From NCBI GenBank assembly GCA_002205965.3, contig NADL03000451.1, forward strand, positions 3,286,001-3,350,000: a DNA stretch of 64,000 bases, given 5' to 3'. The stretch comes from Kappaphycus alvarezii. Its lineage: Eukaryota; Rhodophyta; Florideophyceae; Gigartinales; Solieriaceae. This document shows positions 1-64,000 of the stretch, piece by piece (within the stretch, counting starts at the first letter, position 1; the number at the start of each line of letters is the position of its first letter). Under the pieces are notes generated by a model. The model saw only the letters and a list, made by a program, of their open reading frames with translations. It was not told where the DNA came from and made no database searches. The position numbers and the translations under genes are program-made.

Positions 1-1067
1 TTGTCTTTTCTTATCTCTACACCTTGATCCGGGTCCCCAGAACCCATGCAAACCTTCTTACTACTACTAGTCCCTCCCCGCCTCCTCGCACCACTGATCC
101 TGCTGCCCGAGACGACGACCCCACTACTTCTTTTGTCCATGCCTGCCTCAGTACAAACACTTTACATTTAAATAAAGACCAATTCCGCATCTCCTGATAC
201 CCTCCCACCCAACCCCTATCTCCTAGCGGCGCCCCGCCGAACCCCATTCCTGCTGCGACCCCCGTTCCTAACCCCTCTCCTCCAAACCCCACCCAGCCCC
301 CCGGTGCTAATAGAACTTTCACCCGCCATTCCACACACTTTCGCTTCCTTTTAGGGCTGCTAAGAGACGCTTGAAAAGTATCGAACACATCCCGACCTGC
401 TCCATAACTTTATCCACAGCCCCCTAAACCTAAATGCGCGCACTTTCAACCCCCACTCCTAGGTCCCAAACAGTGCCCCACACAGGATTTCCCTGTCGCC
501 TCCGTGAGACCCATTGCACTGTTTGTCATCCGTCTGCCATCCCGGTTCCGTATCCGGGAGATGCCTTTAACTCTGAGGATGCAAGATAGATTTTACGCCC
601 CGGTGCGAGTTGCGCTGCAGTTATTTCATTAGACCTTTTTATTAAATGAAATGCAGCTTAAAAAATGAAAAAAGTATGAATTTTCTTCGTTCACGTGTTC
701 AGTTAGGAAACAAGAGAGTTGCAGAGTCTTCCAAGAAAGCCTTCATCATTCCCCGAGAGGGTGGTTTGGAGAAAAGGGTGATTTGGAGTAAATATATTTA
801 GCGTTACGATACGGCTGCTTAATGGCCATACATGAATGATTAAAGGCTGTAAGGCCTTTGCCGGAAGGGCACTTTAGTAACAGACGGTGTGGAAAGGGAG
901 AAAACGCGCAACATAGCAACCAGAACCGAAAAAGTGCAAAAAAATTCCCGCCAAATGACAGTTTATGCATGTTTCTCCCGTTTTCATGAACCTCATGGTG
1001 CCAGATATCACAAAAGTCCGACATGGTTACCTTGTAAATGAAGCGGTAATCCGCAAAGAACAAAAGA
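1..1067. other. No confident gene; proline-rich open stretch
   Basis: No recognisable gene. On the plus strand, roughly 25-375 reads as a proline/threonine-rich low-complexity frame with one stop codon, which could be the tail of a decayed coding region. The minus-strand ORF over the same bases is glycine/valine-rich and looks like its shadow. Bases 600-1060 are AT-rich and show no coding signal. Nothing here supports a promoter call for the transposase relic that follows. Confidence 0.4.
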
Positions 1068-2909
1068 ATGGACGAGAGAGATGAAAAAAGGCGAGAAAAA
1101 CGTCTCAAGGCCCTTGAGCTTCTCTAGTATGGCAAAACAGTCAAAGAAGTAATGGGAGTCACTGGGCTTAGCAATGGAACTGGAATGCGTATCGAATCTT
1201 GTAGTAACAATCCAGAGCTCATTGAGAAGCTACTGCGTCCAAACAAAAATCGTGTAGGTGCAAAAACAGTGCTTACTGCTGCAGAAGAAAATACCATATA
1301 CGAAAAGCTAAAATCCGTTGCACTTCGAGGTTTTTGCTATCGACGCTGACACTCTCAACAACATCATGATGGCTATGGCGAAAGACAACGGTAAGTCTTT
1401 TCAGAACGAGAAACCTTCTGAAGGCTTGAAAAGAGCGCTTAGGGGCCCGACATCGTGACACAACGTTCCGTCATTTTGAAAATAGGGAGCTTTGCAAGCT
1501 GCAAGGTGAACATGCCGATCATTTCCGGACTGATGAGACTGAGATTGGATTAGTTTCCAAAAACAGTAAGGTAATCGTTTCAAGTACTGAACGTATTTGG
1601 AATCTCAATGAAACAAATGCCTTGACAGAGTTCCGGCAGCGCAAAAAAGTTTTCAGAGCATCTAAAACTCATCATGGAGGGTTCAGAGCTGCACGGACTA
1701 TTGAGCCTGGAAAGCATGTCACTGCTATTGTCGTTGCTCTGCAGCCGGACATATTCTCCCTCCGTTCTTTATATTTGCTGGTGTTAATCAGATGAGCCTT
1801 TGGTTCGATCCCTTACCGGCAGAGATCTTCCATGACAAATGCTGTTCCCCAAATTGGCTTATAGAAGAAAACTGGTTTCCAGAGAACGCCTTCCTGGCTG
1901 GGACGGAAAATGGATCAATGGAAATGGAACTTCTGCCAAAACTTATCTTGCATATTGACAGACTTGCACTTATGATTGTCCCTCTTGATCACAAGATATG
2001 TATAACTTTAGACGGACCCTCATCAAGGAATGGGTGGGACTAGTTGGAACTCGCTGCGACGAAGAATATAGAAGTTGTTCAGAGCCCAGCCAGCACCTCT
2101 CATTTTCTTCAACCCTGTGGAAGTTACATAAGCAAGGAATTCAAGAAAACTATTGGAAGAACCATTAATTATTTGTCGCAGTTTTGTCATCTAGGCACTG
2201 CAGACATAGGTATGAAGCTGAAGCTTGGGATAGCGGGCTACAAGTCATTGACACCTGCTGTAGTCACTGCGTCTCTTAGGCGTTGCTGCATCTGGTCAAT
2301 GGATTGCCGCTTTTTTAAAGACGCGGAGGAAAAGAAAAACATGAAAAGAACCGCCAATATACTGCGAGGCACCGACAAAAAGCGCAAGGAACGCATGAAA
2401 TTTCGCACCATTAGCCAAGCAATGCATGGCAATCCAAAGCCTGGAGATGCCATTGTTTGCATATCCGAAGCATTAGAGGAACAAAACAAGCTGAGTGCTA
2501 CAAAACCGATAAGAGAGATTATTTTCGTGGCAGTAGGCGCAATGACGTTTCTAAATCACGGGAGGTGTTTTGTACCGGTACACCTGCACAATATTTGACA
2601 CATGGGCAGCTCATTGAGAAGCTCAAACAGCGTGAACGGGAGACTGTTGAGGCAAAAAAGCATAAAAAAGCCGACAAGGAGCGGGAAAGGTTACATCGGG
2701 AAGCTACAAATCGAGCAAAGGGAGCAGAAGTTAGAAGGAAGCGAGAGGAGCGCGTGGATAGGAAGAAGCGCAAGCTAGAGGAAATTAAGGCGAAAGCTCG
2801 CGAAAAGACTCTGAAGAGAGCAAGGCGTGACCTCAACAATATATCTAAGTCGCTTGAAGTGGACGAAGGGGATGATGCACCAGCTGTGAAGTCACTTTGC
2901 TTTCTGTAA
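1068..2909 (+). pseudogene. Pogo/Tc5-type DDE transposase relic
   Basis: Remnant of a DNA-transposon transposase, the enzyme that cuts and joins its element's ends. The frame starts at the ATG at 1068, has a stop after 19 codons, and is then interrupted by several stops and frameshifts. In order it shows a short basic N-terminus; a Tc5-like helix-turn-helix region (VLTAAEENTIYEKLKS, near 1260-1320); a first catalytic block reading IWNLNET (about 1596-1616); a second block ITLDGPSSRNGW (about 2003-2040); and a third block SHFLQPCGSYISKEFK (about 2098-2145). It ends in a lysine/arginine-rich coiled-coil tail (about 2600-2880). The family normally has IWNLDET and QPLD or QPCD, so the first and third catalytic Asp are changed to Asn and Gly; only the middle Asp remains. 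It is therefore almost certainly dead. I saw no clear terminal inverted repeats. Confidence 0.8.
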
Positions 2910-5474
2910 TCCGGTGCGTTGTCCACTCCAAATCTCCTTCGGTCCTGCTGAAACAGTCGATTTGGACAACCAGACAAAGTCTTGAATTTTTAGTTACTTC
3001 CTTCACTTTCTCGGTTTTCTCTGCAGATCGTCAGAAAGGCCGTATTTTTCCCTTTCTAACGAGCCCAAAAAAGCTCCGAATACACAATGATAAGGTTATT
3101 TTTCTTTTAAATCTTCAAAATTTACCCCAAAATACCCTCTCTTGGTAGGTTAACCGCCTTCCCGCTCATCGAATTTTTTTACTAGAAAAATTCTGCTATT
3201 TGCAGAGTAACTAAGATTTGTCGGTACCAAAAAGGATTTTATCGGCAATGTTAGTGCTACTAGTTTGGCGGGAACATGGAAACACAGTTTTTATTGATTT
3301 TCGAAGAAGGCCTCAACTCAGAAAACCCCAATCTTTCTCATCATAAGCTGCGACAACCCGAAACTCACCATGGATCCACCAGTGCAACCAATCCAGGAAT
3401 CCAGCATGCTTGCCTGTTCATTCACCAAAATATCCACTGGATCACGATCAATCCCAAGCCACAAGACCAAGCAAAACAACGAACAGTTTCGTCCAAACAT
3501 ATCCGAGCGCACATGGATAATTGAGCAGCTGACAGCACGTGGTGCGGCATGACAGAAAGGAAAGAATTCTCACTATCCAGATCAAAAACAAGCAGGAGAT
3601 CAAATCCAATATGGCATGAACTGCCGTCGCACACCTGGCTAAGGTAACAGCAAACAGCGCTCACTATATCACAAGCATGGTTCCTGCTATGGCTGAAAAG
3701 GTTGAAGCAGTTGATAGAGAAGATGGCTGAGATAACTGCGACAACAAGGGAAGGATTTAGACGACATGGTACTAAGCATGCATTAGACGATGAAGTTTTG
3801 GAATGGAACCTTGAGTTGCGAGAAAAGAAATCTACAGATGAAAGTACTCGCAAGTAGATGCAACGTCAGAAAGGATCTCGTCAGCAGAAATTTAATAGCC
3901 TAGGTAAGTGGAAGGCAGACTATGCTTTGGCCATGTCCAAGCTGTCGGCCACTAATGAAAAAAACCCGAAAACAGAATACAAAAATCATGCTGCAAAACT
4001 TAACAGCCGAAAAGACTGACTACAAACGCCGCAGCGTCAAGTGTGCGTTCACTCTTGCAAACTTTTCGGCTCTTTTCTGGCCTTTTTGGCACAATAGAAC
4101 GGCTTGTAGGTGCATGTCATAGCATTTGAAGAACCAACTGCTTTTCAAAGTCAAAAGGAATCGATAATAATGGACCCTGAATTCTCCCACGTTTGTCATG
4201 AAAGCATCTGCGAATTCTTAGTAAAACAACCGTCATCCAAAGATGAAAATACTGACGGAAATCAGGTAACGCGGAGTACTCAAAATCATAGACCTCAAAG
4301 TTCGACTTGAGCGTTGCCAAAGTGTAATTTAAGTGCTAGTGTTGGGGTATTCGCTACGCGGGCGAGGTGAAAGGGACTTTTTGACCCTCTTGGCCGCGAT
4401 AGACTCATCCTTCTAGCTTCTCTTGGTGCTAAATGCATTACATTGACCACATGCGCCTCAAAACTGCGTATTTTTATGCTTTCCTAACTTATCGATGTAC
4501 TGCTCAAGCTTCATTAGTGCAAAGTCACGCCTGTCAAATTTACTATTCGATTGCATTAGTGAATTTTTATACGGCATGGAGAAAAGGAGTTACGAGTGGC
4601 CACCTCCCTAGGAAAACTATGAACTTGTGGGTGAACTTGTGGTTGATTTGGCCCATTTCCGACTCGTTTACCATGCCCTTTGAACTGATTTCTGTATTAT
4701 GGCTTCCTGAGAGCACCCCATAAGACCTCTCATTTTGTTTGTTTGGCACGAAAATGTCTCCATACCCAGAAAATCCTATGTCGGCCATTTTATGTTCTTC
4801 ATCAGACAGTAATCCTTCTCAACTCGGGTAGATTGACGACAAAGTGTACAATTTACGGTCTCTTTCCGCCCCTTTCTCGGAAATGTTCCCTCAGATTAAT
4901 CGAGCAAAGATATCACATAACACAATGATAGGAAAGTTTTTGTTTTTTTCCGTCATATGCTTTCTCCTGCGGTTCATTATTACCTGATCTCCGTCGTCTG
5001 TTCTTGTTATCACGAGCGAAAATACCCTTAAGGAAGCCAATTATTAAGCCATGGCAAGGAGAACGATCATATGCGGGAAGGCATGAGACGAGACCTAGAT
5101 AAGATTACTGAAAGGCACAAAACACTACATAAAGGGTATATCGGAAGCAGTTCGACACGGTTCCCAAGGTAATGCGGTACTTTTTACCGCTACTTTTCAC
5201 CCATTCTCCCCATATGTTGGTCTCGCCAAGTACATCAACGAAGTTTTCTAGCTCATTATTTTTTTCGCCGAATGAGATGATGGAAAACATGAATGATTGG
5301 GTATACTTGTAAGGCTTTCCCTAGCTGTTCCTCAAAAGACACAAAAAGGGCATAGAACGAGTCGCGGTTCATATGACCACTTGTTTCGAATAATATGGCG
5401 TATGGATACGTTTAAAGAACTCGTTGATATTCATCGCTCTTTCCCCTTTTGAATAAATTGACTTTTGAAGGCCA
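2910..5474. other. No gene recognised
   Basis: Several 60-140 aa ORFs occur on both strands but none has a recognisable domain. On the plus strand, 3640-4310 reads in pieces as charged, coding-like peptide (for example NLELREKKSTDEST and WKADYALAMSKL), broken by stops. This may be an old relic, possibly of the same transposon. The rest is AT-rich spacer. Confidence 0.3.
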
Positions 5475-5744
5475 TCAATTGTTGAAGCCTCGGTCCACTG
5501 CAACAATTTCGTATACAATTTCTCTCTCACTATAATCAGGCTCGTGAGCGATTTTGAGCATGTCTTGGAGGTCTAAGTTGACGAAAAATTTTCGCGATAT
5601 GTGTCGTTGAGTCTCGGCCGCTTGCTGGACGGATCGTTTCAGAAACGCTACTGTCATCAAACCTTCATACTCGTTTAACAATTCCATGGTGCTAGGAGGG
5701 AATGATTTCTGAAGAGCTCTTGATGGTAGCCCAAATTTAAACAC
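5475..5744 (-). CDS. Hypothetical 89-aa ORF
   Basis: Unrecognised. The peptide has a plausible soluble-protein composition, with a charged stretch DLQDMLKIAHEPDYSERE near the C-terminus and no repeats or low complexity. No partner exon or domain can be named, and the surrounding DNA is AT-rich spacer. It could be one exon of a minus-strand gene or a chance ORF; I lean slightly to chance. Confidence 0.2.
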   Translation of the reverse strand: MFKFGLPSRALQKSFPPSTMELLNEYEGLMTVAFLKRSVQQAAETQRHISRKFFVNLDLQDMLKIAHEPDYSEREIVYEIVAVDRGFNN

Positions 5745-8700
5745 TTATGACCAGTTAAACTTCCTGCACTTTACATTTCAGTTTTTGTAAGTAATAATTA
5801 TTTATCTGGATTTATAACATACCTCTGTTACATGAAAAATAAGAGTACCTCAGGATAGGATGTTTCGTTACGTCACCTAACCCTTCTTAACTAAGAAAGT
5901 CCATTTTTGAATACAAATCAGTTCTATGATGACATAATAGGCACGCAGATTATTTATTGGGGAAAATTGGGAGTTTTAATGATTAAAATTCTTAAACTAT
6001 GTTTCATAGTGCATCAAATAGTTGGTACATGTTTTAATTTTGTTTTTCCGGTTTTTGTTTTTGACAAAGATATAAGTTTAGCATCTAAATTTCCGCGATA
6101 TAAATTCATTATTCATAATTATTCAAATTAAGGTATCCACTAAACTGTATTCTGGACTACAAAGTGTGGGGTGTTACTCGCACACGAGCAGATCTGAGTA
6201 GAACTGTGGTTGAAACTTTGGTTGAGGCTGGCTGGGTTAAACCGGCCACTCCAAACCAGGGTTTATATAGAACCGAAGATAGCTATATACTAAAGAAAAA
6301 TACAGTCTAACAGTAGTGAATTCAAAGGTTTTCCCGTAAAATAGCCCTGGTATCGTAAGTAGCGTTTTCAGAATTGCAGTAGGCACGAGTGACATACTCT
6401 GATAAGATGCAAGAAGTACATTGGTCCAGGTGGCATGGGATAGCAAGGCAACTTTTGATTGGCAAAACAATGGTATAATATCCCAGTGTGCAACTCGACC
6501 TTAACTACTCCAAATGTACCAATTGGGTCAAACGGTGTGTACAGAACTGTAAGGAAAGTATAATGACAGCAAAGTGCCTAGTGGCCCTGGTTATAAGCTT
6601 ACCAGTGGCTTGAATCTACAGTACAGTAGATGCAGTGAATCTTGTAAAGCTGTAAGGTCTGTGAAGTGAAAAACTCACAAGGCTTTGAAAATTTAAATTA
6701 TTGAATAATGGAAATGTATTTATTTTGAGTGCATATGGACCACTAAAATGTTTTTCTGACCTAAGAGTTACACTGGTTTGCTATTGAATCGTTTCATTCC
6801 CCGACGGAGATGAGGTGGAAGTCACTAAACTCACCCCAATCTCAAGCAGATGACACATTTTTTCCACGCTGATGAAATAAGGGGACATCAATACCTAGTC
6901 AGGACGTGCTACAGCTCTGATGGTTCGGAAAAATGAAGACAATGCGCAAATGAGCCTTTCCATCCATCCCTGGACACCTATAAAAGTGAAGAATAGATTG
7001 CGGATCGGATAGATAATGAAGATGACTCAGACGACATTAAGTTATTCCATCTACTCTCTGTAGTAGTAGTACGGAAGAGGGCTACAGAAGCAACTTAAAG
7101 AGCTTCAAACCTGGACACACTTTTATTTCCTACAGATATCACATAGTTTGATTCCTTGAAGCTGATACCGAACCGATTAAACCCAATGGCAATGCCAAAT
7201 CGGCTCAATATTTGCAACTAATTTACTTTAAATCATACGGGAAATTTCAAGATATTCATCTCCCATGAAATGATGGAAAAGATTAACAAGAATACAACAC
7301 TTTACGTAGAGATACATTCTGCAGGAACTGGAAGGCCATGGAATAAGCTGCTTCCTGGGATATTGTTGTGCATTTGAATCCATCAAATTACCCTCATAGA
7401 AGCATAATAGGAAAGAAATCAACTTTCAGAAAAGGCGGCCATCACCAACTCAATGGGGCTGATCCGTTCTCAACAAATCAATTGATATGTGCATGTGTGC
7501 AACCTCATGGAATACAACGGAAGGCAATTACTCTTTGATAAATTGCAGCCATTACTTGATAGTTTTATGCTGTATGCAAAAATGCTATAGATTTATTGCT
7601 GCAACTTCAGCACGGATGAGATGGTGACAATAATTTTTTGCAGATCAGCGGAAACCTTCCGTAAAAGAAACAAAAACATGATGTATGGATTCAAGGTGTG
7701 GTCTATTTGCGATTCAGGCCACACGTACTGGTATTTACCAAATTCGAATCGATACTCCAAGAATTATTTTATGGACTACAAAAATGTTTAGTCTCATTCG
7801 TGCGCCATTGTGCCCTGGCTTACGGATGGAATGTCTAGACTTATGATTCGTATCACTGGTAATGTGCAATATGTAATCTTTATGGGTAACTGCTTTTCGT
7901 CCCTGAAAACTTTCAGTATGCTTCGGCAGCGCGACATTGCTGGTATTGGAACTGTTAAGTTATGTGAATCTGGTTTTCCTAAGCAAATTGCCATTCGTAG
8001 ACTTCGTGGTGTCAAAATGAATTGAAAAACTCTCAGTAAAATGAACAGCGAGTAACATTATGTTATAGCTTTAACATTGATATATAATGGTGCTATACAG
8101 ATGCTGTCGACAGTATATGAGGTTAAACCTTACCGCACTATGATCCCCTTGCGAAAGCGCCCTATAGCTGCAACTTCTAATGGGTCGAGAGCCCCGTATG
8201 TTTTTAGTACTGATAACACATAAAAATTGAATATTATAAGAGTAGATTTTTACAATAACAAAATTGGACGGCTTGATATTGATGATCAGTTGCGATCATT
8301 TTACACCTGCCAGATTCTCTCGCGCAGGACCTGGATGACTTTACTCTTTTTGGCTACTAGATGTATCATCTTCTAATATTTACATTATTCTTTCTAAGTT
8401 GGATAGCCTTAGGAAAGCTAGTCACAATAAATTCAAGGTTGATTTAGCCTGGAGCTTGGTAAATAAGGGATTTTTGTTTTCGGTATAGGCTGGAAGGAGG
8501 AGTCAATCTAGACAAGCTAAGGACTCGGATGCCAGCTTGGGTGCAAGTAGAAGAGCTGAATACATTTTACCAGAAACAATAAAAACAGGGGTTGGAATCT
8601 TTCCCTGAGTGCTCCTCATATTCCAGATCGCGTTCCTGGCAGTAACCGTAGGGAATGCTTTCACTGGCGTAGAAATGGGAACTCGTTCGGAGGTAAGGGG

Positions 8701-9560
8701 AATTTTTCTCTACAGTCCCGCTTATGCAGTGTGTTTCATCGTGTAGAGCAAGGCTGGAAACTTTTTCTTGAATTTCACGAAATAGCAGCCCAAAAACGTA
8801 GGAAACATTAAAAATAGAGTAATTTTATCTCAATGTGTTTCAAACTTCGCACACGTAGTTGGATTAAGGTCCGTAGCTCGACTTTTGAGCCGTAAGGACA
8901 TCAAAAGCCTTCTAGGGTATTAAATTTAAGTCTTTGGTTACTAAGTGTGCCCTCAATAAAATTATATGAGCTTTAAACAGTAGAATTGCTTGTTTACTCA
9001 AAAGCTGATATTTTGTTCTATACTTCACAGCTCAGAACTGCCTACAGTTTAAGGGATACGTATATATATAGTAGCCAAATCGTAAGTACCTGATCTACAC
9101 TGTGTATAATTCAATTGCCAGTAATATTTTGATTTTTTCGTTTATTCAACTAAATTTGATTAAGAGGCCTTTTTGAGGCCATTGCACGTGCATCTCCCGG
9201 TCTGGGGAGATACCGTACTGCAGCCACGGTCGTGCGGCACAGTCATTGTATACACTGAACTGCGTCGTGCGTGCCGGGACAAGGCAAAAAACAGTAGAAT
9301 ACGCTTTTCCATAAAGCGGGAAAATAAAATTCTGTGGTAAAGTAAAAGAAATTACATGATAAAAAAGAAGTAAAAGATAGACACAAGCGTTTAATTTTGC
9401 CCCATCCAATGTTCAAAAAAAACTGATCCAACTCCCCTCACCTCTGATTTGACGATTGACATCGCCCGCTTCCTTTTCTCGTTTGAGAACGTGGACAAGC
9501 AAGGTAAAGGAGTAGCAAAGAAGACCATTTAGATTCTATATCGTCTGGATGGTGCTGTGT
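5745..9560. other. AT-rich spacer without recognisable genes
   Basis: About 3.8 kb with only short ORFs of no recognisable domain and no repeat shared with the rest of the window. A short TA-rich run sits near 9060-9072. I see no transposon ends, tRNA or promoter that can be supported. Confidence 0.4.
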
Positions 9561-10760
9561 TTGACTTTTAGGCGACGGGTCCTCAATTAATGAGTCCAAG
9601 GATCACGAAATCGTGAAGAAGAAGATACTTGCGGAATTCTCGGAGAATGTTAACCCCAAGGAGGAAATACTCGATTGAATGACTACAAAATTGGACGCCA
9701 TGGACATAGAAGGGTCTCTGGCAACAATTAACGCTCTCAACAAGAGAGTAGGCTTCAAAAATGCGGCTTCACTTGGTCTTTCTCACAACGCGGTGGCTGA
9801 TCACCTTAATTCGTATCTCGACAGTTATCGTACTTCCGAAAACTACAAAGGACTGAAGAAGGCTTTGGAAGACTTCCTGATTGAACACGAGAATCATTCT
9901 TATCATACTGGGGCGAGGAAACTATGGTACCCTTCGCACCGAAGAGGGTTTATCAGAGACCTGATGCACGGGCTAGCAAGGCTGAGTAACTCTAAGGACA
10001 AGCTGGTACTCTTTCTGGGAAGTTCGCAGAGTTACCCTTATACGCAAGGAAGCAAATGGAGAAGTTTAGTCAAGCAGGTATCTATGATAAGGGTTCTAGA
10101 TTTAGCTAATGCGAAAATAGGTGACATTTTGCGATGAAAAGGCAGCATTATCCGCATTGAAATACCTGCTGCACGTGGAAGCGAGGCCATTCAGAGGCGA
10201 CATACCGGATGAAAGACCAGCATGGTGGAAGCGTCGGGTTGGAATCACTTGACGAAGTGAGGAATCTGGAAAGGAACCCAAACTTAGGGAGAAGGCGGAG
10301 GAGGAGCCTGTGGGCGTTGTCAAATAGCCAAGGAGGATCAACTTCTTGGCCGCAGCCAAGAGGAATAATGAATTTCTGGCACTATCGCACTAGACGAGAG
10401 AAAACATAATGAAAATAGATGCCCTTATGAACAGGGCCCATTTAGTCGGGCTAAATAAAGCGGAGGTAACGTTCAGTGTCATGACCGTAGAAGATATGCG
10501 GTTTCCCTGTTAGAACCGCGGAAAAGGAGCCTTTAAATACGCCACTGGCTAGAGCACGGTGGAATTCAGAGGGTTCATGAACCTAGAAGCCTTTCAGAGA
10601 GATGATGCGGACTACTTGCTTCTCATTGCCCAAAAAGGCCGCGAGTGGCCCATCGAACTGTTCCAGCAAATTTGTCCGAGATGCGAAGCTAGAAATGTCC
10701 CACTGTTCGACCACGCCATGGCGGCTCAAGACGGGGAGAAGGGTGCCCGGCTTGTTTGAG
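9561..10760 (+). pseudogene. Unrecognised broken coding region
   Basis: The longest clean frame is 9679-10137 (152 aa). Upstream, from about 9570, the same frame reads on through one stop as acidic peptide (SINESKDHEIVKKKILAEF). Downstream, after frameshifts, further coding-like segments follow: ALSALKYLLHVEARPFRGD near 10150, a basic stretch RNPNLGRRRRRSLW near 10280, MNRAHLVGLNKAEVTF near 10430, and FQQICPRCEARNVPLFDHAM near 10660, which holds a CPRC pair. Composition suggests a real protein of 350 aa or more that has decayed. I recognise no family. A retroelement Gag, a non-retroelement mobile gene or a host pseudogene are all possible. Confidence 0.45.
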
Positions 10761-10794
10761 GGGTTCTATTCAGCAGCCCAGAGATACATGCAAG

Positions 10795-11292
10795 CTACGG
10801 GCTTCGATGCGGCAAGTGCGTCGGTGGAGCTGCTGTAAGAAGGCCGGCGGTCGGAAATACCAGTAGCCTGAGCAGGGTCATGATTGATAAGCGAGAAGTC
10901 GGAGGACTAGAAAACGACATTTTAACTATGGAGGCTAGAGTAGTGATTAAGGAGCGAAATCGAAGGCTGTTACGGGAGGAAGGGATGGAGGCTTGAGCGG
11001 AGCCGGAGTTTTCGAGTTGCGAGAGGAATTTTTGAGCTGAGAGGCAGTCGCGGAGATCGGTGCTGTCGTCCAGAAAGGAGAAAGACTGCACGAGGAAGTA
11101 GAAGGAGGCCTTATTGAGGAAGACGATGGCGGCATCGTAGGACGCTACCGCTTTTGCTGGCGGCATGGTGGGGGGATTATGGCGTTTCGGTCGGCGCGAA
11201 CGTAGGCACGAGAGCTGGAAGGTTTGTTGGTGGAGAGCATTGATGGGTAAAACCGGTCCTGTGATCGCGATCACAGAAGGATGATTGGCCAC
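10795..11292 (-). CDS. Hypothetical 165-aa ORF
   Basis: Minus-strand ORF with an internal Met about 42 residues in that gives the more plausible protein (MPPAKAVASYDAAIVFLNKA). It is followed by Ser/Leu-rich sequence with the stretch DLRDCLSAQKFLSQLENS, which could be helical. No family is recognised. It lies between the broken gene ending near 10760 and a GA-rich stretch (11300-11480). It could be part of a LINE N-terminal region or a host exon. Confidence 0.25.
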   Translation of the reverse strand: MANHPSVIAITGPVLPINALHQQTFQLSCLRSRRPKRHNPPTMPPAKAVASYDAAIVFLNKASFYFLVQSFSFLDDSTDLRDCLSAQKFLSQLENSGSAQASIPSSRNSLRFRSLITTLASIVKMSFSSPPTSRLSIMTLLRLLVFPTAGLLTAAPPTHLPHRSP

Positions 11293-11910
11293 CGGCGTGA
11301 GCCTGGTGAAAAAAAATCAAGAGAGGAAAAAAAGAGAAAGGCATGGGAAGCAGGGGAGGAAAGAGATGATGTTGCCCCTCCTGGCACGTGAATGCTGCGG
11401 AAGGAGGCAAGGCAACTCCTCAACGGTGGGAGAGCGCAGGCGTTACCGGGTTAGGGAGAGAAGAAGTCGAGGAGGGAGCTCAAGAGGATTGCAGTTCAGA
11501 AAGGTTGACCTACTACTGTGGGAAAATTGATGGCACCAAGTACTCGCTGGGAAACAGCCTCCTCCAATCACAAAAAATACTCGTTTAGAGAATCAGCGTT
11601 GCAGAGACTGTTTGTTGGCACCGGAGGATCATTGCGGACTGTAGTAACGAAGATGGTCGGCTGGCTATCTGGTTAGGAGGCATGGCCATTTGCAGCCCGA
11701 TTAAAGATAAAAGCAGTAACTTATGGCGGAAAGTTGGCGGAAGAGCAGTACTTAATGGCTAACATTTGGCTTGGCCAATATACGGTATCTAAGCTCCGGT
11801 ACAAATTTACTGGCTACCAACCCACATATCTACCACAGTAAATCAGACCCCCATTTCAAAAAATGGATAGCATGGATCAGGTTGTTTTGGAGCGTATAAT
11901 GTTGAAAGAG
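11293..11910. other. Spacer before element A; possible LTR-gene scrap
   Basis: Bases 11300-11480 are purine-rich and encode only low-complexity peptide. Just before the LTR, 11864-11895 reads MDSMDQVVLERI. This matches the MESMDQVVPTME region of the LTR-encoded acidic protein described below, so a fragment of an older LTR may lie under this insertion site. The match is short and uncertain. Confidence 0.3.
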
Positions 11911-12281
11911 TGTAATACAAAAAATGGTCCTTCCCTCATTTAATACAGGAAATGGTCCTCCCCTCATTTAATACAGGAAATGGTCCTCCCCTCATTTAAT
12001 ACAGGAAATGGTCCTCCCTTCGTGTAATCCAGCAACCTACAACGATCCCGCCCCTAACTTCTCCCACCGTCATTTCCAAATTTACTTCCATTTTATCTAG
12101 ATATTTTTATACTGTATTTAACCCTCTGAATCGACCCCGAATCAAGTCCCTTTTCCCTTTTAGCTTACCTCCTCCTCCAAATTCGCCTTTTTTTGAGAAG
12201 AAGGGCGCAAATGCACTACTGCAAAAATCCCTTGCCGATTTATTTTACCTATTCCTAATCTATAGAACCTGCCCGGGAGCC

Positions 12282-12289
12282 TATTTAAA
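12282..12289 (+). promoter_or_regulatory. Candidate TATA box for the LTR-internal gene
   Basis: TATTTAAA lies 110 bp upstream of the ATG at 12399, in a region conserved between the two element A LTRs and the LTR of element C. Spacing fits a eukaryotic core promoter for the LTR-encoded gene. This is inference from position only. Confidence 0.4.
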
Positions 12290-12398
12290 CCCCTTTATTC
12301 TAAGTTCCAAATGCCCTCGATCATTTTACTCATCACCCCTCTCCCCCGACACACCCAAAACACCCTACATTGCCTCCCGTTCCCCAACGTCTATCAAA

Positions 12399-13025
12399 AT
12401 GAACAACCTTCGCCCCTCTGTCCCTATTTCCAAAAACCGCCCTTCCCGTCCCATCAATGGCCTTCGTCTCGCCGCCTACGGGCCAACCGATGCCGACGAC
12501 TACATCCGGCGGCAAAAATAAGCAAATCATCGAGTTCGTTCGCCGCCTCTTCATAGAAGAAGAAGCGAGGGAGGTAAGTGAGGGAGAGGCTGAGAAGGTC
12601 GAGGAGGAGAGCGGGGAGTCCTTCGAGGAATTGTTAGCCCCTGAGCTAGTGCACGAGGCTCGGGAGAAGGAGGAGGAGGATGAGGAGGATGAGGAGGATG
12701 AGGAGGATGAGGAGGATGAGGAGGATGAGGAGGATGAGGAGGAGGATGAGGAGGAGGATGAGGAGGAGTATGGGAGGAGGATGAGGAGGAGGAGGATGAG
12801 GGAACAGGGGGAATGGAAAGTGTTGGACTGGTGGGGCCTGGAATGGAGAGTATGGATCAAGTTGTGCCCACGATGGAACCGGATGGAGATATCTTTAGTA
12901 ATCTAGATATCTCCCAGGGGGGAATAGAGAGCTGTGAGCCATTCGCAGATATTTGTGGGGACTGCTTGGACAGCATGGATATTTTAGAGGATTTGTTTGG
13001 ATCTGATTTAGAGAATGGGAAATAA
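12399..13025 (+). pseudogene. LTR-encoded acidic protein, frameshifted copy (5' LTR of A)
   Basis: Copy of the gene intact at 36997-37557. Frame 1 starts MNNLRPSVPISKNRPSRP and runs to an early stop (RRQK then stop) caused by a missing base. The acidic tract (12660-12790, repeats of GAGGAT and GAGGAG giving Glu/Asp runs) is then read in another frame. The C-terminal part returns to the first frame, reading MESMDQVVPTMEPDGDIF, then PFADICGDCLDSMDIL and FGSDLENGK before the stop. The two shifts nearly compensate each other. The gene lies wholly within U3, upstream of the main LTR TATA box. Confidence 0.8.
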
Positions 13026-13152
13026 GAGGACCAAATAATTGTTAGTTTCTTAAGTATCTTTTGCTTAGAGCATATTGTCCACACAAAGTATTTTTATGCA
13101 TTTCTTGGTATCTTCTGTAGTTTTGTTCGGACTTTACGGGTAGCCAAAAGTC

Positions 13153-13160
13153 TATATAAG
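13153..13160 (+). promoter_or_regulatory. TATA box of the long LTR
   Basis: TATATAAG in the LTR, about 40 bp upstream of the segment that all LTR types share. This is the expected place for the core promoter driving the genomic transcript, with R starting shortly downstream. It is conserved in the 3' LTR (20705-20712) and in the LTRs of elements B and C. Confidence 0.6.
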
Positions 13161-13194
13161 CTGAGTAAACAGCTTCCTCATGGAGAGGCTAAGC

Positions 13195-13252
13195 AAGTTG
13201 GTAGACAACTTCAGGTCAAGCTCCGAGTAGTAGGAAGTTGAGAGTCAACTTC
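13195..13252 (+). repeat. Two tandem hairpins at the start of R-U5
   Basis: The first is AAGTTG-GTAGA-CAACTT (13195-13211). The second is GAAGTTGA-GAG-TCAACTTC (13234-13252). Both are present in every LTR copy of this family, long or short, and are recognisable in the diverged LTR at 62.8-62.9 kb. They lie just downstream of the TATA box, so they would sit near the 5' end of the element RNA. Confidence 0.65.
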
Positions 13253-13463
13253 AGACCCAAGAAAACTTTTTCCTAAGCTGGTCGCAGAGCATCAGTGGTA
13301 GACCTGACCCTTTTATACTTGCTTGTAGCCCTCTCAACTCTCTCCCATATACACTCCTTTTTATTTGTTCAACTATACCACGGTAGCACTTTTGTCGCTG
13401 CAACACCTCCTTCTTGTGGTGGTTGTTCTGAATATCTCTTCTCCCTACGATTTACCCCTAACA

Positions 13464-13484
13464 TTTGGTACTCGTGTGGAGGGG
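13464..13484 (+). other. Primer-binding region of element A
   Basis: The bases directly after the LTR read TTTGGTACTCGTGTGGAGG. Elements B and D have TTTGGTACTCTTGTGGAGG at the same place. The TGG two bases in fits the complement of a tRNA CCA end, but I cannot match the rest to a tRNA I know. Confidence 0.5.
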
Positions 13485-13550
13485 TTGCACCCGAGGTATT
13501 CGAGTTGAGCAGTCTTAGGGAACCATTCGAGGGATTTCTTTTCTGTAATC

Positions 13551-15452
13551 ATGGATCTCAACGCTGCTCGTATAACGTTCACAGGGGGCAAGAAATGAAG
13601 ACGTTGAGGAGTTTCTCTATACATATGTCAACGTTGTGATGCGTGAGAAGAGCGATGAAGAGAAGGCCGAAAGTATCTTCGCCTATCTTCATGGTGACGC
13701 AAAGCACAAATATAAGGCCAAGTTTATCAACGGGTGGTCTCTTAACGGGAATGGGCGTAACTTCGGTGAGGTATGTGAGTGGCTTGTGAAAGAGTATGCT
13801 AAGGAGGTAGAACCAGATGAGATGATTCGTACCGCCATAGAGGCCCGGCTCAACTTCGACGATTTGTTAAGCTCATTGGTGTACTTGTGTGATCTTTATG
13901 AAAAGGCTGGGTTCAACGCCCAAGCCAAGTACGGAATGCTGCGTAAGGCGGCTATGGGGGATAAGCGGCTCTCCGATTTCCTCCTCATCAAGGGCCCTCA
14001 CACTTTTGATGAACTGAAGGGTACCATAGTAGAATTTGTCAAAAATTCGGAGACGTTTCAGTCACTGAGTGAGGTACCGAGGGAAACCCGCACATCGATG
14101 TCTATCGTACATCCTGAAAAGAATTATCAAAGGCCGGCTACTAGTGCAGCGGCATTAGAATCTGTCAGGAGCGATGTCAAAAACTTGGAAGAAAGGTTGG
14201 AAACCCGATTCGATAATCGACTTGACATGATAACCTCGCAGTTGGAAAGCCTTACTCTTACCATTAAGAAGAACCAGTCTGGGGCCCCAAGGCCGCAAAA
14301 GTCTGTTCTTACTGTCACAAGCCTGGACACTTTGCAAACAGGTGTCCTGATAATCCACATAGAAACACTCGTTGTGGAAAGTGCGGTCGATATGGGCATC
14401 ATGAAAGTAACTGCTGGTCTAAAGACAACAGAAGAGCAAATTTATCGGAAGCAAGGAGTGAGTCAGGACCAGAGGTGAAAATCTTACAAAATAGAAGGGA
14501 TCAAAGGTTGACGGATGCCGGTAACGTATCCATCGCTGAAGAGATTAGTCAAGTCAATGTGACAAAAAGGGATGGGGAAGGGAACATTTTATCGAAGAAA
14601 CCTAGGCTAGATTATGGAATGCTGGAGCATATCCCAGCACCTGTACCTCCTCGAACCAAGAGGTCTGATCAAGTTGTTCCAGGAGTGGGAGTCACTCCGG
14701 CCAAGAAGACGAAAAAGAGTAAGAAAGTTAAGAGTATCTCTAAGGACGTACTAGAGTATGTGAAGAGGTACAATTTGGTGGCTGAGCTTGCATCGGCCCC
14801 AACTGGGATAACGTTTGGTCAACTTTTGAGGGGCGACGCAGAGGATGCGAGAAAAGAACTCAAAAAAATTATCAGGTCTAATAAGTCCGCTAAGGGTAAG
14901 AAACTGTTTCTTCAATCGGCCTCGACAGCACCAAGACGTCTTAAGCTGGTACCAGTCAAAGTATTGGGTATGAAAACCCAAGCTCTCTTCGATTCGGGTG
15001 CTGTTCCAAACCTCATTTCAGAAACTTTGGTGACAGATCTAGGTCTCGACATTACTCCAACGACTCGAAAAATAACTGTAGCGGATGGAACCGTCTCAAA
15101 ATGCATGGGCACTGTTGACAAGGTTTCCGTGTTCTTTGGGGACTCTAAAGTTGATGTAGACTTTCTTGTCATGCCTGATCTCCCTTTCGATGCAATCATT
15201 GGCTGCCCTACCATGGAAAGACTAGGGACATGCATTGACTTGGGCAATCAAATGGTTTCAGTTAATATTGACGGCAGAACCGTGAAGATGCCCCTGGATT
15301 TCGACAAAAGCACGCATCCTGAAGATTTAAAAGAAACGGACAGTGAAGATTTCACTTCTAGCTATGACAGCGAAGATTCGGAACCAACTAACACTTTCGG
15401 AAGTGGAAAAGGGTACCCTGGGGGTAATGAACATGGCATGGGACGATTATGA
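13551..15452 (+). pseudogene. gag: Gag-protease polyprotein of element A (two frameshifts)
   Basis: Structural protein plus aspartic protease. The start MDLNAAR is at 13551, shared with the copies in B, D and the 23-kb relic. A frameshift near 13594 and another near 14285 split the frame; B shows the same protein with fewer breaks. In order: a Gag domain of about 200 aa; a coiled-coil-like segment (NLEERLETRFDNRLDMI); two CX2CX4HX4C zinc knuckles, CSYCHKPGHFANRC and CGKCGRYGHHESNC (14304-14414); a lysine-rich linker; and a retropepsin domain with active site LFDSGAVPNLIS (near 14990) and the later IIGCPTMERLG motif (near 15197). An acidic tail ends at 15452, overlapping the start of pol. Gag packages element RNA; the protease matures the polyproteins. 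Confidence 0.88.
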
Positions 15453-15493
15453 TTCTGGTTTGAAACAGATGACGACTGGAATTCTAGGATAGT

Positions 15494-17188
15494 TTGAAAC
15501 CCGAATGTGTTTCTTTTTGCGATGATATCGAATCAAAGGACAGAATTCGGAGCATGAAAGAAGATTACCTTTGCAAAGAAAATAAGAATACGTCGAATTC
15601 CATATATGAAGATGTGAGCACGACGGAAGAGGTCCTTCAAAATATTGAGGTTGAGATCAAGAAGAAAAAGGGCGCCAAATGGCAGAAATCCAAGGAAAAG
15701 TGCAGCACCTTCCCGCCCCGCCTCACTGAAAATATCCGACATGTTAACATCTTCCGAAGTAATTGCATGAGCGTTTCAGATTTAAGACAAGCAAGTGTAC
15801 CGGTTACTCACTCGTTCGAACTTACCGACACTCAACCGATTTACCACAAGCCTAGACGTCAACCGCCAAAATATGACCAATTTATCTCAGAAAATGTTAC
15901 AAGTATGCTGAAAAATGATATTATTCGACCAGTTTCATCCCCATGGTCGTTTCCAGTTGTGGTCGCACCAAAGAAGGATGGAAAGCTGCGTTTTTGCGTC
16001 GATTACCGACAACTGAACCAGAGAATGATACCCGATCGATTTCCGATTCCGAACATGGAGGAGATCCTCGAGGACCTGAAGGATGGGAGATATTTCACCT
16101 CAATTGACCTTTACACTGGCTATTGGCAGATTCCATTGGATGAAAAATGTAAGGAAAAAACAACCTTTACCAGCAAAGCCGGTACGTTCAGGTTCGAAGT
16201 GATGCCTTTTGGTCTCATGAATGCACCAGCTACATTCCAAAGAATGATGAACGAGGTTTTGAAAGGACTTCCATTCGCAAGAGTCTATATCGATGATGTC
16301 GTCATATTCTCAGAAACATTGGATCAGCACATCTCGCACGTCAAGACAGTTGTGGAGAGGATATCGGAGTATAGCTTGAAAATTAAGTTGAGCAAATGCT
16401 TCTTTGCGAAAACTTCTATCCAATTACTCGGTCATATCGTCGACCAAGAGGGAATTAGAGTGGATCCAGAGAAAACGAAAAAAATAAAGTTGGCACCAAG
16501 GCCCGCTTCAAAGACGGAGGTCCGAAGCTTCTTAGGACTGGCCTCATATTACAGAAGATTTATCAAAGATTTCGCCAAGACTGCAGCACCGTTACATGCC
16601 AGCACTACGAAGAACGGAAAATTTTACTGGAACAAGGAAATGGAAACTGCATTTCAGGAGCTTAAAGATAAGCTATGTGTCCCCCCAGTTCTCATGTACC
16701 CAGATTTCAAGAGACCATTCGTTGTGGAGACAGATGCCTCAGAACGGTCTTTGGGTGCCGTTTTGTCCCAAAAAGATGAAAACGGAAGACTACACCCTGT
16801 TCAATTCGCAAGCCGAACTCTGAATGATGCGGAAAAGAGATACTCAGTCTGCGAGAAAGAAGCGCTAGCTGTCGTCTTCGCGCTGAAAAAGTTTCGCGTA
16901 TACCTTTTATCACTCGAGAAATTTGTCTTGATAACTGATCACCAGGCACTTAAGACAGCATTCCAAAAGAAGGATGTACATCACCGCTTGGCCCGATGGC
17001 TCGACATTTTCGCAGAATATCGGTTTGAAATTGTGTATAGACCCGGACGCAATAATCAGCCTGCCGATTACCTATCCCGCTTGAGGGACGCACTGATTCC
17101 AAATGAAAAGCTTCGGAGGACATCGTCGGAGTCGCCGAGTTGCAGTTGCCGAACGATAACGAGTACGAAGCTAATATTCACGGACTGA
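15494..17188 (+). CDS. pol: Reverse transcriptase-RNase H of element A (564-aa ORF)
   Basis: Open frame for the RT and RNase H parts of Pol. The pol frame probably begins at the ATG at 15427 overlapping the end of gag-protease, but a one-base loss near 15460 separates that start from this ORF. RT motifs in order: PWSFPVVVAPKKDGKLRFCV, IDLYTGYWQIPL, MPFGLMNAPATFQRMM, and the catalytic YIDDVVIFS at about 16288. Next comes the thumb/connection region (FLGLASYYRRFI). RNase H follows: ETDASERSLGAVLS, CEKEALAVVFALKKF and ITDHQAL, which supply the acidic catalytic residues, then RLARWLDIFAEY and ADYLSRL. It copies element RNA into cDNA inside Gag particles. The last 25 residues are out of frame because of an indel near 17110; integrase continues in another frame. 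Confidence 0.93.
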   Translation: MKPECVSFCDDIESKDRIRSMKEDYLCKENKNTSNSIYEDVSTTEEVLQNIEVEIKKKKGAKWQKSKEKCSTFPPRLTENIRHVNIFRSNCMSVSDLRQASVPVTHSFELTDTQPIYHKPRRQPPKYDQFISENVTSMLKNDIIRPVSSPWSFPVVVAPKKDGKLRFCVDYRQLNQRMIPDRFPIPNMEEILEDLKDGRYFTSIDLYTGYWQIPLDEKCKEKTTFTSKAGTFRFEVMPFGLMNAPATFQRMMNEVLKGLPFARVYIDDVVIFSETLDQHISHVKTVVERISEYSLKIKLSKCFFAKTSIQLLGHIVDQEGIRVDPEKTKKIKLAPRPASKTEVRSFLGLASYYRRFIKDFAKTAAPLHASTTKNGKFYWNKEMETAFQELKDKLCVPPVLMYPDFKRPFVVETDASERSLGAVLSQKDENGRLHPVQFASRTLNDAEKRYSVCEKEALAVVFALKKFRVYLLSLEKFVLITDHQALKTAFQKKDVHHRLARWLDIFAEYRFEIVYRPGRNNQPADYLSRLRDALIPNEKLRRTSSESPSCSCRTITSTKLIFTD

Positions 17189-18372
17189 TCAAATTCCTCG
17201 ATGGACTAGAAATGAGAAAGGTTGATCTTGAACACAGAAATTGGGTACGCAGGAATCAAAAGGCTTTTACATTGTGGAATGGGAAACTCTTCCGGCACAC
17301 TAAAGCCGGTCCCGACTAGTGGCCCCTTTGAAAGAAAGAATGAAGATCTTGAGGACTTTCCATGATGAGCTAGGGCATTGGGATCTCGAAACAACCAAAA
17401 ATTCGTAACTGAGAGATTCTGGTGGCCCGGTATCCATAAGGACGTCTATAATTTCGTGAAAAGCTGCGACAACTGCCAAAAATTCACTCCAATACGGAAG
17501 TATAAGACAACTCTAAGTTTTCCAGTTTCCGGTCTCTTTGAAACCTTCTCAATTGACTTTGCGGGCCCGTTCAAGGAAACTCTTCCGGAAAAAATATCTC
17601 CTTATAGGGGTGGAACATCTTACTGGATGGCCAATAGCAGTTGCAGTTGAGGAGGCAAATGCTGAGGTGGTACTGAGATTCATCGAAAAAGAAATAATTG
17701 AACCGTTTGGTCTTCCAAAAAGGATAATCTCGGATAACGCCCTTTGTTTTACTGCAACTTCACTGCTTCGTTTTTTGGACGAGAAAGGGATTCAGCTGAA
17801 GACCGTTCTCGCATACGCTCCTATGTCCAACGGGAAAGCTGAGAGGATGGTTGGAACCATTAAACGAGCAATATCGAAAACTATGTCGGAGAATGAAATC
17901 CAGTGGGAAGATGCCTTACCAAAAGTACTATACGGCTATCGTCGAAGAAGAGGAAGAAGTGGACGTCACTGTTCGAGCTAATGTACGGAAGGGCTCCTAG
18001 AATGTTACAGAGAGATATGGAAACAAATATTATCGATGAAGAGAGTAGGGAAGTTGAACTACTGGCCACCGAAGGCTGGAGATCACACCGCGCGCTAACA
18101 CAGACAAGAAATAAGGATGCAAACTGCAGTCAGAACCTTTTCAGTTGCTCTAAAGTACTTGTAGTACATGGAAAAGCAATGCAGCAGGCTGTGAAGTGGC
18201 CGGCCTTCCAAACCAAGTACTCGAACCCTTGCATCGTCACGGAGGAAAGACACCCGCACTATCAGCTCTGTTCAAGCTCAGGGAAGAGATCAAGAGGGCT
18301 ATCCATGCACGTCGTCTGGTTCCTTATCATCAGAGGCCTGAAGAATTCCTTCTCACACAGGACTATGCGCAA
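17189..18372 (+). pseudogene. Integrase of element A (frameshifted)
   Basis: Integrase inserts the cDNA into chromosomes. Reading across frames gives the zinc-binding N-domain (FHDELGHWDLE, then CDNCQKF), and the catalytic core with FSIDFAGPF (first Asp), IISDNALCFTA (second Asp) and APMSNGKAERMVGTIK (catalytic Glu). Then come GYRRRRGRSG and MYGRAPRM, and a C-terminal domain ending RRAIHARRLVPYHQRPEEF. At least four single-base indels break the frame (for example near 17320, 17590 and 17955). Elements C and D show the same protein with other breaks, so the ancestor can be read by comparison. Core sequence style resembles gypsy elements of oomycetes and early fungi. Confidence 0.85.
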
Positions 18373-19459
18373 CCACGGGGCATACTCATCTTTAACTATA
18401 GAATGATTCCTATGGGAGGAAAAAGGGCCTGGGAATGGATCATCTCGATTACGCGGGACTACTACGAACTCCACGTAATCATCCATTTCTACATTAATAT
18501 ATGCCTATGTTTTCGTACGTTGAACGGACCATTGCTACCTGAAAAGATTTCCGACTATTAATAAGAGTTCTATTTTCATTCCAAAACGGAAGGTTCACGG
18601 AAGCAGGTCCAGAGTTTGTGGAGGTAATATATCATTACTCTATAGGACGATATGGAATGGTAGCTGCTAGAGACTTGTCGCAAACGTATCTGAATATTAT
18701 CCGTCCAATTTACGTATTTTCAAGAACAACCAAGACGTGCGACTGAGAGGTTACGCCTTACCCCCGGATATGGAGTACAGACTGGTCCCATATCCTCTAT
18801 GGGAACCTTACGTTTCTCCGCCACAAATTGGGAACGTTGGACGCGGCGAGGATCCTCCTGAAGCAGTGATGATGACCAGAGGAGGACCTTCGGGAGACAA
18901 CAACCCGCCCAGAAGAGGTTCCGGTCGTCCCCCGAGAGGACCTCGTGCAGGTCCCAGTACGTCAGGAGCTGGTCGCGGCCATTCATCGGGACCGTCCACC
19001 ACAACTTCATCTCTAGCTCTCCTTCACAACCATGCACAGCATACAGTCGGAAGAAGAAGATTATCTTTTTGGCTTCGCAATATCTCCGAGGATGCGAACG
19101 ATGCGCAGGTCATTTCTTATTTCATGATAAGCATCTGTTTATGTTTTAGGGCGCTACATGGACCGCACTTATCTTACGAAGATTCGTTCTTGATGATGCG
19201 CGTCTTCTTTTCTTATCGGCATCCATTCCTCCGGCATCTTACAGAAGAGTTTGCATATCACATATACTTTTTCACTCTTGGAAGATTCGGAAGAGTCACG
19301 GAAGAAGAATGTATTCAACCCCACCTCGATGTTATCAAACCAATATATGAGGCTATGCTACAAAGTGAGGTACCAGTAATGCGAACCTACTTTTTAGAAC
19401 ATCATATTGGTAATCAGTTGCATCCGTACCCGTTTGAGAGACCATACATTTATCAATAA
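18373..19459 (+). pseudogene. Pol C-terminal extension with duplicated module (element A)
   Basis: Region after the integrase, fused in frame to it in element C. It holds two diverged copies of one module of about 115 residues. Copy 1 (about 18440-18825) reads ICLCFRTLNGPLLPE, then GRYGMVAA, IIRPIYVF and YRLVPYPLWEPYV. Copy 2 (about 19080-19450) reads ICLCFRALHGPHLSYED, then GRFGRVTE, VIKPIYEAM and NQLHPYPFERPYI. Between them is a Gly/Pro/Arg/Ser-rich linker (18890-19000). The second half is open from 18737 to the stop at 19459; the first half has indels near 18545 and 18720. There is no chromodomain and no membrane segment, so it is not an obvious envelope. Function unknown; targeting or nucleic-acid binding are guesses. 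The stop is 57 bp before the polypurine tract. Confidence 0.75.
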
Positions 19460-19516
19460 GACAGCGAACACTAACGGAAGCAGAAGAAGAGCAGTGACGC
19501 CCGGGACGTTCGCCTT

Positions 19517-19528
19517 GAGAAAGGGGCG
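19517..19528 (+). other. Polypurine tract of element A
   Basis: GAGAAAGGGGCG directly abuts the TG of the 3' LTR, where plus-strand priming is expected. The equivalent in C is GAGAAAGGGGGCG and in D GCGAGGGGGCG. Confidence 0.7.
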
Positions 19529-21017
19529 TGTAATACAAAAAATGGTCCTCCCCTCATTCAATACAGGAAATGGTCCTCCCTTCGTGTAATCCAGCAACCT
19601 ACAACGATCCCGCCCCTAACTTCTCCCACCGTCATTTCCAAATTTACTTCCATTTTATCTAGATATTTTTATACTGTATTTAACCCTCTGAATCGACCCC
19701 GAATCAAGTCCCTTTTCCCTTTTAGCTTACCTCCTCCTCCAAATTCGCCTTTTTTGAGAAGAAGGGCGCAAATGCACTACTGCAAAAATCCCTTGCGATT
19801 TATTTTACCTATTCCTAATCTATAGAACCTGCCCGGGAGCCTATTTAAACCCCTTTATTCTAAGTTCCAAATGCCCTCGATCATTTTACTCATCACCCTC
19901 TCCCCCGACACACCCAAAACACCCTACATTGCCTCCCGTTCCCCAACGTCTATCAAAATGAACAACCTTCGCCCCTCTGTCCCTATTTCCAAAAACCGCC
20001 CTTCCCGTCCCATCAATGGCCTTCGTCTCGCCGCCTACGGGCCAACCGATGCCGACGACTACATCCGGCGGCAAAAATAAGCAAATAATCGAGTTCGTTC
20101 GCCGCCTCTTCATAGAAGAAGAAGCGAGGGAGGTAAGTGAGGGAGAGGCTGAGAAGGTCGAGGAGGAGAGCGGGGAGTCCTTCGAGGAATTGTTAGCCCC
20201 TGAGCTAGTGCACGAGGCTCGGGAGAAGGAGGAGGAGGATGAGGAGGATGAGGAGGATGAGGAGGATGAGGAGGATGAGGAGGATGAGGAGGATGAGGAG
20301 GAGGAGGAGGGAGGAGGAGTATGGGGAGGAGGATGAGGAGGAGGAGGATGAGGGAACAGGGGGAATGGAAAGTGTTGGACTGGTGGGGCCTGGAATGGAG
20401 AGTATGGATCAAGTTGTGCCCACGATGGAACCGGATGGAGATATCTTTAGTAATCTAGATATCTCCCAGGGGGAATAGAGAGCTGTGAGCCATTCGCAGA
20501 TATTTGTGGGGACTGCTTGGACAGCATGGATATTTTAGAGGATTTGTTTGGATCTGATTTAGAGAATGGGAAATAAGAGGACCAAATAAATTGTTAGTTT
20601 CTTAAGTATCTTTTGCTTAGAGCATATTGTCCACACAAAGTATTTTTATGCATTTCTTGGTATCTTCTGTAGTTTTGTTCGGACTTTACGGGTAGCCAAA
20701 AGTCTATATAAGCTGAGTAAACAGCTTCCTCATGGAGAGGCTAAGCAAGTTGGTAGACAACTTCAGGTCAAGCTCCGAGTAGTAGGAAGTTGAGAGTCAA
20801 CTTCAGACCCAAGAAAACTTTTTCCTAAGCTGGTCGCAGAGCATCAGTGGTAGACTCTGACCCTTTTATACTTGCTTGTAGCCCTCTCAACTCTCTCCCA
20901 TATACACTCCTTTTTATTTGTTCAACTATACCACGGTAGCACTTTTGTCGCTTGCAACACCTCCTTCTTGGGGTGATTGATTCTGAATATCTCTTCTCCC
21001 GACGATTTACCCTATCA
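19529..21017 (+). repeat. 3' LTR of element A (1489 bp)
   Basis: Starts TGTAATACAA and ends CCCTATCA. Compared with the 5' LTR it has fewer copies of the 28-bp unit near its start and a shorter GAGGAT microsatellite; otherwise the differences I see are mostly single-base indels. It is followed by TTAGGTCGAC, not by the 5-mer preceding the 5' LTR. Confidence 0.9.
19958..20576 (+). pseudogene. LTR-encoded acidic protein, frameshifted copy (3' LTR of A)
   Basis: Same gene as at 12399 with the same early break after RRQK. The acidic tract is shorter, and a further base is lost near 20472 (the Gly-Gly before IES). The N-terminus MNNLRPSVP and the C-terminal FGSDLENGK plus stop are kept. In the genomic transcript this copy would lie at the 3' end, before the polyadenylation region. 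Confidence 0.75.
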
Positions 21018-21317
21018 TTAGGTCGACTACAATCCACCCGCACCGGTTTCAGATCACCTAGCTCCCGCACCTCCAAGCAAGATGCCCATCATCGCATCAC
21101 ATAACCAGGACCTTGTAAATAGCCTCTGCCCTCTCTAAAAGGTATCTTTACAACCTATACCCCTGTCATGCCCATATACCGACAAAGATCCGCTGTTGTG
21201 TAGCAGAGATGTATTCAAAGTCGACGGATTATGGAGTGAACGCATGTACTGCTAAGAATTAATGAGCAACTCAGGAGCTCACAATTACTGGCGAAATAAA
21301 GGGGTAGTTTACTCCGT

Positions 21318-21660
21318 CTATTGACACTTGTAGCGATTGGGATCTATACGGAGATTGGAGAGAAGAAAAGGAGGAAACGGAAACGGGCCTGCGACCCCGT
21401 GACCCTGTGACCAGATCGACGGATAAAGGCAGGCGAGGATGCATGTAACATTAGACAGTACAGCTTGCGCTGCTTTTCTATACATGAGGGCCATTTTGGC
21501 TCCCGAGAAGCTCTCTTTCGACCTCGTGGTCACATTTGCTGCCAGCTCCGAAACAAACGCGTATGCCTCCGGGGGCCTTCCTCCCAGAACAGATACCGTG
21601 ATTAGCACCAGCCTCTCCCTTCTCTCAGCAGAAGTAGGCCTTCGAACCTTGTACGCTTTT
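21318..21660 (-). pseudogene. LINE C-terminal fragment (diverged)
   Basis: Minus-strand peptide RGRLVLITVSVLGGRPPEAY continues with VSELAANVTTRSKESF and then AAQAVLSNVTCILACL. It aligns along its length with the C-terminal segments at 39.8-40.0, 51.3-51.5 and 59.45-59.6 kb (there RGRLVPVPISTL and GWHPDA). It is therefore a 5'-truncated, more distant member of the same LINE-like group. No zinc motif remains in this piece. Confidence 0.6.
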
Positions 21661-22354
21661 CAGATCTGACCTCGTTCAGGGAAGTTTGGGGGTTGAAGTT
21701 CCTGATTCGGGAATACGACCGGTCAAGAGGGTTAGCGAAGGTAGAATCAAGTAAATCTATTCCGCTATGAGATCCTACGGCTTGAAATTCTGGGCTCTAA
21801 CGATGTCCAACTCGTGGCTTGTGCTGTATCACAGGGTGACAGACATATTTGGACGGATCTGCCGCTATAAATCCGACTTGGGCGTCATGAAGAGCTATGA
21901 GGCATCTGGCGTACTGACATTTTAACAGGTGATTCCAATGAGTTTCAACATTTTCAGTGCATGAGGGACTGGGTCACGGTGTGTTCAATGCAAAAAGGGA
22001 CTTAGTTAGAATTGAGGTAAAACAGAAAACTCCCTGGTGGGGATTTCTGTCCGCAGATAGGGTGCCGGCGTGCTATAAATCTAGTCTTTTTCTCTTGGTA
22101 AAATCTTCGAAGCACTGAATGGTATACGTCTTTGATCCCCAATAAGCAGATTGGCCCTGACTCTTTTGTGGATCTCGTCAGTCAGTATTTTCTGTGAGAA
22201 TTTTTTATGAGAACAAAAGCTAGTGAATTAGAGATTTGCATTAGAGGCGCAGGATGCCGCCTATTCCTAAGGCTTAAATAGCTATTTCAGCCTTATCAAC
22301 TTACTGACTTCCTAGGAGAGTGAAATGATCCGAAGAGTCAAAAAATTATATTTC
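21661..22354. other. No gene recognised
   Basis: Roughly 700 bp of spacer between two LINE scraps; no open frame with a recognisable domain. Confidence 0.35.
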
Positions 22355-22480
22355 TGATGCCAGTTTCTGACCGATCACTGAGGAAGAGGTCCTTGGTGCT
22401 ATCAGAGGATTGAAACCAGGATCTCCTCGCGGGAATCAGGTTTAAAGCAATGATACCTGGTAGGTTGAACGTTTATGGAA
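22355..22480 (+). pseudogene. LINE reverse-transcriptase N-terminal scrap
   Basis: Reads FRPITEEEVLGAIRGLKPGS, matching FRRLTEDEVLGAIRAFKPGS in the LINE at 42.3 kb, then falls apart. About 40 codons survive. It precedes the RT finger region in that element. Confidence 0.6.
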
Positions 22481-22959
22481 GAACGGACCCCAAACGAGGG
22501 GCCGACGTGGGCCACATCATTCCTGGTAAGATTTCAAAGATATCTCATATGCACTAAAATTGTGCTTGCGAAAAAATAATAGGTAGACGGCCTCATTTGG
22601 ATAATGTATTTGAAATTGCACGATTTTTTAAATACTCGAGCGTGGCAGAATCAAAGTACGATGAATTTGCATGTTTTTCTAATTATGCGAGCATGGAAAT
22701 TTTATGACACGATTTTTGTTACAGGCTGGCAATAATTAAGGACAGTAGATGCTAAGGTACCAGAAGACACTAAATCCAATTGTGTGGCACTATATACCGT
22801 AGGTATCGAATCAATTCTAGTCCAGTCGCATGGAGCCTTAAGTGGACACTTAGATATTTACCTTGATAATATCTTTTTTTTGGTCAATCTCGTCAACACG
22901 ATTTCTTTCAATCCAATTTATGATATTTGGAATGTTTGTTTGGGACTTAAGGACTTGCC
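22481..22959. other. AT-rich spacer
   Basis: Nothing recognisable; AT-rich, short ORFs only. Confidence 0.35.
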
Positions 22960-23620
22960 GAAAGTCTACATAAGCAGAGTACAATGCTTACTCTAGGAAA
23001 GGGAAAGAAAGTTGGGTGAAAACTTAAAGTGCAGACCAAAGTAGTCCAGAGGGTAAAGTCAACTTCTGTGCGAAATTTATTTTCTTCAACACTAGTCACT
23101 GGCCATATTTGGTATGCCCTGCTACTTCTATACTTACTTGTAGCCCTTCGACCTCCCGTCTGTATTCATCTCTACCCGTTCCAACAACCATACTGCGATA
23201 GCACTCCTGTCGCCTGTAAATACTCCGTATTTGGATATTTAGCTCTGAGAATATCATCCTCCGGAGAATAATCCCTAACGTTTTGTAATATTGTGGAGGT
23301 GCTTAAACATGAATTGCTCGATTATCCCTAACATTTGGTAATATTGTGGTGGGATTGCACCTGAAGTGTTCGAATTGTCTAGTTTTGCTTTCGTTTTGAT
23401 GTACTTTTATTTTTCTGGAGCCATGGATCTTAACACTACTCGTATATCGCTCAAAGGAAGCAATAATGAATAAGTTGAAGAGTTTATGTATACGTGTAAT
23501 AGTGTTTTAATACGGTAAGGGACAATGCAGGGAAGGACAATATTATCTTTCCCTATCTTTTTTGCGATGCAAAGTGTATTGCAATGCACCGGGACCGATT
23601 TAGAAAGGTTTCGCTCCCCA
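22960..23620 (+). mobile_element. Decayed gypsy LTR end and gag start
   Basis: Old relative of element A. From about 22960 it aligns with the LTR TATA region and R-U5 (AAAGTCTACATAAGC, later ACTTGTAGCCC and AACCATACTGCGATAGCAC) to the LTR end CCCTAACG near 23280. The LTR-end/primer-binding segment then appears a second time about 45 bp later (CCCTAACATTTGGTAATATT, near 23325). Gag begins MDLNTTRISLKGSNNE at 23423 and meets a stop after 16 codons, then reads on as VEEFMYTC. Clearly older than elements A-D. Confidence 0.75.
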
Positions 23621-24520
23621 TCATGTAAATAAATTACTGCACGGTGTTAGACACCGCTTTATCTTCATTCCCTCTGCACGGTAGTAGCTCAAGAGTTGTG
23701 AGAACTCAGTTGGTAGAGGCTCGCAAGAAGCAAGAGAAAAAGAGGAACAAGGGTAGTCCGCCTTCCGTTTAAAATATCGCAAATGTGCAAGAAACACCGA
23801 TACACGTCCTGTCACAGGAAAAAAAAATAAGGCAAAAAACTGAAACAAACAACAGGCTTGCGAAGCTAAGCTGACACAATTGGGCCAAACGGGATAGCAG
23901 CAACTATAAATGCAGTTTCGGTGCCTTACTAAAAAGGGAATGCAAGTTGCAGGAGCAATAAATTTAGCAATAAACAAAAACTGGTGAAATTGTTGCTTTC
24001 TGCGGTACCTCTTTACTCTAGCAGTGGCATCTAGTTCCAGGGATAAATTTGAAGTTGAAGTTAGCTAGGTAGTCGAGCTTATAAGTTAGGACACGTGTTA
24101 CTCTATTAGCTTGTTAGTATAAACAAATATCAGGATCAGTTATTGCACCAGTACCATGCCCAATACGGGCGCTTACTGTAAAGGCACTGTAAGATTGTTA
24201 ACATGCTGGATGCCACCTGCTATGAAATGAAGATCGAAAAGCAAGTACTAAAATTACGGTTAAGACTCTCACATCAAATTGTAGTGCTATTGCAATACAT
24301 CTCCCCCTTCTCAGCGCGCGGGCTCGGGAATATGATCTACGCTGAACTACAGCTAACTTTCATCGCTTGTCATGCTCCCCACTTCAAATCATTCTACCCG
24401 ACGGCGGGAGTTTTCATTGTTTTACGAATAAAATTATGGGCGTGCCTGGGCAAGACACTTTTGACAATTTGTGGCAAATTGATTACATTAGTCCAAACCG
24501 GGCGCGATCGTCGACTCCTG
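23621..24520. other. No gene recognised
   Basis: A minus-strand 118-aa ORF (23621-23977) and a plus-strand 107-aa ORF (24203-24526) show no domain and have cysteine- and aromatic-rich compositions typical of chance ORFs. Confidence 0.3.
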
Positions 24521-25570
24521 CTTTAAAAAGAAAACAATCCAACTAAGGATATCAATCCTACTAAAAGGGCCTCTACGAAAATTCGTACTTGACCTGTCGA
24601 AGGTTTGGGCAAAAACAAGCGACCCTCTAAAGGTGTTGACAATTCCTTTGCGTCAACGCCGGTCTCAATTACTCGGGAGTCATCCTCCTCCGTTGTCGTA
24701 GCATATCAGGTTTCTCTCTCTGATCGCGACTTTTCGCGCCAAAAGAAGAGGTACCGAAAGGGGAAATTCAAAAATTCACGGGGTCAACGACCTTACTGTA
24801 ATTCGTTCGGTGGTAACGACTAGGTGCACACAATCTGCTTTAATTTCAGCATTTATCCGCGTGCCTCATCTCTCCGTTTCAAACTTCCACTCTCACGGTT
24901 ATCGGCCTCATCCTTCAAAAGGATCTTTTCAAAATTCACACCAGGTTTGAATTAACAAAGCGCTTCTAAAGGGAACACAAAAACACGACTTCAGAAGCCC
25001 ACGATGTCGAAGAAGCGGTTGACGTTCGCGACAGTTGGCCATATTACTCTGCAGAGGACATTTTCCGAAGTAATGCACGTTTCTATTTAGATGCACATGT
25101 CTATGCGCATTATTTATGCCCAAGAGGGGTCATGAATTGCACGCGTACTCAACAAAAATACTCTGATAACAGTGAGTTACTACCCAATAATATTCCCTCC
25201 GAGGCAACTACAACTCGAGACTGGCTCGATCATATTGCTGTGCCTGTTGAGGTACTCAAGGTCTCTCACAAGGAACCTTTTAATGCGGGCGCGTCATCAT
25301 TCCATCTGTGCAGAGTTAGACTGTCTTTCACTCTGGACTAGAGGTATTGCTTTTTCTCGCGCGTTAGGCGCGAATAATTGGTCGTATCGTCTGATTGGAT
25401 AACGCCTCTGGGTCGATAAGGTGTTAAGTCTCACCATCGCGGCACCGCTTCCGATTGAAGTTATCGATCAACGTTGGCGCGGTATTCGCAGCACGAGTGA
25501 AGATGCTATGTTATGGCAAACAGAAATCATTCCGATCCACTTACACTTAGAAAAACGCATTCATTAACCT
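24521..25570 (+). pseudogene. Unrecognised coding-like relic
   Basis: Plus-strand segments with protein-like composition but many breaks. 24605-24823 is Ser/Lys-rich with a basic stretch (RQKKRYRKGKFKNSRGQR). A segment reading SEATTTRDWLDHIAVPVEVL lies near 25200, and one reading WTRGIAFSRALGANNWSYRL near 25340. The last reads on, after a stop, as LTIAAPLPIEVIDQRWRGI (near 25430). No family recognised; a retroelement Gag or an old host gene are possible. Confidence 0.3.
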
Positions 25571-25859
25571 TTCTTCAGGAACTCAGTGCGACTGAATCGC
25601 CGTTTGCGTAATGAAACGGGATAGCTGATCCCTTACCAGCAAAAAGGCCGAGCAGATCGGTCCGCAACATGTTGGCCGTCGATTCAACGTAAATACTGCC
25701 TGGTGACCTCGTATTAAGGTTTTTTAGGGCTTTTGGTCCAAGTTGGGTCTTTTCTTGATCTATTTTGGGTCTAAATTTAGTGATACCGACGATAATATCT
25801 GGTATAATTTCATATATCTAAGACCATACATGTAAGTTCGTAGATGATTATTGTTTTAA

Positions 25860-26633
25860 GCATGGAGCTTTTCTCCTATGGGAAGTAGATGACACATGGC
25901 GACTGTGGTAATTACCAGAGGGGCTTATACCCTGGATGAAGGGATTGGAAACAGGTGTTTCTGTAGGACGTAAAGCGAGCGATGAAGAGCTAAAATGGCT
26001 CCTAGGAAAGATCTAAGAAAATGACTGGAATGATCCAAACGAAGTACCTCCCCAATGGAGTTCTCGCTCAAAGAGTAGTTAACGCCACAGCTTCTCTCCC
26101 TGCCGCGTGGATCCGTATGCGGATGAATTTGTGTTCTTTAACCATTGTGTGGGTGTTCGCGTAGCAGCATTGGAGGCTAGAGGGGGCGACGTGCTCCTCC
26201 CGAAGATGCGGCTTCGGTAGCCGTTCCTCATTCTGTTTCGAGCTCACAAATTGGGCCAATCAGAGCTGCAACTGCCCTTGAGGGAGAAAGTCCTCTACCA
26301 ACTCCAGAAGCGGTTCTTCCGAAGTATCCCCGTACGGGAGATGACGATGAATTTGTGGAAGTCGATGAGATGGAAGCCGGAGCCGCCAAGGAAAAGGGCG
26401 ATGGCGACATTGAAACGATGAGGCCCACATCGTGGGGAGCTGGAAGCTCGACGGGATCCAAGTACGAAGAGCAGTCGGTTAGTCACTTGTTGAAAGACAT
26501 GGGCGTGGCTGTCGAGGAACTTAAAGTTCCGCTCGCAAAACCGAAGGTGCCCTTGAAGAATTATTTTCAAAGCTTGAGTCAGTCCCGCTCGTTGGGAATC
26601 TCAAAAACACGGTCACGCTCTTATAGCGCTTAA
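25860..26633 (+). pseudogene. Unrecognised coding relic with acidic/basic tail
   Basis: From about 25860 the strand reads LLWEVDDTWRLW, then LPEGLIPWMKGLETGVSVGR, with occasional stops. After a frameshift near 26180 it runs open to the stop at 26633. The later part is low-complexity and charged (TGDDDEFVEVDEMEAG) and ends in a Ser/Arg-rich tail (SLSQSRSLGISKTRSRSYSA). The pattern of folded part then charged tail recalls a retroelement structural protein, but nothing identifies it. Confidence 0.35.
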
Positions 26634-26639
26634 GTAGTT

Positions 26640-29055
26640 TTTTTTCTCCTCGTTGGAACTTTGATGTTCTTTTGTGCCCCTCATGGGCATTTCTAGTGTT
26701 GACCATTAGTCCTTGTCGCCCCTCATAGATATTTAGCTACCTTTCACAGGTAAAGTTGTTTTGCTTGACTTTGAATAGATCTTTCGAGTTTGGACAATCT
26801 GATTTGCCTAAAAGTAACTTTCATATAGTTGAAAGCTCATAGCGTTGTTACGTGCGCGGTCAAAATGCTTCATAAACCGACTCCAAGATCTTTAAAGGAT
26901 CGCGTATGTACCATTGAGCTCTGGATCTCCATCTCATTCCCCACCAGTGTTTATAAAACACTGGGTGTCCACACCTTATGTCCTATAATCATAAAGGTTG
27001 TCTCCTTGTAGCTGTGGAAGCTGATTGTCATTTTAATTGACCACCATTGGTCTTTTCTTGACGTCCTTCTCCGCAGACAAGAACTTTTCTTCCTCAAAAG
27101 TCAGCCTTCTTTGGCGAGGTCCAGCGCATCCATTATTTAACTTCTGCCATATCTTGGCTTTTATCAGTATAACAAAACCATTTTGTTGTTGTCGCCCATG
27201 ATGGGCAGTGGATTAAAATTACTTTCGTAAGCGGGACATAGTTCCTTGAGGGGCTACTATTCTTTGGTGACGCTGACGTCTTACTGTATTTTGACTCCAT
27301 CAGTTATTTGTCGTGCAGCTTCTGGAAAGCTACTCTCGATCGATTCTAGAATCTTTTGGATCAATTTCCTCCTGAGAATTTTTATTTTCACAAGAAAAAA
27401 CGTCTCTCGAACTGAATCAGGGCAGAACCTGTCTGTTTCAATACCAAATTCAGTGCCCCTTCTCTTGAAACTGTCGTAGCTTCCAGAAATTTGTCGACTA
27501 TTCCCATCATGGGATTCCATTATTGCCTTCGATTATAAAGCGTTGGTTTCACCTCCCCTCATCAAGGGAATCATAAACGTTGAGTCATTGCTCTCTACAA
27601 ATAAACTGTAGTCAGTACTGATTTCTCCCTTTCATAGAGAGCGATTTTTAGTCTCCTCGATTAGAGCGAATAAATGCTTCTTTGGGAAGCTCAAATTTAT
27701 TAAAGGGAACGATTCCCTTGGGTAAGAAGCATCATGCTAGAAGGAGTCACCGTTAGGATGATTTAATAGGAGTTTCGTCTTCTAGCGCTTTTTGAGTTAA
27801 ACTCAACGAATTTGGCGTGGAATTGATGGGTGGACCTGGGACGTAAAAGTTTGTGACTCCCTTCATTTTTTTGATCTCTCTACCACTCGCTTTCTTTTCC
27901 AGTAGCTGCTGGGATGGGCTGGTTATATCGCTTTAATTTCTTCTTTTGAGTTCCTACCGCCAGCGCTGCAGGATGCACCATCCCTTCCTTTTGTATTTCT
28001 CAATTTCCTTAATTTTCTCCACCTTGGCTGCTGCGATGTCAGCAGAGAGACTTCCACAAGCGATGAAACTGCAATAATGCACATTTCCAACGCATTATTT
28101 CATAATGCGCACTTAATAAAGACGAGCTAAATAATTACAAAGATGAATGGTTACTGTACATTGCGTGCGGCCCTTCATGTGCCGCAGGAATTGAAGACCT
28201 CAATTGCATATTTACAGTAATTCGTTGTTTAGGTAAAGTGAGGTGTTGGATCACTACAGTGCGACTTTGGGCGAGTACAGTACGCCTCTTGCGCGAGTAA
28301 CAGATTTTTCCGCGAGTACAGTATGGGGCTTCGTAGCCAAACGGTAGGAAACAACGAGCTCAATTGCGCAAATACAATACGGTTTAGCGTACCAACAATG
28401 CTCAACAGCATTATTCATAATCTTTGAAAGCTTTTGTATCCTTCCTACGGTCATGTTGAGTGATCTTTCAAAATTCATCGCGGTTCTCTGATAGGACCTT
28501 CACAATTTTCTCTCGTCATGAGACCAGTGTAATTGATCTCATGATCATATCAATAATCCGTGATGGATTGCTTAAAGTTTTGTGTGATCGCACTTCTTAC
28601 TGAGTTATCTGAGCCCTTGGTGTTAGGACTCATTGTGGGCGCTAAGTTGTTATTTGTCGAGGATTTTTTGGGAGATCTTCAGATCAATTTCGCCATCTTC
28701 TCCGAATATTATATAGTATAGCTGCGCAAACACCCTGGAAGGGTCATAAACATTAGAAAACTAGGATTTAAGTATGACAGTACCCTCTTTCAGATTTGTC
28801 TCACACCATGTAGCTTCATTATCTTAAGTAAATATTCCTTTTTGGAAGTCACTCGGTTTCATCGAGAGACTCTTTGAAGGTCAAAAGAATTTAGATAATT
28901 TCTCTTCAATAGAGTGTACTGTGCGTCGTAAACGCCCTAGAATGCTTCCTTGAAGAAAGACATCCGAACTCGTCTTCTAAATTACAGCGTTCGTCGTAAG
29001 GACATTGAACTCCTCCCAGCTTGTAAGTTTTTTTGTTTTGGCGGATATTAAATAC
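26640..29055. other. Spacer without recognisable genes
   Basis: About 2.4 kb. The minus-strand ORF 27281-27520 (79 aa, with RRKLIQKILESIESSFPEAA) looks mildly coding-like but is isolated. A short motif of CCC(C)TCAT followed by GGG recurs at about 26676, 27195, 27503 and 27558. Near 28265-28330 an element close to GCGAGTACAGTA recurs three times. No LTR or gene boundary is evident. Confidence 0.3.
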
Positions 29056-29645
29056 ATTTGTACATATTCAATAAACAATAGTGATTTACACTCCTCCACC
29101 TCCTGAAGATCGAGGTGCCCTTGTGGGATAAAACCCTGCTCGCGGTAATTGATAGAGAGATCACCGAAAGCGTCGGTAGCGCCGATTCGTTAACCGTAAA
29201 TACTGAAGTATGACCGGGCTCAACAGAGGAAACGCAGGGGAAAAGGAAAGCCGGCACAACTCAGGGTGAATATCAATCCGTCTTAGACGCGCTACCGAGC
29301 GGTAAAAAGTGGGACCGACCGAAAACGGGAGCGAAGAGAGGTAAACCTATGCGTGAACGACGGTTAACTGAGGAAGGTTCACGGTTAAGGAATGGGTCAC
29401 AGGTAAAAGTACCTTGCCTTTACTATTGGCAAGTGGGATCGGCAACGGCCTTATATACAGGCCGACTCCGGGGTTTTGGGCCCTAGATAACTATCTATAG
29501 TAAGCTAATAAATATCTACCTAACTACAGCTAGCTAAATTACACTGTCAAATATACTAGTTAATGATCAACGGCAATCCGGATTACACGTAGCTAGATCC
29601 CAATACAATAGCCGAGAACTGTCATCTCACTCTGCCCTCTCCGCA
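29056..29645 (-). repeat. Probable 3' LTR of the chromodomain gypsy relic
   Basis: Inferred from position. On the minus strand a purine tract GGAGAGGGCAGAG is followed by TGAGATGACAG as the likely LTR start. About 190 bp in is a TATA box (29451-29457, minus strand). The segment ends near GAGTGTAAATCA. No second copy is present to confirm the ends. Confidence 0.45.
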
Positions 29646-30009
29646 ATAATACTACAGCCCTGTTTGGGTGAGGTTACCAATCCAAAAGGGCAAATTTAGC
29701 ATGAACTCAAACGTTCGTATTTTACCTCCCTCTACTACAAAAATAATTATCCAATCTCTTGCAGAGGTTCAACTACAGAACATAACTTCAGTTCTTTAAC
29801 TTCCGATGGCTACAAAAGCCATATCATTCCTCATTTCTGAGGCCGATTATGCTTAATTCCCAATTAAACTCCATTCTTCTCCCCTTTCTGAAGAATTAAA
29901 TGCACAGTTGATGAAAAACTTGCATTTTGCTTAACTATCTAAGGCTTCATCGATTGTTGCCGGTAGCGGCAGCGTTTTTTGTCCATAGTGTGAAACTACA
30001 ATATTTTTT

Positions 30010-31429
30010 GCGTGAGTAAACTTCCTATAGTTTCACATGTTGTTTCATCCGCAGGTTAATGGTGCCATTGGACATTGAGTAATAACTCGCCGTTATCGGC
30101 TTCGGCATGATCAAGTATTTGATCAATCACATATTCTGACTTTTCCTTCTGGACTTTACCTTGTTAGATCATCGAACTGTGTTTTGTTTAATTATCCCTT
30201 CGAGTCACTCGAAGGGGATAGTTACGAGTCAATTGGCGTTGAGACATCTTAAAATCTTGTTTGGGTGGATGATCAATCTCCCCTGGGTCAATGTCGACGT
30301 TACCACGCCGTGAAATATCTTTTGACTGCTCATTAATCTCTTCTTGTTCCTCTTCTGAGGATTCTGGCTCCTCTGAGAGTCCATCCTGACCTTGTGGGGC
30401 CTCGGCTGATAACTTCGAATTTAATAACCTCTGCATAGCGTTAGAAATAACTTACTCTGTTGTTGGTTCCTTGAGGGAACGTTCTTCCTCTAGTAGGAGA
30501 TAAACAAGACCTCGCGATATTGTATCCACATTTGGGATATCTGCGGGTACCATACGGATCTTCATAGTCGCTTGTTGCGTCGTCACTTTATTGACCGTTG
30601 ATTTTTCTGCGTCAACACGCGGTTCAGGTGTCTAAGTGACTTGGTGCTAACTTCACTCTGCCAATTGGGACAGGCTTAACATTTTCTCCGTCAGAGATGA
30701 AGATATTTCTTTATCTATAATGTCATCAGTGGCTTCCTTGACCCTATAGGATACTTTGGCTAAGGGTGATAGCTTTTGCTTTCGGTCTTGATATACAAAA
30801 TATTTCTTTTCTAGGAAAACATTGGAGCTGATTGGTATATTATACGTAGAGTTTCGGATCCTCGCGTCAAAATTACGTTTATAACGTGCTTCTACTTCTA
30901 CAGAGAATTCTTGGCTGTCTCCATAAGGCGTTTTAACCATGATTGAAACTTCAAAAAGTGCTTTCTTTCTATCCCAAAGTCTCCCAAAGAGGGTTAGGCT
31001 TTTAGACATAGGCTCTTTGGAGCTCTTCATAAAAGAAGCTCAAAGGGGGCAATGTTTGTAGCCCTGTGGATTTTTATGTTATAAGCATACTTTAATTAAT
31101 CTGTGAATTACTCCCAATCCTTCGGATTATCAGCAACATAATGCCTCAAGGCAGCTATGATAGTTCTGTTGAACTTTTCCGCTTGGCTGTAGCCTTGCGC
31201 ATGGTACGTTGTCGTGAAAGTCTGAATCATCCCAAGGATCCGCTATATGTTCTGGAAGAACTTAGAGGTGAGCTGCGGTCAATTGTCGGACAACAGCTTG
31301 GCCTGTGGCCCATAGAACAGCCCAAAAATTTTCAAAGGGCAAGAGCTATTGAAACCGCAGCTATTCTCTTGAGACGTACAGTTCGAAATAATGTCGACTA
31401 CCGATCAGTGATTACCAAGAGGTAACGAT
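30010..31429 (-). pseudogene. Integrase and chromodomain of the gypsy relic
   Basis: Core motifs on the minus strand: RYLLVITDR (first Asp), FYGPQAKLLSDN after frame correction (second Asp), TTTYHAQGYSQAEKFNRTI (catalytic Glu within QAEKFNRT) and AALRHYVADNPKDWE. The C-terminal domain (30653-31030) is open for 125 aa and carries NVFLEKKY and KLSPLAKVSYRVKEAT, a GPY/F-like motif. Further on, a chromodomain-like stretch reads EYVIDQILDHAEADNGELLL then NVQWHH, resembling the V-x-x-I-L-D-H ... Y-x-V-x-W pattern that tethers chromoviral integrases to histone marks. The linker holds an acidic run (EEPESSEEEQEEINEQ). At least four stops or shifts make it non-functional. Confidence 0.72.
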
Positions 31430-31867
31430 TGTTAGTGTATTTTCACTTCTTTGCCTTTTTCTGACAGCTGACAACTCGCAAAGAGGCTTACAGTTTTTAC
31501 TGGACTTTGCCGTTCAACCTATAACTTGACAGTTATGTTTATGCACTGTACAGTGCTGTAAGCTTGAGCTGATCTACTTTAGATCAGCTCAAGCAAGTTT
31601 AGGGTTAGACAATCACCGTCGTCTACATGTCTTCTGGAAACTTCCTTCGATAAAAGAGAGCATCAGTCGACTTGCCTTGAAGTCTATACAAGCCCCAGTC
31701 TCTCCCCATCTTCTACCTGAGTAAATTTCCTCACTACCTTATCCTCTCTCATCTCTCCTTCTCGGCCCCCACACTTTCTACCTTCTCTTTTTCTCTCTCC
31801 TGCTCTCCGGTTCTCTCCCTTACTCCTGTCTGGCTTCCTCGCTCCCTCTCTCTCGTTCTATCCATCA
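31430..31867 (+). repeat. 5' LTR of the copia element (438 bp)
   Basis: TG...CA ends, position directly before a canonical primer-binding site, and a pyrimidine-rich 3' half (31690-31865). A perfect 15-bp hairpin lies at 31562-31594. TATACAAG near 31684 is a weak TATA candidate. No second LTR is present to confirm the start. Confidence 0.65.
31562..31594 (+). repeat. Perfect 15-bp hairpin in the copia LTR
   Basis: Arms GCTTGAGCTGATCTA and TAGATCAGCTCAAGC around a 3-nt loop CTT. It is preceded by the 12-bp palindrome CACTGTACAGTG. It lies upstream of the presumed promoter, so it could be a protein-binding site or insertion scar. Confidence 0.75.
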
Positions 31868-31881
31868 GGTTATGGGCCCAG
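31868..31881 (+). other. Copia primer-binding site, initiator tRNA-Met (anticodon arm)
   Basis: GGTTATGGGCCCAG is exactly complementary to CTGGGCCCATAACC, the anticodon stem-loop region of eukaryotic initiator tRNA-Met. Priming from an internal tRNA fragment ('half tRNA') is established for copia-type elements. This fixes the LTR end at 31867. Confidence 0.8.
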
Positions 31882-32266
31882 GCCGCTAGTGCTGCACATC
31901 AACTTATCTCTTTTGCGCTCCCTGCTCGACGCGAGCCATCTGGAGGCTACCCTACACTCCTTGTAGGGAGGAAAAGACGGAAGCTTCAAAAAAAAGGACC
32001 TAAGGTTTGATCTCACTTCTTTGTTGTCTCTACACTACCTACCTTGGTTGGTTTTGCGGCCCGTCGTCGTTCTTCATCCCCGCACCACAGAACAAAGTCC
32101 ATTTTGCGGCCCGAATCCCCGTTGCTACTCGCCTCGTCTTTGTTTCACATACCTCGGTTTGTTTCCCACCTCGTGTCTAGTCTCAACTGTAAGTCCAAAT
32201 CTCCTCGAAACCTCTTGCTTCCTTATATCTTTCACGCTTTTTCCTCAGCCTTCGCCTAACCTCGCA

Positions 32267-33156
32267 ATGTCCTGCCTCCAGTGGTCATCTGCCGCTCCGT
32301 CTTCCTTGGAGAAAAAAAACTCTCCAGACGACCCTGTCGTTCGTCGTATCAATTTCACTTCCGACGACGATCCATTAGACCCTTCCCGAGCCCCGCCCCG
32401 ATCCGACAAGCCGCAGCTTCGCCCGAAGTGAAGTTTCATCGACGACTCCGCTATTGAGTCTGACGGTGAAGGCGGTGATATAACCTCCGCTGAAACCACT
32501 CCGGACGTCGTTTCACTCCCTTCTCACTCTCATAAGAAGACTATCTCTCCCAAGAAGAAGGATTTTCCTCAACACATCTTGGCATTGGGTACAAACAAAA
32601 GGCCCGCAATCGGGAACACCTCCAATAATCTAGTCAAGCTCGGCTCAAAGCCTCTACCCGTCTCTGCAAGCCGTGTGTCGAAACCAAAGAGTCGGAAGAA
32701 ACCAGTTACAAACGTTGCTGCCCCAGTTCAATTTATTAATTTGATCTCTCCTACTCCAGCACCTTCGACACCTCCAGCTCCTGCTCCAGTCACTCTCACC
32801 CAGTCTCCTTTATCGCCTGCGGTGTGGCCTCTTCCTGTTGACCCTCCAGCGTTAAGAATCCCGACTCCGCTTACTCTCGAACTCCTCTTTCCAGCTCCAC
32901 TTCCGTCGCCCACTGTACCTTCTCCTCCACCTCCTGTGGCACCTATGTTTCGGAACCCAAGTCTTCTTTCCTCACCTGTGATCTCTGTCAGCTCAAAGTA
33001 TCGGGTCCGAAGCAACTTGCTCAGCACAGAGGTGGTAGGAAGTGCCGTCACAGATCTGAGCGGAAGTCGGCTATTACTCATTGTGCTCACTGTAACCACG
33101 TCTTCCAAACTAGACACGACCGCAAAAAACACATTGACCACAAACACGAAAACTAA
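32267..33156 (+). pseudogene. Extra copia ORF upstream of gag: zinc-finger protein
   Basis: Starts MSCLQWSSAAPSSLEKK at 32267. Apart from one in-frame TGA at 32429-32431 it stays open to about 32970, giving an acidic N-terminal part (INFTSDDDPLD, IDDSAIESDGEGGD), a lysine-rich patch (HKKTISPKKK) and a long proline-rich segment. After a frameshift the next frame carries two zinc fingers to the stop at 33154-33156. The first is CX2CX12HX5C (CDLCQLKVSGPKQLAQH then RGGRKC); the second is a C2H2 finger CX2CX12HX4H (CAHCNHVFQTRHDRKKH then IDHKH). Total about 296 aa. It ends 33 bp before the gag ATG. Copia elements usually encode a single Gag-Pol, so a separate finger protein is unusual. It may bind element DNA or RNA; that is inference. 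Confidence 0.65.
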
Positions 33157-33188
33157 ATTTTGATTCACTTGGTCCCATTATACTCATC

Positions 33189-34225
33189 ATGGACTCCTCT
33201 GCCGGACCTCGTATTGATAATCTCAAGAAGCTCAGTTATGATAACTTTCACATTTGGAAAGCTAGAATTCAACTAATCCTATCTCTCAGGGAGGTTTACA
33301 ATCATCTTACACTTGATCCACCGGAAGAATCTTCGTTAACTCACTCCGCATGGAAAAAAGCAGATGCCAAGGCAAGAGCCATCATTGGACTCACACTTTC
33401 CGATGCCCACCTTGAGCAATTTCAACATACCACCACAGCCAAGCAAATGTAGAAACTCATTTGTGATATTTTCGAAAAGCATACTCCGCTAAACAAGCTC
33501 GCCGCAAAACGTCGCTTCTATATCGCACAATTGCACCCAAATGAGAAATTTATACTATTTGGTGCTCGTATTCGACAACTTGCGGCCACTCTAAAATCCA
33601 TGTCTGTGTATGTCGAGGACAGCTAAATGGCCATTGCCTTCCTCGATGGCTTGCCCGATCGCTTTGACAGCCTCATATCAGCCCTTGATGCTTCCAATAT
33701 CGAGGATGGCAAGCTTTTGTTCGAATTTGTACAAAATAGATGTCTCCAAGAAGAGCAGCGCCATGCTCAGCGAGATCAAGTCGCACTCAAAGTCGCTGAG
33801 ACGGCTGAACTCCTGGGGACCCAGTCTTCTAAGCCTCGAACAGGAACTTCCGCATAAATGTGCATACACTGCGGCAGGCATCGGGATAGCAACCGATGCT
33901 ACAAGAAGTTCCCTCATCTCGCTCCTAGACGTCATCCAGCTAGAGCTCATCTTGATAAGGCTAGAGGAAGTGGAGGGAAATCCCTCAATGCCATGGGAGG
34001 TTGCTGAAACTACCAAACACCCAGATGTCGTTTTTCTCTTGGCGTCGACTTCCCCTTCACAACAAGTAGCATTTCAATATACCGAAGGCCCTCCTCTCTA
34101 ATCGATGCAATGGATCATCGATTCAGGATGTACCTTGCATCTCACTCACGACCGCTCAGCTTTCACGAGTTATCACCTTCTCGCTCTTCTCGCGTCCCCT
34201 TCAACTCTCGACCTTGGGGCAGATT
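33189..34225 (+). pseudogene. gag: Copia Gag and start of protease
   Basis: Begins MDSSAGPRIDNLKKLSYDNF, then WKARIQLILSLREVYNHL, the retrotransposon Gag fold of copia elements. The frame has a TAG where Trp is expected (QM-stop-KLICDIFEKH, 33450), a TAA near 33625 and another at 33855. It then continues into a zinc-knuckle remnant CIHCGRHRDSNRCYKK, one residue shorter than the usual spacing. The protease start follows in another frame: WIIDSGCTLHLTHDRSAF (about 34108-34160) with the DSG active site. The sequence stops at the junction with element B near 34225. Confidence 0.82.
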
Positions 34226-34590
34226 CTAAGATCTGAAACGCTCCATGCAATCAGTTCTGAAGATGTTAACATGTCGGATATTTTCAGTGAGGCGGGGGCT
34301 GGAAGGTGCTGTACCTTTTCTTGAATTTCTGCCACTTGGCGCTGGTCTTCTTCTCGAGCGCCTCCCTCCAAATTTTGAAGGACCTCTTCCGGCGTGCTCA
34401 CACCTTCAGATATGGAATTTGATATATTCTTGTTTTCCTTGCAAATGTAATCTTCTTTCATGCTCCGAATCCCGTCCTTTGATTCGATATTATCGCAAAA
34501 AGAAACACATTCAGGTGTCAAACCTACCCTGTAATTCCAGTCTTCATCTGTTTCAAAACCAGAATCATAATCGTCCCATGCCATGTTCAT
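34226..34590 (-). pseudogene. Truncated start of pol, element B
   Basis: The pol frame starts at the ATG whose A overlaps the last base of the gag-protease stop (TAATG, 34588-34592 on the minus strand). It runs MNMAWDDYDSGFETDEDW and CVSFCDNIESKDGIRSMKED, and is cut off at the copia junction before any RT motif. Confidence 0.7.
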
Positions 34591-36465
34591 TACCCCCAAG
34601 GGTACCCTTTTCCACTTCCGAAAGTGTTCGTTGGTTCCGAATCTTCGCTGTCATAGCTAGAAGTGAAATCTTCACTGTCCGTTTCTTTTAAATCTTCAGG
34701 ATGCGTGCTTTTGTCGAAATCCAGGGGCATCTTCACGGTTCTGCCGTCAATATTAACTGAAACCATTTGATTGTCCAAGTCAATGCATATCCCTAGTCTT
34801 TCCATGGTAGGGCAGCCAATGATTGCATCGAAAGGGAGATCAGGCATGACAAGAAAGTCTACATCAACTTTAGAGTCCCCAAAGACCACGGAAACATTGT
34901 CAACAGTGCCCATGCATTTTGAGACGGTTCCATCCGCTACAGTTATTTTTCGAGTCGTTAGAGTAATGTCGAGACCTAGATCTGTCACCCAAGTTTCTGA
35001 AATGAGGTTTGGAACAGCACCCCAATCGAAGAGAGCCTGAGTTTTCATACCCAATACTTTGACTGGTACCAGCTTAAGACGTCTTGGTGCTGTCGAGGCC
35101 GATTGAAGAAACAGTTTCTTGCCCTTAGCGGACTTATTGGACCTGATAATTTTTTTGAGTTCTTTTCTGGCATCCTCTGCGTCGCCCCTCGAAAGTTGAC
35201 CAAAAGTTATTCCAGGTGGGGCTGATGCAAGCTCAGCTACCAGATTGTACTTCTTCACATATTCTAGTACGTCCTTCGAAATACTCTTAAATTTCCTACT
35301 CTTTTTCGTCTTCTTGGCCGAAGTGTTTCCCACTCCTGGAACAACTTGATCAGTCCTCTTGGTTCGAGGAGGTACAGGTGCTGGGATATGCTCCAGCATT
35401 CCATAATCTAGCCTCGGTTTTTTCGATAAAATGTTCCCTTCCCATCCCTTTTTGTCACATTGACTTGATTGATTTCTTCAGCGATGGATACATTACCGGC
35501 ATCCGTCAACCTTTGATCCTTCCTGTTTTGTAAGATTTTCACCTCTGGCCCTGACTCACTCCTCGCATCCGATAAATTTGCTCTTCTGTTGTCTTTAGAC
35601 CAGTAGTTACTTTCATGATGCCCATATCGACCGCACTTTCCACAACGAGTGTTTCTATGTGGATTATCAGGACACCTGTTTGCAAAGTGTCCAGGCTTGT
35701 GACAGTAAGAACAGACTTCTGCGGCCTTAGGGGCCCCAGACTGTTTCTTCTTTATGGTAAGAGTAAGGCTTTCCAACTGCGAGGTTATCATGTCAAGTCG
35801 ATTATCGAATCGGTTTTCCAACCTTTCTTCCAAGTTTTTGACATCGCTCCTTACAGATTCCAATGCTGCTGCGCTAGTAGCTGGCCTTTGATAATTCTTT
35901 TCAGGATGTACGATCGGCATAGATGTACGGGTTTCCCTCGGTATTTCACTTAGTGACTGAAACGTCTCCGAATTTTTGACAAATTCTACTATGGTACCCT
36001 TCAGTTCATTAAAAGTGTGAGGGCCCTTGATGAGGAGGAAATCAGAGAGCCGCTTATCCCCATCGCCGCCTTACGCAGCATTCCGTACTTGGCTTGGGCG
36101 TTGAACCCAGCCTTTTCATAGAGATCACACAAGTATACCAATGAGCTTAACAAATCGTCGAAGTTGAGCCGGGCCTCTATGGCGGTACGAATCATCTCAT
36201 CTGGTTCTACCTGCTTAGCATATTCTTTCACAAGCCACTCACATACCTCACCGAAGTTACGCCCATTCCCGTTAAGAGACCACCCGTTGATAAACTTGGC
36301 CTTATATTTGTGCTTTGCGTCACCATGAAGATAGGCGAAGATACTTTCAGCCTCCTCTTCATCGCTCTTCTCACGCATCAGAACGTTGACATATGTATAG
36401 AGAAACTCCTCAACGTCTTCACTCTTGCCCCCTGTAAACGATGTACGAGCAGCGTTGAGATCCAT
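34590..36465 (-). pseudogene. gag: Gag-protease of element B (least broken copy)
   Basis: Starts MDLNAARTSFTGGKSEDVEE at 36465. Two indels (near 36060 and 35405) split it into ORFs of 154, 170 and 269 aa. The middle ORF carries both zinc knuckles, the second reading CGKCGRYGHHESNYWS with its last Cys changed to Tyr. The last ORF is the protease: active site LFDWGAVPNLIS, where Ser of the usual DSG is Trp here (A has DSG). That change should inactivate the protease in this copy. The frame ends GKGYPWG with a TAA that overlaps the pol ATG. Confidence 0.85.
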
Positions 36466-36554
36466 GATTACAGAAAAGAAATCCCCCCGAAGTGTTCCCT
36501 AATACTGCTCAACTCGAATACCTCGGGTGCACGTCCCTCCACAAGAGTACCAAA

Positions 36555-37932
36555 TGATAGGTATAAATCGTCGGGAGGAGAGATACTCAGAACCAACTAC
36601 CCCAAGAAGGAGGTGTTGCAGGCGACAAAAGTGCTACCGTGGTATAGTTGAGCGAACAAAAAGGAGTGTATATGGAAGAGAGTTGAGAGGGCTACAAGCA
36701 AGTATGGAAGGTGCAGGGTCTACCACTGATGCTCTGCGACCAGCGTAGGGAAAATGTTTCTTGGGTCTGGAGTTGACTATGAACTTCCTACCACTCGGGA
36801 CTTGACTTGAAGTTGTCTGCCAACTTGCTTGAACTCTCCATGAGGAAGCAGTTTACTCAGCTTATATAGACTTTCGGCTACCCCATAAATCCGAACATAA
36901 CTACAGAAGATACCAGGAAATGCATAAAAACGATCTGTGTGGACGATATACTCTAAACAATAGATACCTAAGAAAATAACAAGCAATATGGTCCTCTTAT
37001 TTCCCATTCTCTAAATCAGATCCAAACAACTCCCTTAAAATATCCATGCTGCCCAAGCAGTCCCCACAGATATCTGCGAACGGCTGATAACTCTCTATTT
37101 CCTCCCGGGAGATATCTAAACTACTGAAGATATCCCCATCCAGTTCCATCGTCGGTAACACTTGTTCCATAAGTTCCACCGCTCCAACACTTTCCATGCC
37201 TCCCTGTCCTTCATCCTCCTCGTCCTCGTCCTCATCCTCGTCCTCGTCTTCGTCCTCGACATCCTCCTCATTCTCCTCTTCCTCCTCATCATTAACCTCG
37301 TAGACCAGTTCCGGGGCTGCCCACTCCTCGAAGGTCTCCCCAGCTCCCCCCTCGACTTCCCACTCCTGCCTCTCAGGTACTTCCTCGGCCTCATCCTCGA
37401 CGAAGAGTTTGCGGACGAACTCGATTATCTTCTTCTTATTCTGGCGTCGCAGGTAGTCGTCTGCGTCCGTCGGGCCATATGCAGCGAGCGAAATGCCGTT
37501 TAAGGGGCGAGAGGGGCGGTTTTTGGTGATGGGGGCGGAGGGGCGAAGGTTGTTCATTTTGGTTGCAAATGATTGTGGACGGAGGATAGAGGGTGTGAGG
37601 GGGAGGGTAGTGTGTGAAGGGGTTGGTGGATCTCAAAAAAAGTTGGGTAAAATCGGTTTAAGTACACCTTAGAGGCGGACTGGAGTCGGTACTAAAAAGT
37701 TAAAATCGAAATTGCAGTAGCGCATTTGCACGGAATTTCTACATAAGGAGTGAGTTTGATGAAGAAGGTAGATTAAAAAAGACGTAAAACGCTAATTTGG
37801 AGGAGAGGATACAGTATTAAAATATCTAGGGAGAATGGGAGGCAAATTTGGAAAGAACGGTGAGAGAAGTCAGGGGCGGGATCGTTGCAAGTTGCTGGAC
37901 TACACGAGGGGAGGACCATTTTCTGTACTACA
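36555..37932 (-). repeat. 5' LTR of element B (long type, 1378 bp)
   Basis: On the minus strand it starts TGTAGTACAGAAAATGG and ends CCTATCA, followed by the primer-binding bases TTTGGTACTCTTGTGG. It lacks the extra 28-bp units seen in element A. It contains the intact LTR gene at 36997-37557 and a TATATAAG box (36865-36872, minus strand). The bases beyond 37932 belong to a LINE ORF. Confidence 0.88.
36997..37557 (-). CDS. LTR-encoded acidic protein, intact (186 aa)
   Basis: The only uninterrupted copy of a gene lying entirely inside the long LTR. Layout: a basic, Pro/Arg-rich N-terminus (MNNLRPSAPITKNRPSRP); a conserved block (GLRLAAYGPTDADDY in most copies, then RRQ and KKKIIEFVRKLFVEDEA); a Glu/Asp-rich tract of about 75 residues encoded by an imperfect microsatellite; and a conserved C-terminus (MEQVLPTMELDGDIFSSLDI, then PFADICGDCLGSMDIL, then FGSDLENGK). 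There is no signal peptide or membrane segment. Copies at 12399, 19958, 44224, 60895 and 62992 preserve the N-terminal and/or C-terminal blocks. I do not recognise the family. The hydrophobic-acidic C-terminus resembles acidic transcription-activation segments, so a role in LTR regulation is possible, but this is inference. Confidence 0.72.
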   Translation of the reverse strand: MNNLRPSAPITKNRPSRPLNGISLAAYGPTDADDYLRRQNKKKIIEFVRKLFVEDEAEEVPERQEWEVEGGAGETFEEWAAPELVYEVNDEEEEENEEDVEDEDEDEDEDEDEEDEGQGGMESVGAVELMEQVLPTMELDGDIFSSLDISREEIESYQPFADICGDCLGSMDILRELFGSDLENGK

Positions 37933-37944
37933 CAATCCTAGTCA

Positions 37945-38913
37945 ATTGCTTTCGCCAGGCCATCAGGAATCCCGCGGGTTCCCCCTTCGTGGCTTGCAGC
38001 ATGCACTGACTACTGATCTCGAGGACTACAAGTATGATCGCTTCACGGCATCCCTCACCCCTGTTTCCAAAACGCGTCATGTGTTTACCACTGCTTCGTC
38101 GTCCCCATTACCCTTCTCCACTCTTCCACTCAGCGGTAACGATTCCCGAGCTGCTCCTGAGGTATGGATTACTATGGTCTGTTTACGTCTCGGCGAGCCA
38201 CTTTTCTCTGGATCCCGTTCATGCACAATATGTTCCCGTTTAACTGCCATGCTAGATGTTCATGGTCATCAAGCCATGATGTGCAGTACTGGCGCCGGTA
38301 GCGTTCGCCGCCACGACGCCCTTCGTGCCGAGCTAGCTCGGTCAATCCGCCATACTGCTCTACTCCACGGTGTTTGCGTTTCTCGGAGCAGTGCTTTCCA
38401 GATCCTCCACATCCTTCTTTTGGCTTCGTTGTGGCCTCCCAACTGACCGGAGAGGAACGACATGCTCGAATTGACCGAATTTATCCCTCTGCTTCTTCCG
38501 CGACCCAACTCCGCCTAGATGTGCTTATTAATGACTCCGAGTTCGCTGCGAGTCCGCAGGCCGTTGATGTCTCTCTCATCAGTACGCACTCATCCGGGTT
38601 TCGTTCTTGTCCTCCACATGGTCATATCTCCAAGACAGAATCTGAGAAACGCCACCATTACCATACTTTATGCGAATACTACGGACTGGACCTGCACCCC
38701 ATGATTGCTGATTTCTATGGTTGCATGGGACCCGGGTTTGATCAAGCTGTGCAACAAATCGCCCACTTTCTCGCCAGCAATCGTGGTACCTCTGTTGCCG
38801 CAGAGAAACATTCGCTCCTCGTTAGGTTCGTATACCTGAGAGTCCAATACGTTGCTACGTCCGTTAATCGGCGGCGTCTTGACCAGACCACCGATTTGGC
38901 GCCTGATGTGTAG
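37945..38913 (+). pseudogene. LINE C-terminal region (zinc motif and conserved tail)
   Basis: Plus-strand coding remnant of a non-LTR retrotransposon, lying downstream of where RT would be. The first frame (to 38446) has RLGEPLFSGSRSCTICSRL, then MLDVHGHQAMMCSTG and VRRHDALRAELA: a CX2C...HX4C zinc-binding arrangement typical of this LINE group. After a shift near 38390 the second frame (to 38913) gives RLDVLINDSEFAASPQAVDV, KTESEKRHHYHTLCEYYG and TSVNRRRLDQTT. The D...D...K pattern could be nuclease-like. It begins right beside the LTR of element B, so B probably inserted into or beside it. Confidence 0.72.
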
Positions 38914-39110
38914 TCCCAGGCCCTGCGCTGTATGGCGCTAGCGGTCAACTGAGTATTGATCATTAAAGTTGATGCTTTCGTAGTTTGTTACTGCAACATT
39001 GAAGTAGAACGCCGCACATGGTCCATTACACTAGACATGAAGCTCATCGAGTGCACATTTCAAAGCTCCGGGTACGCGATACTGTCGTATGGAAGTTATA
39101 CTGCTGTTTT

Positions 39111-39154
39111 AATCGGATGTATCTTCCAAGACTAAAACACCCAAATCTTTTCCC
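39111..39154 (+). repeat. LINE 3'-tail repeat
   Basis: AATCGGATGTATCTTCCAAG then ACTAAAACACCCAAA, matching the conserved untranslated tail found after other LINE fragments in the window. Confidence 0.5.
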
Positions 39155-39714
39155 TTGCTGTTTTTATAGATCGTACGCTACTCAAAGCAACTACATGCAG
39201 GTATAGAACACCTAATGCATCCGGGGATGGCCCTTACTTTATTATGGCCTTATGACTAGGGATTGACATTGTATGAGCATGGCTATAACCGCTTTGAAAG
39301 AGTTAGCACCACACCTGTTCGAAATTGTGAACCATGAAGACGTGTGAGCTTGCATCTTGGGATATCTGCAGACAGAAATACCACAGGAAGTTAATGACTC
39401 ACAGGGGATCCAGGCTTACAACTGCAGCAACCCTAGATCGAAAGAACTATAAAAATATAGCAAATAAGTTCAACTCTATCCCCCTTATCTGTAATGATGC
39501 CAATTTTTGCCGCAATAGTTCAGTTTCAGACCCAAAAGTTTTATAACTTGTGAATCATGGAGGGAGAATTTTTCATCTCTTGCGGTATTCATTGCCATTT
39601 TCTTGTTTTATTTACTGTGAAATAATTACTGTGCCGTTTAGTTGATTTTTCACTCTGTACGGGGTAGAACTATTTCATTTATGCTGCCAACAAGTTACTA
39701 AATATCTGAAGGGG
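39155..39714. other. No gene recognised
   Basis: Short ORFs only; AT-rich spacer between a plus-strand and a minus-strand LINE 3' end. Confidence 0.35.
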
Positions 39715-40030
39715 TAAAATTTGGGTGATTTAATATATGAAAGATATGGTCGGTTGTGGCCCGGAATATCCTACAGGATGCGCAGTAATACCTCTGAAAT
39801 TGCCCTAAAAAGCCGGCTCAAGCCCTTCCAGCAGCAGAAAGGCTACGTTGGACATTACGGCCGCGGCAGCGTGCCTCTGAGTAAGTACCGTACAGACCTT
39901 ACTATATGTCTCCATCTCTCTAACGTCCACGTTCCGCGTGACGTCGGTTAGCACCCTATAGGCGTCCGGATGCCACCCTCTGAGAGTAGATAAAGGGATA
40001 GGCACGAGCTTACTTCTCCCGGAGATTGCA
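39715..40030 (-). pseudogene. LINE C-terminal end with 3' tail
   Basis: Minus-strand reading PIPLSTLRGWHPDAYRVLTD, then VREMETYSKV and RHAAAAVMSNVAFLLLEGL, matching the ends of the LINE copies at 51.3-51.5 and 59.45-59.6 kb. The tail (39775 down to 39715) keeps the CACCCAAA...TTTTACCCC pattern. 5'-truncated, as expected for target-primed insertion. Confidence 0.68.
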
Positions 40031-41163
40031 ATAAAAGAATCATATCTTCTATGCTTCGCGGAGGCGGCCGCATTGAGCGAAGTGAGCGGATTAAACGTTT
40101 GGCCCCTATCTGAATAAACGCCTTCCTGGAATACAATTCATGAACCATTGCTCAGTCGTAATTTTGCACACAAAACGTATTGCGCTGATTGCCTGAAATG
40201 CGGTACCAGATTCACTTGGTTACAAAATGTAGGTAGTATTAGATTGTAAGAAATATTTCGTAAAGCTCCGGGCCATCGAGTGGTCCTTCTCGATCACCTA
40301 TCATTAAAATTTCCTGTTTAGTATTCATTCGAAGTCCTGTTCAGGTAAATTTTTATTTATTCCAACTGAAACTATTGGGTCTGGTTTTGGTTTTGCCCGA
40401 CCCCCCCCCCCCCCTCGTCTTCGGAAAATAGCCGTCCAACGTCCCTTATCAGTAAAACACCCCAATTTTCCCCCGGTTTTAGAATTTACCTATTTCAGTA
40501 ATATTCCAAACATAGACCTTTTATATCAGAAAACTGCAATCAGCAGCTTCACATTCCGATTGCAAGCTATACCTTTTGAGGGTACAAGTGGATTCAGACT
40601 TCGAGCGCTTAATATTCACACGGTCGTATGACAACCACTGCTTGGGTCGCGAACTCTTCTTCGCTCCAATTAAAATTACCTTTTATCTTCCGTGTCCCTC
40701 CCCTGTTCCCCTCCAACCTCATGGTCGCTACCCATCCGGTACGGTCTCAAGGTATTTCAGGAGCCGGAATGAATTTGTGGACAGTAGGCAGTTAGCAAGG
40801 TGGTTTTTGTATTTATTTGTTCACGATTTTGTCTAGGTATACGTGAGAAAGTACTCAATTGTACAATATGTTGCTCTTGAGACTCTCTGTGGATTTCTAT
40901 TTTAGCCTCGTGTCTCTCACGCGTAATACGGCACCTCGATTTCTGACGAGATGAATAAGCATAATGTGAATTGTGCTTGAACCGTACCATGCACAGAAAG
41001 GAAAGACGCATTTGCCTGGCTTAGCGTGTCGTTGGATAGTAACGGTTACATGGGTCAAACAGTTAATCCCTCAGCCGGATCCTCCAGTCATAGAATATAT
41101 AGCTAAATTTCGAGGAAGCCGACCAATACTTTTAAACAGTAAGCCATGAAGCGGTTTCCCCCC
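40031..41163. other. Spacer with a poly-C run
   Basis: No gene recognised. A run of 14 C lies at 40401-40414. ORFs of about 85 aa on both strands show no domain. Confidence 0.4.
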
Positions 41164-41810
41164 TGATAAGGGTAAATTGTCTGGAGAAGAGATATTCAGA
41201 ACCAACCACCCCAAGAAGGAGTTGTCGCAAGCGAGAAAAGTGCTACCGTGGTATAGTTGAACAAATAAAAAGGAGTGTATATGGAAGAGAGTTGAGAGGG
41301 CTACAAGCAAGTAAAAAAGGGGCAGGGTCTACCACCGACGCTCTGCGACTAGCGTAGGAAAAAATTTGCTTGGGTCTGAAGTTGACTCTCAACTTCCTGC
41401 TACTCGGAGCTTGACCTGAAGTTGTCTGCCAACTTCCTTTATGCTTTGTGTTTGACTTAATTTGTTGAGCGCCCCGCTCGGGTATGCTGGCTCCCAAGTA
41501 GTCCTACCATTTCATGCAAACAGCCCCTTATATAGAGTTTTCAACCCTCACATTCTGTAGCACCTATACAGTGCCTATTTGCCAAATCTGCACCGCCACA
41601 GTACAGTGCAAAGCATCCTCTAAAAATAATAAAAAATATAATTGTAAGTACAGTGCCAACTCAGCCAGCGCAGCATGCCAACTCAGCCAGCACAGCATGC
41701 CAACTCGGCCAGCGCAGCATGCCAACTGAGCCAGCGCAGCCAGCTCAGCCAGCGCAGCCAGCTCAGCCAGCGCAGCATGCCAAGGAATATCTACAATTTT
41801 CATTATATCA
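41164..41810 (-). repeat. Solo LTR, short type (647 bp) with 5-bp duplications
   Basis: On the minus strand it starts TGATATAATG and ends CCTTATCA, and is flanked on both sides by CCCCC (41159-41163 and 41811-41815), consistent with a target-site duplication left after LTR-LTR recombination. It shares its last about 265 bp with the long LTRs, but its U3 has a tandem-repeat block (41655-41785) instead of the acidic-protein gene. Confidence 0.85.
41655..41785. repeat. U3 tandem repeats of the short LTR
   Basis: Imperfect 18-22-bp units built on CAGCCAGCGCAGC, some with ATGCCAACT. Four longer units are followed by three shorter ones. The same block with the same order is at 53429-53556 and 58571-58696. 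Confidence 0.8.
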
Positions 41811-41944
41811 CCCCCTTTTAAAATCTCAAAACTACTACGGAGGTTTATGTATGCATACTGTTGCCCCATTGATGCGAGGCTGTGTATACGCATACCGCTG
41901 TCCCCTAGAGAGGCGGCGCAGGGCCAGCCATATTATGCAGAAGC

Positions 41945-43781
41945 GGCGCAATGCCTGTTCTATGTGCAATTAATTTGCGCAGTGCGCTTGGTACTTGCAG
42001 CACAAAATGAGGGAAAGAATAGATTTATAGAACGCGGGGCACTTCAGAACACTATGGGCGCAAGCACTCGACCAGCCCAAACACCGCATCGCACGAGCTC
42101 GGTCCACTTCGGACCAGCAACAGGCCAATGTAAAACGGGCGACAAAACTGGCCAAAGAAGGTGCATACGGAAAGGCTGCACAAGCTTTGCGCTCGCTAGG
42201 TGTTCTACCAGCTACCAGTGATGTAATCGATGCCCTTATCGATAAACATCCCCAGCAGGCCCCCGATGAAACAACTCCAGTCAGGGGAACATCTTCTACC
42301 AACTACAGTTTCCGACGGCTCACTGAAGACGAAGTCCTTGGTGCTATCAGGGCTTTTAAACCAGGATCCTCTCCCGGAGGCTCAGGTCTAAAGCCTTGCC
42401 ACCTGGTGGAATTGCTAAGATGTCCATCCTCACCGGGGAATTCAGGCTTTTTGGCAGCTCTTACGAGACTTTTTAATGTTCTAGCAACTGGAAAAGCACT
42501 AGCCTTTCTCGCTCCTTGGATCGCTGGTGCTCCACTTACCCCGTTGGGGAAGAAGGACATGTCGCCCAGGCCAATCGCCGTTGGGCAAACGCTGCGCAGG
42601 TTAGTCGGTAGTTGCTTAATGAAGCGAGTGTCCGAGAAGGCGGCAGACTACCTCCTACCTCTCCAAGTGGGTATCGCCACAAAGTCGGGTACCGACACAG
42701 TCGTGCACGGAATCCGACGAGTCGTCCAGGAGTACGGCAGTAACCCAGCATATGGGTTATTGACTGTCGATCTCAAGAACGCTTTTAATATGTGCAGCAG
42801 GCCGCTTTTCTGACCGCGGTGAGACAGCTGTTCCCAGAGTTACATCCTTGGGTCTCATATTGCTATGCAAACGAGCCCGCATTCCTGTGGATAGGTAGTC
42901 ACACAATAAGAAGCGTCTGCGGACCCAACAGGGAGACAATCTTAGAGGCCTCCTCTTCGACCTGGTGCTGCACCCTATTATCCTCAAAATACAAGAACTC
43001 TTCAGTTCAGAGGAAGGGGAGAACAGAGACTTGGCAAAGTTGTTACTCCAACTGTGGTACCAAGATGACGGGTACATTATCGGGCGCCACGACCAACTCG
43101 TCAAAGCCATCGAAGTACTTCGCTCCGTGGATGCTGAAAGCCGAGGACTGCACTTGTCGCTGCCGAAGTGCACCGTCTGGTGGCCTACAGCCCCTCCAGA
43201 GTCAGCAAAGAGTCTCTACCCAGACGGGATTAAGCAAGAGTACAGCGAGGGTACTTCCGTCCTGAACGCCCCCGTCGGTACTAAGGAATACACCACACGG
43301 TCCTTTACGAAACATGTCTCATCCCTCAGACCATTCCTCGAGACCATTGCTGACCTTGAGAATAGGCAAGTGGCATTCTAGCTACTGCGCAACTGTTTTG
43401 GCGTATGCAAAGTAGGCTATTTGTTGCGGGTAGTGCCCCCGTCTTGCACTGGAGAAGGAGCGGAAGAGTTCGACAGGATGATGGAGGACTGTGTTCGAAA
43501 ATTGGCAGGGGAGTACTGGATTCGGAAGTATTCCGAGAACTCCAGCTGCCGGTCACACCAAAGGACAAGAAAAAACCATCTCTTGGGATAGGACTCACCT
43601 CCGCGAAGAACATCGCGGCTGCGGCGTTCTTGGCTTCTAGCTCATCATCTAGCAAGCCTTGCAAGACCTTGCTCCCAACGCCTATTAAGGAACTAGGAAC
43701 ATACGAAGCAGCTGCAGATGCCCATCGGAGATGGTCGACCTCTTGCCTGCCGTCTAGGATTATCCCGTTCAGCGTAATTTG
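41945..43781 (+). pseudogene. LINE reverse transcriptase (5' portion of interrupted LINE)
   Basis: Non-LTR retrotransposon RT in three frames. From about 42045: LWAQALDQPKHRIARAR, ATKLAKEGAYGKAAQALRSL, then FRRLTEDEVLGAIRAFKPGS, PIAVGQTLRRLVGSCLMKR and LLTVDLKNAFN (about 42760-42790). After a shift: FLTAVRQLFPELHPWVSYCY. After another, LLLQLWYQDDGYIIGRHDQL with the catalytic YQDDG at about 43057-43071, then LHLSLPKCTVWWP. After a stop near 43381 it continues CFGVCKVGYLLR. The reading stops at 43781 where the LTR of element C begins. The likely continuation is at 50732 on the far side of C. Confidence 0.82.
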
Positions 43782-45236
43782 TGATAGGGATAAATCGTCG
43801 GGAGAAGAGATACTTAGAACCAACTACCCCAAGACGGAGGTGTTGCGAGCGACAAAAGTGCTACCGTGGTATAGTTGAACAAATAAAAAGGAGTGTATAT
43901 GGGAGAGAGTTGAGAGGGCTACAAGCAAGTATAATAGGGGCAGCGTCTACCACTGATGCTCTGCGACCAGCTTAGGAAAAAGTTTTCTTGGGTCTGAAGT
44001 TGACTCTCAACTTCCTACTACTCGGAGCTTGACCTGAAGTTGTCTGCCAACTTGCTTGACCTCTCCATGAGGAAGCAGTTTACTCAGCTTATATATACTT
44101 TTGGCTACCCGTAAAGTCCGAACAAAACTACAGAAGATACCAAGAAATGCATAAAAATACTTTGTGTGGACAATATGCTCTAAGCAAAAGATACTTAAGA
44201 AACTAACAATTTATTTGTTCCTCTTATTTCCCATTCTCTAAATCAGATCCAAACAAATCCTCTAAAATATCCATGCTGTCCAAGCAGTCCCCACAAATAT
44301 CTGCGAATGGCTCACAGCTCTCTATTCCCCCTGGGAGATATCTAGATTACTAAAGATATCTCCATCCGGTTCCATCGTGGGCACAACTTGATCCATACTC
44401 TCCATTCCAGGCCCCACCAGTCCAACACTTTCCATTCCCCCTGTTCCCTCATCCTCCTCCTCCTCCTCCTCCTCCCATACTCCTCCTCATCCTCATCCTC
44501 CTCATCCTCCTCATCCTCCTCATCCTCCTCCTCCTTCTCCCGAGCCTCGTGCACTAGCTCAGGGGCTAACAATTCCTCGAAGGACTCCCCGCTCTCCTCC
44601 TCGACCTTCTCAGCCTCTCCCTCACTTACCTCCCTCGCTTCTTCTTCTATGAAGAGGCGGCGAACGAACTCGATGATTTGCTCCTTTTTTTGCCGCCGGA
44701 TGTAGTCGTCGGCATCGGTTGGCCCGTAGGCGGCGAGACGAAGGCCATTGATGGACGGGAAGGGCGGTTTTTGGAAATAGGGACAGAGGGGCGAAGGTTG
44801 TTCATTTTGATAGACGTTGGGGAACGGGAGGCAATGTAGGGTGTTTTGGGTGTGTGGGGGAGAGGGGTGATGAGTAAAATGATCGGGGGCATTTGGAACT
44901 TAGAATAAAGGGGTTTAAATAGGCTCCCGGGCAGGTTCTATAGATTAGGAATAGGTAAAATAAATCGGCAAGGGATTTTTGCAGTAGTGCATTTGCGCCC
45001 TTCTTCTCAAAAAAAGGCGAATTTGGAGGAGGAGGTAAGCTAAAAGGGAAAAGGGACTTGATTCGGGGTCGATTCAGAGGGTTAAATACAGTATAAAAAT
45101 ATCTAGATAAAATGGAAGTAAATTTGGAAATGACGGTGGGAGAAGTTAGGGGCGGGATCGTTGTAGGTTGCTGGATTACACGAAGGGAGGACCATTTCCT
45201 GTATTAAATGAGGGGAGGACCATTTTTTGTATTACA
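43782..45236 (-). repeat. 3' LTR of element C (long type, 1455 bp)
   Basis: On the minus strand starts TGTAATAC and ends ATCCCTATCA. Very close to the LTRs of element A in U3. In U5 it shares variant positions with the 3' LTR of element D (AAGACGG, ACTTAGAACC on the plus strand). Confidence 0.9.
44224..44805 (-). pseudogene. LTR-encoded acidic protein, frameshifted copy (LTR of C)
   Basis: MNNLRPSVPISKNRPSRP starts at 44805. A one-base loss follows (ARG-PRO then frame change). The RRQKK region is intact here, unlike in A, and the Glu/Asp tract is shorter. The C-terminal FGSDLENGK and stop (44224-44226) are kept. The breaks differ from those in element A, which means the breaks arose independently. 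Confidence 0.75.
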
Positions 45237-45388
45237 CGCCCCCTTTCTCAAGGCGAACGTCCCGGGGCGTCACTGCTCTTCTTCTGCTTCCGTTAGTGTT
45301 CGCTGTCTTATTGATAAAATGTATGGTCTCTCAAACGGGTACGGATGCAACTGATTACCAATATGATGTTCTAAAAAGTAGGTTCGCA

Positions 45389-46570
45389 TTACTGGTACCT
45401 CACTTTGTAGCATAGCCTCATATATTGGTTTGTTAACATCGAGGTGGGGTTGAATACATTCTTCTTCCGTGACTCTTCCGAATCTTCCAAGAGTGAAAAA
45501 TATATGTGATATGCAAACTCTTCTGGAAGATGCCGGAGGAATGGATGCCGATAAGAAAAGAAGACGCGCATCATCAAGAACGAATCTTCGTAAGATAAGT
45601 GCGGTCCATGTAGCGCCCTAAAACATAAACAGATGCTTATCATGAAATAAGAAATGACCTGCGCATCGTTCGCATCCTCGGAGATATTGCGCAGCCAAAA
45701 AGATAATCTTCTTCTTCCGACTGTATGCTGTGCATGGTTGTGAAGGAGAGCTAGAGATGAAGTTGTGGTGGACGTCCCGATGAATGGCCGCGACCAGCTC
45801 CTGACGTACTGGGACCTGCGACCGGAAACTCTTCTGGGCGGGTTGTTGTCTCCCGAAGGTCCTTCTCTGGTCATCATCACTGCTTCAGGAGGATCCTCGC
45901 CGCCTCCAACGTTCCCAATTTGTGGCGGAGAAACGTAAGGTTCCCATAGAGGATACGGGACCAGTCTGTACTCCATATCCGGGGGTAAGGCGTAGCCTCT
46001 CAGTCGCACGTCTTGGTTGTTCCTGAGAAATACGTAAATTGGACGGATAATATTCAGATACGTTTGCGATAAGTCTCCAGCAGCTACCATTCCATATCGT
46101 CCTACAGAGTAATGATATATTACCTCCACAAACTCTGGACCTGCTTCCGTGAACCTTCCGTTTTGGAATGAAAATAGAACTCTTATTAATAGTCGGAAAT
46201 CTTCTTCAGGTAGCAATGGTCCGTTCAGCGTACGAAAACATAGGCATATATTAATGTAGAAATGGATGATTACGTGGAGCTCGTAGTAGTCCCGCGTAAT
46301 CGAGATGATCCATTCCCAGGCCCTTTTTCCTCCCATAGGAATCATTCTATAGCTAAAGATGAGTATGCCCCGTGGTTGCGCATAGTCCTGTGTGAGAAGG
46401 AATTCTTCAGGCCTCTGATGATAAGGGACCAGACGACGTGCATGGATAGCCCTCCTTGATCTCTTCCCTGAGCTTGAACAGAGCTGATAGTGCGGGTGTC
46501 TTTCCTCCGTGACGATGCAAGGGTTCGAGTACTTGGTTTGGAAGGCCGGCCACTTCACAGCCTGCTGCAT
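45389..46570 (-). CDS. Integrase tail plus duplicated-module extension, open in C (393 aa)
   Basis: Best-preserved copy of the Pol C-terminus. It starts in the integrase C-terminal domain (MQQAVKWPAFQTKYSNPCIV, RRAIHARRLVPYHQRPEEF) and runs without a break into module copy 1 (IISITRDYYELHVIIHFYIN, ICLCFRTLNGPLLPEEDF, GRYGMVAAGDLSQTYL, IIRPIYVFLRNNQDV, YRLVPYPLWEPYV), a linker rich in Gly, Pro, Arg and Ser, and module copy 2 (MISICLCFRALHGPHLSYED, MMRVFFSYRHPFLRHLPEEF). A late -1 shift gives a wrong last 35 residues; element A shows the proper end GNQLHPYPFERPYIYQ. The fusion shows this is part of Pol and not a separate envelope-type gene. Its function is unknown. Confidence 0.75.
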   Translation of the reverse strand: MQQAVKWPAFQTKYSNPCIVTEERHPHYQLCSSSGKRSRRAIHARRLVPYHQRPEEFLLTQDYAQPRGILIFSYRMIPMGGKRAWEWIISITRDYYELHVIIHFYINICLCFRTLNGPLLPEEDFRLLIRVLFSFQNGRFTEAGPEFVEVIYHYSVGRYGMVAAGDLSQTYLNIIRPIYVFLRNNQDVRLRGYALPPDMEYRLVPYPLWEPYVSPPQIGNVGGGEDPPEAVMMTREGPSGDNNPPRRVSGRRSQYVRSWSRPFIGTSTTTSSLALLHNHAQHTVGRRRLSFWLRNISEDANDAQVISYFMISICLCFRALHGPHLSYEDSFLMMRVFFSYRHPFLRHLPEEFAYHIYFSLLEDSEESRKKNVFNPTSMLTNQYMRLCYKVRYQ

Positions 46571-47337
46571 TGCTTTTCCATGTACTACAAGTACTTTAGA
46601 GCCAACTGAAAAGGTTCTGACTGCAGTTCTGCATCCTTATTTCTTGTCTGTGTTAGCGCGCGGTGTGATCTCCAGCCTTCGGTGGCCAGTAGTTCAACTT
46701 CCCTACTCTCTTCATCGATAATATTTGTTTCCATATCTCTCTGTAACATTCTAGGAGCCCTTCCGTACATTAGCTCGAATGGTGACCGTCCACTTCTTCC
46801 TCTTCTTCGACGATAGCCGTATAACTTTTGGTAAGGCATCTTCCCACTGGATTTCATTCTCCGACATAGTTTTCGATATTGCTCGTTTATGGTTCCAACC
46901 ATCCTCTCAGCTTTCCCGTTGGACATAGGAGCGTATGCGAGAACGGTCTTCAGCTGAATCCTTTCTCGTCCAAAAAACGAAGCAGTGAAGTTGCAGTAAA
47001 ACAAAGGGCGTTATCCGAGATTATCCTTTTTGGAAGACCAAACGGTTCAATTATTTCTTTTTCGATAAATCTCAGTACCACCTCAGCATTTGCCTCCTCA
47101 ACTGCAACTGCTATTGGCCATCCAGTAAGATGTTCCACCCCTATAAGGAGATATTTTTTCCGGAAGAGTTTCCTTGAACGGGCCCGCAAAGTCAATTGAG
47201 AAGGTTTCAAAGAGACCGGAAACTGGAAAACTTAGAGTTGTCTTATACTTCGTATTGGAGTGAATTTTTGGCAGTTGTCGCAGCTTTCACGAAATTATAG
47301 ACGTCCTTATGGATACCGGGCCACCAGAATCTCTCAG
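46571..47337 (-). pseudogene. Integrase core of element C (frameshifted)
   Basis: Two overlapping frames give FAGPF, EHLTGWPIAVAVEEANAEVV, IEPFGLPKRIISDNALCFTA and APMSNGKAERMVGTI, so all three catalytic acidic residues are present. It continues to YGYRRRRGRSGRSPFELMYG. Indels near 47165, 46960 and 46600 break the frame. Confidence 0.82.
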
Positions 47338-49291
47338 TTACGAATTTTTGGTTGTTTCGAGATCCCAATGCCCTAGCTCATCATGGAAAGTCCTCAAGAT
47401 CTTCATTCTTTCTTTCAAAGGGGCCACTAGTCGGGGACCGGCTTTAGTGTGCCGGAAGAGTTTCCCATTCCACAATGTAAAAGCCTTTTGATTCCTGCGT
47501 ACCCAATTTCTGTGTTCAAGATCAACCTTTCTCATTTCTAGTCCATCGAGGAATTTGATCAGTCCGTGAATATTAGCTTCGTACTCGTTATCGTTCGGCA
47601 ACTGCAACTCGGCGACTCCGACGATGTCCTCCGAAGCTTTTTCATTTGGAATCAGTGCGTCCCTCAAGCGGGATAGGTAATCGGCAGGCTGATTATTGCG
47701 TCCGGGTCTATACACAATTTCAAACCGATATTCTGCGAAAATGTCGAGCCATCGGGCCAAGCGGTGATGTACATCCTTCTTTTGGAATGCTGTCTTAAGT
47801 GCCTGGTGATCAGTTATCAAGACAAATTTCTCGAGTGATAAAAGGTATACGCGAAACTTTTTCAGCGCGAAGACGACAGCTAGCGCTTCTTTCTCGCAGA
47901 CTGAGTATCTCTTTTCCGCATCATTCAGAGTTCGGCTTGCGAATTGAACAGGGTGTAGTCTTCCGTTTTCATCTTTTTGGGACAAAACGGCACCCAAAGA
48001 CCGTTCTGAGGCATCTGTCTCCACAACGAATGGTCTCTTGAAATCTGGGTACATGAGAACTGGGGGACACATAGCTTATCTTTAAGCTCCTGAAATGCAG
48101 TTTCCATTTCCTTGTTCCAGTAAAATTTTCCGTTCTTCGTAGTGCTGGCATGTAACGGTGCTGCAGTCTTGGCTAAATCTTCTGTAATATGAGGCCAGTC
48201 CTAAGAAGCTTCGGACCTCCGTCTTTGAAGCGGGCCTTGGTGCCAACTTTATTTTTTTCGTTTTCTCTGGATCCACTTAATTCCCTCTTGGTCGACGATA
48301 TGACCGAGTAATTGGATAGAAGTTTTCGCAAAGAAGCATTTGCTCAACTTAATTTTCAAGCTATACTCCGATATCCTCTCCACAACTGTCTTGACGTGCG
48401 AGATGTGCTGATCCAATGTTTCTGAGAATATGACGACATCATCGATATAGACTCTTGCGAATGGAAGTCCTTTCAAAACCTCGTTCATCATTCTTTGGAA
48501 TGTAGCTGGTGCATTCATGAGACCAAAAGGCATCACTTCGAACCTGAAGTACCGGCTTTGCTGGTAAAGGTTGTTTTTTCCTTACATTTTTCATCCAATG
48601 GAATCTGCCAATAGCCAGTGTAAAGGTCAATTGAGGTGAAATATCTCCCATCCTTCAGGTCCTCGAGGATCTCCTCCATGTTCGGAATCGGAAATCGATC
48701 GGGTATCATTCTCTGGTTCAGTTGTCGGTAATCGACGCAAAAACGCAGCTTTCCATCCTTCTTTGGTGCGACCACAACTGGAAACGACCATGGGGATGAA
48801 ACTGGTCGAATAATATCATTTTTCAGCATACTTGTAACATTTTCTGAGATAAATTGGTCATATTTTGGCGGTTGACGTCTGGCTTGTGGTAAATCGGTTG
48901 AGTGTCGGTAAGTTCGAACGAGTGAGTAACCGGTACACTTGCTTGTCTTAAATCTGAACTCCATGCAATTACTTCGGAAGATGTTAACATGTCGGATATT
49001 TTCAGTGAGGCGGGCGGGAAGGTGCTGCACTTTTCCTTGGATTTCTGCCATTTGGCGCTTTTCTTCTCGAGCCTCCCTCAAATTTTGAAGGACCTCTTCC
49101 GTCGTGCTCACATCTTCAGATATGGAATTGATATATTATTTTTTCTTGCAATTGTAATCTTCTTTCATGCTCCGAATTCCGTCCTTTGATTCGATCGCAA
49201 AAAGAAACACATTCAGGTGTCAAACCTACCCTAGAATTCCAGTCTTCATCTGTTTCAAACCAGAATCATAATCGTCCCATGCCATGTTCAT
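47338..49291 (-). pseudogene. pol: RT-RNase H and integrase N-domain of element C
   Basis: The pol ATG overlaps the gag-protease stop (TAATG at 49289-49293, minus strand). The RT finger/palm ORF (48533-49111) has PWSFPVVVAPKKDGKLRFCV and the LYTGYWQIPL block. The next (48249-48536) has MPFGLMNAPATFQRMM and the catalytic YIDDVVIFS. A third (47338-48072) has the RNase H motifs (ETDASERSLGAVLS, CEKEALAVV, ITDHQAL) and enters the integrase N-domain (FHDELGHWDLE). Breaks are single-base indels; the protein matches element A almost residue for residue. Confidence 0.88.
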
Positions 49292-50731
49292 TACCCCCGA
49301 GCGTACCCTTTTCACTTCCGAAAGTGTTAGTTGGTTCGAATCTTCGCTGTCATAGCTAGAAGTGAAATCTTCACTGTCCGTTTCTTTAAATCTTCAGATG
49401 TGTGCTTTTGTCGAAATCCAGGGGCATCTTCACGTTCTGCCGTCAACATTAACTGAAACGATTTGGTTGCCCAAGTCAATGCAGGTCCCTAGTCTTTCCA
49501 TGGTAGGCAGCCAATGATTGCATCGAAAGGGAGATCAGGCATGACAAGAAAGTCTACATCAACTTTAGAGTCCCCAAAGACACGGAAACTTGTCAACAGT
49601 GCCCATGCATTTTGAGACGGTTCCATCCGCTACAGTTATTTTTCGAGTCGTTGGAGTAATTGTCGAGACCTAGATCTGTCACCAAAGTTTCTGAAATGAG
49701 GTTTGGAACAGCACCCGAATCGAAGAGAGCCTGGTTTTCATACCCAATACTTTGACTGGTACCAGCTTAAGACGTCTTGGTGCTGTCGAGGCCGATTGAA
49801 GAAACAGTTTCTTACCCTTAGCGGACTTATTGGACCTGATAATTTTTTGAGTTCTTTTCTGCATCCTCTGCGTCGCCCCTCAAAAGTTGACCAAAAGTTA
49901 TCCCAGTTGGGGCCGATGCAAGCTCAGCCACCAAATTGTACTTCTTCACATATTCTAGTACGTCCTTCGAATACTCTTAAATTTCTTACTCTTTTTCGTC
50001 TTCTTGGCCGAGTGTTTCCCACTCCTGGAACAACTTGATCAACCTCTGGTTCGAGGAGGTACAGGTGCTGGATATGCTCCAGCATTCCATAATCTAGCCT
50101 AGGTTTTTCGATAAAATGTTCCCTTCCCCATCCCTTTTTGTCACATTGACTTGACTGATTTCTTCAGCGATGGATACGTTACCGGCATCCGTCAACCTTT
50201 GATCCTTCCTGTTTTGTAAGATTTTCACCTCTGGTCCTGACTCACTCCTTGCTCCGATAAATTTGCTCTTCTGTTGTCTTTAGACCAGCAGTTACTTTCA
50301 TGATGCCCATATCGACCGCACTTTCCCAACGAGTGTTTCTATGTGGATTATCAGGACACCTGTTTGCAAAGTGTCCAGGCTTGTGACAGTAAAACAGACT
50401 TCTGCGGCCTTGGGGCCCAGACTGGTTCTTCTTAATGGTAAGAGTAAGGCTTTCCAACTGCGAGGTTATCATATCAAGTCGATTATCGAATCGGGTTTTC
50501 CACCTTTCTTCCAAGTTTTTGACATCGTCCTGAACAGATTCTAATGCTGCTGCACTAGTAGCCGGCCTTTGATAATTCTTTTCAGGATGTACGATAGACA
50601 TCGATGTGCGGGTTTCCCTCGTACCCACTCAGTGACTGAAACGTCTCCGAATTTTTGACAAATTCTACATGGTACCCTTCAGTTCATCAAAAGTGTGAGG
50701 GCCCTTGATGAGGAGGAAATCGGAGAGCCGC
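49291..50731 (-). pseudogene. gag: Truncated gag-protease of element C
   Basis: Collinear with the Gag-protease of A and B from about residue 150 on. Zinc-knuckle bases are present but frameshifted (near 50290-50400). Protease active-site bases are at about 49715, and the acidic tail at 49310-49400. Many single-base deletions, more than in other parts of the same element, leave only short ORFs. Confidence 0.75.
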
Positions 50732-51546
50732 TTTATCATTCCTGACGGACGCATCCATGAAGCAGTGCAAGAACGAATTCCTCTTGGGGATTCGAGGAAG
50801 CAGGCGTTTCGCGCGGTCTATGGCCCTCCCGGGAGCCAAGGAATAGGTGTATTGTCCCCCATGCCCCGGACTACAGACAAGCGTTGACCCTCGAGAATTC
50901 TCGGTGTGGCTTCAATACTACTGTCAAGTCCCACTTTTTCACCTGGCACGCCATGCCCGAGAAGAATTGCCCGGACACACTCGATGTACATGGCGATCAT
51001 CTATGCACTGCTTGCATGGAGCCCAAAGGATCAACCGACGCGATCGCCAAGTAACCCTTCTCGCGAAAGACTGGCAAGAGCTGCTCGTCATCCTGTTGTA
51101 GAGCCAGCATGGTCTCCACCGCACGAGACCAGACATCCAGGCAATGGAAGCAGCGGAGGGACCGACTTTTTTGATGTTACCTTCGTGAATCCCTCGCTCC
51201 CCCAACAGAAGAGTAAGGGCCCTCAACCCAATGTCCTCTCTGAATGCGGCGCGAAATGCAAGCAGAGAAGATATCAATCCTTTATCGCGACCTCCACCAG
51301 AGGCAGGCTCGTGCCTGTGCCAATCTCCACTCTTGGAGGATGGCACCCGGGATGCATGTGCAGTGCTAAATGACGTGGCAAGAAACGTGGCTGTGAGGGC
51401 ACTGGAGACGTACGGAAAGGTTCGGGGGTTTGATGCAAAGGCACGCTGCAGCAGCCGTCATGGCCAATGCGGCCTGCTTGATGGCTGGGCTGAAGGTAGC
51501 ATTTTAGGAAGCGTAGTTCCCTCCCCATTACGCTGTAGGTATACCC
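50732..51546 (+). pseudogene. LINE C-terminal region (3' portion of interrupted LINE)
   Basis: Plus strand, probable continuation of 41945-43781. Reads IPDGRIHEAVQERIPLGDSR, then LQTSVDPREFSVWLQYYCQV, CPEKNCPDTLDVHGDHLCTA after frame correction (zinc motif, about 50955-51010), a segment FFDVTFVNPSL, ALNPMSSLNAARN in one copy, TSTRGRLVPVPISTLGGWHP, ALNDVARNVAVRALETYGKV and a last helix AAAAVMANAACLMAGL. Frameshifts occur every 100-200 bp. The order zinc motif, DVT strand and C-terminal helices matches the LINE pieces at 38, 59 and 62 kb. Confidence 0.72.
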
Positions 51547-51628
51547 TTTTTGAGTCGATTGCGGTTGTCTGAGAAACCATGGATAGGTCGGAAATATCTT
51601 CCAAACAGTAACAGCCAAACGTTTTCCC
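51547..51628 (+). repeat. LINE 3'-tail repeat
   Basis: Conserved untranslated tail: GAGTCGATTGCGGTTGTCTG, then GATAGGTCGGAAATATCTTC and CCAAACGTTTTCCC. It follows directly after the C-terminal coding end. Confidence 0.65.
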
Positions 51629-51671
51629 TTGCAGCACTGTCTTCATTGTTGTTGGGGAGAAGATTTCGGGG

Positions 51672-51728
51672 GGGAGATTGTGGGGTGCTTTAATATTTGA
51701 AGGCATGGTCAGTTGTGGCCAAGAATAT
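51672..51728 (-). repeat. Inverted LINE tail relic
   Basis: On the minus strand this resembles the tail at 39715-39775 (GGCCACAACTGACCAT, then ATATTAAAGCACCCC). It lies almost head-to-head with the plus-strand tail at 51547-51628. Confidence 0.4.
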
Positions 51729-52431
51729 CCTTAAGGGCGATTTATATTGAGAGATATCAGAGGGTGGCATACGGTAGTTGTTTGGTGTGTGGTCATATGG
51801 TTATTTCCGCTCTGTATATACGTCCGACCTGCTAGTCAGCAGAGCTCCAGGGGAAGCATGTCCCGCGACAATATCACTCTAACCTACGAAGCAGGGGAAC
51901 TTAGGTTCTTTTAATGTATGAAGATGAGGCGAGTTGTTACCTGAGGGATGTGGCTGCCTGGTCGGCATGAGTACCTACGAGCTGCGGTAGTGTAATCGCG
52001 AGTTCGCACAGGGACTACATACGCAGAGCCCTTCTCATGAGAGGATAGGTTTGCTTACGTTGTATTTGTGGTTGTCGATGGAGAAGAGAACAATCACGTC
52101 ATGTCATGGGAGGCAGTTTTGTAGCATGCCATTGTGGGAGGAGTGTGGAGACTTATAGGTGCGATTACACTATCCATTCTCTCCTGCAACGAGGACCGTT
52201 CCAATACCTGCAGAGCTTGCCAACATTTGCTTCTTTAATGTTCAATGCTCTGCGCGAGGGGCTTCCGAGACAGAATGGAGACATGCAATGTCATTATAAA
52301 TAGTCGTGAAATGCCGGAATGCCACCGCTCTGATGCGCTTTGTCAATCGCTTGGAAGTCGCAGCATCTTCTGAAAGCAAAGAGACCCTGAGATATAGCCA
52401 TTTTGCAGTGAAAACAAGAAAACCATTCAGC
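51729..52431. other. Spacer upstream of the secreted-protein candidate
   Basis: No gene recognised. It would hold the promoter of the ORF at 52432 if that is a real gene, but I see no clear TATA box at a usual distance. Confidence 0.35.
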
Positions 52432-52743
52432 ATGATTTCGACATTCAAGGTGTTGGCCCTCCTTTTCCTTTTTGCCACTGCCGCCAATGCTGCCCCCCGT
52501 GGCAAACAGAGCTCCGCCCTTGCCGTGACATCGAGAGATGAACCGGCAGACTCTCCTCCAGAAACGGAATGCCCATGTACGATGGTATCTCACAGGAGAG
52601 CAGAGAGACAGCACGACAAAGCACCAGAATCTCGGTGTCTAGTGTTCAGGCCGAAGCGGATGGGAAGAAAGGATGGGCCTACTGTGATCCTCCCACCGCC
52701 GAGCAAATCGAGGAAGTTGTGTTCAATCCTTCGTCTAGGCTAA
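52432..52743 (+). CDS. Candidate secreted protein (about 103 aa)
   Basis: ATG at 52432 opens a textbook signal peptide: short N-region MISTFK, hydrophobic core VLALLFLFATA, and an ANA-AP cleavage site after about residue 20. The mature part begins APRGKQSSALAVTSRDEPAD and contains cysteines. After about residue 45 another frame looks more protein-like (ISQESRETARQSTRISVSS, then KKGWAYCDPPTAEQIEEVVF), so a frameshift or short intron near 52575 is likely and the true C-terminus may extend to about 52740 in that frame. Small secreted proteins of this kind in filamentous pathogens are often effectors, but nothing here proves a role. Element D is inserted 200 bp downstream. Confidence 0.5.
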   Translation: MISTFKVLALLFLFATAANAAPRGKQSSALAVTSRDEPADSPPETECPCTMVSHRRAERQHDKAPESRCLVFRPKRMGRKDGPTVILPPPSKSRKLCSILRLG

Positions 52744-52941
52744 TCTTGGCGCAAAATCCGGCACAGACTTCGAGGCCGGTTTCTCTTCCGCACTCTAGCC
52801 GCTTCTTTTTCTGCATTCGCTATAGCTGTGGCCTGAGCGTTAGCTTTTTCCCTTTTAGAATTTTTGGATCGTGCTCAATTGGATGCTAGTGGAAAGGATA
52901 CGGTCGAGGACCCGAGCGACATTAGTGGGTCGCGCCCTTAT

Positions 52942-52946
52942 CATTC
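52942..52946. other. Target-site duplication, left of element D
   Basis: CATTC directly before the LTR; identical to 58728-58732. Confidence 0.85.
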
Positions 52947-53585
52947 TGATAGGGGTAAATCGTCGGGAGAAGAGATACTTAGAACCAACTACCCAAGACG
53001 GAGGTGTTGCGAGCGACAAAAGTGCTACCGTGGTATAGTTGAACAAATAAAAAGCAGTGTATATGGGAGAGAGTTGAGAGGGCTACAAGCAAGTATAAAA
53101 GGGGCAGGTCTACCACTGATCTGCGACTGCTAGGAAAAAGTTTTCTTGGGTCTGAAGTTGACTCTCAACTTCCTACTACTCGGACTTGACTGAAGTTGTC
53201 TGCCAACTTCCTTTATGCTTTGTGTTTGACTTAACTTGTTGAGCGCCCCGCTCGGGTATGCTGGCTCCCAAGTAGTCCTACCATTTCATGCAAACAGCCC
53301 CTTATATAGAGTTTTCAACCCTCACATTCTGTAGCACCTATACAGTACCTATGTGCCAAATCTGCACCGCCACAGTACAGTGCAAAGCATCCCTCTAAAA
53401 ATAATTAAAAATATAATTGTAAGTACAGTGCCAACTCAGCCAGCGCAGCATGCCAACTCAGCCAGCACAGCATGCCAACTCGGCCAGCGCAGCATGCCAA
53501 CTGAGCCAGCGCAGCCAGCTCAGCCAGCGCAGCCAGCTCAGCCAGCGCAGCATGCCAAGGAATATCTACAATTTTCATTATATCA
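52947..53585 (-). repeat. 3' LTR of element D (short type, 639 bp)
   Basis: On the minus strand starts TGATATAATG and ends CCCCTATCA. It has the tandem-repeat U3 block at 53429-53556 and the shared R-U5 with two hairpins. Some U5 positions (AAGACGG, ACTTAGAACC) match the LTR of element C and not the 5' LTR of D. Confidence 0.9.
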
Positions 53586-53649
53586 CGCCCCCTCGCTCAA
53601 GACGAACGTCCCGACTCGTCATCATTCTTCTTCTGTTTCTATTAATGTA

Positions 53650-56144
53650 AGTTGCCTTATTGTTAAAACATGAGGCCTTTCAAACGAATAGGGATGCAGT
53701 TGATTACCTATAAAATATTCCAAAAAGTAGGTGCGCGTTTGATAGTTCCAATCATCTTTTTGGCTTTCCCGTTTGACATAAGAGCGTAGTCGAGAACTGT
53801 CTTGAGCTGAATCCCTTTCTCTTCCAAAAACGAAGCAGTGAAGTTGCAGTAAAACAAAGGGCGTTATCCGAGATGATCCTTTTTGGAAGGCCAAACGGTT
53901 CAATTATTTCTTTTTCGATGAATTCAGTACCACCTCAGCATTTGCCTCCTCAACTGCAACTGCTATTGGCCATCCAGTAAGATGTTCCACCCCTATAAGG
54001 AGATATTTGTTTCCGGAAGATGTTTCCTTGAACGGGCCCGCAAAGTCAATTGAGAAGGTTTCAAAGAGACCGGAAACTGGAAAACTTAGAGTTGTCTTAT
54101 ACTTCCGTATTGGAGTGAATTTTTGGCAGTTGTCGCAGCTTTTCACGAAATTATAGACGTCCTTATGGATACCGGGCCACCAGAATCTCTCAGTTACGAA
54201 TTTTTTGGTTGTTTCGAGATCCCAATGCCCTAGCTCATCATGGAAAGTCCTCAAGATCTTCATTCTTTCTTTCAAAGGGGCCACTAGTCGGGGACCGGCT
54301 TTAGTGTGCCGGAAGAGTTTCCCATTCCACAATGTAAAAGCCTTTTGATTCCTGCGTACCCAATTTCTGTGTTCAGATCAACCTTTCTCATTTCTAGTCC
54401 ATCAGGAATTTAATAGTCCGTGAATATTAGCTTCGTACTCGTTATCGTTCGGCACTGCAACTCGGCAACTCCGACGATGTCCTCGAAGCTTTTTCATTTG
54501 GAATCAGTGGATCCCTCAAGCGGGATAGGTAATCGGCAGGCTGATTATTGCGTCCGGGTCTATACACAATTTCAAACCGATATTCTGCGAAAATGTCGAG
54601 CCATCGGGCCAAGCGGTGATGTACATCCTTCTTTTGGAATGCTGTCTTAAGTGCCTGGTGATCAGTTATCAAGACAAATTTCTCGAGTGATAAAAGGTAT
54701 ACGCGAAACTTTTTCAGCGCGAAGACGACAGCTAGCGCTTCTTTCTCGCAGACTGAGTATCTCTTTTCCGCATCATTCAGAGTTCGACTTGCGAATTGAA
54801 CAGGGTGTAGTCTTCCGTTTTCATCTTTTTGGGACAAAACGGCACCCAAAGACCGTTCTGAGGCATCTGTCTCCACAACGAATGGTCTCTTGAAATCTGG
54901 GTACATGAGAACTGGGGGACACATAGCTTATCTTTAAGCTCCTGAAATGCAGTTTCCATTTCCTTGTTCCAGTAAAATTTTCCGTTCTTCGTAGTGCTGG
55001 CATGTAACGGTGCTGCAGTCTTGGCGAAATCTTTGATAAATCTTCTGTAATATGAGGCCAGTCCTAAGAAGCTTCGGACCTCCGTCTTTGAAGCGGGCCT
55101 TGGTGCCAACTTTATTTTTTTCGTTTTCTCTGGATCCACTCTAATTCCCTCTTGGTCGACGATATGACCGAGTAATTGGATAGAAGTTTTCGCAAAGAAG
55201 CATTTGCTCAACTTAATTTTCAGCTGTACATCTATTCTCCACACTGTCTTGACATGCGATATGTGCTGATCCAAGTTTTGAGAATATGACGACATCATCG
55301 ATATAACTCTTGCAATGGAAGTCCTTTCAAAACCTCGTTCATCATTCTTTGGAATGTAGCTGGGCATTCATGAGACCAAAAGGCATCACTTCGAACCTGA
55401 ATGTACCGGCTTTGCTGGTAAAGTTGTTTTTTCCTTACATTTTTCATCCAATGGAATCTGCCAATAACCAGTGTAAAGATCAATTGAGGTGAAGTATCTC
55501 CCGTCCTTCAGTCCTCGAGGATCTCCTCCATGTTCGGAATCGGAAATCGATCGGGTATCATTCTCTGGTTCAGTTGTCGGTAATCGACGCAAAAACGCAG
55601 CTTTCCATCCTTCTTTGGTGCGACCACAACTGGAAACGACCATGGGGATGAAACTGGCGAATAATATCATTTTCCATACTTGTAACATTTCTGAGATAAA
55701 TTGGTCATATTTTGGCGGTTGACGTCTAGGCTGTGGTAAATCGGTTGAGTGTCGGTAAGTTCAACGAGTGAGTACCGGTACACTTGCTTGTCTTAAATCT
55801 GAAACTCCATGCAATTACTTCGGAAGATGTTAACATGTCGGATATTTTCAGTGAGGCGGCGGCGGGAAGGTGCTGCACTTTTCCTTGGATTTCTGCCATT
55901 TGGCGCCCTTTTTCTTCTTGATCTCAACCTCAATATTTTGAAGGACCTTTCCGTCGTGCTCACATCTTCAGATATGGAATTCGACGTATTCTTTTTTCTT
56001 GCAAAGTAATCTTCTTTCATGCTCCGAATTCTGTCCTTTGATTCGATATCATCGCAAAAAGAAACACATTCGGGTCAACTACCTAGAATTCCAGTCGTCA
56101 TCTGTTTCAAACCCAGAATCATAATCGTCCCATGCCATGTTCAT
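53650..56144 (-). pseudogene. pol: Pol of element D with integrase/extension deletion
   Basis: The pol ATG overlaps the gag-protease stop region (CATTA at 56142-56146). RT and RNase H are collinear with A but have more single-base losses; the YIDD block near 55300 is damaged, and RNase H (54442-54924) is open with ETDASERSLGAVLS and ITDHQAL. The integrase ORF 53904-54332 has FHDELGHWDLE, CDNCQKF and FSIDFAGPF. Near 53745-53765 the sequence passes from the APMSNGKAE region directly to RTYFLEYFIGNQLHPYSFER, the last part of the extension. The catalytic Glu region, integrase C-domain and nearly both modules are missing. It cannot integrate on its own. Confidence 0.85.
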
Positions 56145-57999
56145 TACCCCCGAGGTACCCTTTTCCACTTCCGAAAGTGTTAGTTGGTTCGAATCTTCGC
56201 TGTCATAGCTAGAAGTGAAATCTTCACTGTCCGTTTCTTTTAAATCTAGGATGTGTGCTTTTGTCGAAATCCAGGGGCATCTTCACGGTTCTGCCGTCAA
56301 TTAACTGAAACCATTTGGTTGCCCAAGTCAATGCAGTCCCTAGTCTTTCCATGGTAGGGCAGCCAATGATTGCATCGAAAGGGAGATCAGGCATGACAAG
56401 AAAGTCTACATCAACTTTAGAGTCCCCAAAGAACACGGAAACCTTGTCAACAGTGCCCATGCATTTTGAGACGGTTCCATCCGCTACAGTTATTTTCGAG
56501 TCGTTGGATAATTTCGAGACCTAGATCTGTCACCAAAGTTTCTGAAATGAGGTTTGGAACAGCACCCGAATCGAAAGAGCTTGGGTTTTCATACCCAATA
56601 CTTTGACTGGTACCAGCTTAAGACGTCTTGGTGCTGTCGAGGCCGATTGAAGAAACAGTTTCTTACCCTTAGCGGACTTATTAGACCTGATAATTTTTTT
56701 GAGTTCTTTTCTCGCATCCTCTGCGTCGCCCCTCAAAAGTTGACCAAACGTTATCCCAGTTGGGGCCGATGCAAGCTCAGCCACCAAATTGTACTCTTCA
56801 CATCTAGTACGTCCTTAGAGATACTCTTAACTTTCTTACTCTTTTTCGTCTTCTTGGCCGGAGTGACTCCCACTCCTGGAACAACTTGATCAGACCTCTT
56901 GGTTCGAGGAGGTACAGGTGCTGGGATATGCTCCAGCATTCCATAATCTAGCCTAGGTTTCTTCGATAAAATGTTCCCTTCCCCATCCCTTTTTGTCACA
57001 TTGACTTGACTAATTCTTCAGCGATGGATACGTTACCGGCATCCGTCAACCTTTGATCCTTCTATTTTGTAAGATTTTCATCTGGTCCTGACTCACTCCT
57101 TGCTTCCGATAAATTTGCTCTTCTGTTGTCTTTAGACCAGCAGTTACTTTCATGATGCCCATATCGACCGCACTTTCCACAACGAGTGTTTCTATGTGGA
57201 TTATCAGGACACCTGTTTGCAAAGTGTCCAGGCTTGTGACAGTAGAACAGACTTCTGCGGCCTTAGGGGCCCCAGACTGGTTCTTCTTAATGGTAAGAGT
57301 AAGGCTTTCCAACTGCGAGGTTATCATGTCAAGTCGATTATCGAATCGGGTTTCCAACCTTTCTTCCAAGTTTTTGACATCGCTCCTGACAGATTCTAAT
57401 GCCGCTGCACTAGTAGCCGGCCTTTGATAATTCTTTTCAGGATGTACGATAGACATCGATGTGCGGGTTTCCCTCGGTACCTCACTCAGTGACTGAAACG
57501 TCTCCGAATTTTTGACAAATTCTACTATGGTACCCTTCAGTTCATCAAAAGTGTGAGGGCCCTTGATGAGGAGGAAATCGGAGAGCCGCTTATCCCCCAT
57601 AGCCGCCTTACGCAGCATTCCGTACTTGGCTTGGGCGTTGAACCCAGCCTTTTCATAGAGATCACACAAGTATACCAATGAGCTTAACAAATCGTCGAAG
57701 TTGAGCCGGGCCTCTATGGCGGTACGAATCATCTCATCTGGTTCTACCTCCTTAGCATATTCTTTCACAAGCCACTCACATACCTCACCGAAGTTACGCC
57801 CATTCCCGTTAAGAGACCACCCGTTGATAAACTTGGCTTATATTTGTGCTTTGCGTCACCATGAAGATAGGCGAAGATACTTGCGGCCTTCTCTTCATCG
57901 CCTTCTCACGCATCACAACGTTGACATATGTATAGAGAAACTCCTCAACGTCTTCATCTTGCCCCCTGTGAACGTTATACGAGCAGCGTTGAGATCCAT
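56144..57999 (-). pseudogene. gag: Gag-protease of element D
   Basis: Starts MDLNAAR at 57999. The Gag ORF 57046-57768 is open for 240 aa (KEYAKEVEPDEMIRTAIEAR, NLEERLETRFDNRLDMI). The zinc knuckles are shifted out of frame near 57260 as in element A. The protease follows with PFDAIIGCPTMERLG near 56360. Nearly identical to the copy in A. Confidence 0.85.
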
Positions 58000-58088
58000 G
58001 ATTACAGAAAAGAAATCCCCTCGAATGGTTCCCTAAGACTGCTCAACTCGAATACCTCGGGTGCAACCCCCTCCACAAGAGTACCAAA

Positions 58089-58727
58089 TGATAGGGGTAA
58101 ATCGTCGGGAGAAGAGATATTCAGAACAACCACCCCAAGAAGGAGGTGTTGCGAGCGACAAAAGTGCTACCGTGGTATAGTTGAACGAACAAAAGGAGTG
58201 TATAGGGAGAAGTTGAAGGGCTACAAGCAAGTATAAAAGGGGCAGGGTCTACCACTATGACTGCGACTGCTAGGAAAAAGTTTTCTTGGGTCTGAAGTTG
58301 ACTCTCAACTTCCTACTACTCGGACTTGAGCTTGAAGTTGTCTGCCAACTTCCTTTATGCTTTGTGTTTGACTTAACTTGTTGAGCGCCCCGCTCGGGTA
58401 TGCTGGCTCCCAAGTAGTCCTACCATTTCATGCAAACAGCCCCTTATATAGAGTTTTCAACCCTCACATTCTGTAGCACCTATACAGTACCTATGTGCCA
58501 AATCTGCACCGCCACAGTACAGTGCAAAGCATCCCTCTAAAAATAATTAAAAATATAATTGTAAGTACAGTGCCAACTCAGCCAGCGCAGCATGCCAACT
58601 CAGCCAGCACAGCATGCCAACTCGGCCAGCGCAGCATGCCAACTGAGCCAGCGCAGCCAGCTCAGCCAGCGCAGCCAGCTCAGCCAGCGCAGCATGCCAA
58701 GGAATATCTACAATTTTCATTATATCA
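58089..58727 (-). repeat. 5' LTR of element D (short type, 639 bp)
   Basis: Same ends and length as the 3' LTR. Minus-strand TATA box TATATAAGG at 58442-58450 and tandem-repeat block at 58571-58696. It is followed inward by the primer-binding bases TTTGGTACTCTTGTGGAGG (58070-58088, minus strand). Confidence 0.92.
58442..58450 (-). promoter_or_regulatory. TATA box of the short LTR
   Basis: TATATAAGG on the minus strand, about 95 bp upstream of the segment shared with the long LTR. Conserved in the copies near 41530 and 53303. Confidence 0.55.
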
Positions 58728-58732
58728 CATTC
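58728..58732. other. Target-site duplication, right of element D
   Basis: CATTC directly after the LTR; identical to 52942-52946. Confidence 0.85.
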
Positions 58733-59161
58733 TATGTGGGTAGTTCCGAGTCCCCAGTATACTGTTGCAGATGCTTCAGAGCTACTCGCATATCCTTTGA
58801 AATGAAGGAATTACCTGTCCAGGCGAAAACCGATCATGAAATAAACACCATTCTTTGCTCATTGATCCCCAGTACAACAAGGCACAAATTAAGCAGCATG
58901 GGATTTGCGTATGTATTTTGTTTAGTAAAACTCGGCTATGGTACGATGACCACGAACAAAAGTCTTTGAATCCCTAACCTAAGGTGTACACCTCACTCAA
59001 ACAACAACTTTATAATGTATTGCGAGGGAACAAATGGCTTGTTGCGGACGTATGGGGCCGTTGGAATGTGAATGTACTAATTTTGCTGCGGTGCGGTGCG
59101 GCGCAGTTTTGTGTTTCAAACCGGGCCTGGGAAAGGATGCGGTGTAGCAACAGTTTGCTGG
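58733..59161. other. No gene recognised
   Basis: Continuation of the host sequence split by element D. A short open stretch reads FEMKELPVQAKTDHEINTIL near 58797; no domain. Confidence 0.3.
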
Positions 59162-59635
59162 CCTGCACTGCTTGCATGGAGCCCACAGAACCAACCGATT
59201 TGATCGCCAAGTAACCCTTCTCGCAAAAGACCTGGCAAGAGCTGCCTCGTCATCCTGTCGTAGAGCCACGCCATGGTTTCCACCGCACAAGACACGACAT
59301 CAAGCCAATGGAAGCAGCGGAGGGACCGACTTTTTTGATGTTACCTTCGTGAATACCCTCGCTCCCTCCAACAGGAGAATGAGGGCACTTAACCCGATGT
59401 CCTCTCTGAATGCGGCGCGAAATGCAAAGCAGAGAAGATATCAATCTTTTATCGCGACCTCCACCAGAGGTAGGCTCGTGCCTGTGCCAATCTCAACTCT
59501 TAGAGGGTGGCACCCAGATGCATGTGCAACGGCACGCTGCAGCAGCCGTCATATCCAATGCGGCCTGCTTGATGGCTTCCCTGAAAGTAGCCTTTTAGGG
59601 AGCGTAGTTCCTTCCCCATTACTGTGTTTGCATAC
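59162..59635 (+). pseudogene. LINE C-terminal fragment, 5'-truncated
   Basis: Begins abruptly within the zinc-motif region (TGCACTGCTTGCATGGAGCC, shared with 51006-51025) and then matches the LINE at 51.0-51.5 kb closely. It reads GTDFFDVTFVNTLAPSNRRM, ALNPMSSLNAARNAKQRRYQ, TSTRGRLVPVPISTLRGWHP, then HAAAAVISNAACLMAS. A stretch between GWHPDA and the last helix is deleted relative to the other copy. Typical 5'-truncated LINE insertion. Confidence 0.75.
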
Positions 59636-59840
59636 CTTTTTAGGTCGATTGTGGTTGTCTGGAAAACTATGGGATAGATCGCATATATCTTCCAAAAGTA
59701 AAACACCCAAACGTTTTCCCCAGTTTGTTGGCCCGGGCGAACCGGCTGAACCTGATGAGTGCGTGCGAATGTGGAACTTTACGCAACAAGATAGATCGGA
59801 TATATCTTCCAACAGTAAAGCACCTAAACCTTTTCCCCCA
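59636..59840 (+). repeat. LINE 3' tail, present twice
   Basis: Tail copy 1 is at 59636-59722 (GTCGATTGTGGTTGTCTGG, GATAGATCGCATATATCTTC, AAACACCCAAACGTTTTCCC). A second, shorter copy is at 59790-59840 (GATAGATCGGATATATCTTC, then AAAGCACCTAAACC). Confidence 0.65.
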
Positions 59841-60453
59841 CAACAAGGTGCTGGACATATGATTGGCTCACGTCTGACGGTAACGCGTAACGTATTGCAG
59901 AATGCAAGCCGAAGGAAAACTGCATTTTCGGGGCCTCACTGTTAAAGGATGTATACGTTGTTAACCGGAATTCGGGAAGTCTAGTAATTGGTATTAACAA
60001 GCAAAAGCGATTTGGTTCTTTAATGTTTGAAAAGTGCGGTTCGGCTATCCCCGGGTGTATGCTAGACGTGTTCAGGATGATGGGTAATGTCACTCGTGTG
60101 CCTAAATGGCTGGCTCAAAGCCTGTCAGCGGGCATGATGAATTGGTATTATCTAGTCTCACAGTCGCTAGGGGGGAATATATTTATTGATGAAGGATGCA
60201 CTCGTCAGCGCAGGAGGTGGCTACAGTAAAGTACAGTATAATACAAAATCTACTCAAAAACGGCGTGTAGGGACCTGGCGGGCCTGCATACTTTGCAGGC
60301 AGAAAGCGAATCGCGTAGTGAAGTCGTGGAACTTCTGGTGGGGGGGAGTATTGCGAAGAAAGGCGGCGTGAGCGGTGAGACGGTGGAAGAACCGGGAACT
60401 ATCGCTGCCTAACGCCCAGTGGACGTCAATGCGGACGGGGAGGAGGAGGATAT
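59841..60453. other. No gene recognised
   Basis: Short ORFs without domains (for example 60023-60229, 68 aa). Spacer between LINE tail and LTR. Confidence 0.35.
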
Positions 60454-61793
60454 TGATAGGGGTAAATCGTCGGGAGAAGAGATATTCGGAACCAACTACC
60501 CCAAGAAGGAGGTGTTGCAAGCGACAAAAGTGCTACCGTGGTATAGTTGAACGAATAAAAAGGAGTGTATATGGAAGACAGTTGAGAGGTCTACAAGCAA
60601 GTATGGAAGGGGCAGGGTCTACCACTGATTCTCTGTGAGCAGCGTAGCAAAAAGTTTTCTTGGTCTGAGGTTGACTCTCAACTCACTACTACTCAGGACT
60701 TGGCTTGAAGTTGTCTGCCAACTTGCTTAAACTATCCACGAGGAAGCAGTTCACTCAGCTTATATAGACTTTTGGCTACCCCTAAAGTCCGAACAAAACT
60801 ACAGAAGGTACCAAGAAATGCATACAAACAATTTGTGTGGATGATATACTCTAAACAAAAGATGCTTAAGAAACTAACAATCAATGAGGTCCTCTTATTT
60901 CCCATTCTCTAAATCAGATCCAAAAAACTCCTCTAAAATATCCATGCTGTCCAAGCAGTCCCCACAAATATCTGCGAATGGCTCATAGCTCTCTATTCCC
61001 TCCTGGGAGATATCTAAACTAACAAAGATATCTCCATCCGGTTCTAGCGTCGGCACCACTTGTTCCATACTCTCCAGTCCAGGCCCCACCAGTCCAACAC
61101 TTTCCATGCCTTCTGTTCCCTCATCCACCTCGACCTCGTCCTCGTCCTCATCCTCACCATCCTCCTCTTCCTCCTCCTCCTCCTCTTCCTCCCCATCCTT
61201 CTCCTGAGTCTCGTACACTAGCTCAGGGGCTAACCATTCCTCGAAGGACTCCCCGCTCTCCTCCTCGACTTTCTCAGTCTCATCCTCACTTACCTCTCGC
61301 CTCTTCTTCTATGAAGAGGCGGCGAACAAACTCGATGATTTTCTTCTTAGTTTGCCGCCGGACGTAGTCGTCGGCATCGGTTGGCCCGCAGGCGGCGAGA
61401 CGGAGGCCATTGAAGGGACGGGAAGAGCGGTTTTTGGAGATACGGACAGAGGGGCGATTTGACGTCATATTTCTGGAAAAGGGGTGAGCGGGGTTGCGGA
61501 TGTTGACAGAAAGAGTAATCAGCTTATCAAATTGTTGGTGGTAGGAGTGATGCTTCAGCGACAATGCTATAGAACTTTAAATAGGGGCATGTCTGTGGTA
61601 ATCATCATGGTCTTGGTCAAAAAAAGGCGATACTGCGGCCTTGAATTTGCATGAATTCGGGGGCATCATAAAAATCTGCGTGATAAAATATCGGAACTGA
61701 ATTTGGGAGGCGAAGTGACCGCGAATTGAAAGGCGTCTTTTTGAAGGAAGAGGACCAAATATTCAAACATAAAATAGGAAATGGAGTCGTACA
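60454..61793 (-). repeat. Diverged long-type LTR (solo)
   Basis: Ends CCCCTATCA on the minus strand (60454). Its R-U5, TATA box and acidic-protein gene align with the other long LTRs. The far end is less certain; TGTACGACTCCATTTCC at 61793 is the best candidate start. No internal element sequence follows on either side, so this is a solo LTR. The flanking 5-mers do not match. Confidence 0.7.
60895..61468 (-). pseudogene. LTR-encoded acidic protein, diverged copy with one break
   Basis: N-terminus MTSNRPSVRISKNRSSRPFN at 61468, then PTDADDYVRRQTKKKIIEFV and RRLFIEEEA. A frameshift near 61298 follows. The rest is then open through the acidic tract (DGEEEEEEEEEEDGEDEDED) to GPGLESMEQVVPTLEPDGDI, FVSLDISQEGIESYEPFADI and FGSDLENGK with the stop at 60895. 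Many codon-level differences from element A leave the protein nearly unchanged. Confidence 0.75.
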
Positions 61794-61839
61794 GTGAATT
61801 TGGATTCATAAAGGAAAAATATATTCAGAATTTGTTTTG

Positions 61840-62640
61840 GGAAGACAAAGGTAGGACGATTGGTCAACGACTGATTTCAAGGTGCGAAGAGGACCTTTTT
61901 TCGTTCCGACAGATATCATGGCTTTGACAGACCTCGCCATAATGACAGTGTTTCGCACGTTCTGCGAGGCTAGCGGCAGCGCGTTCGCACTGAGCTCAGT
62001 TGGAAACTCGTGACTGGGCGTCAGTATGTGCCACGGTGACGTCCACAGCGATATCGCGGTGGTCCAGGCCGTAAGCACTGGGGATGTACAGGTCCATACG
62101 CAATGTAGAAGGGAGGATATTCAATAAGCACCGAGATGCCAAACTTCTCTGCAGAAGCGTTGCGTAGCATTGTGTGGGACATTGTGTCGGCGCGTTTGGC
62201 CTTCCCCAGTTTGCATGTAGGAGGGTGCATACCATCTGGATCTAGAACGTGAGCGACTTTGTTGGACCGTCTGGAGCACACGAGGCAGCGTGTAGTACCT
62301 GGAAATCGCAGAATACCGAAACGAAGGGACATGGCGACAATCCAAGCGGAAGAAAGCGACGTTTCGCTCTAGAGTTGGGGGTGGGGGGGTAGAGAAAACA
62401 GAACTGGAAAAGGATTCATGGACGGAGAGAAGACGAGGCCAACCGGCGGCGGAGGAAGACTTGAAGAGGCGGTCAGAATTTGAGGCCAGGAGTTCAGTGG
62501 TGATCATAGATTGGAAGGGTTCGCCGGGGGCCGGGAACGGCAGCGCTCGAAAAGGGCTGTTGCAGTCAGGGCGGAAGACAGCGTTGGATACCGTGCTTTC
62601 AATAACGAAATGGCGGATCTGGGCAGTTCCTCCAGATGCA
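61840..62640 (-). pseudogene. LINE C-terminal region (minus strand)
   Basis: Order on the minus strand: FKSSSAAGWPRLLSVHESFS (about 62470), FRLDCRHV, then in the next frame FGILRFPGTTRCLVCSRRSN and VLDPDGMHPPTCKLGKAKRA (zinc motif CX2C...HX3C, about 62190-62290). Next come MDLYIPSAYGLDHRDIAVDV with TVAHTDAQ (about 62020-62110), then SANALPLAERAKHCHY after a shift. The arrangement equals that of the LINE at 38 kb. It is bounded by LTR-type repeats on both sides. Confidence 0.68.
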
Positions 62641-62643
62641 GAT

Positions 62644-63500
62644 TGATAGGGTGAAAATGGAGCCGGCAAAAAAGGGAACCACTTACTACCCGGGGTGAGA
62701 GTCGTTGCGAGCGACTAAATTGTTACGATAGACGCTAACGGGCGGTGGAGAGGAATGGGCGTGAAAGCTGAGTGACTGCCCTAGTACCCAACTCTAAAGG
62801 GGCAGAATCTACCACATATGCTCTGCGACTGGCTTAAAAGCTGTTCCTGGCTCTGAAGCTGACTTTCAACTTCTTAACTATTTTAGACTGGACCTAAAGT
62901 TGTCTGCCAACTTTCTTTTCCGTCTCATGGAGGAAGCAATTTACTTCGCTTGTACAGACTTTTTTCTTAAACTAAACTATCGATAAAACTACTAGAAGCA
63001 CCATAAAAAGTAGGGGAAGACTTCATGCGGACGCAAAGAATCTTGACAGAAGATATTTGGGTCAAGATAATAAATGACTCTACTCCTCAAATATTCATTT
63101 TCTAGATCAGATCCTAGAAATTCCCTTAAGAAATCATTTGTGCCCATGTACTCCCAACACATACTTGCGGATGGCCCAAAATTTTCTGCGCCTTCCTGCA
63201 AAGAATACACCCCCTGAATTCCCCCAACCGATTCCATGGCCGGGACCACCTGGTCCAACCAGTTCATTCCATCCCTCCCATATGACCCAGTCCGGGGCAC
63301 CTTTCTTCGTCTGCTGACTCATTGTCTTCTTTACCTTCCTCCCCGGCCTCTTCCAGGGCTTCATGCATGAGCCGAGATGTATTACTCTAAGGGGAATAGC
63401 AGTAGATAGATTCTGTTCTCGGAATTTGTCGTAAATGGAATTGACAGGAGTCCAACGCTGGACGCTGCAATTGGGGAAGTCGATCCAATTCATTTAATCT
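62644..63500 (-). repeat. Strongly diverged long-type LTR
   Basis: Begins at TGATAGGG (62644) beside the LINE fragment. It aligns with the family R-U5 through GTTGCGAGCGAC, GGGGCAGAATCTACCAC, AAGTTGTCTGCCAACTTTC and GGAGGAAGCAATTTACT, and then with the 3' half of the acidic-protein gene. The outer end cannot be placed; about 63500 is a guess. Confidence 0.55.
62992..63300 (-). pseudogene. LTR-encoded acidic protein, most diverged copy (C-terminal part)
   Basis: Reads MNWLDQVVPAMESVGGIQGV, LQEGAENFGPSASMC and MGTNDFLREFLGSDLENE, aligning without frame change to MESMEQVVPTLEPDGDIF and FGSDLENGK of other copies. The usual stop after DLENGK is lost, so the frame runs on. The upstream acidic part is not recognisable; the matching region lies in another frame (HEALEEAGEEGKEDNESAD near 63330-63370). 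Confidence 0.6.
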
Positions 63501-63562
63501 CAGGACGCCGGAAAGATTGTTGTGTTCTGCCGAGCCGCTGCTCTATGTGGTCCTCTGATGTT

Positions 63563-63818
63563 TTTGAGTAGATTGTGGTTGTCTGGGAAACTTTAGGATA
63601 GATTAAATATATCCTCCAGGGGTAGAAACACCCAAAAATTTCCCACTGATCTCAGTAGATACTTCATTTTTCTATTCTCCGGAAGGAACTTGCCATATGG
63701 CAGTTCTCTCCCTTCACTGTGCCGGCACACATTTTTTGAGTCGATTGTGGTTGTTTCCAAAATGTCGGAATAGATCGCATATATCTTCTAAGATTAAAAG
63801 CACCCAACCCATTCCCTT
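63563..63818 (+). repeat. Two LINE 3'-tail repeats
   Basis: Copies at 63563-63648 (GAGTAGATTGTGGTTGTCTG, AAACACCCAAAAATTTCCC) and 63731-63818 (GAGTCGATTGTGGTTGTTTC, GATCGCATATATCTTCTAAG, AGCACCCAACCC). No coding end is attached, so these are extreme 5' truncations or independent short insertions. Confidence 0.55.
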
Positions 63819-64000
63819 TATCAGCCTAATTATATCATTCAAATAGTGAATGAACAAAATCTATCTCCTTTCCAATCCATCTGTGCAACGGTTCCTCCTC
63901 CGCAGTGGACCTGGGCGTCAAATTTTTTATGACTAAGTCTTTCTCTTTCACATGATTCCATTTGATGGATTTTATGGTTCTTCGTATGTTTGGTTTTTGA

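Follow-up and report, generated by a model that had tools for sequence, protein, structure and literature searches.

We found that an open reading frame of 186 codons, lying wholly inside the long terminal repeat (LTR) of a Ty3/gypsy-type retrotransposon of the red alga Kappaphycus alvarezii, is well supported by codon comparison as a protein gene kept by purifying selection across LTR lineages. The window, by which we mean the whole stretch of 64,000 nucleotides that was analysed, holds several copies of one Ty3/gypsy-type element, namely elements A, B, C and D, the solo LTR E, a D-type solo LTR and the remnants F and G. The intact copy of the gene (36997..37557, minus strand, 186 codons plus stop) lies in the 5' LTR of element B (36555..37932, minus strand, 1378 bp, TGTAGTAC...CTATCA, with TG...CA ends). 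It runs in the sense of gag-pol with its coding sequence in U3, the extent of U3 being judged from the second of two TATA boxes and from a block in common with element D. The plus-strand translation of the same interval is broken by stops. A preliminary description of this DNA had placed an uninterrupted frame of 186 amino acids in the LTR of element B, and it was borne out, on the minus strand.

Results

The host element

In element A (11911-21017, plus strand) Pfam recognised an aspartyl protease, RVT_1 and RT_RNaseH, followed by rve and Integrase_H2C2; gag gave no Pfam match above the cut-off. Read from the sequence, this order of gag, protease, RT/RNase H and integrase is that of a Ty3/gypsy LTR retrotransposon. 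The LTRs run TG...CA, and 5-bp target duplications were found for E (ATATC), D (GAATG) and the D-type solo LTR (GGGGG). No matching target duplication was found for element A, and B and C are incomplete as to this comparison. Element B (minus strand) consists of the 5' LTR, gag and the protease region only: the N-terminal part of gag, named by position, is at 36001..36465 (minus strand), the piece after it had a weak zinc-knuckle match below the cut-off (E 0.018), and the protease region at 34590..35399 (minus strand) was assigned from the Pfam match of its homologue in element A. Element C (minus strand) lacks its 5' end. Element D (52947-58727, minus strand) has short LTRs and the GAATG duplication at its flanks.

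After the C terminus of integrase the elements carry an extension of about 350 amino acids (45392-46636, minus strand; 18154-18561 and 18671-19459, plus strand), the two halves of which match each other (74 aa, 41% identity, E 5e-15). The extension had no match in Pfam or NCBIfam, and element D had no match to it. A search with the element RT against viral contigs gave 8 stretches that fitted a pattern, none of them a relative. Other observations in the window were a copia-type gag fragment (PF14223, E 4.8e-07) at 33138-33446 on the plus strand and open frames at 42031-42810, 37952-38910 and 59148-59942 (plus strand) that by eye resembled pieces of a non-LTR retrotransposon; their best Pfam match, at 42187-42813, was a weak one to RVT_1 (E 0.3), and a further Pfam search gave none. 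The observed/expected CpG ratio of the window was 0.83, there was no RIP-like dinucleotide skew, and Rfam and tRNA searches found none.

Gene copies across the window

The full-length gene was present in all five long LTRs (A5, A3, B5, C3 and E) and in none of the three short D-type LTRs. As read, one of the five copies, that of B, was open from start to stop. The others were recovered in pieces by tblastn of the U3 protein within the window, the matches falling inside 12399-13022, 19958-20573, 44805-44227 and 61468-60898. The gene was frameshifted at 12399-13025 in the 5' LTR of element A (11911..13463, plus strand), at 19958-20576 in its 3' LTR (19529..21017, plus strand) and at 44805-44224 in the 3' LTR of element C (43782..45236, minus strand), and had a 2-nt break at 61468-60895 in the complete solo LTR E (60454..61911, minus strand), which is flanked by its ATATC duplication. 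The start of the A 5' LTR also holds 4.3 tandem copies of a 28-nt unit (11913-12032, plus strand), which by eye are fewer in A3 and C3. The old LTR remnant F (62796..63371, minus strand) keeps the C-terminal part of the gene at 63258-63097, mainly the last 55 residues, at 42% identity by tblastn within the window. Of remnant G, only the part downstream of the gene position can be recognised, and the best tblastn match in G (E 0.037, 18 residues) was not convincing. Thus the same protein could be read, in pieces, near 12399, 19958, 44224 and 60895, as described earlier; the copy placed at 62992 was found as a gene trace, but at a slightly different position and in a remnant. The breaks were said to differ between separate elements, and they do, A5 and A3 having one frameshift in common.

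Some of these breaks should be read with care. One-nucleotide indels were over-abundant between several near-identical element copies, many of them in base runs. A5 and A3 differed by 12 indel events (10 of 1 nt) versus 6 substitutions, and indels versus substitutions numbered 53 versus 90 for A-C, 50 versus 70 for A-D and 61 versus 130 for C-D; the excess was smaller elsewhere (A-B, 12 versus 117; D5-D3, 5 versus 21). An excess of 1-nt indels is typical of assemblies from noisy long reads, and some of the frameshifts in the U3 gene may be assembly or sequence errors of the uncorrected long-read type, so that the number of intact copies is a minimum. Since one frameshift is common to both LTRs of element A, this element, if the break is real, seems to have transposed carrying a gene that was already broken, and the U3 gene would therefore not be needed in cis.

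Selection on the protein

Copy B was compared by codon with A5, A3, C3 and E in the frame of B, gapped codons being left out. Over the N block (residues 1-85, 80-84 codons compared) dS was 1.35-1.48 and dN 0.20-0.21, a ratio of 0.14-0.15, and the changes were mostly in third positions (16, 14 and 40 by codon position for B-E; 17, 12 and 41 for B-A3). Over the N and C blocks together the ratio was 0.18-0.24 with no stop codon; in the wrong frames the same four comparisons gave 0.98-1.95 with 9-11 stop-containing codons. For B-E, B-A3 and B-C3, none of 3000 neutral simulations reached the observed pN/pS, either for the N block or for both blocks, and 128-140 of 3000 stayed free of stops over both. 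The comparisons with B have one deep divergence in common (B versus A/C/E) and hence amount to one strong test rather than several.

The C block was not clearly constrained when its codons were taken alone: its ratio was reached by 990, 67 and 66 of 3000 simulations, and frame 2 was similarly low in ratio, at 0.35-0.39 beside 0.27-0.51 in the ORF frame. The A3-E ratio over both blocks was 0.47, reached by 234 of 3000 simulations, and for remnant F the observed ratio was reached by 161 (A-F), 287 (E-F) and 922 (B-F) of 3000. Conservation of both terminal blocks, as first proposed, therefore held for the N block (0 of 3000) but not clearly for the C block by itself. A dN/dS near 1, or mere low complexity, had been named beforehand as grounds for giving up the gene; among the copies in the window neither applied to the N block, since the signal came from this non-repetitive N-terminal block.

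Promoter-like boxes

Two promoter-like boxes flank the gene. In B, the TATA-like box 1, TACTTAAA (37657..37664, minus strand), a putative gene promoter, stands 99 nt before the ATG, and TATA box 2, CTATATAAG (36861..36869, minus strand), a putative promoter of the genomic RNA, stands 127 nt after the stop. Box 1 reads TATTTAAA in A, C and E in the same aligned column (A5, 12282-12289; A3, 19842-19849, plus strand; C3, 44914-44921; E, 61576-61583, minus strand), 107-109 nt before the ATG. It is thus kept in three gene-carrying U3 types despite U3 being only about 45-58% alike there per 60-nt block (A5-B5). Box 2 follows the stop by 126-127 nt in A5 (13152-13160), A3 (20704-20712), B5 and E (60759-60767), on the same strands, has a one-base variant in C3, and stands shortly before the block common to element D, which in B covers 36555..36830 (minus strand) and which LTR comparison suggests to be R-U5. 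The leader is rich in pyrimidines, at 0.64-0.69 over 80 nt against a window mean of 0.50 (sd 0.10). This is not special, because 14.6% of the 80-nt stretches of the window reach at least 0.65 on either strand.

The simplest reading of the two boxes is that U3 contains two promoters, one for the gene and one for the genomic RNA. With box 1 before the gene and the putative box 2 after it, a genomic RNA would include the gene at its 3' end alone, a position from which translation would be difficult. This arrangement suggests that the U3 gene is better described as a separate transcription unit.

Properties of the protein

The U3 protein is strongly acidic (pI 4.05, charge -44, GRAVY -0.91). Residues 1-60 are slightly basic, residues 92-117 form an Asp/Glu run coded by a GAGGAT-like repeat, and the C terminus is acidic with bulky hydrophobic residues. 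By a simple count with our own cut-off, the protein contained 37 acidic-hydrophobic windows of 40 residues versus 2, 0, 0 and 0 in gag, protease, RT and ORF3. Such a composition resembles that of transcriptional activation domains; no DNA-binding domain was recognised, and no membrane segment or enzyme motif was seen by eye. Structure prediction gave a poor model (mean pLDDT 51, pTM 0.22) in which residues 31-53 form a helix (pLDDT 71, 78 and then 53, by tens) and residues 171-178, in the C terminus, a short one.

Profile searches returned weak matches only (best E 0.13 in Pfam, 0.18 in NCBIfam and 0.4 in PDB). In the protein database, residues 1-86 gave 10 candidates and residues 117-186 gave one, none of them a match. 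The whole protein gave at least 5 matches at E<=10 (at least 8000 candidates), none of which was accepted. The window's own protein was not among the matches listed; the host is therefore probably missing from that database, and a lack of matches there carries little weight. The best match of the whole protein (E 0.04, 41% identity over 33% of the query), a protein with PF04079, which we take to be SMC_ScpB, was judged to reflect acidic composition. The description of an acidic protein outside known families thus agreed with the Pfam, NCBIfam, PDB and protein database searches, and the profile search and structure prediction proposed with it yielded no family and the low-pLDDT model given above.

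Mosaic history of U3 and the D-type elements

Synonymous difference between B and A was 0.07-0.08 in gag and protease, and over the N block in U3 it was 1.3-1.5. Per 60-nt block, A5 and B5 were 85% identical where the LTR begins, 45-58% ahead of the gene, 62-80% in the N block, 42-60% in the acidic repeat and 82-92% beyond. E and A3 were 85-98% identical per block within and after the gene, the acidic repeat excepted, and upstream of the gene E had no blastn match to A at E 1e-20, so that E has an A-like N terminus below a diverged upstream U3. This mosaic indicates that lineages have traded pieces of U3, namely its 5' part together with the gene's N-terminal half, and template switching during reverse transcription is the probable route. 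The N-terminal half can stand under a different upstream U3, as E shows, and we dropped the idea that they co-evolved as site and protein because E breaks the pattern.

The D-type LTRs (5' LTR, 58089..58727; 3' LTR, 52947..53585; solo LTR, 41164..41810; all minus strand) lack the gene. They have only their last 267-276 nt in common with the long LTRs, read as R-U5, and their U3 is unrelated. Element D had no match to A 17870-19528; it lacks the U3 gene, the pol extension and the last part of integrase. It is therefore probably a non-autonomous short-LTR derivative driven by the long-LTR family. D-type elements have moved without the U3 gene; we dropped this as proof that the gene is useless, given that D is probably non-autonomous. 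The preliminary description had not anticipated the exchange of U3 pieces, the gene-less short-LTR derivative or the 1-nt indels that cast doubt on the breaks.

Discussion

The reading that we tentatively put first is that U3 houses a self-contained accessory gene with its own promoter, whose product regulates the LTR promoters of the element in trans. Box 1 would start a short unspliced mRNA that runs through the gene and ends at a poly(A) site within R/U5 of its own LTR, and box 2 would start the genomic RNA. The acidic protein would work in the nucleus and in trans, activating or otherwise regulating the LTR promoters of the element itself. Its layout (basic N terminus, helix, Asp/Glu tract, acidic-hydrophobic C terminus) suggests a transcriptional activator like foamy-virus Tas, though as a regulator the protein is weakly supported. 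The whole unit is contained in each long LTR, and so in the solo LTR E as well, which lets the gene outlast the body of the element. A wider version, which we consider possible but rather doubtful, is that U3 acts as a stand-alone regulatory mini-gene in every LTR, supplying a trans-acting regulator to its own family and to parasites that lack the gene, D among them, with the 5' U3/N-terminal module exchanged in reverse transcription. A gene under selection for its protein within U3 would mean that a solo LTR could still supply a protein of the element once the rest is lost.

The evidence for selection (B versus A/C/E) applies equally to a real gene with a different task, its product serving Gag or the particle, nuclear import, integration targeting or an anti-silencing step. 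No domain points to transcription, and acidic, mostly unstructured proteins are found in many roles. The position between two promoter-like boxes and the acidic-hydrophobic C terminus, however, fit a regulator at least as well, and the hydrophilic protein shows nothing to the eye of a membrane protein or an enzyme. We regard such a task as somewhat unlikely, yet as the most serious alternative to a regulator.

Base composition raises another origin, in which U3 captured a host gene that is a passenger within the element, its conservation being the host gene's own. Third-position GC is 0.74 in the N block and 0.51 in the C block versus 0.56, 0.43, 0.48 and 0.42 in gag, protease, RT and ORF3, the gene has a promoter-like region of its own, and four of its five full copies are broken as read. 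In three U3 lineages it nevertheless occupies one and the same place in the LTR and the ratio between lineages is low, a pattern that fits selection during its life in the element, and the protein database searches gave no relative, though the window's own protein was also not among the matches listed; capture is improbable in our judgement. That the frame arose by chance on a purine-rich low-complexity strand, or that selection acts on the DNA rather than the protein, could draw on the GAGGAT-like repeat and on a C block conserved about as well as the nearby R-U5 and with an equally low frame 2 ratio, but the N block is of another kind, with changes mostly in third positions, and the frame comparison and simulations already disfavour this reading, which we hold to be very improbable.

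Retrotransposon LTRs are treated as control DNA. In a literature search that covered few subscription journals and was judged from titles and the starts of abstracts, no listed paper described a gene lying entirely within the U3 of a retrotransposon. Infectious retroviruses provide the nearest positional parallels: MMTV sag and lentiviral nef have coding sequence in U3 and hence in both LTRs, nef starts outside the LTR, and both products are made largely from spliced or alternatively started RNAs. The comparison with nef and sag that was drawn at first stands for position, the coding sequence being sense and in U3, but not beyond it: the protein is of a different type, and a separate transcription unit fits better. 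Among Pfam and PDB sequence matches none was better than E 0.13, and the model of mean pLDDT 51 was too poor for a comparison of folds.

Extra genes are known from other LTR elements. Plant LTR retrotransposons such as Grande (gene23), RIRE2 and Retand have additional ORFs, which are kept in most family copies and whose role is described as undetermined; gene23 is transcribed from its own promoter, and such ORFs are described as lying in the internal region, mostly between pol and the 3' LTR, in sense or antisense (PMC7264820). The U3 gene is likewise kept in most copies of its family; unlike them, it is sense and inside the LTR. Bdelloid rotifer ORF3s are family-specific extra genes in LTR elements with modules in common; in the published account they form a third ORF beside gag and pol, typically from spliced messages, and are env-like or enzymatic (PMC5408684). 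The likeness is an extra gene exchanged as a module, and the difference, as far as that account goes, is that ORF3s are counted beside gag and pol whereas the U3 gene sits in the LTR. An orchid Ty3/gypsy lineage carries an AlkB-type ORF for an RNA demethylase acting on m6A, said to boost the element's own expression (PMC12786077). It too is an extra ORF of a Ty3/gypsy element, with a demethylase in place of an acidic protein.

The gene for Tas/Bel1 of foamy viruses reaches into the 3' LTR. This accessory protein has a C-terminal acidic activation domain and binds to elements of the LTR and of a second promoter, an internal one (PMC517496). The acidic C terminus of the U3 protein would fit such a domain in composition; here, by contrast, the gene and its promoter-like region both lie in U3, and no sequence relation was found. 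A gene under such selection within U3 would also mean that accessory regulation in the style of complex retroviruses arose separately in a retrotransposon; the parallel with Tas is a likeness of working and not of descent.
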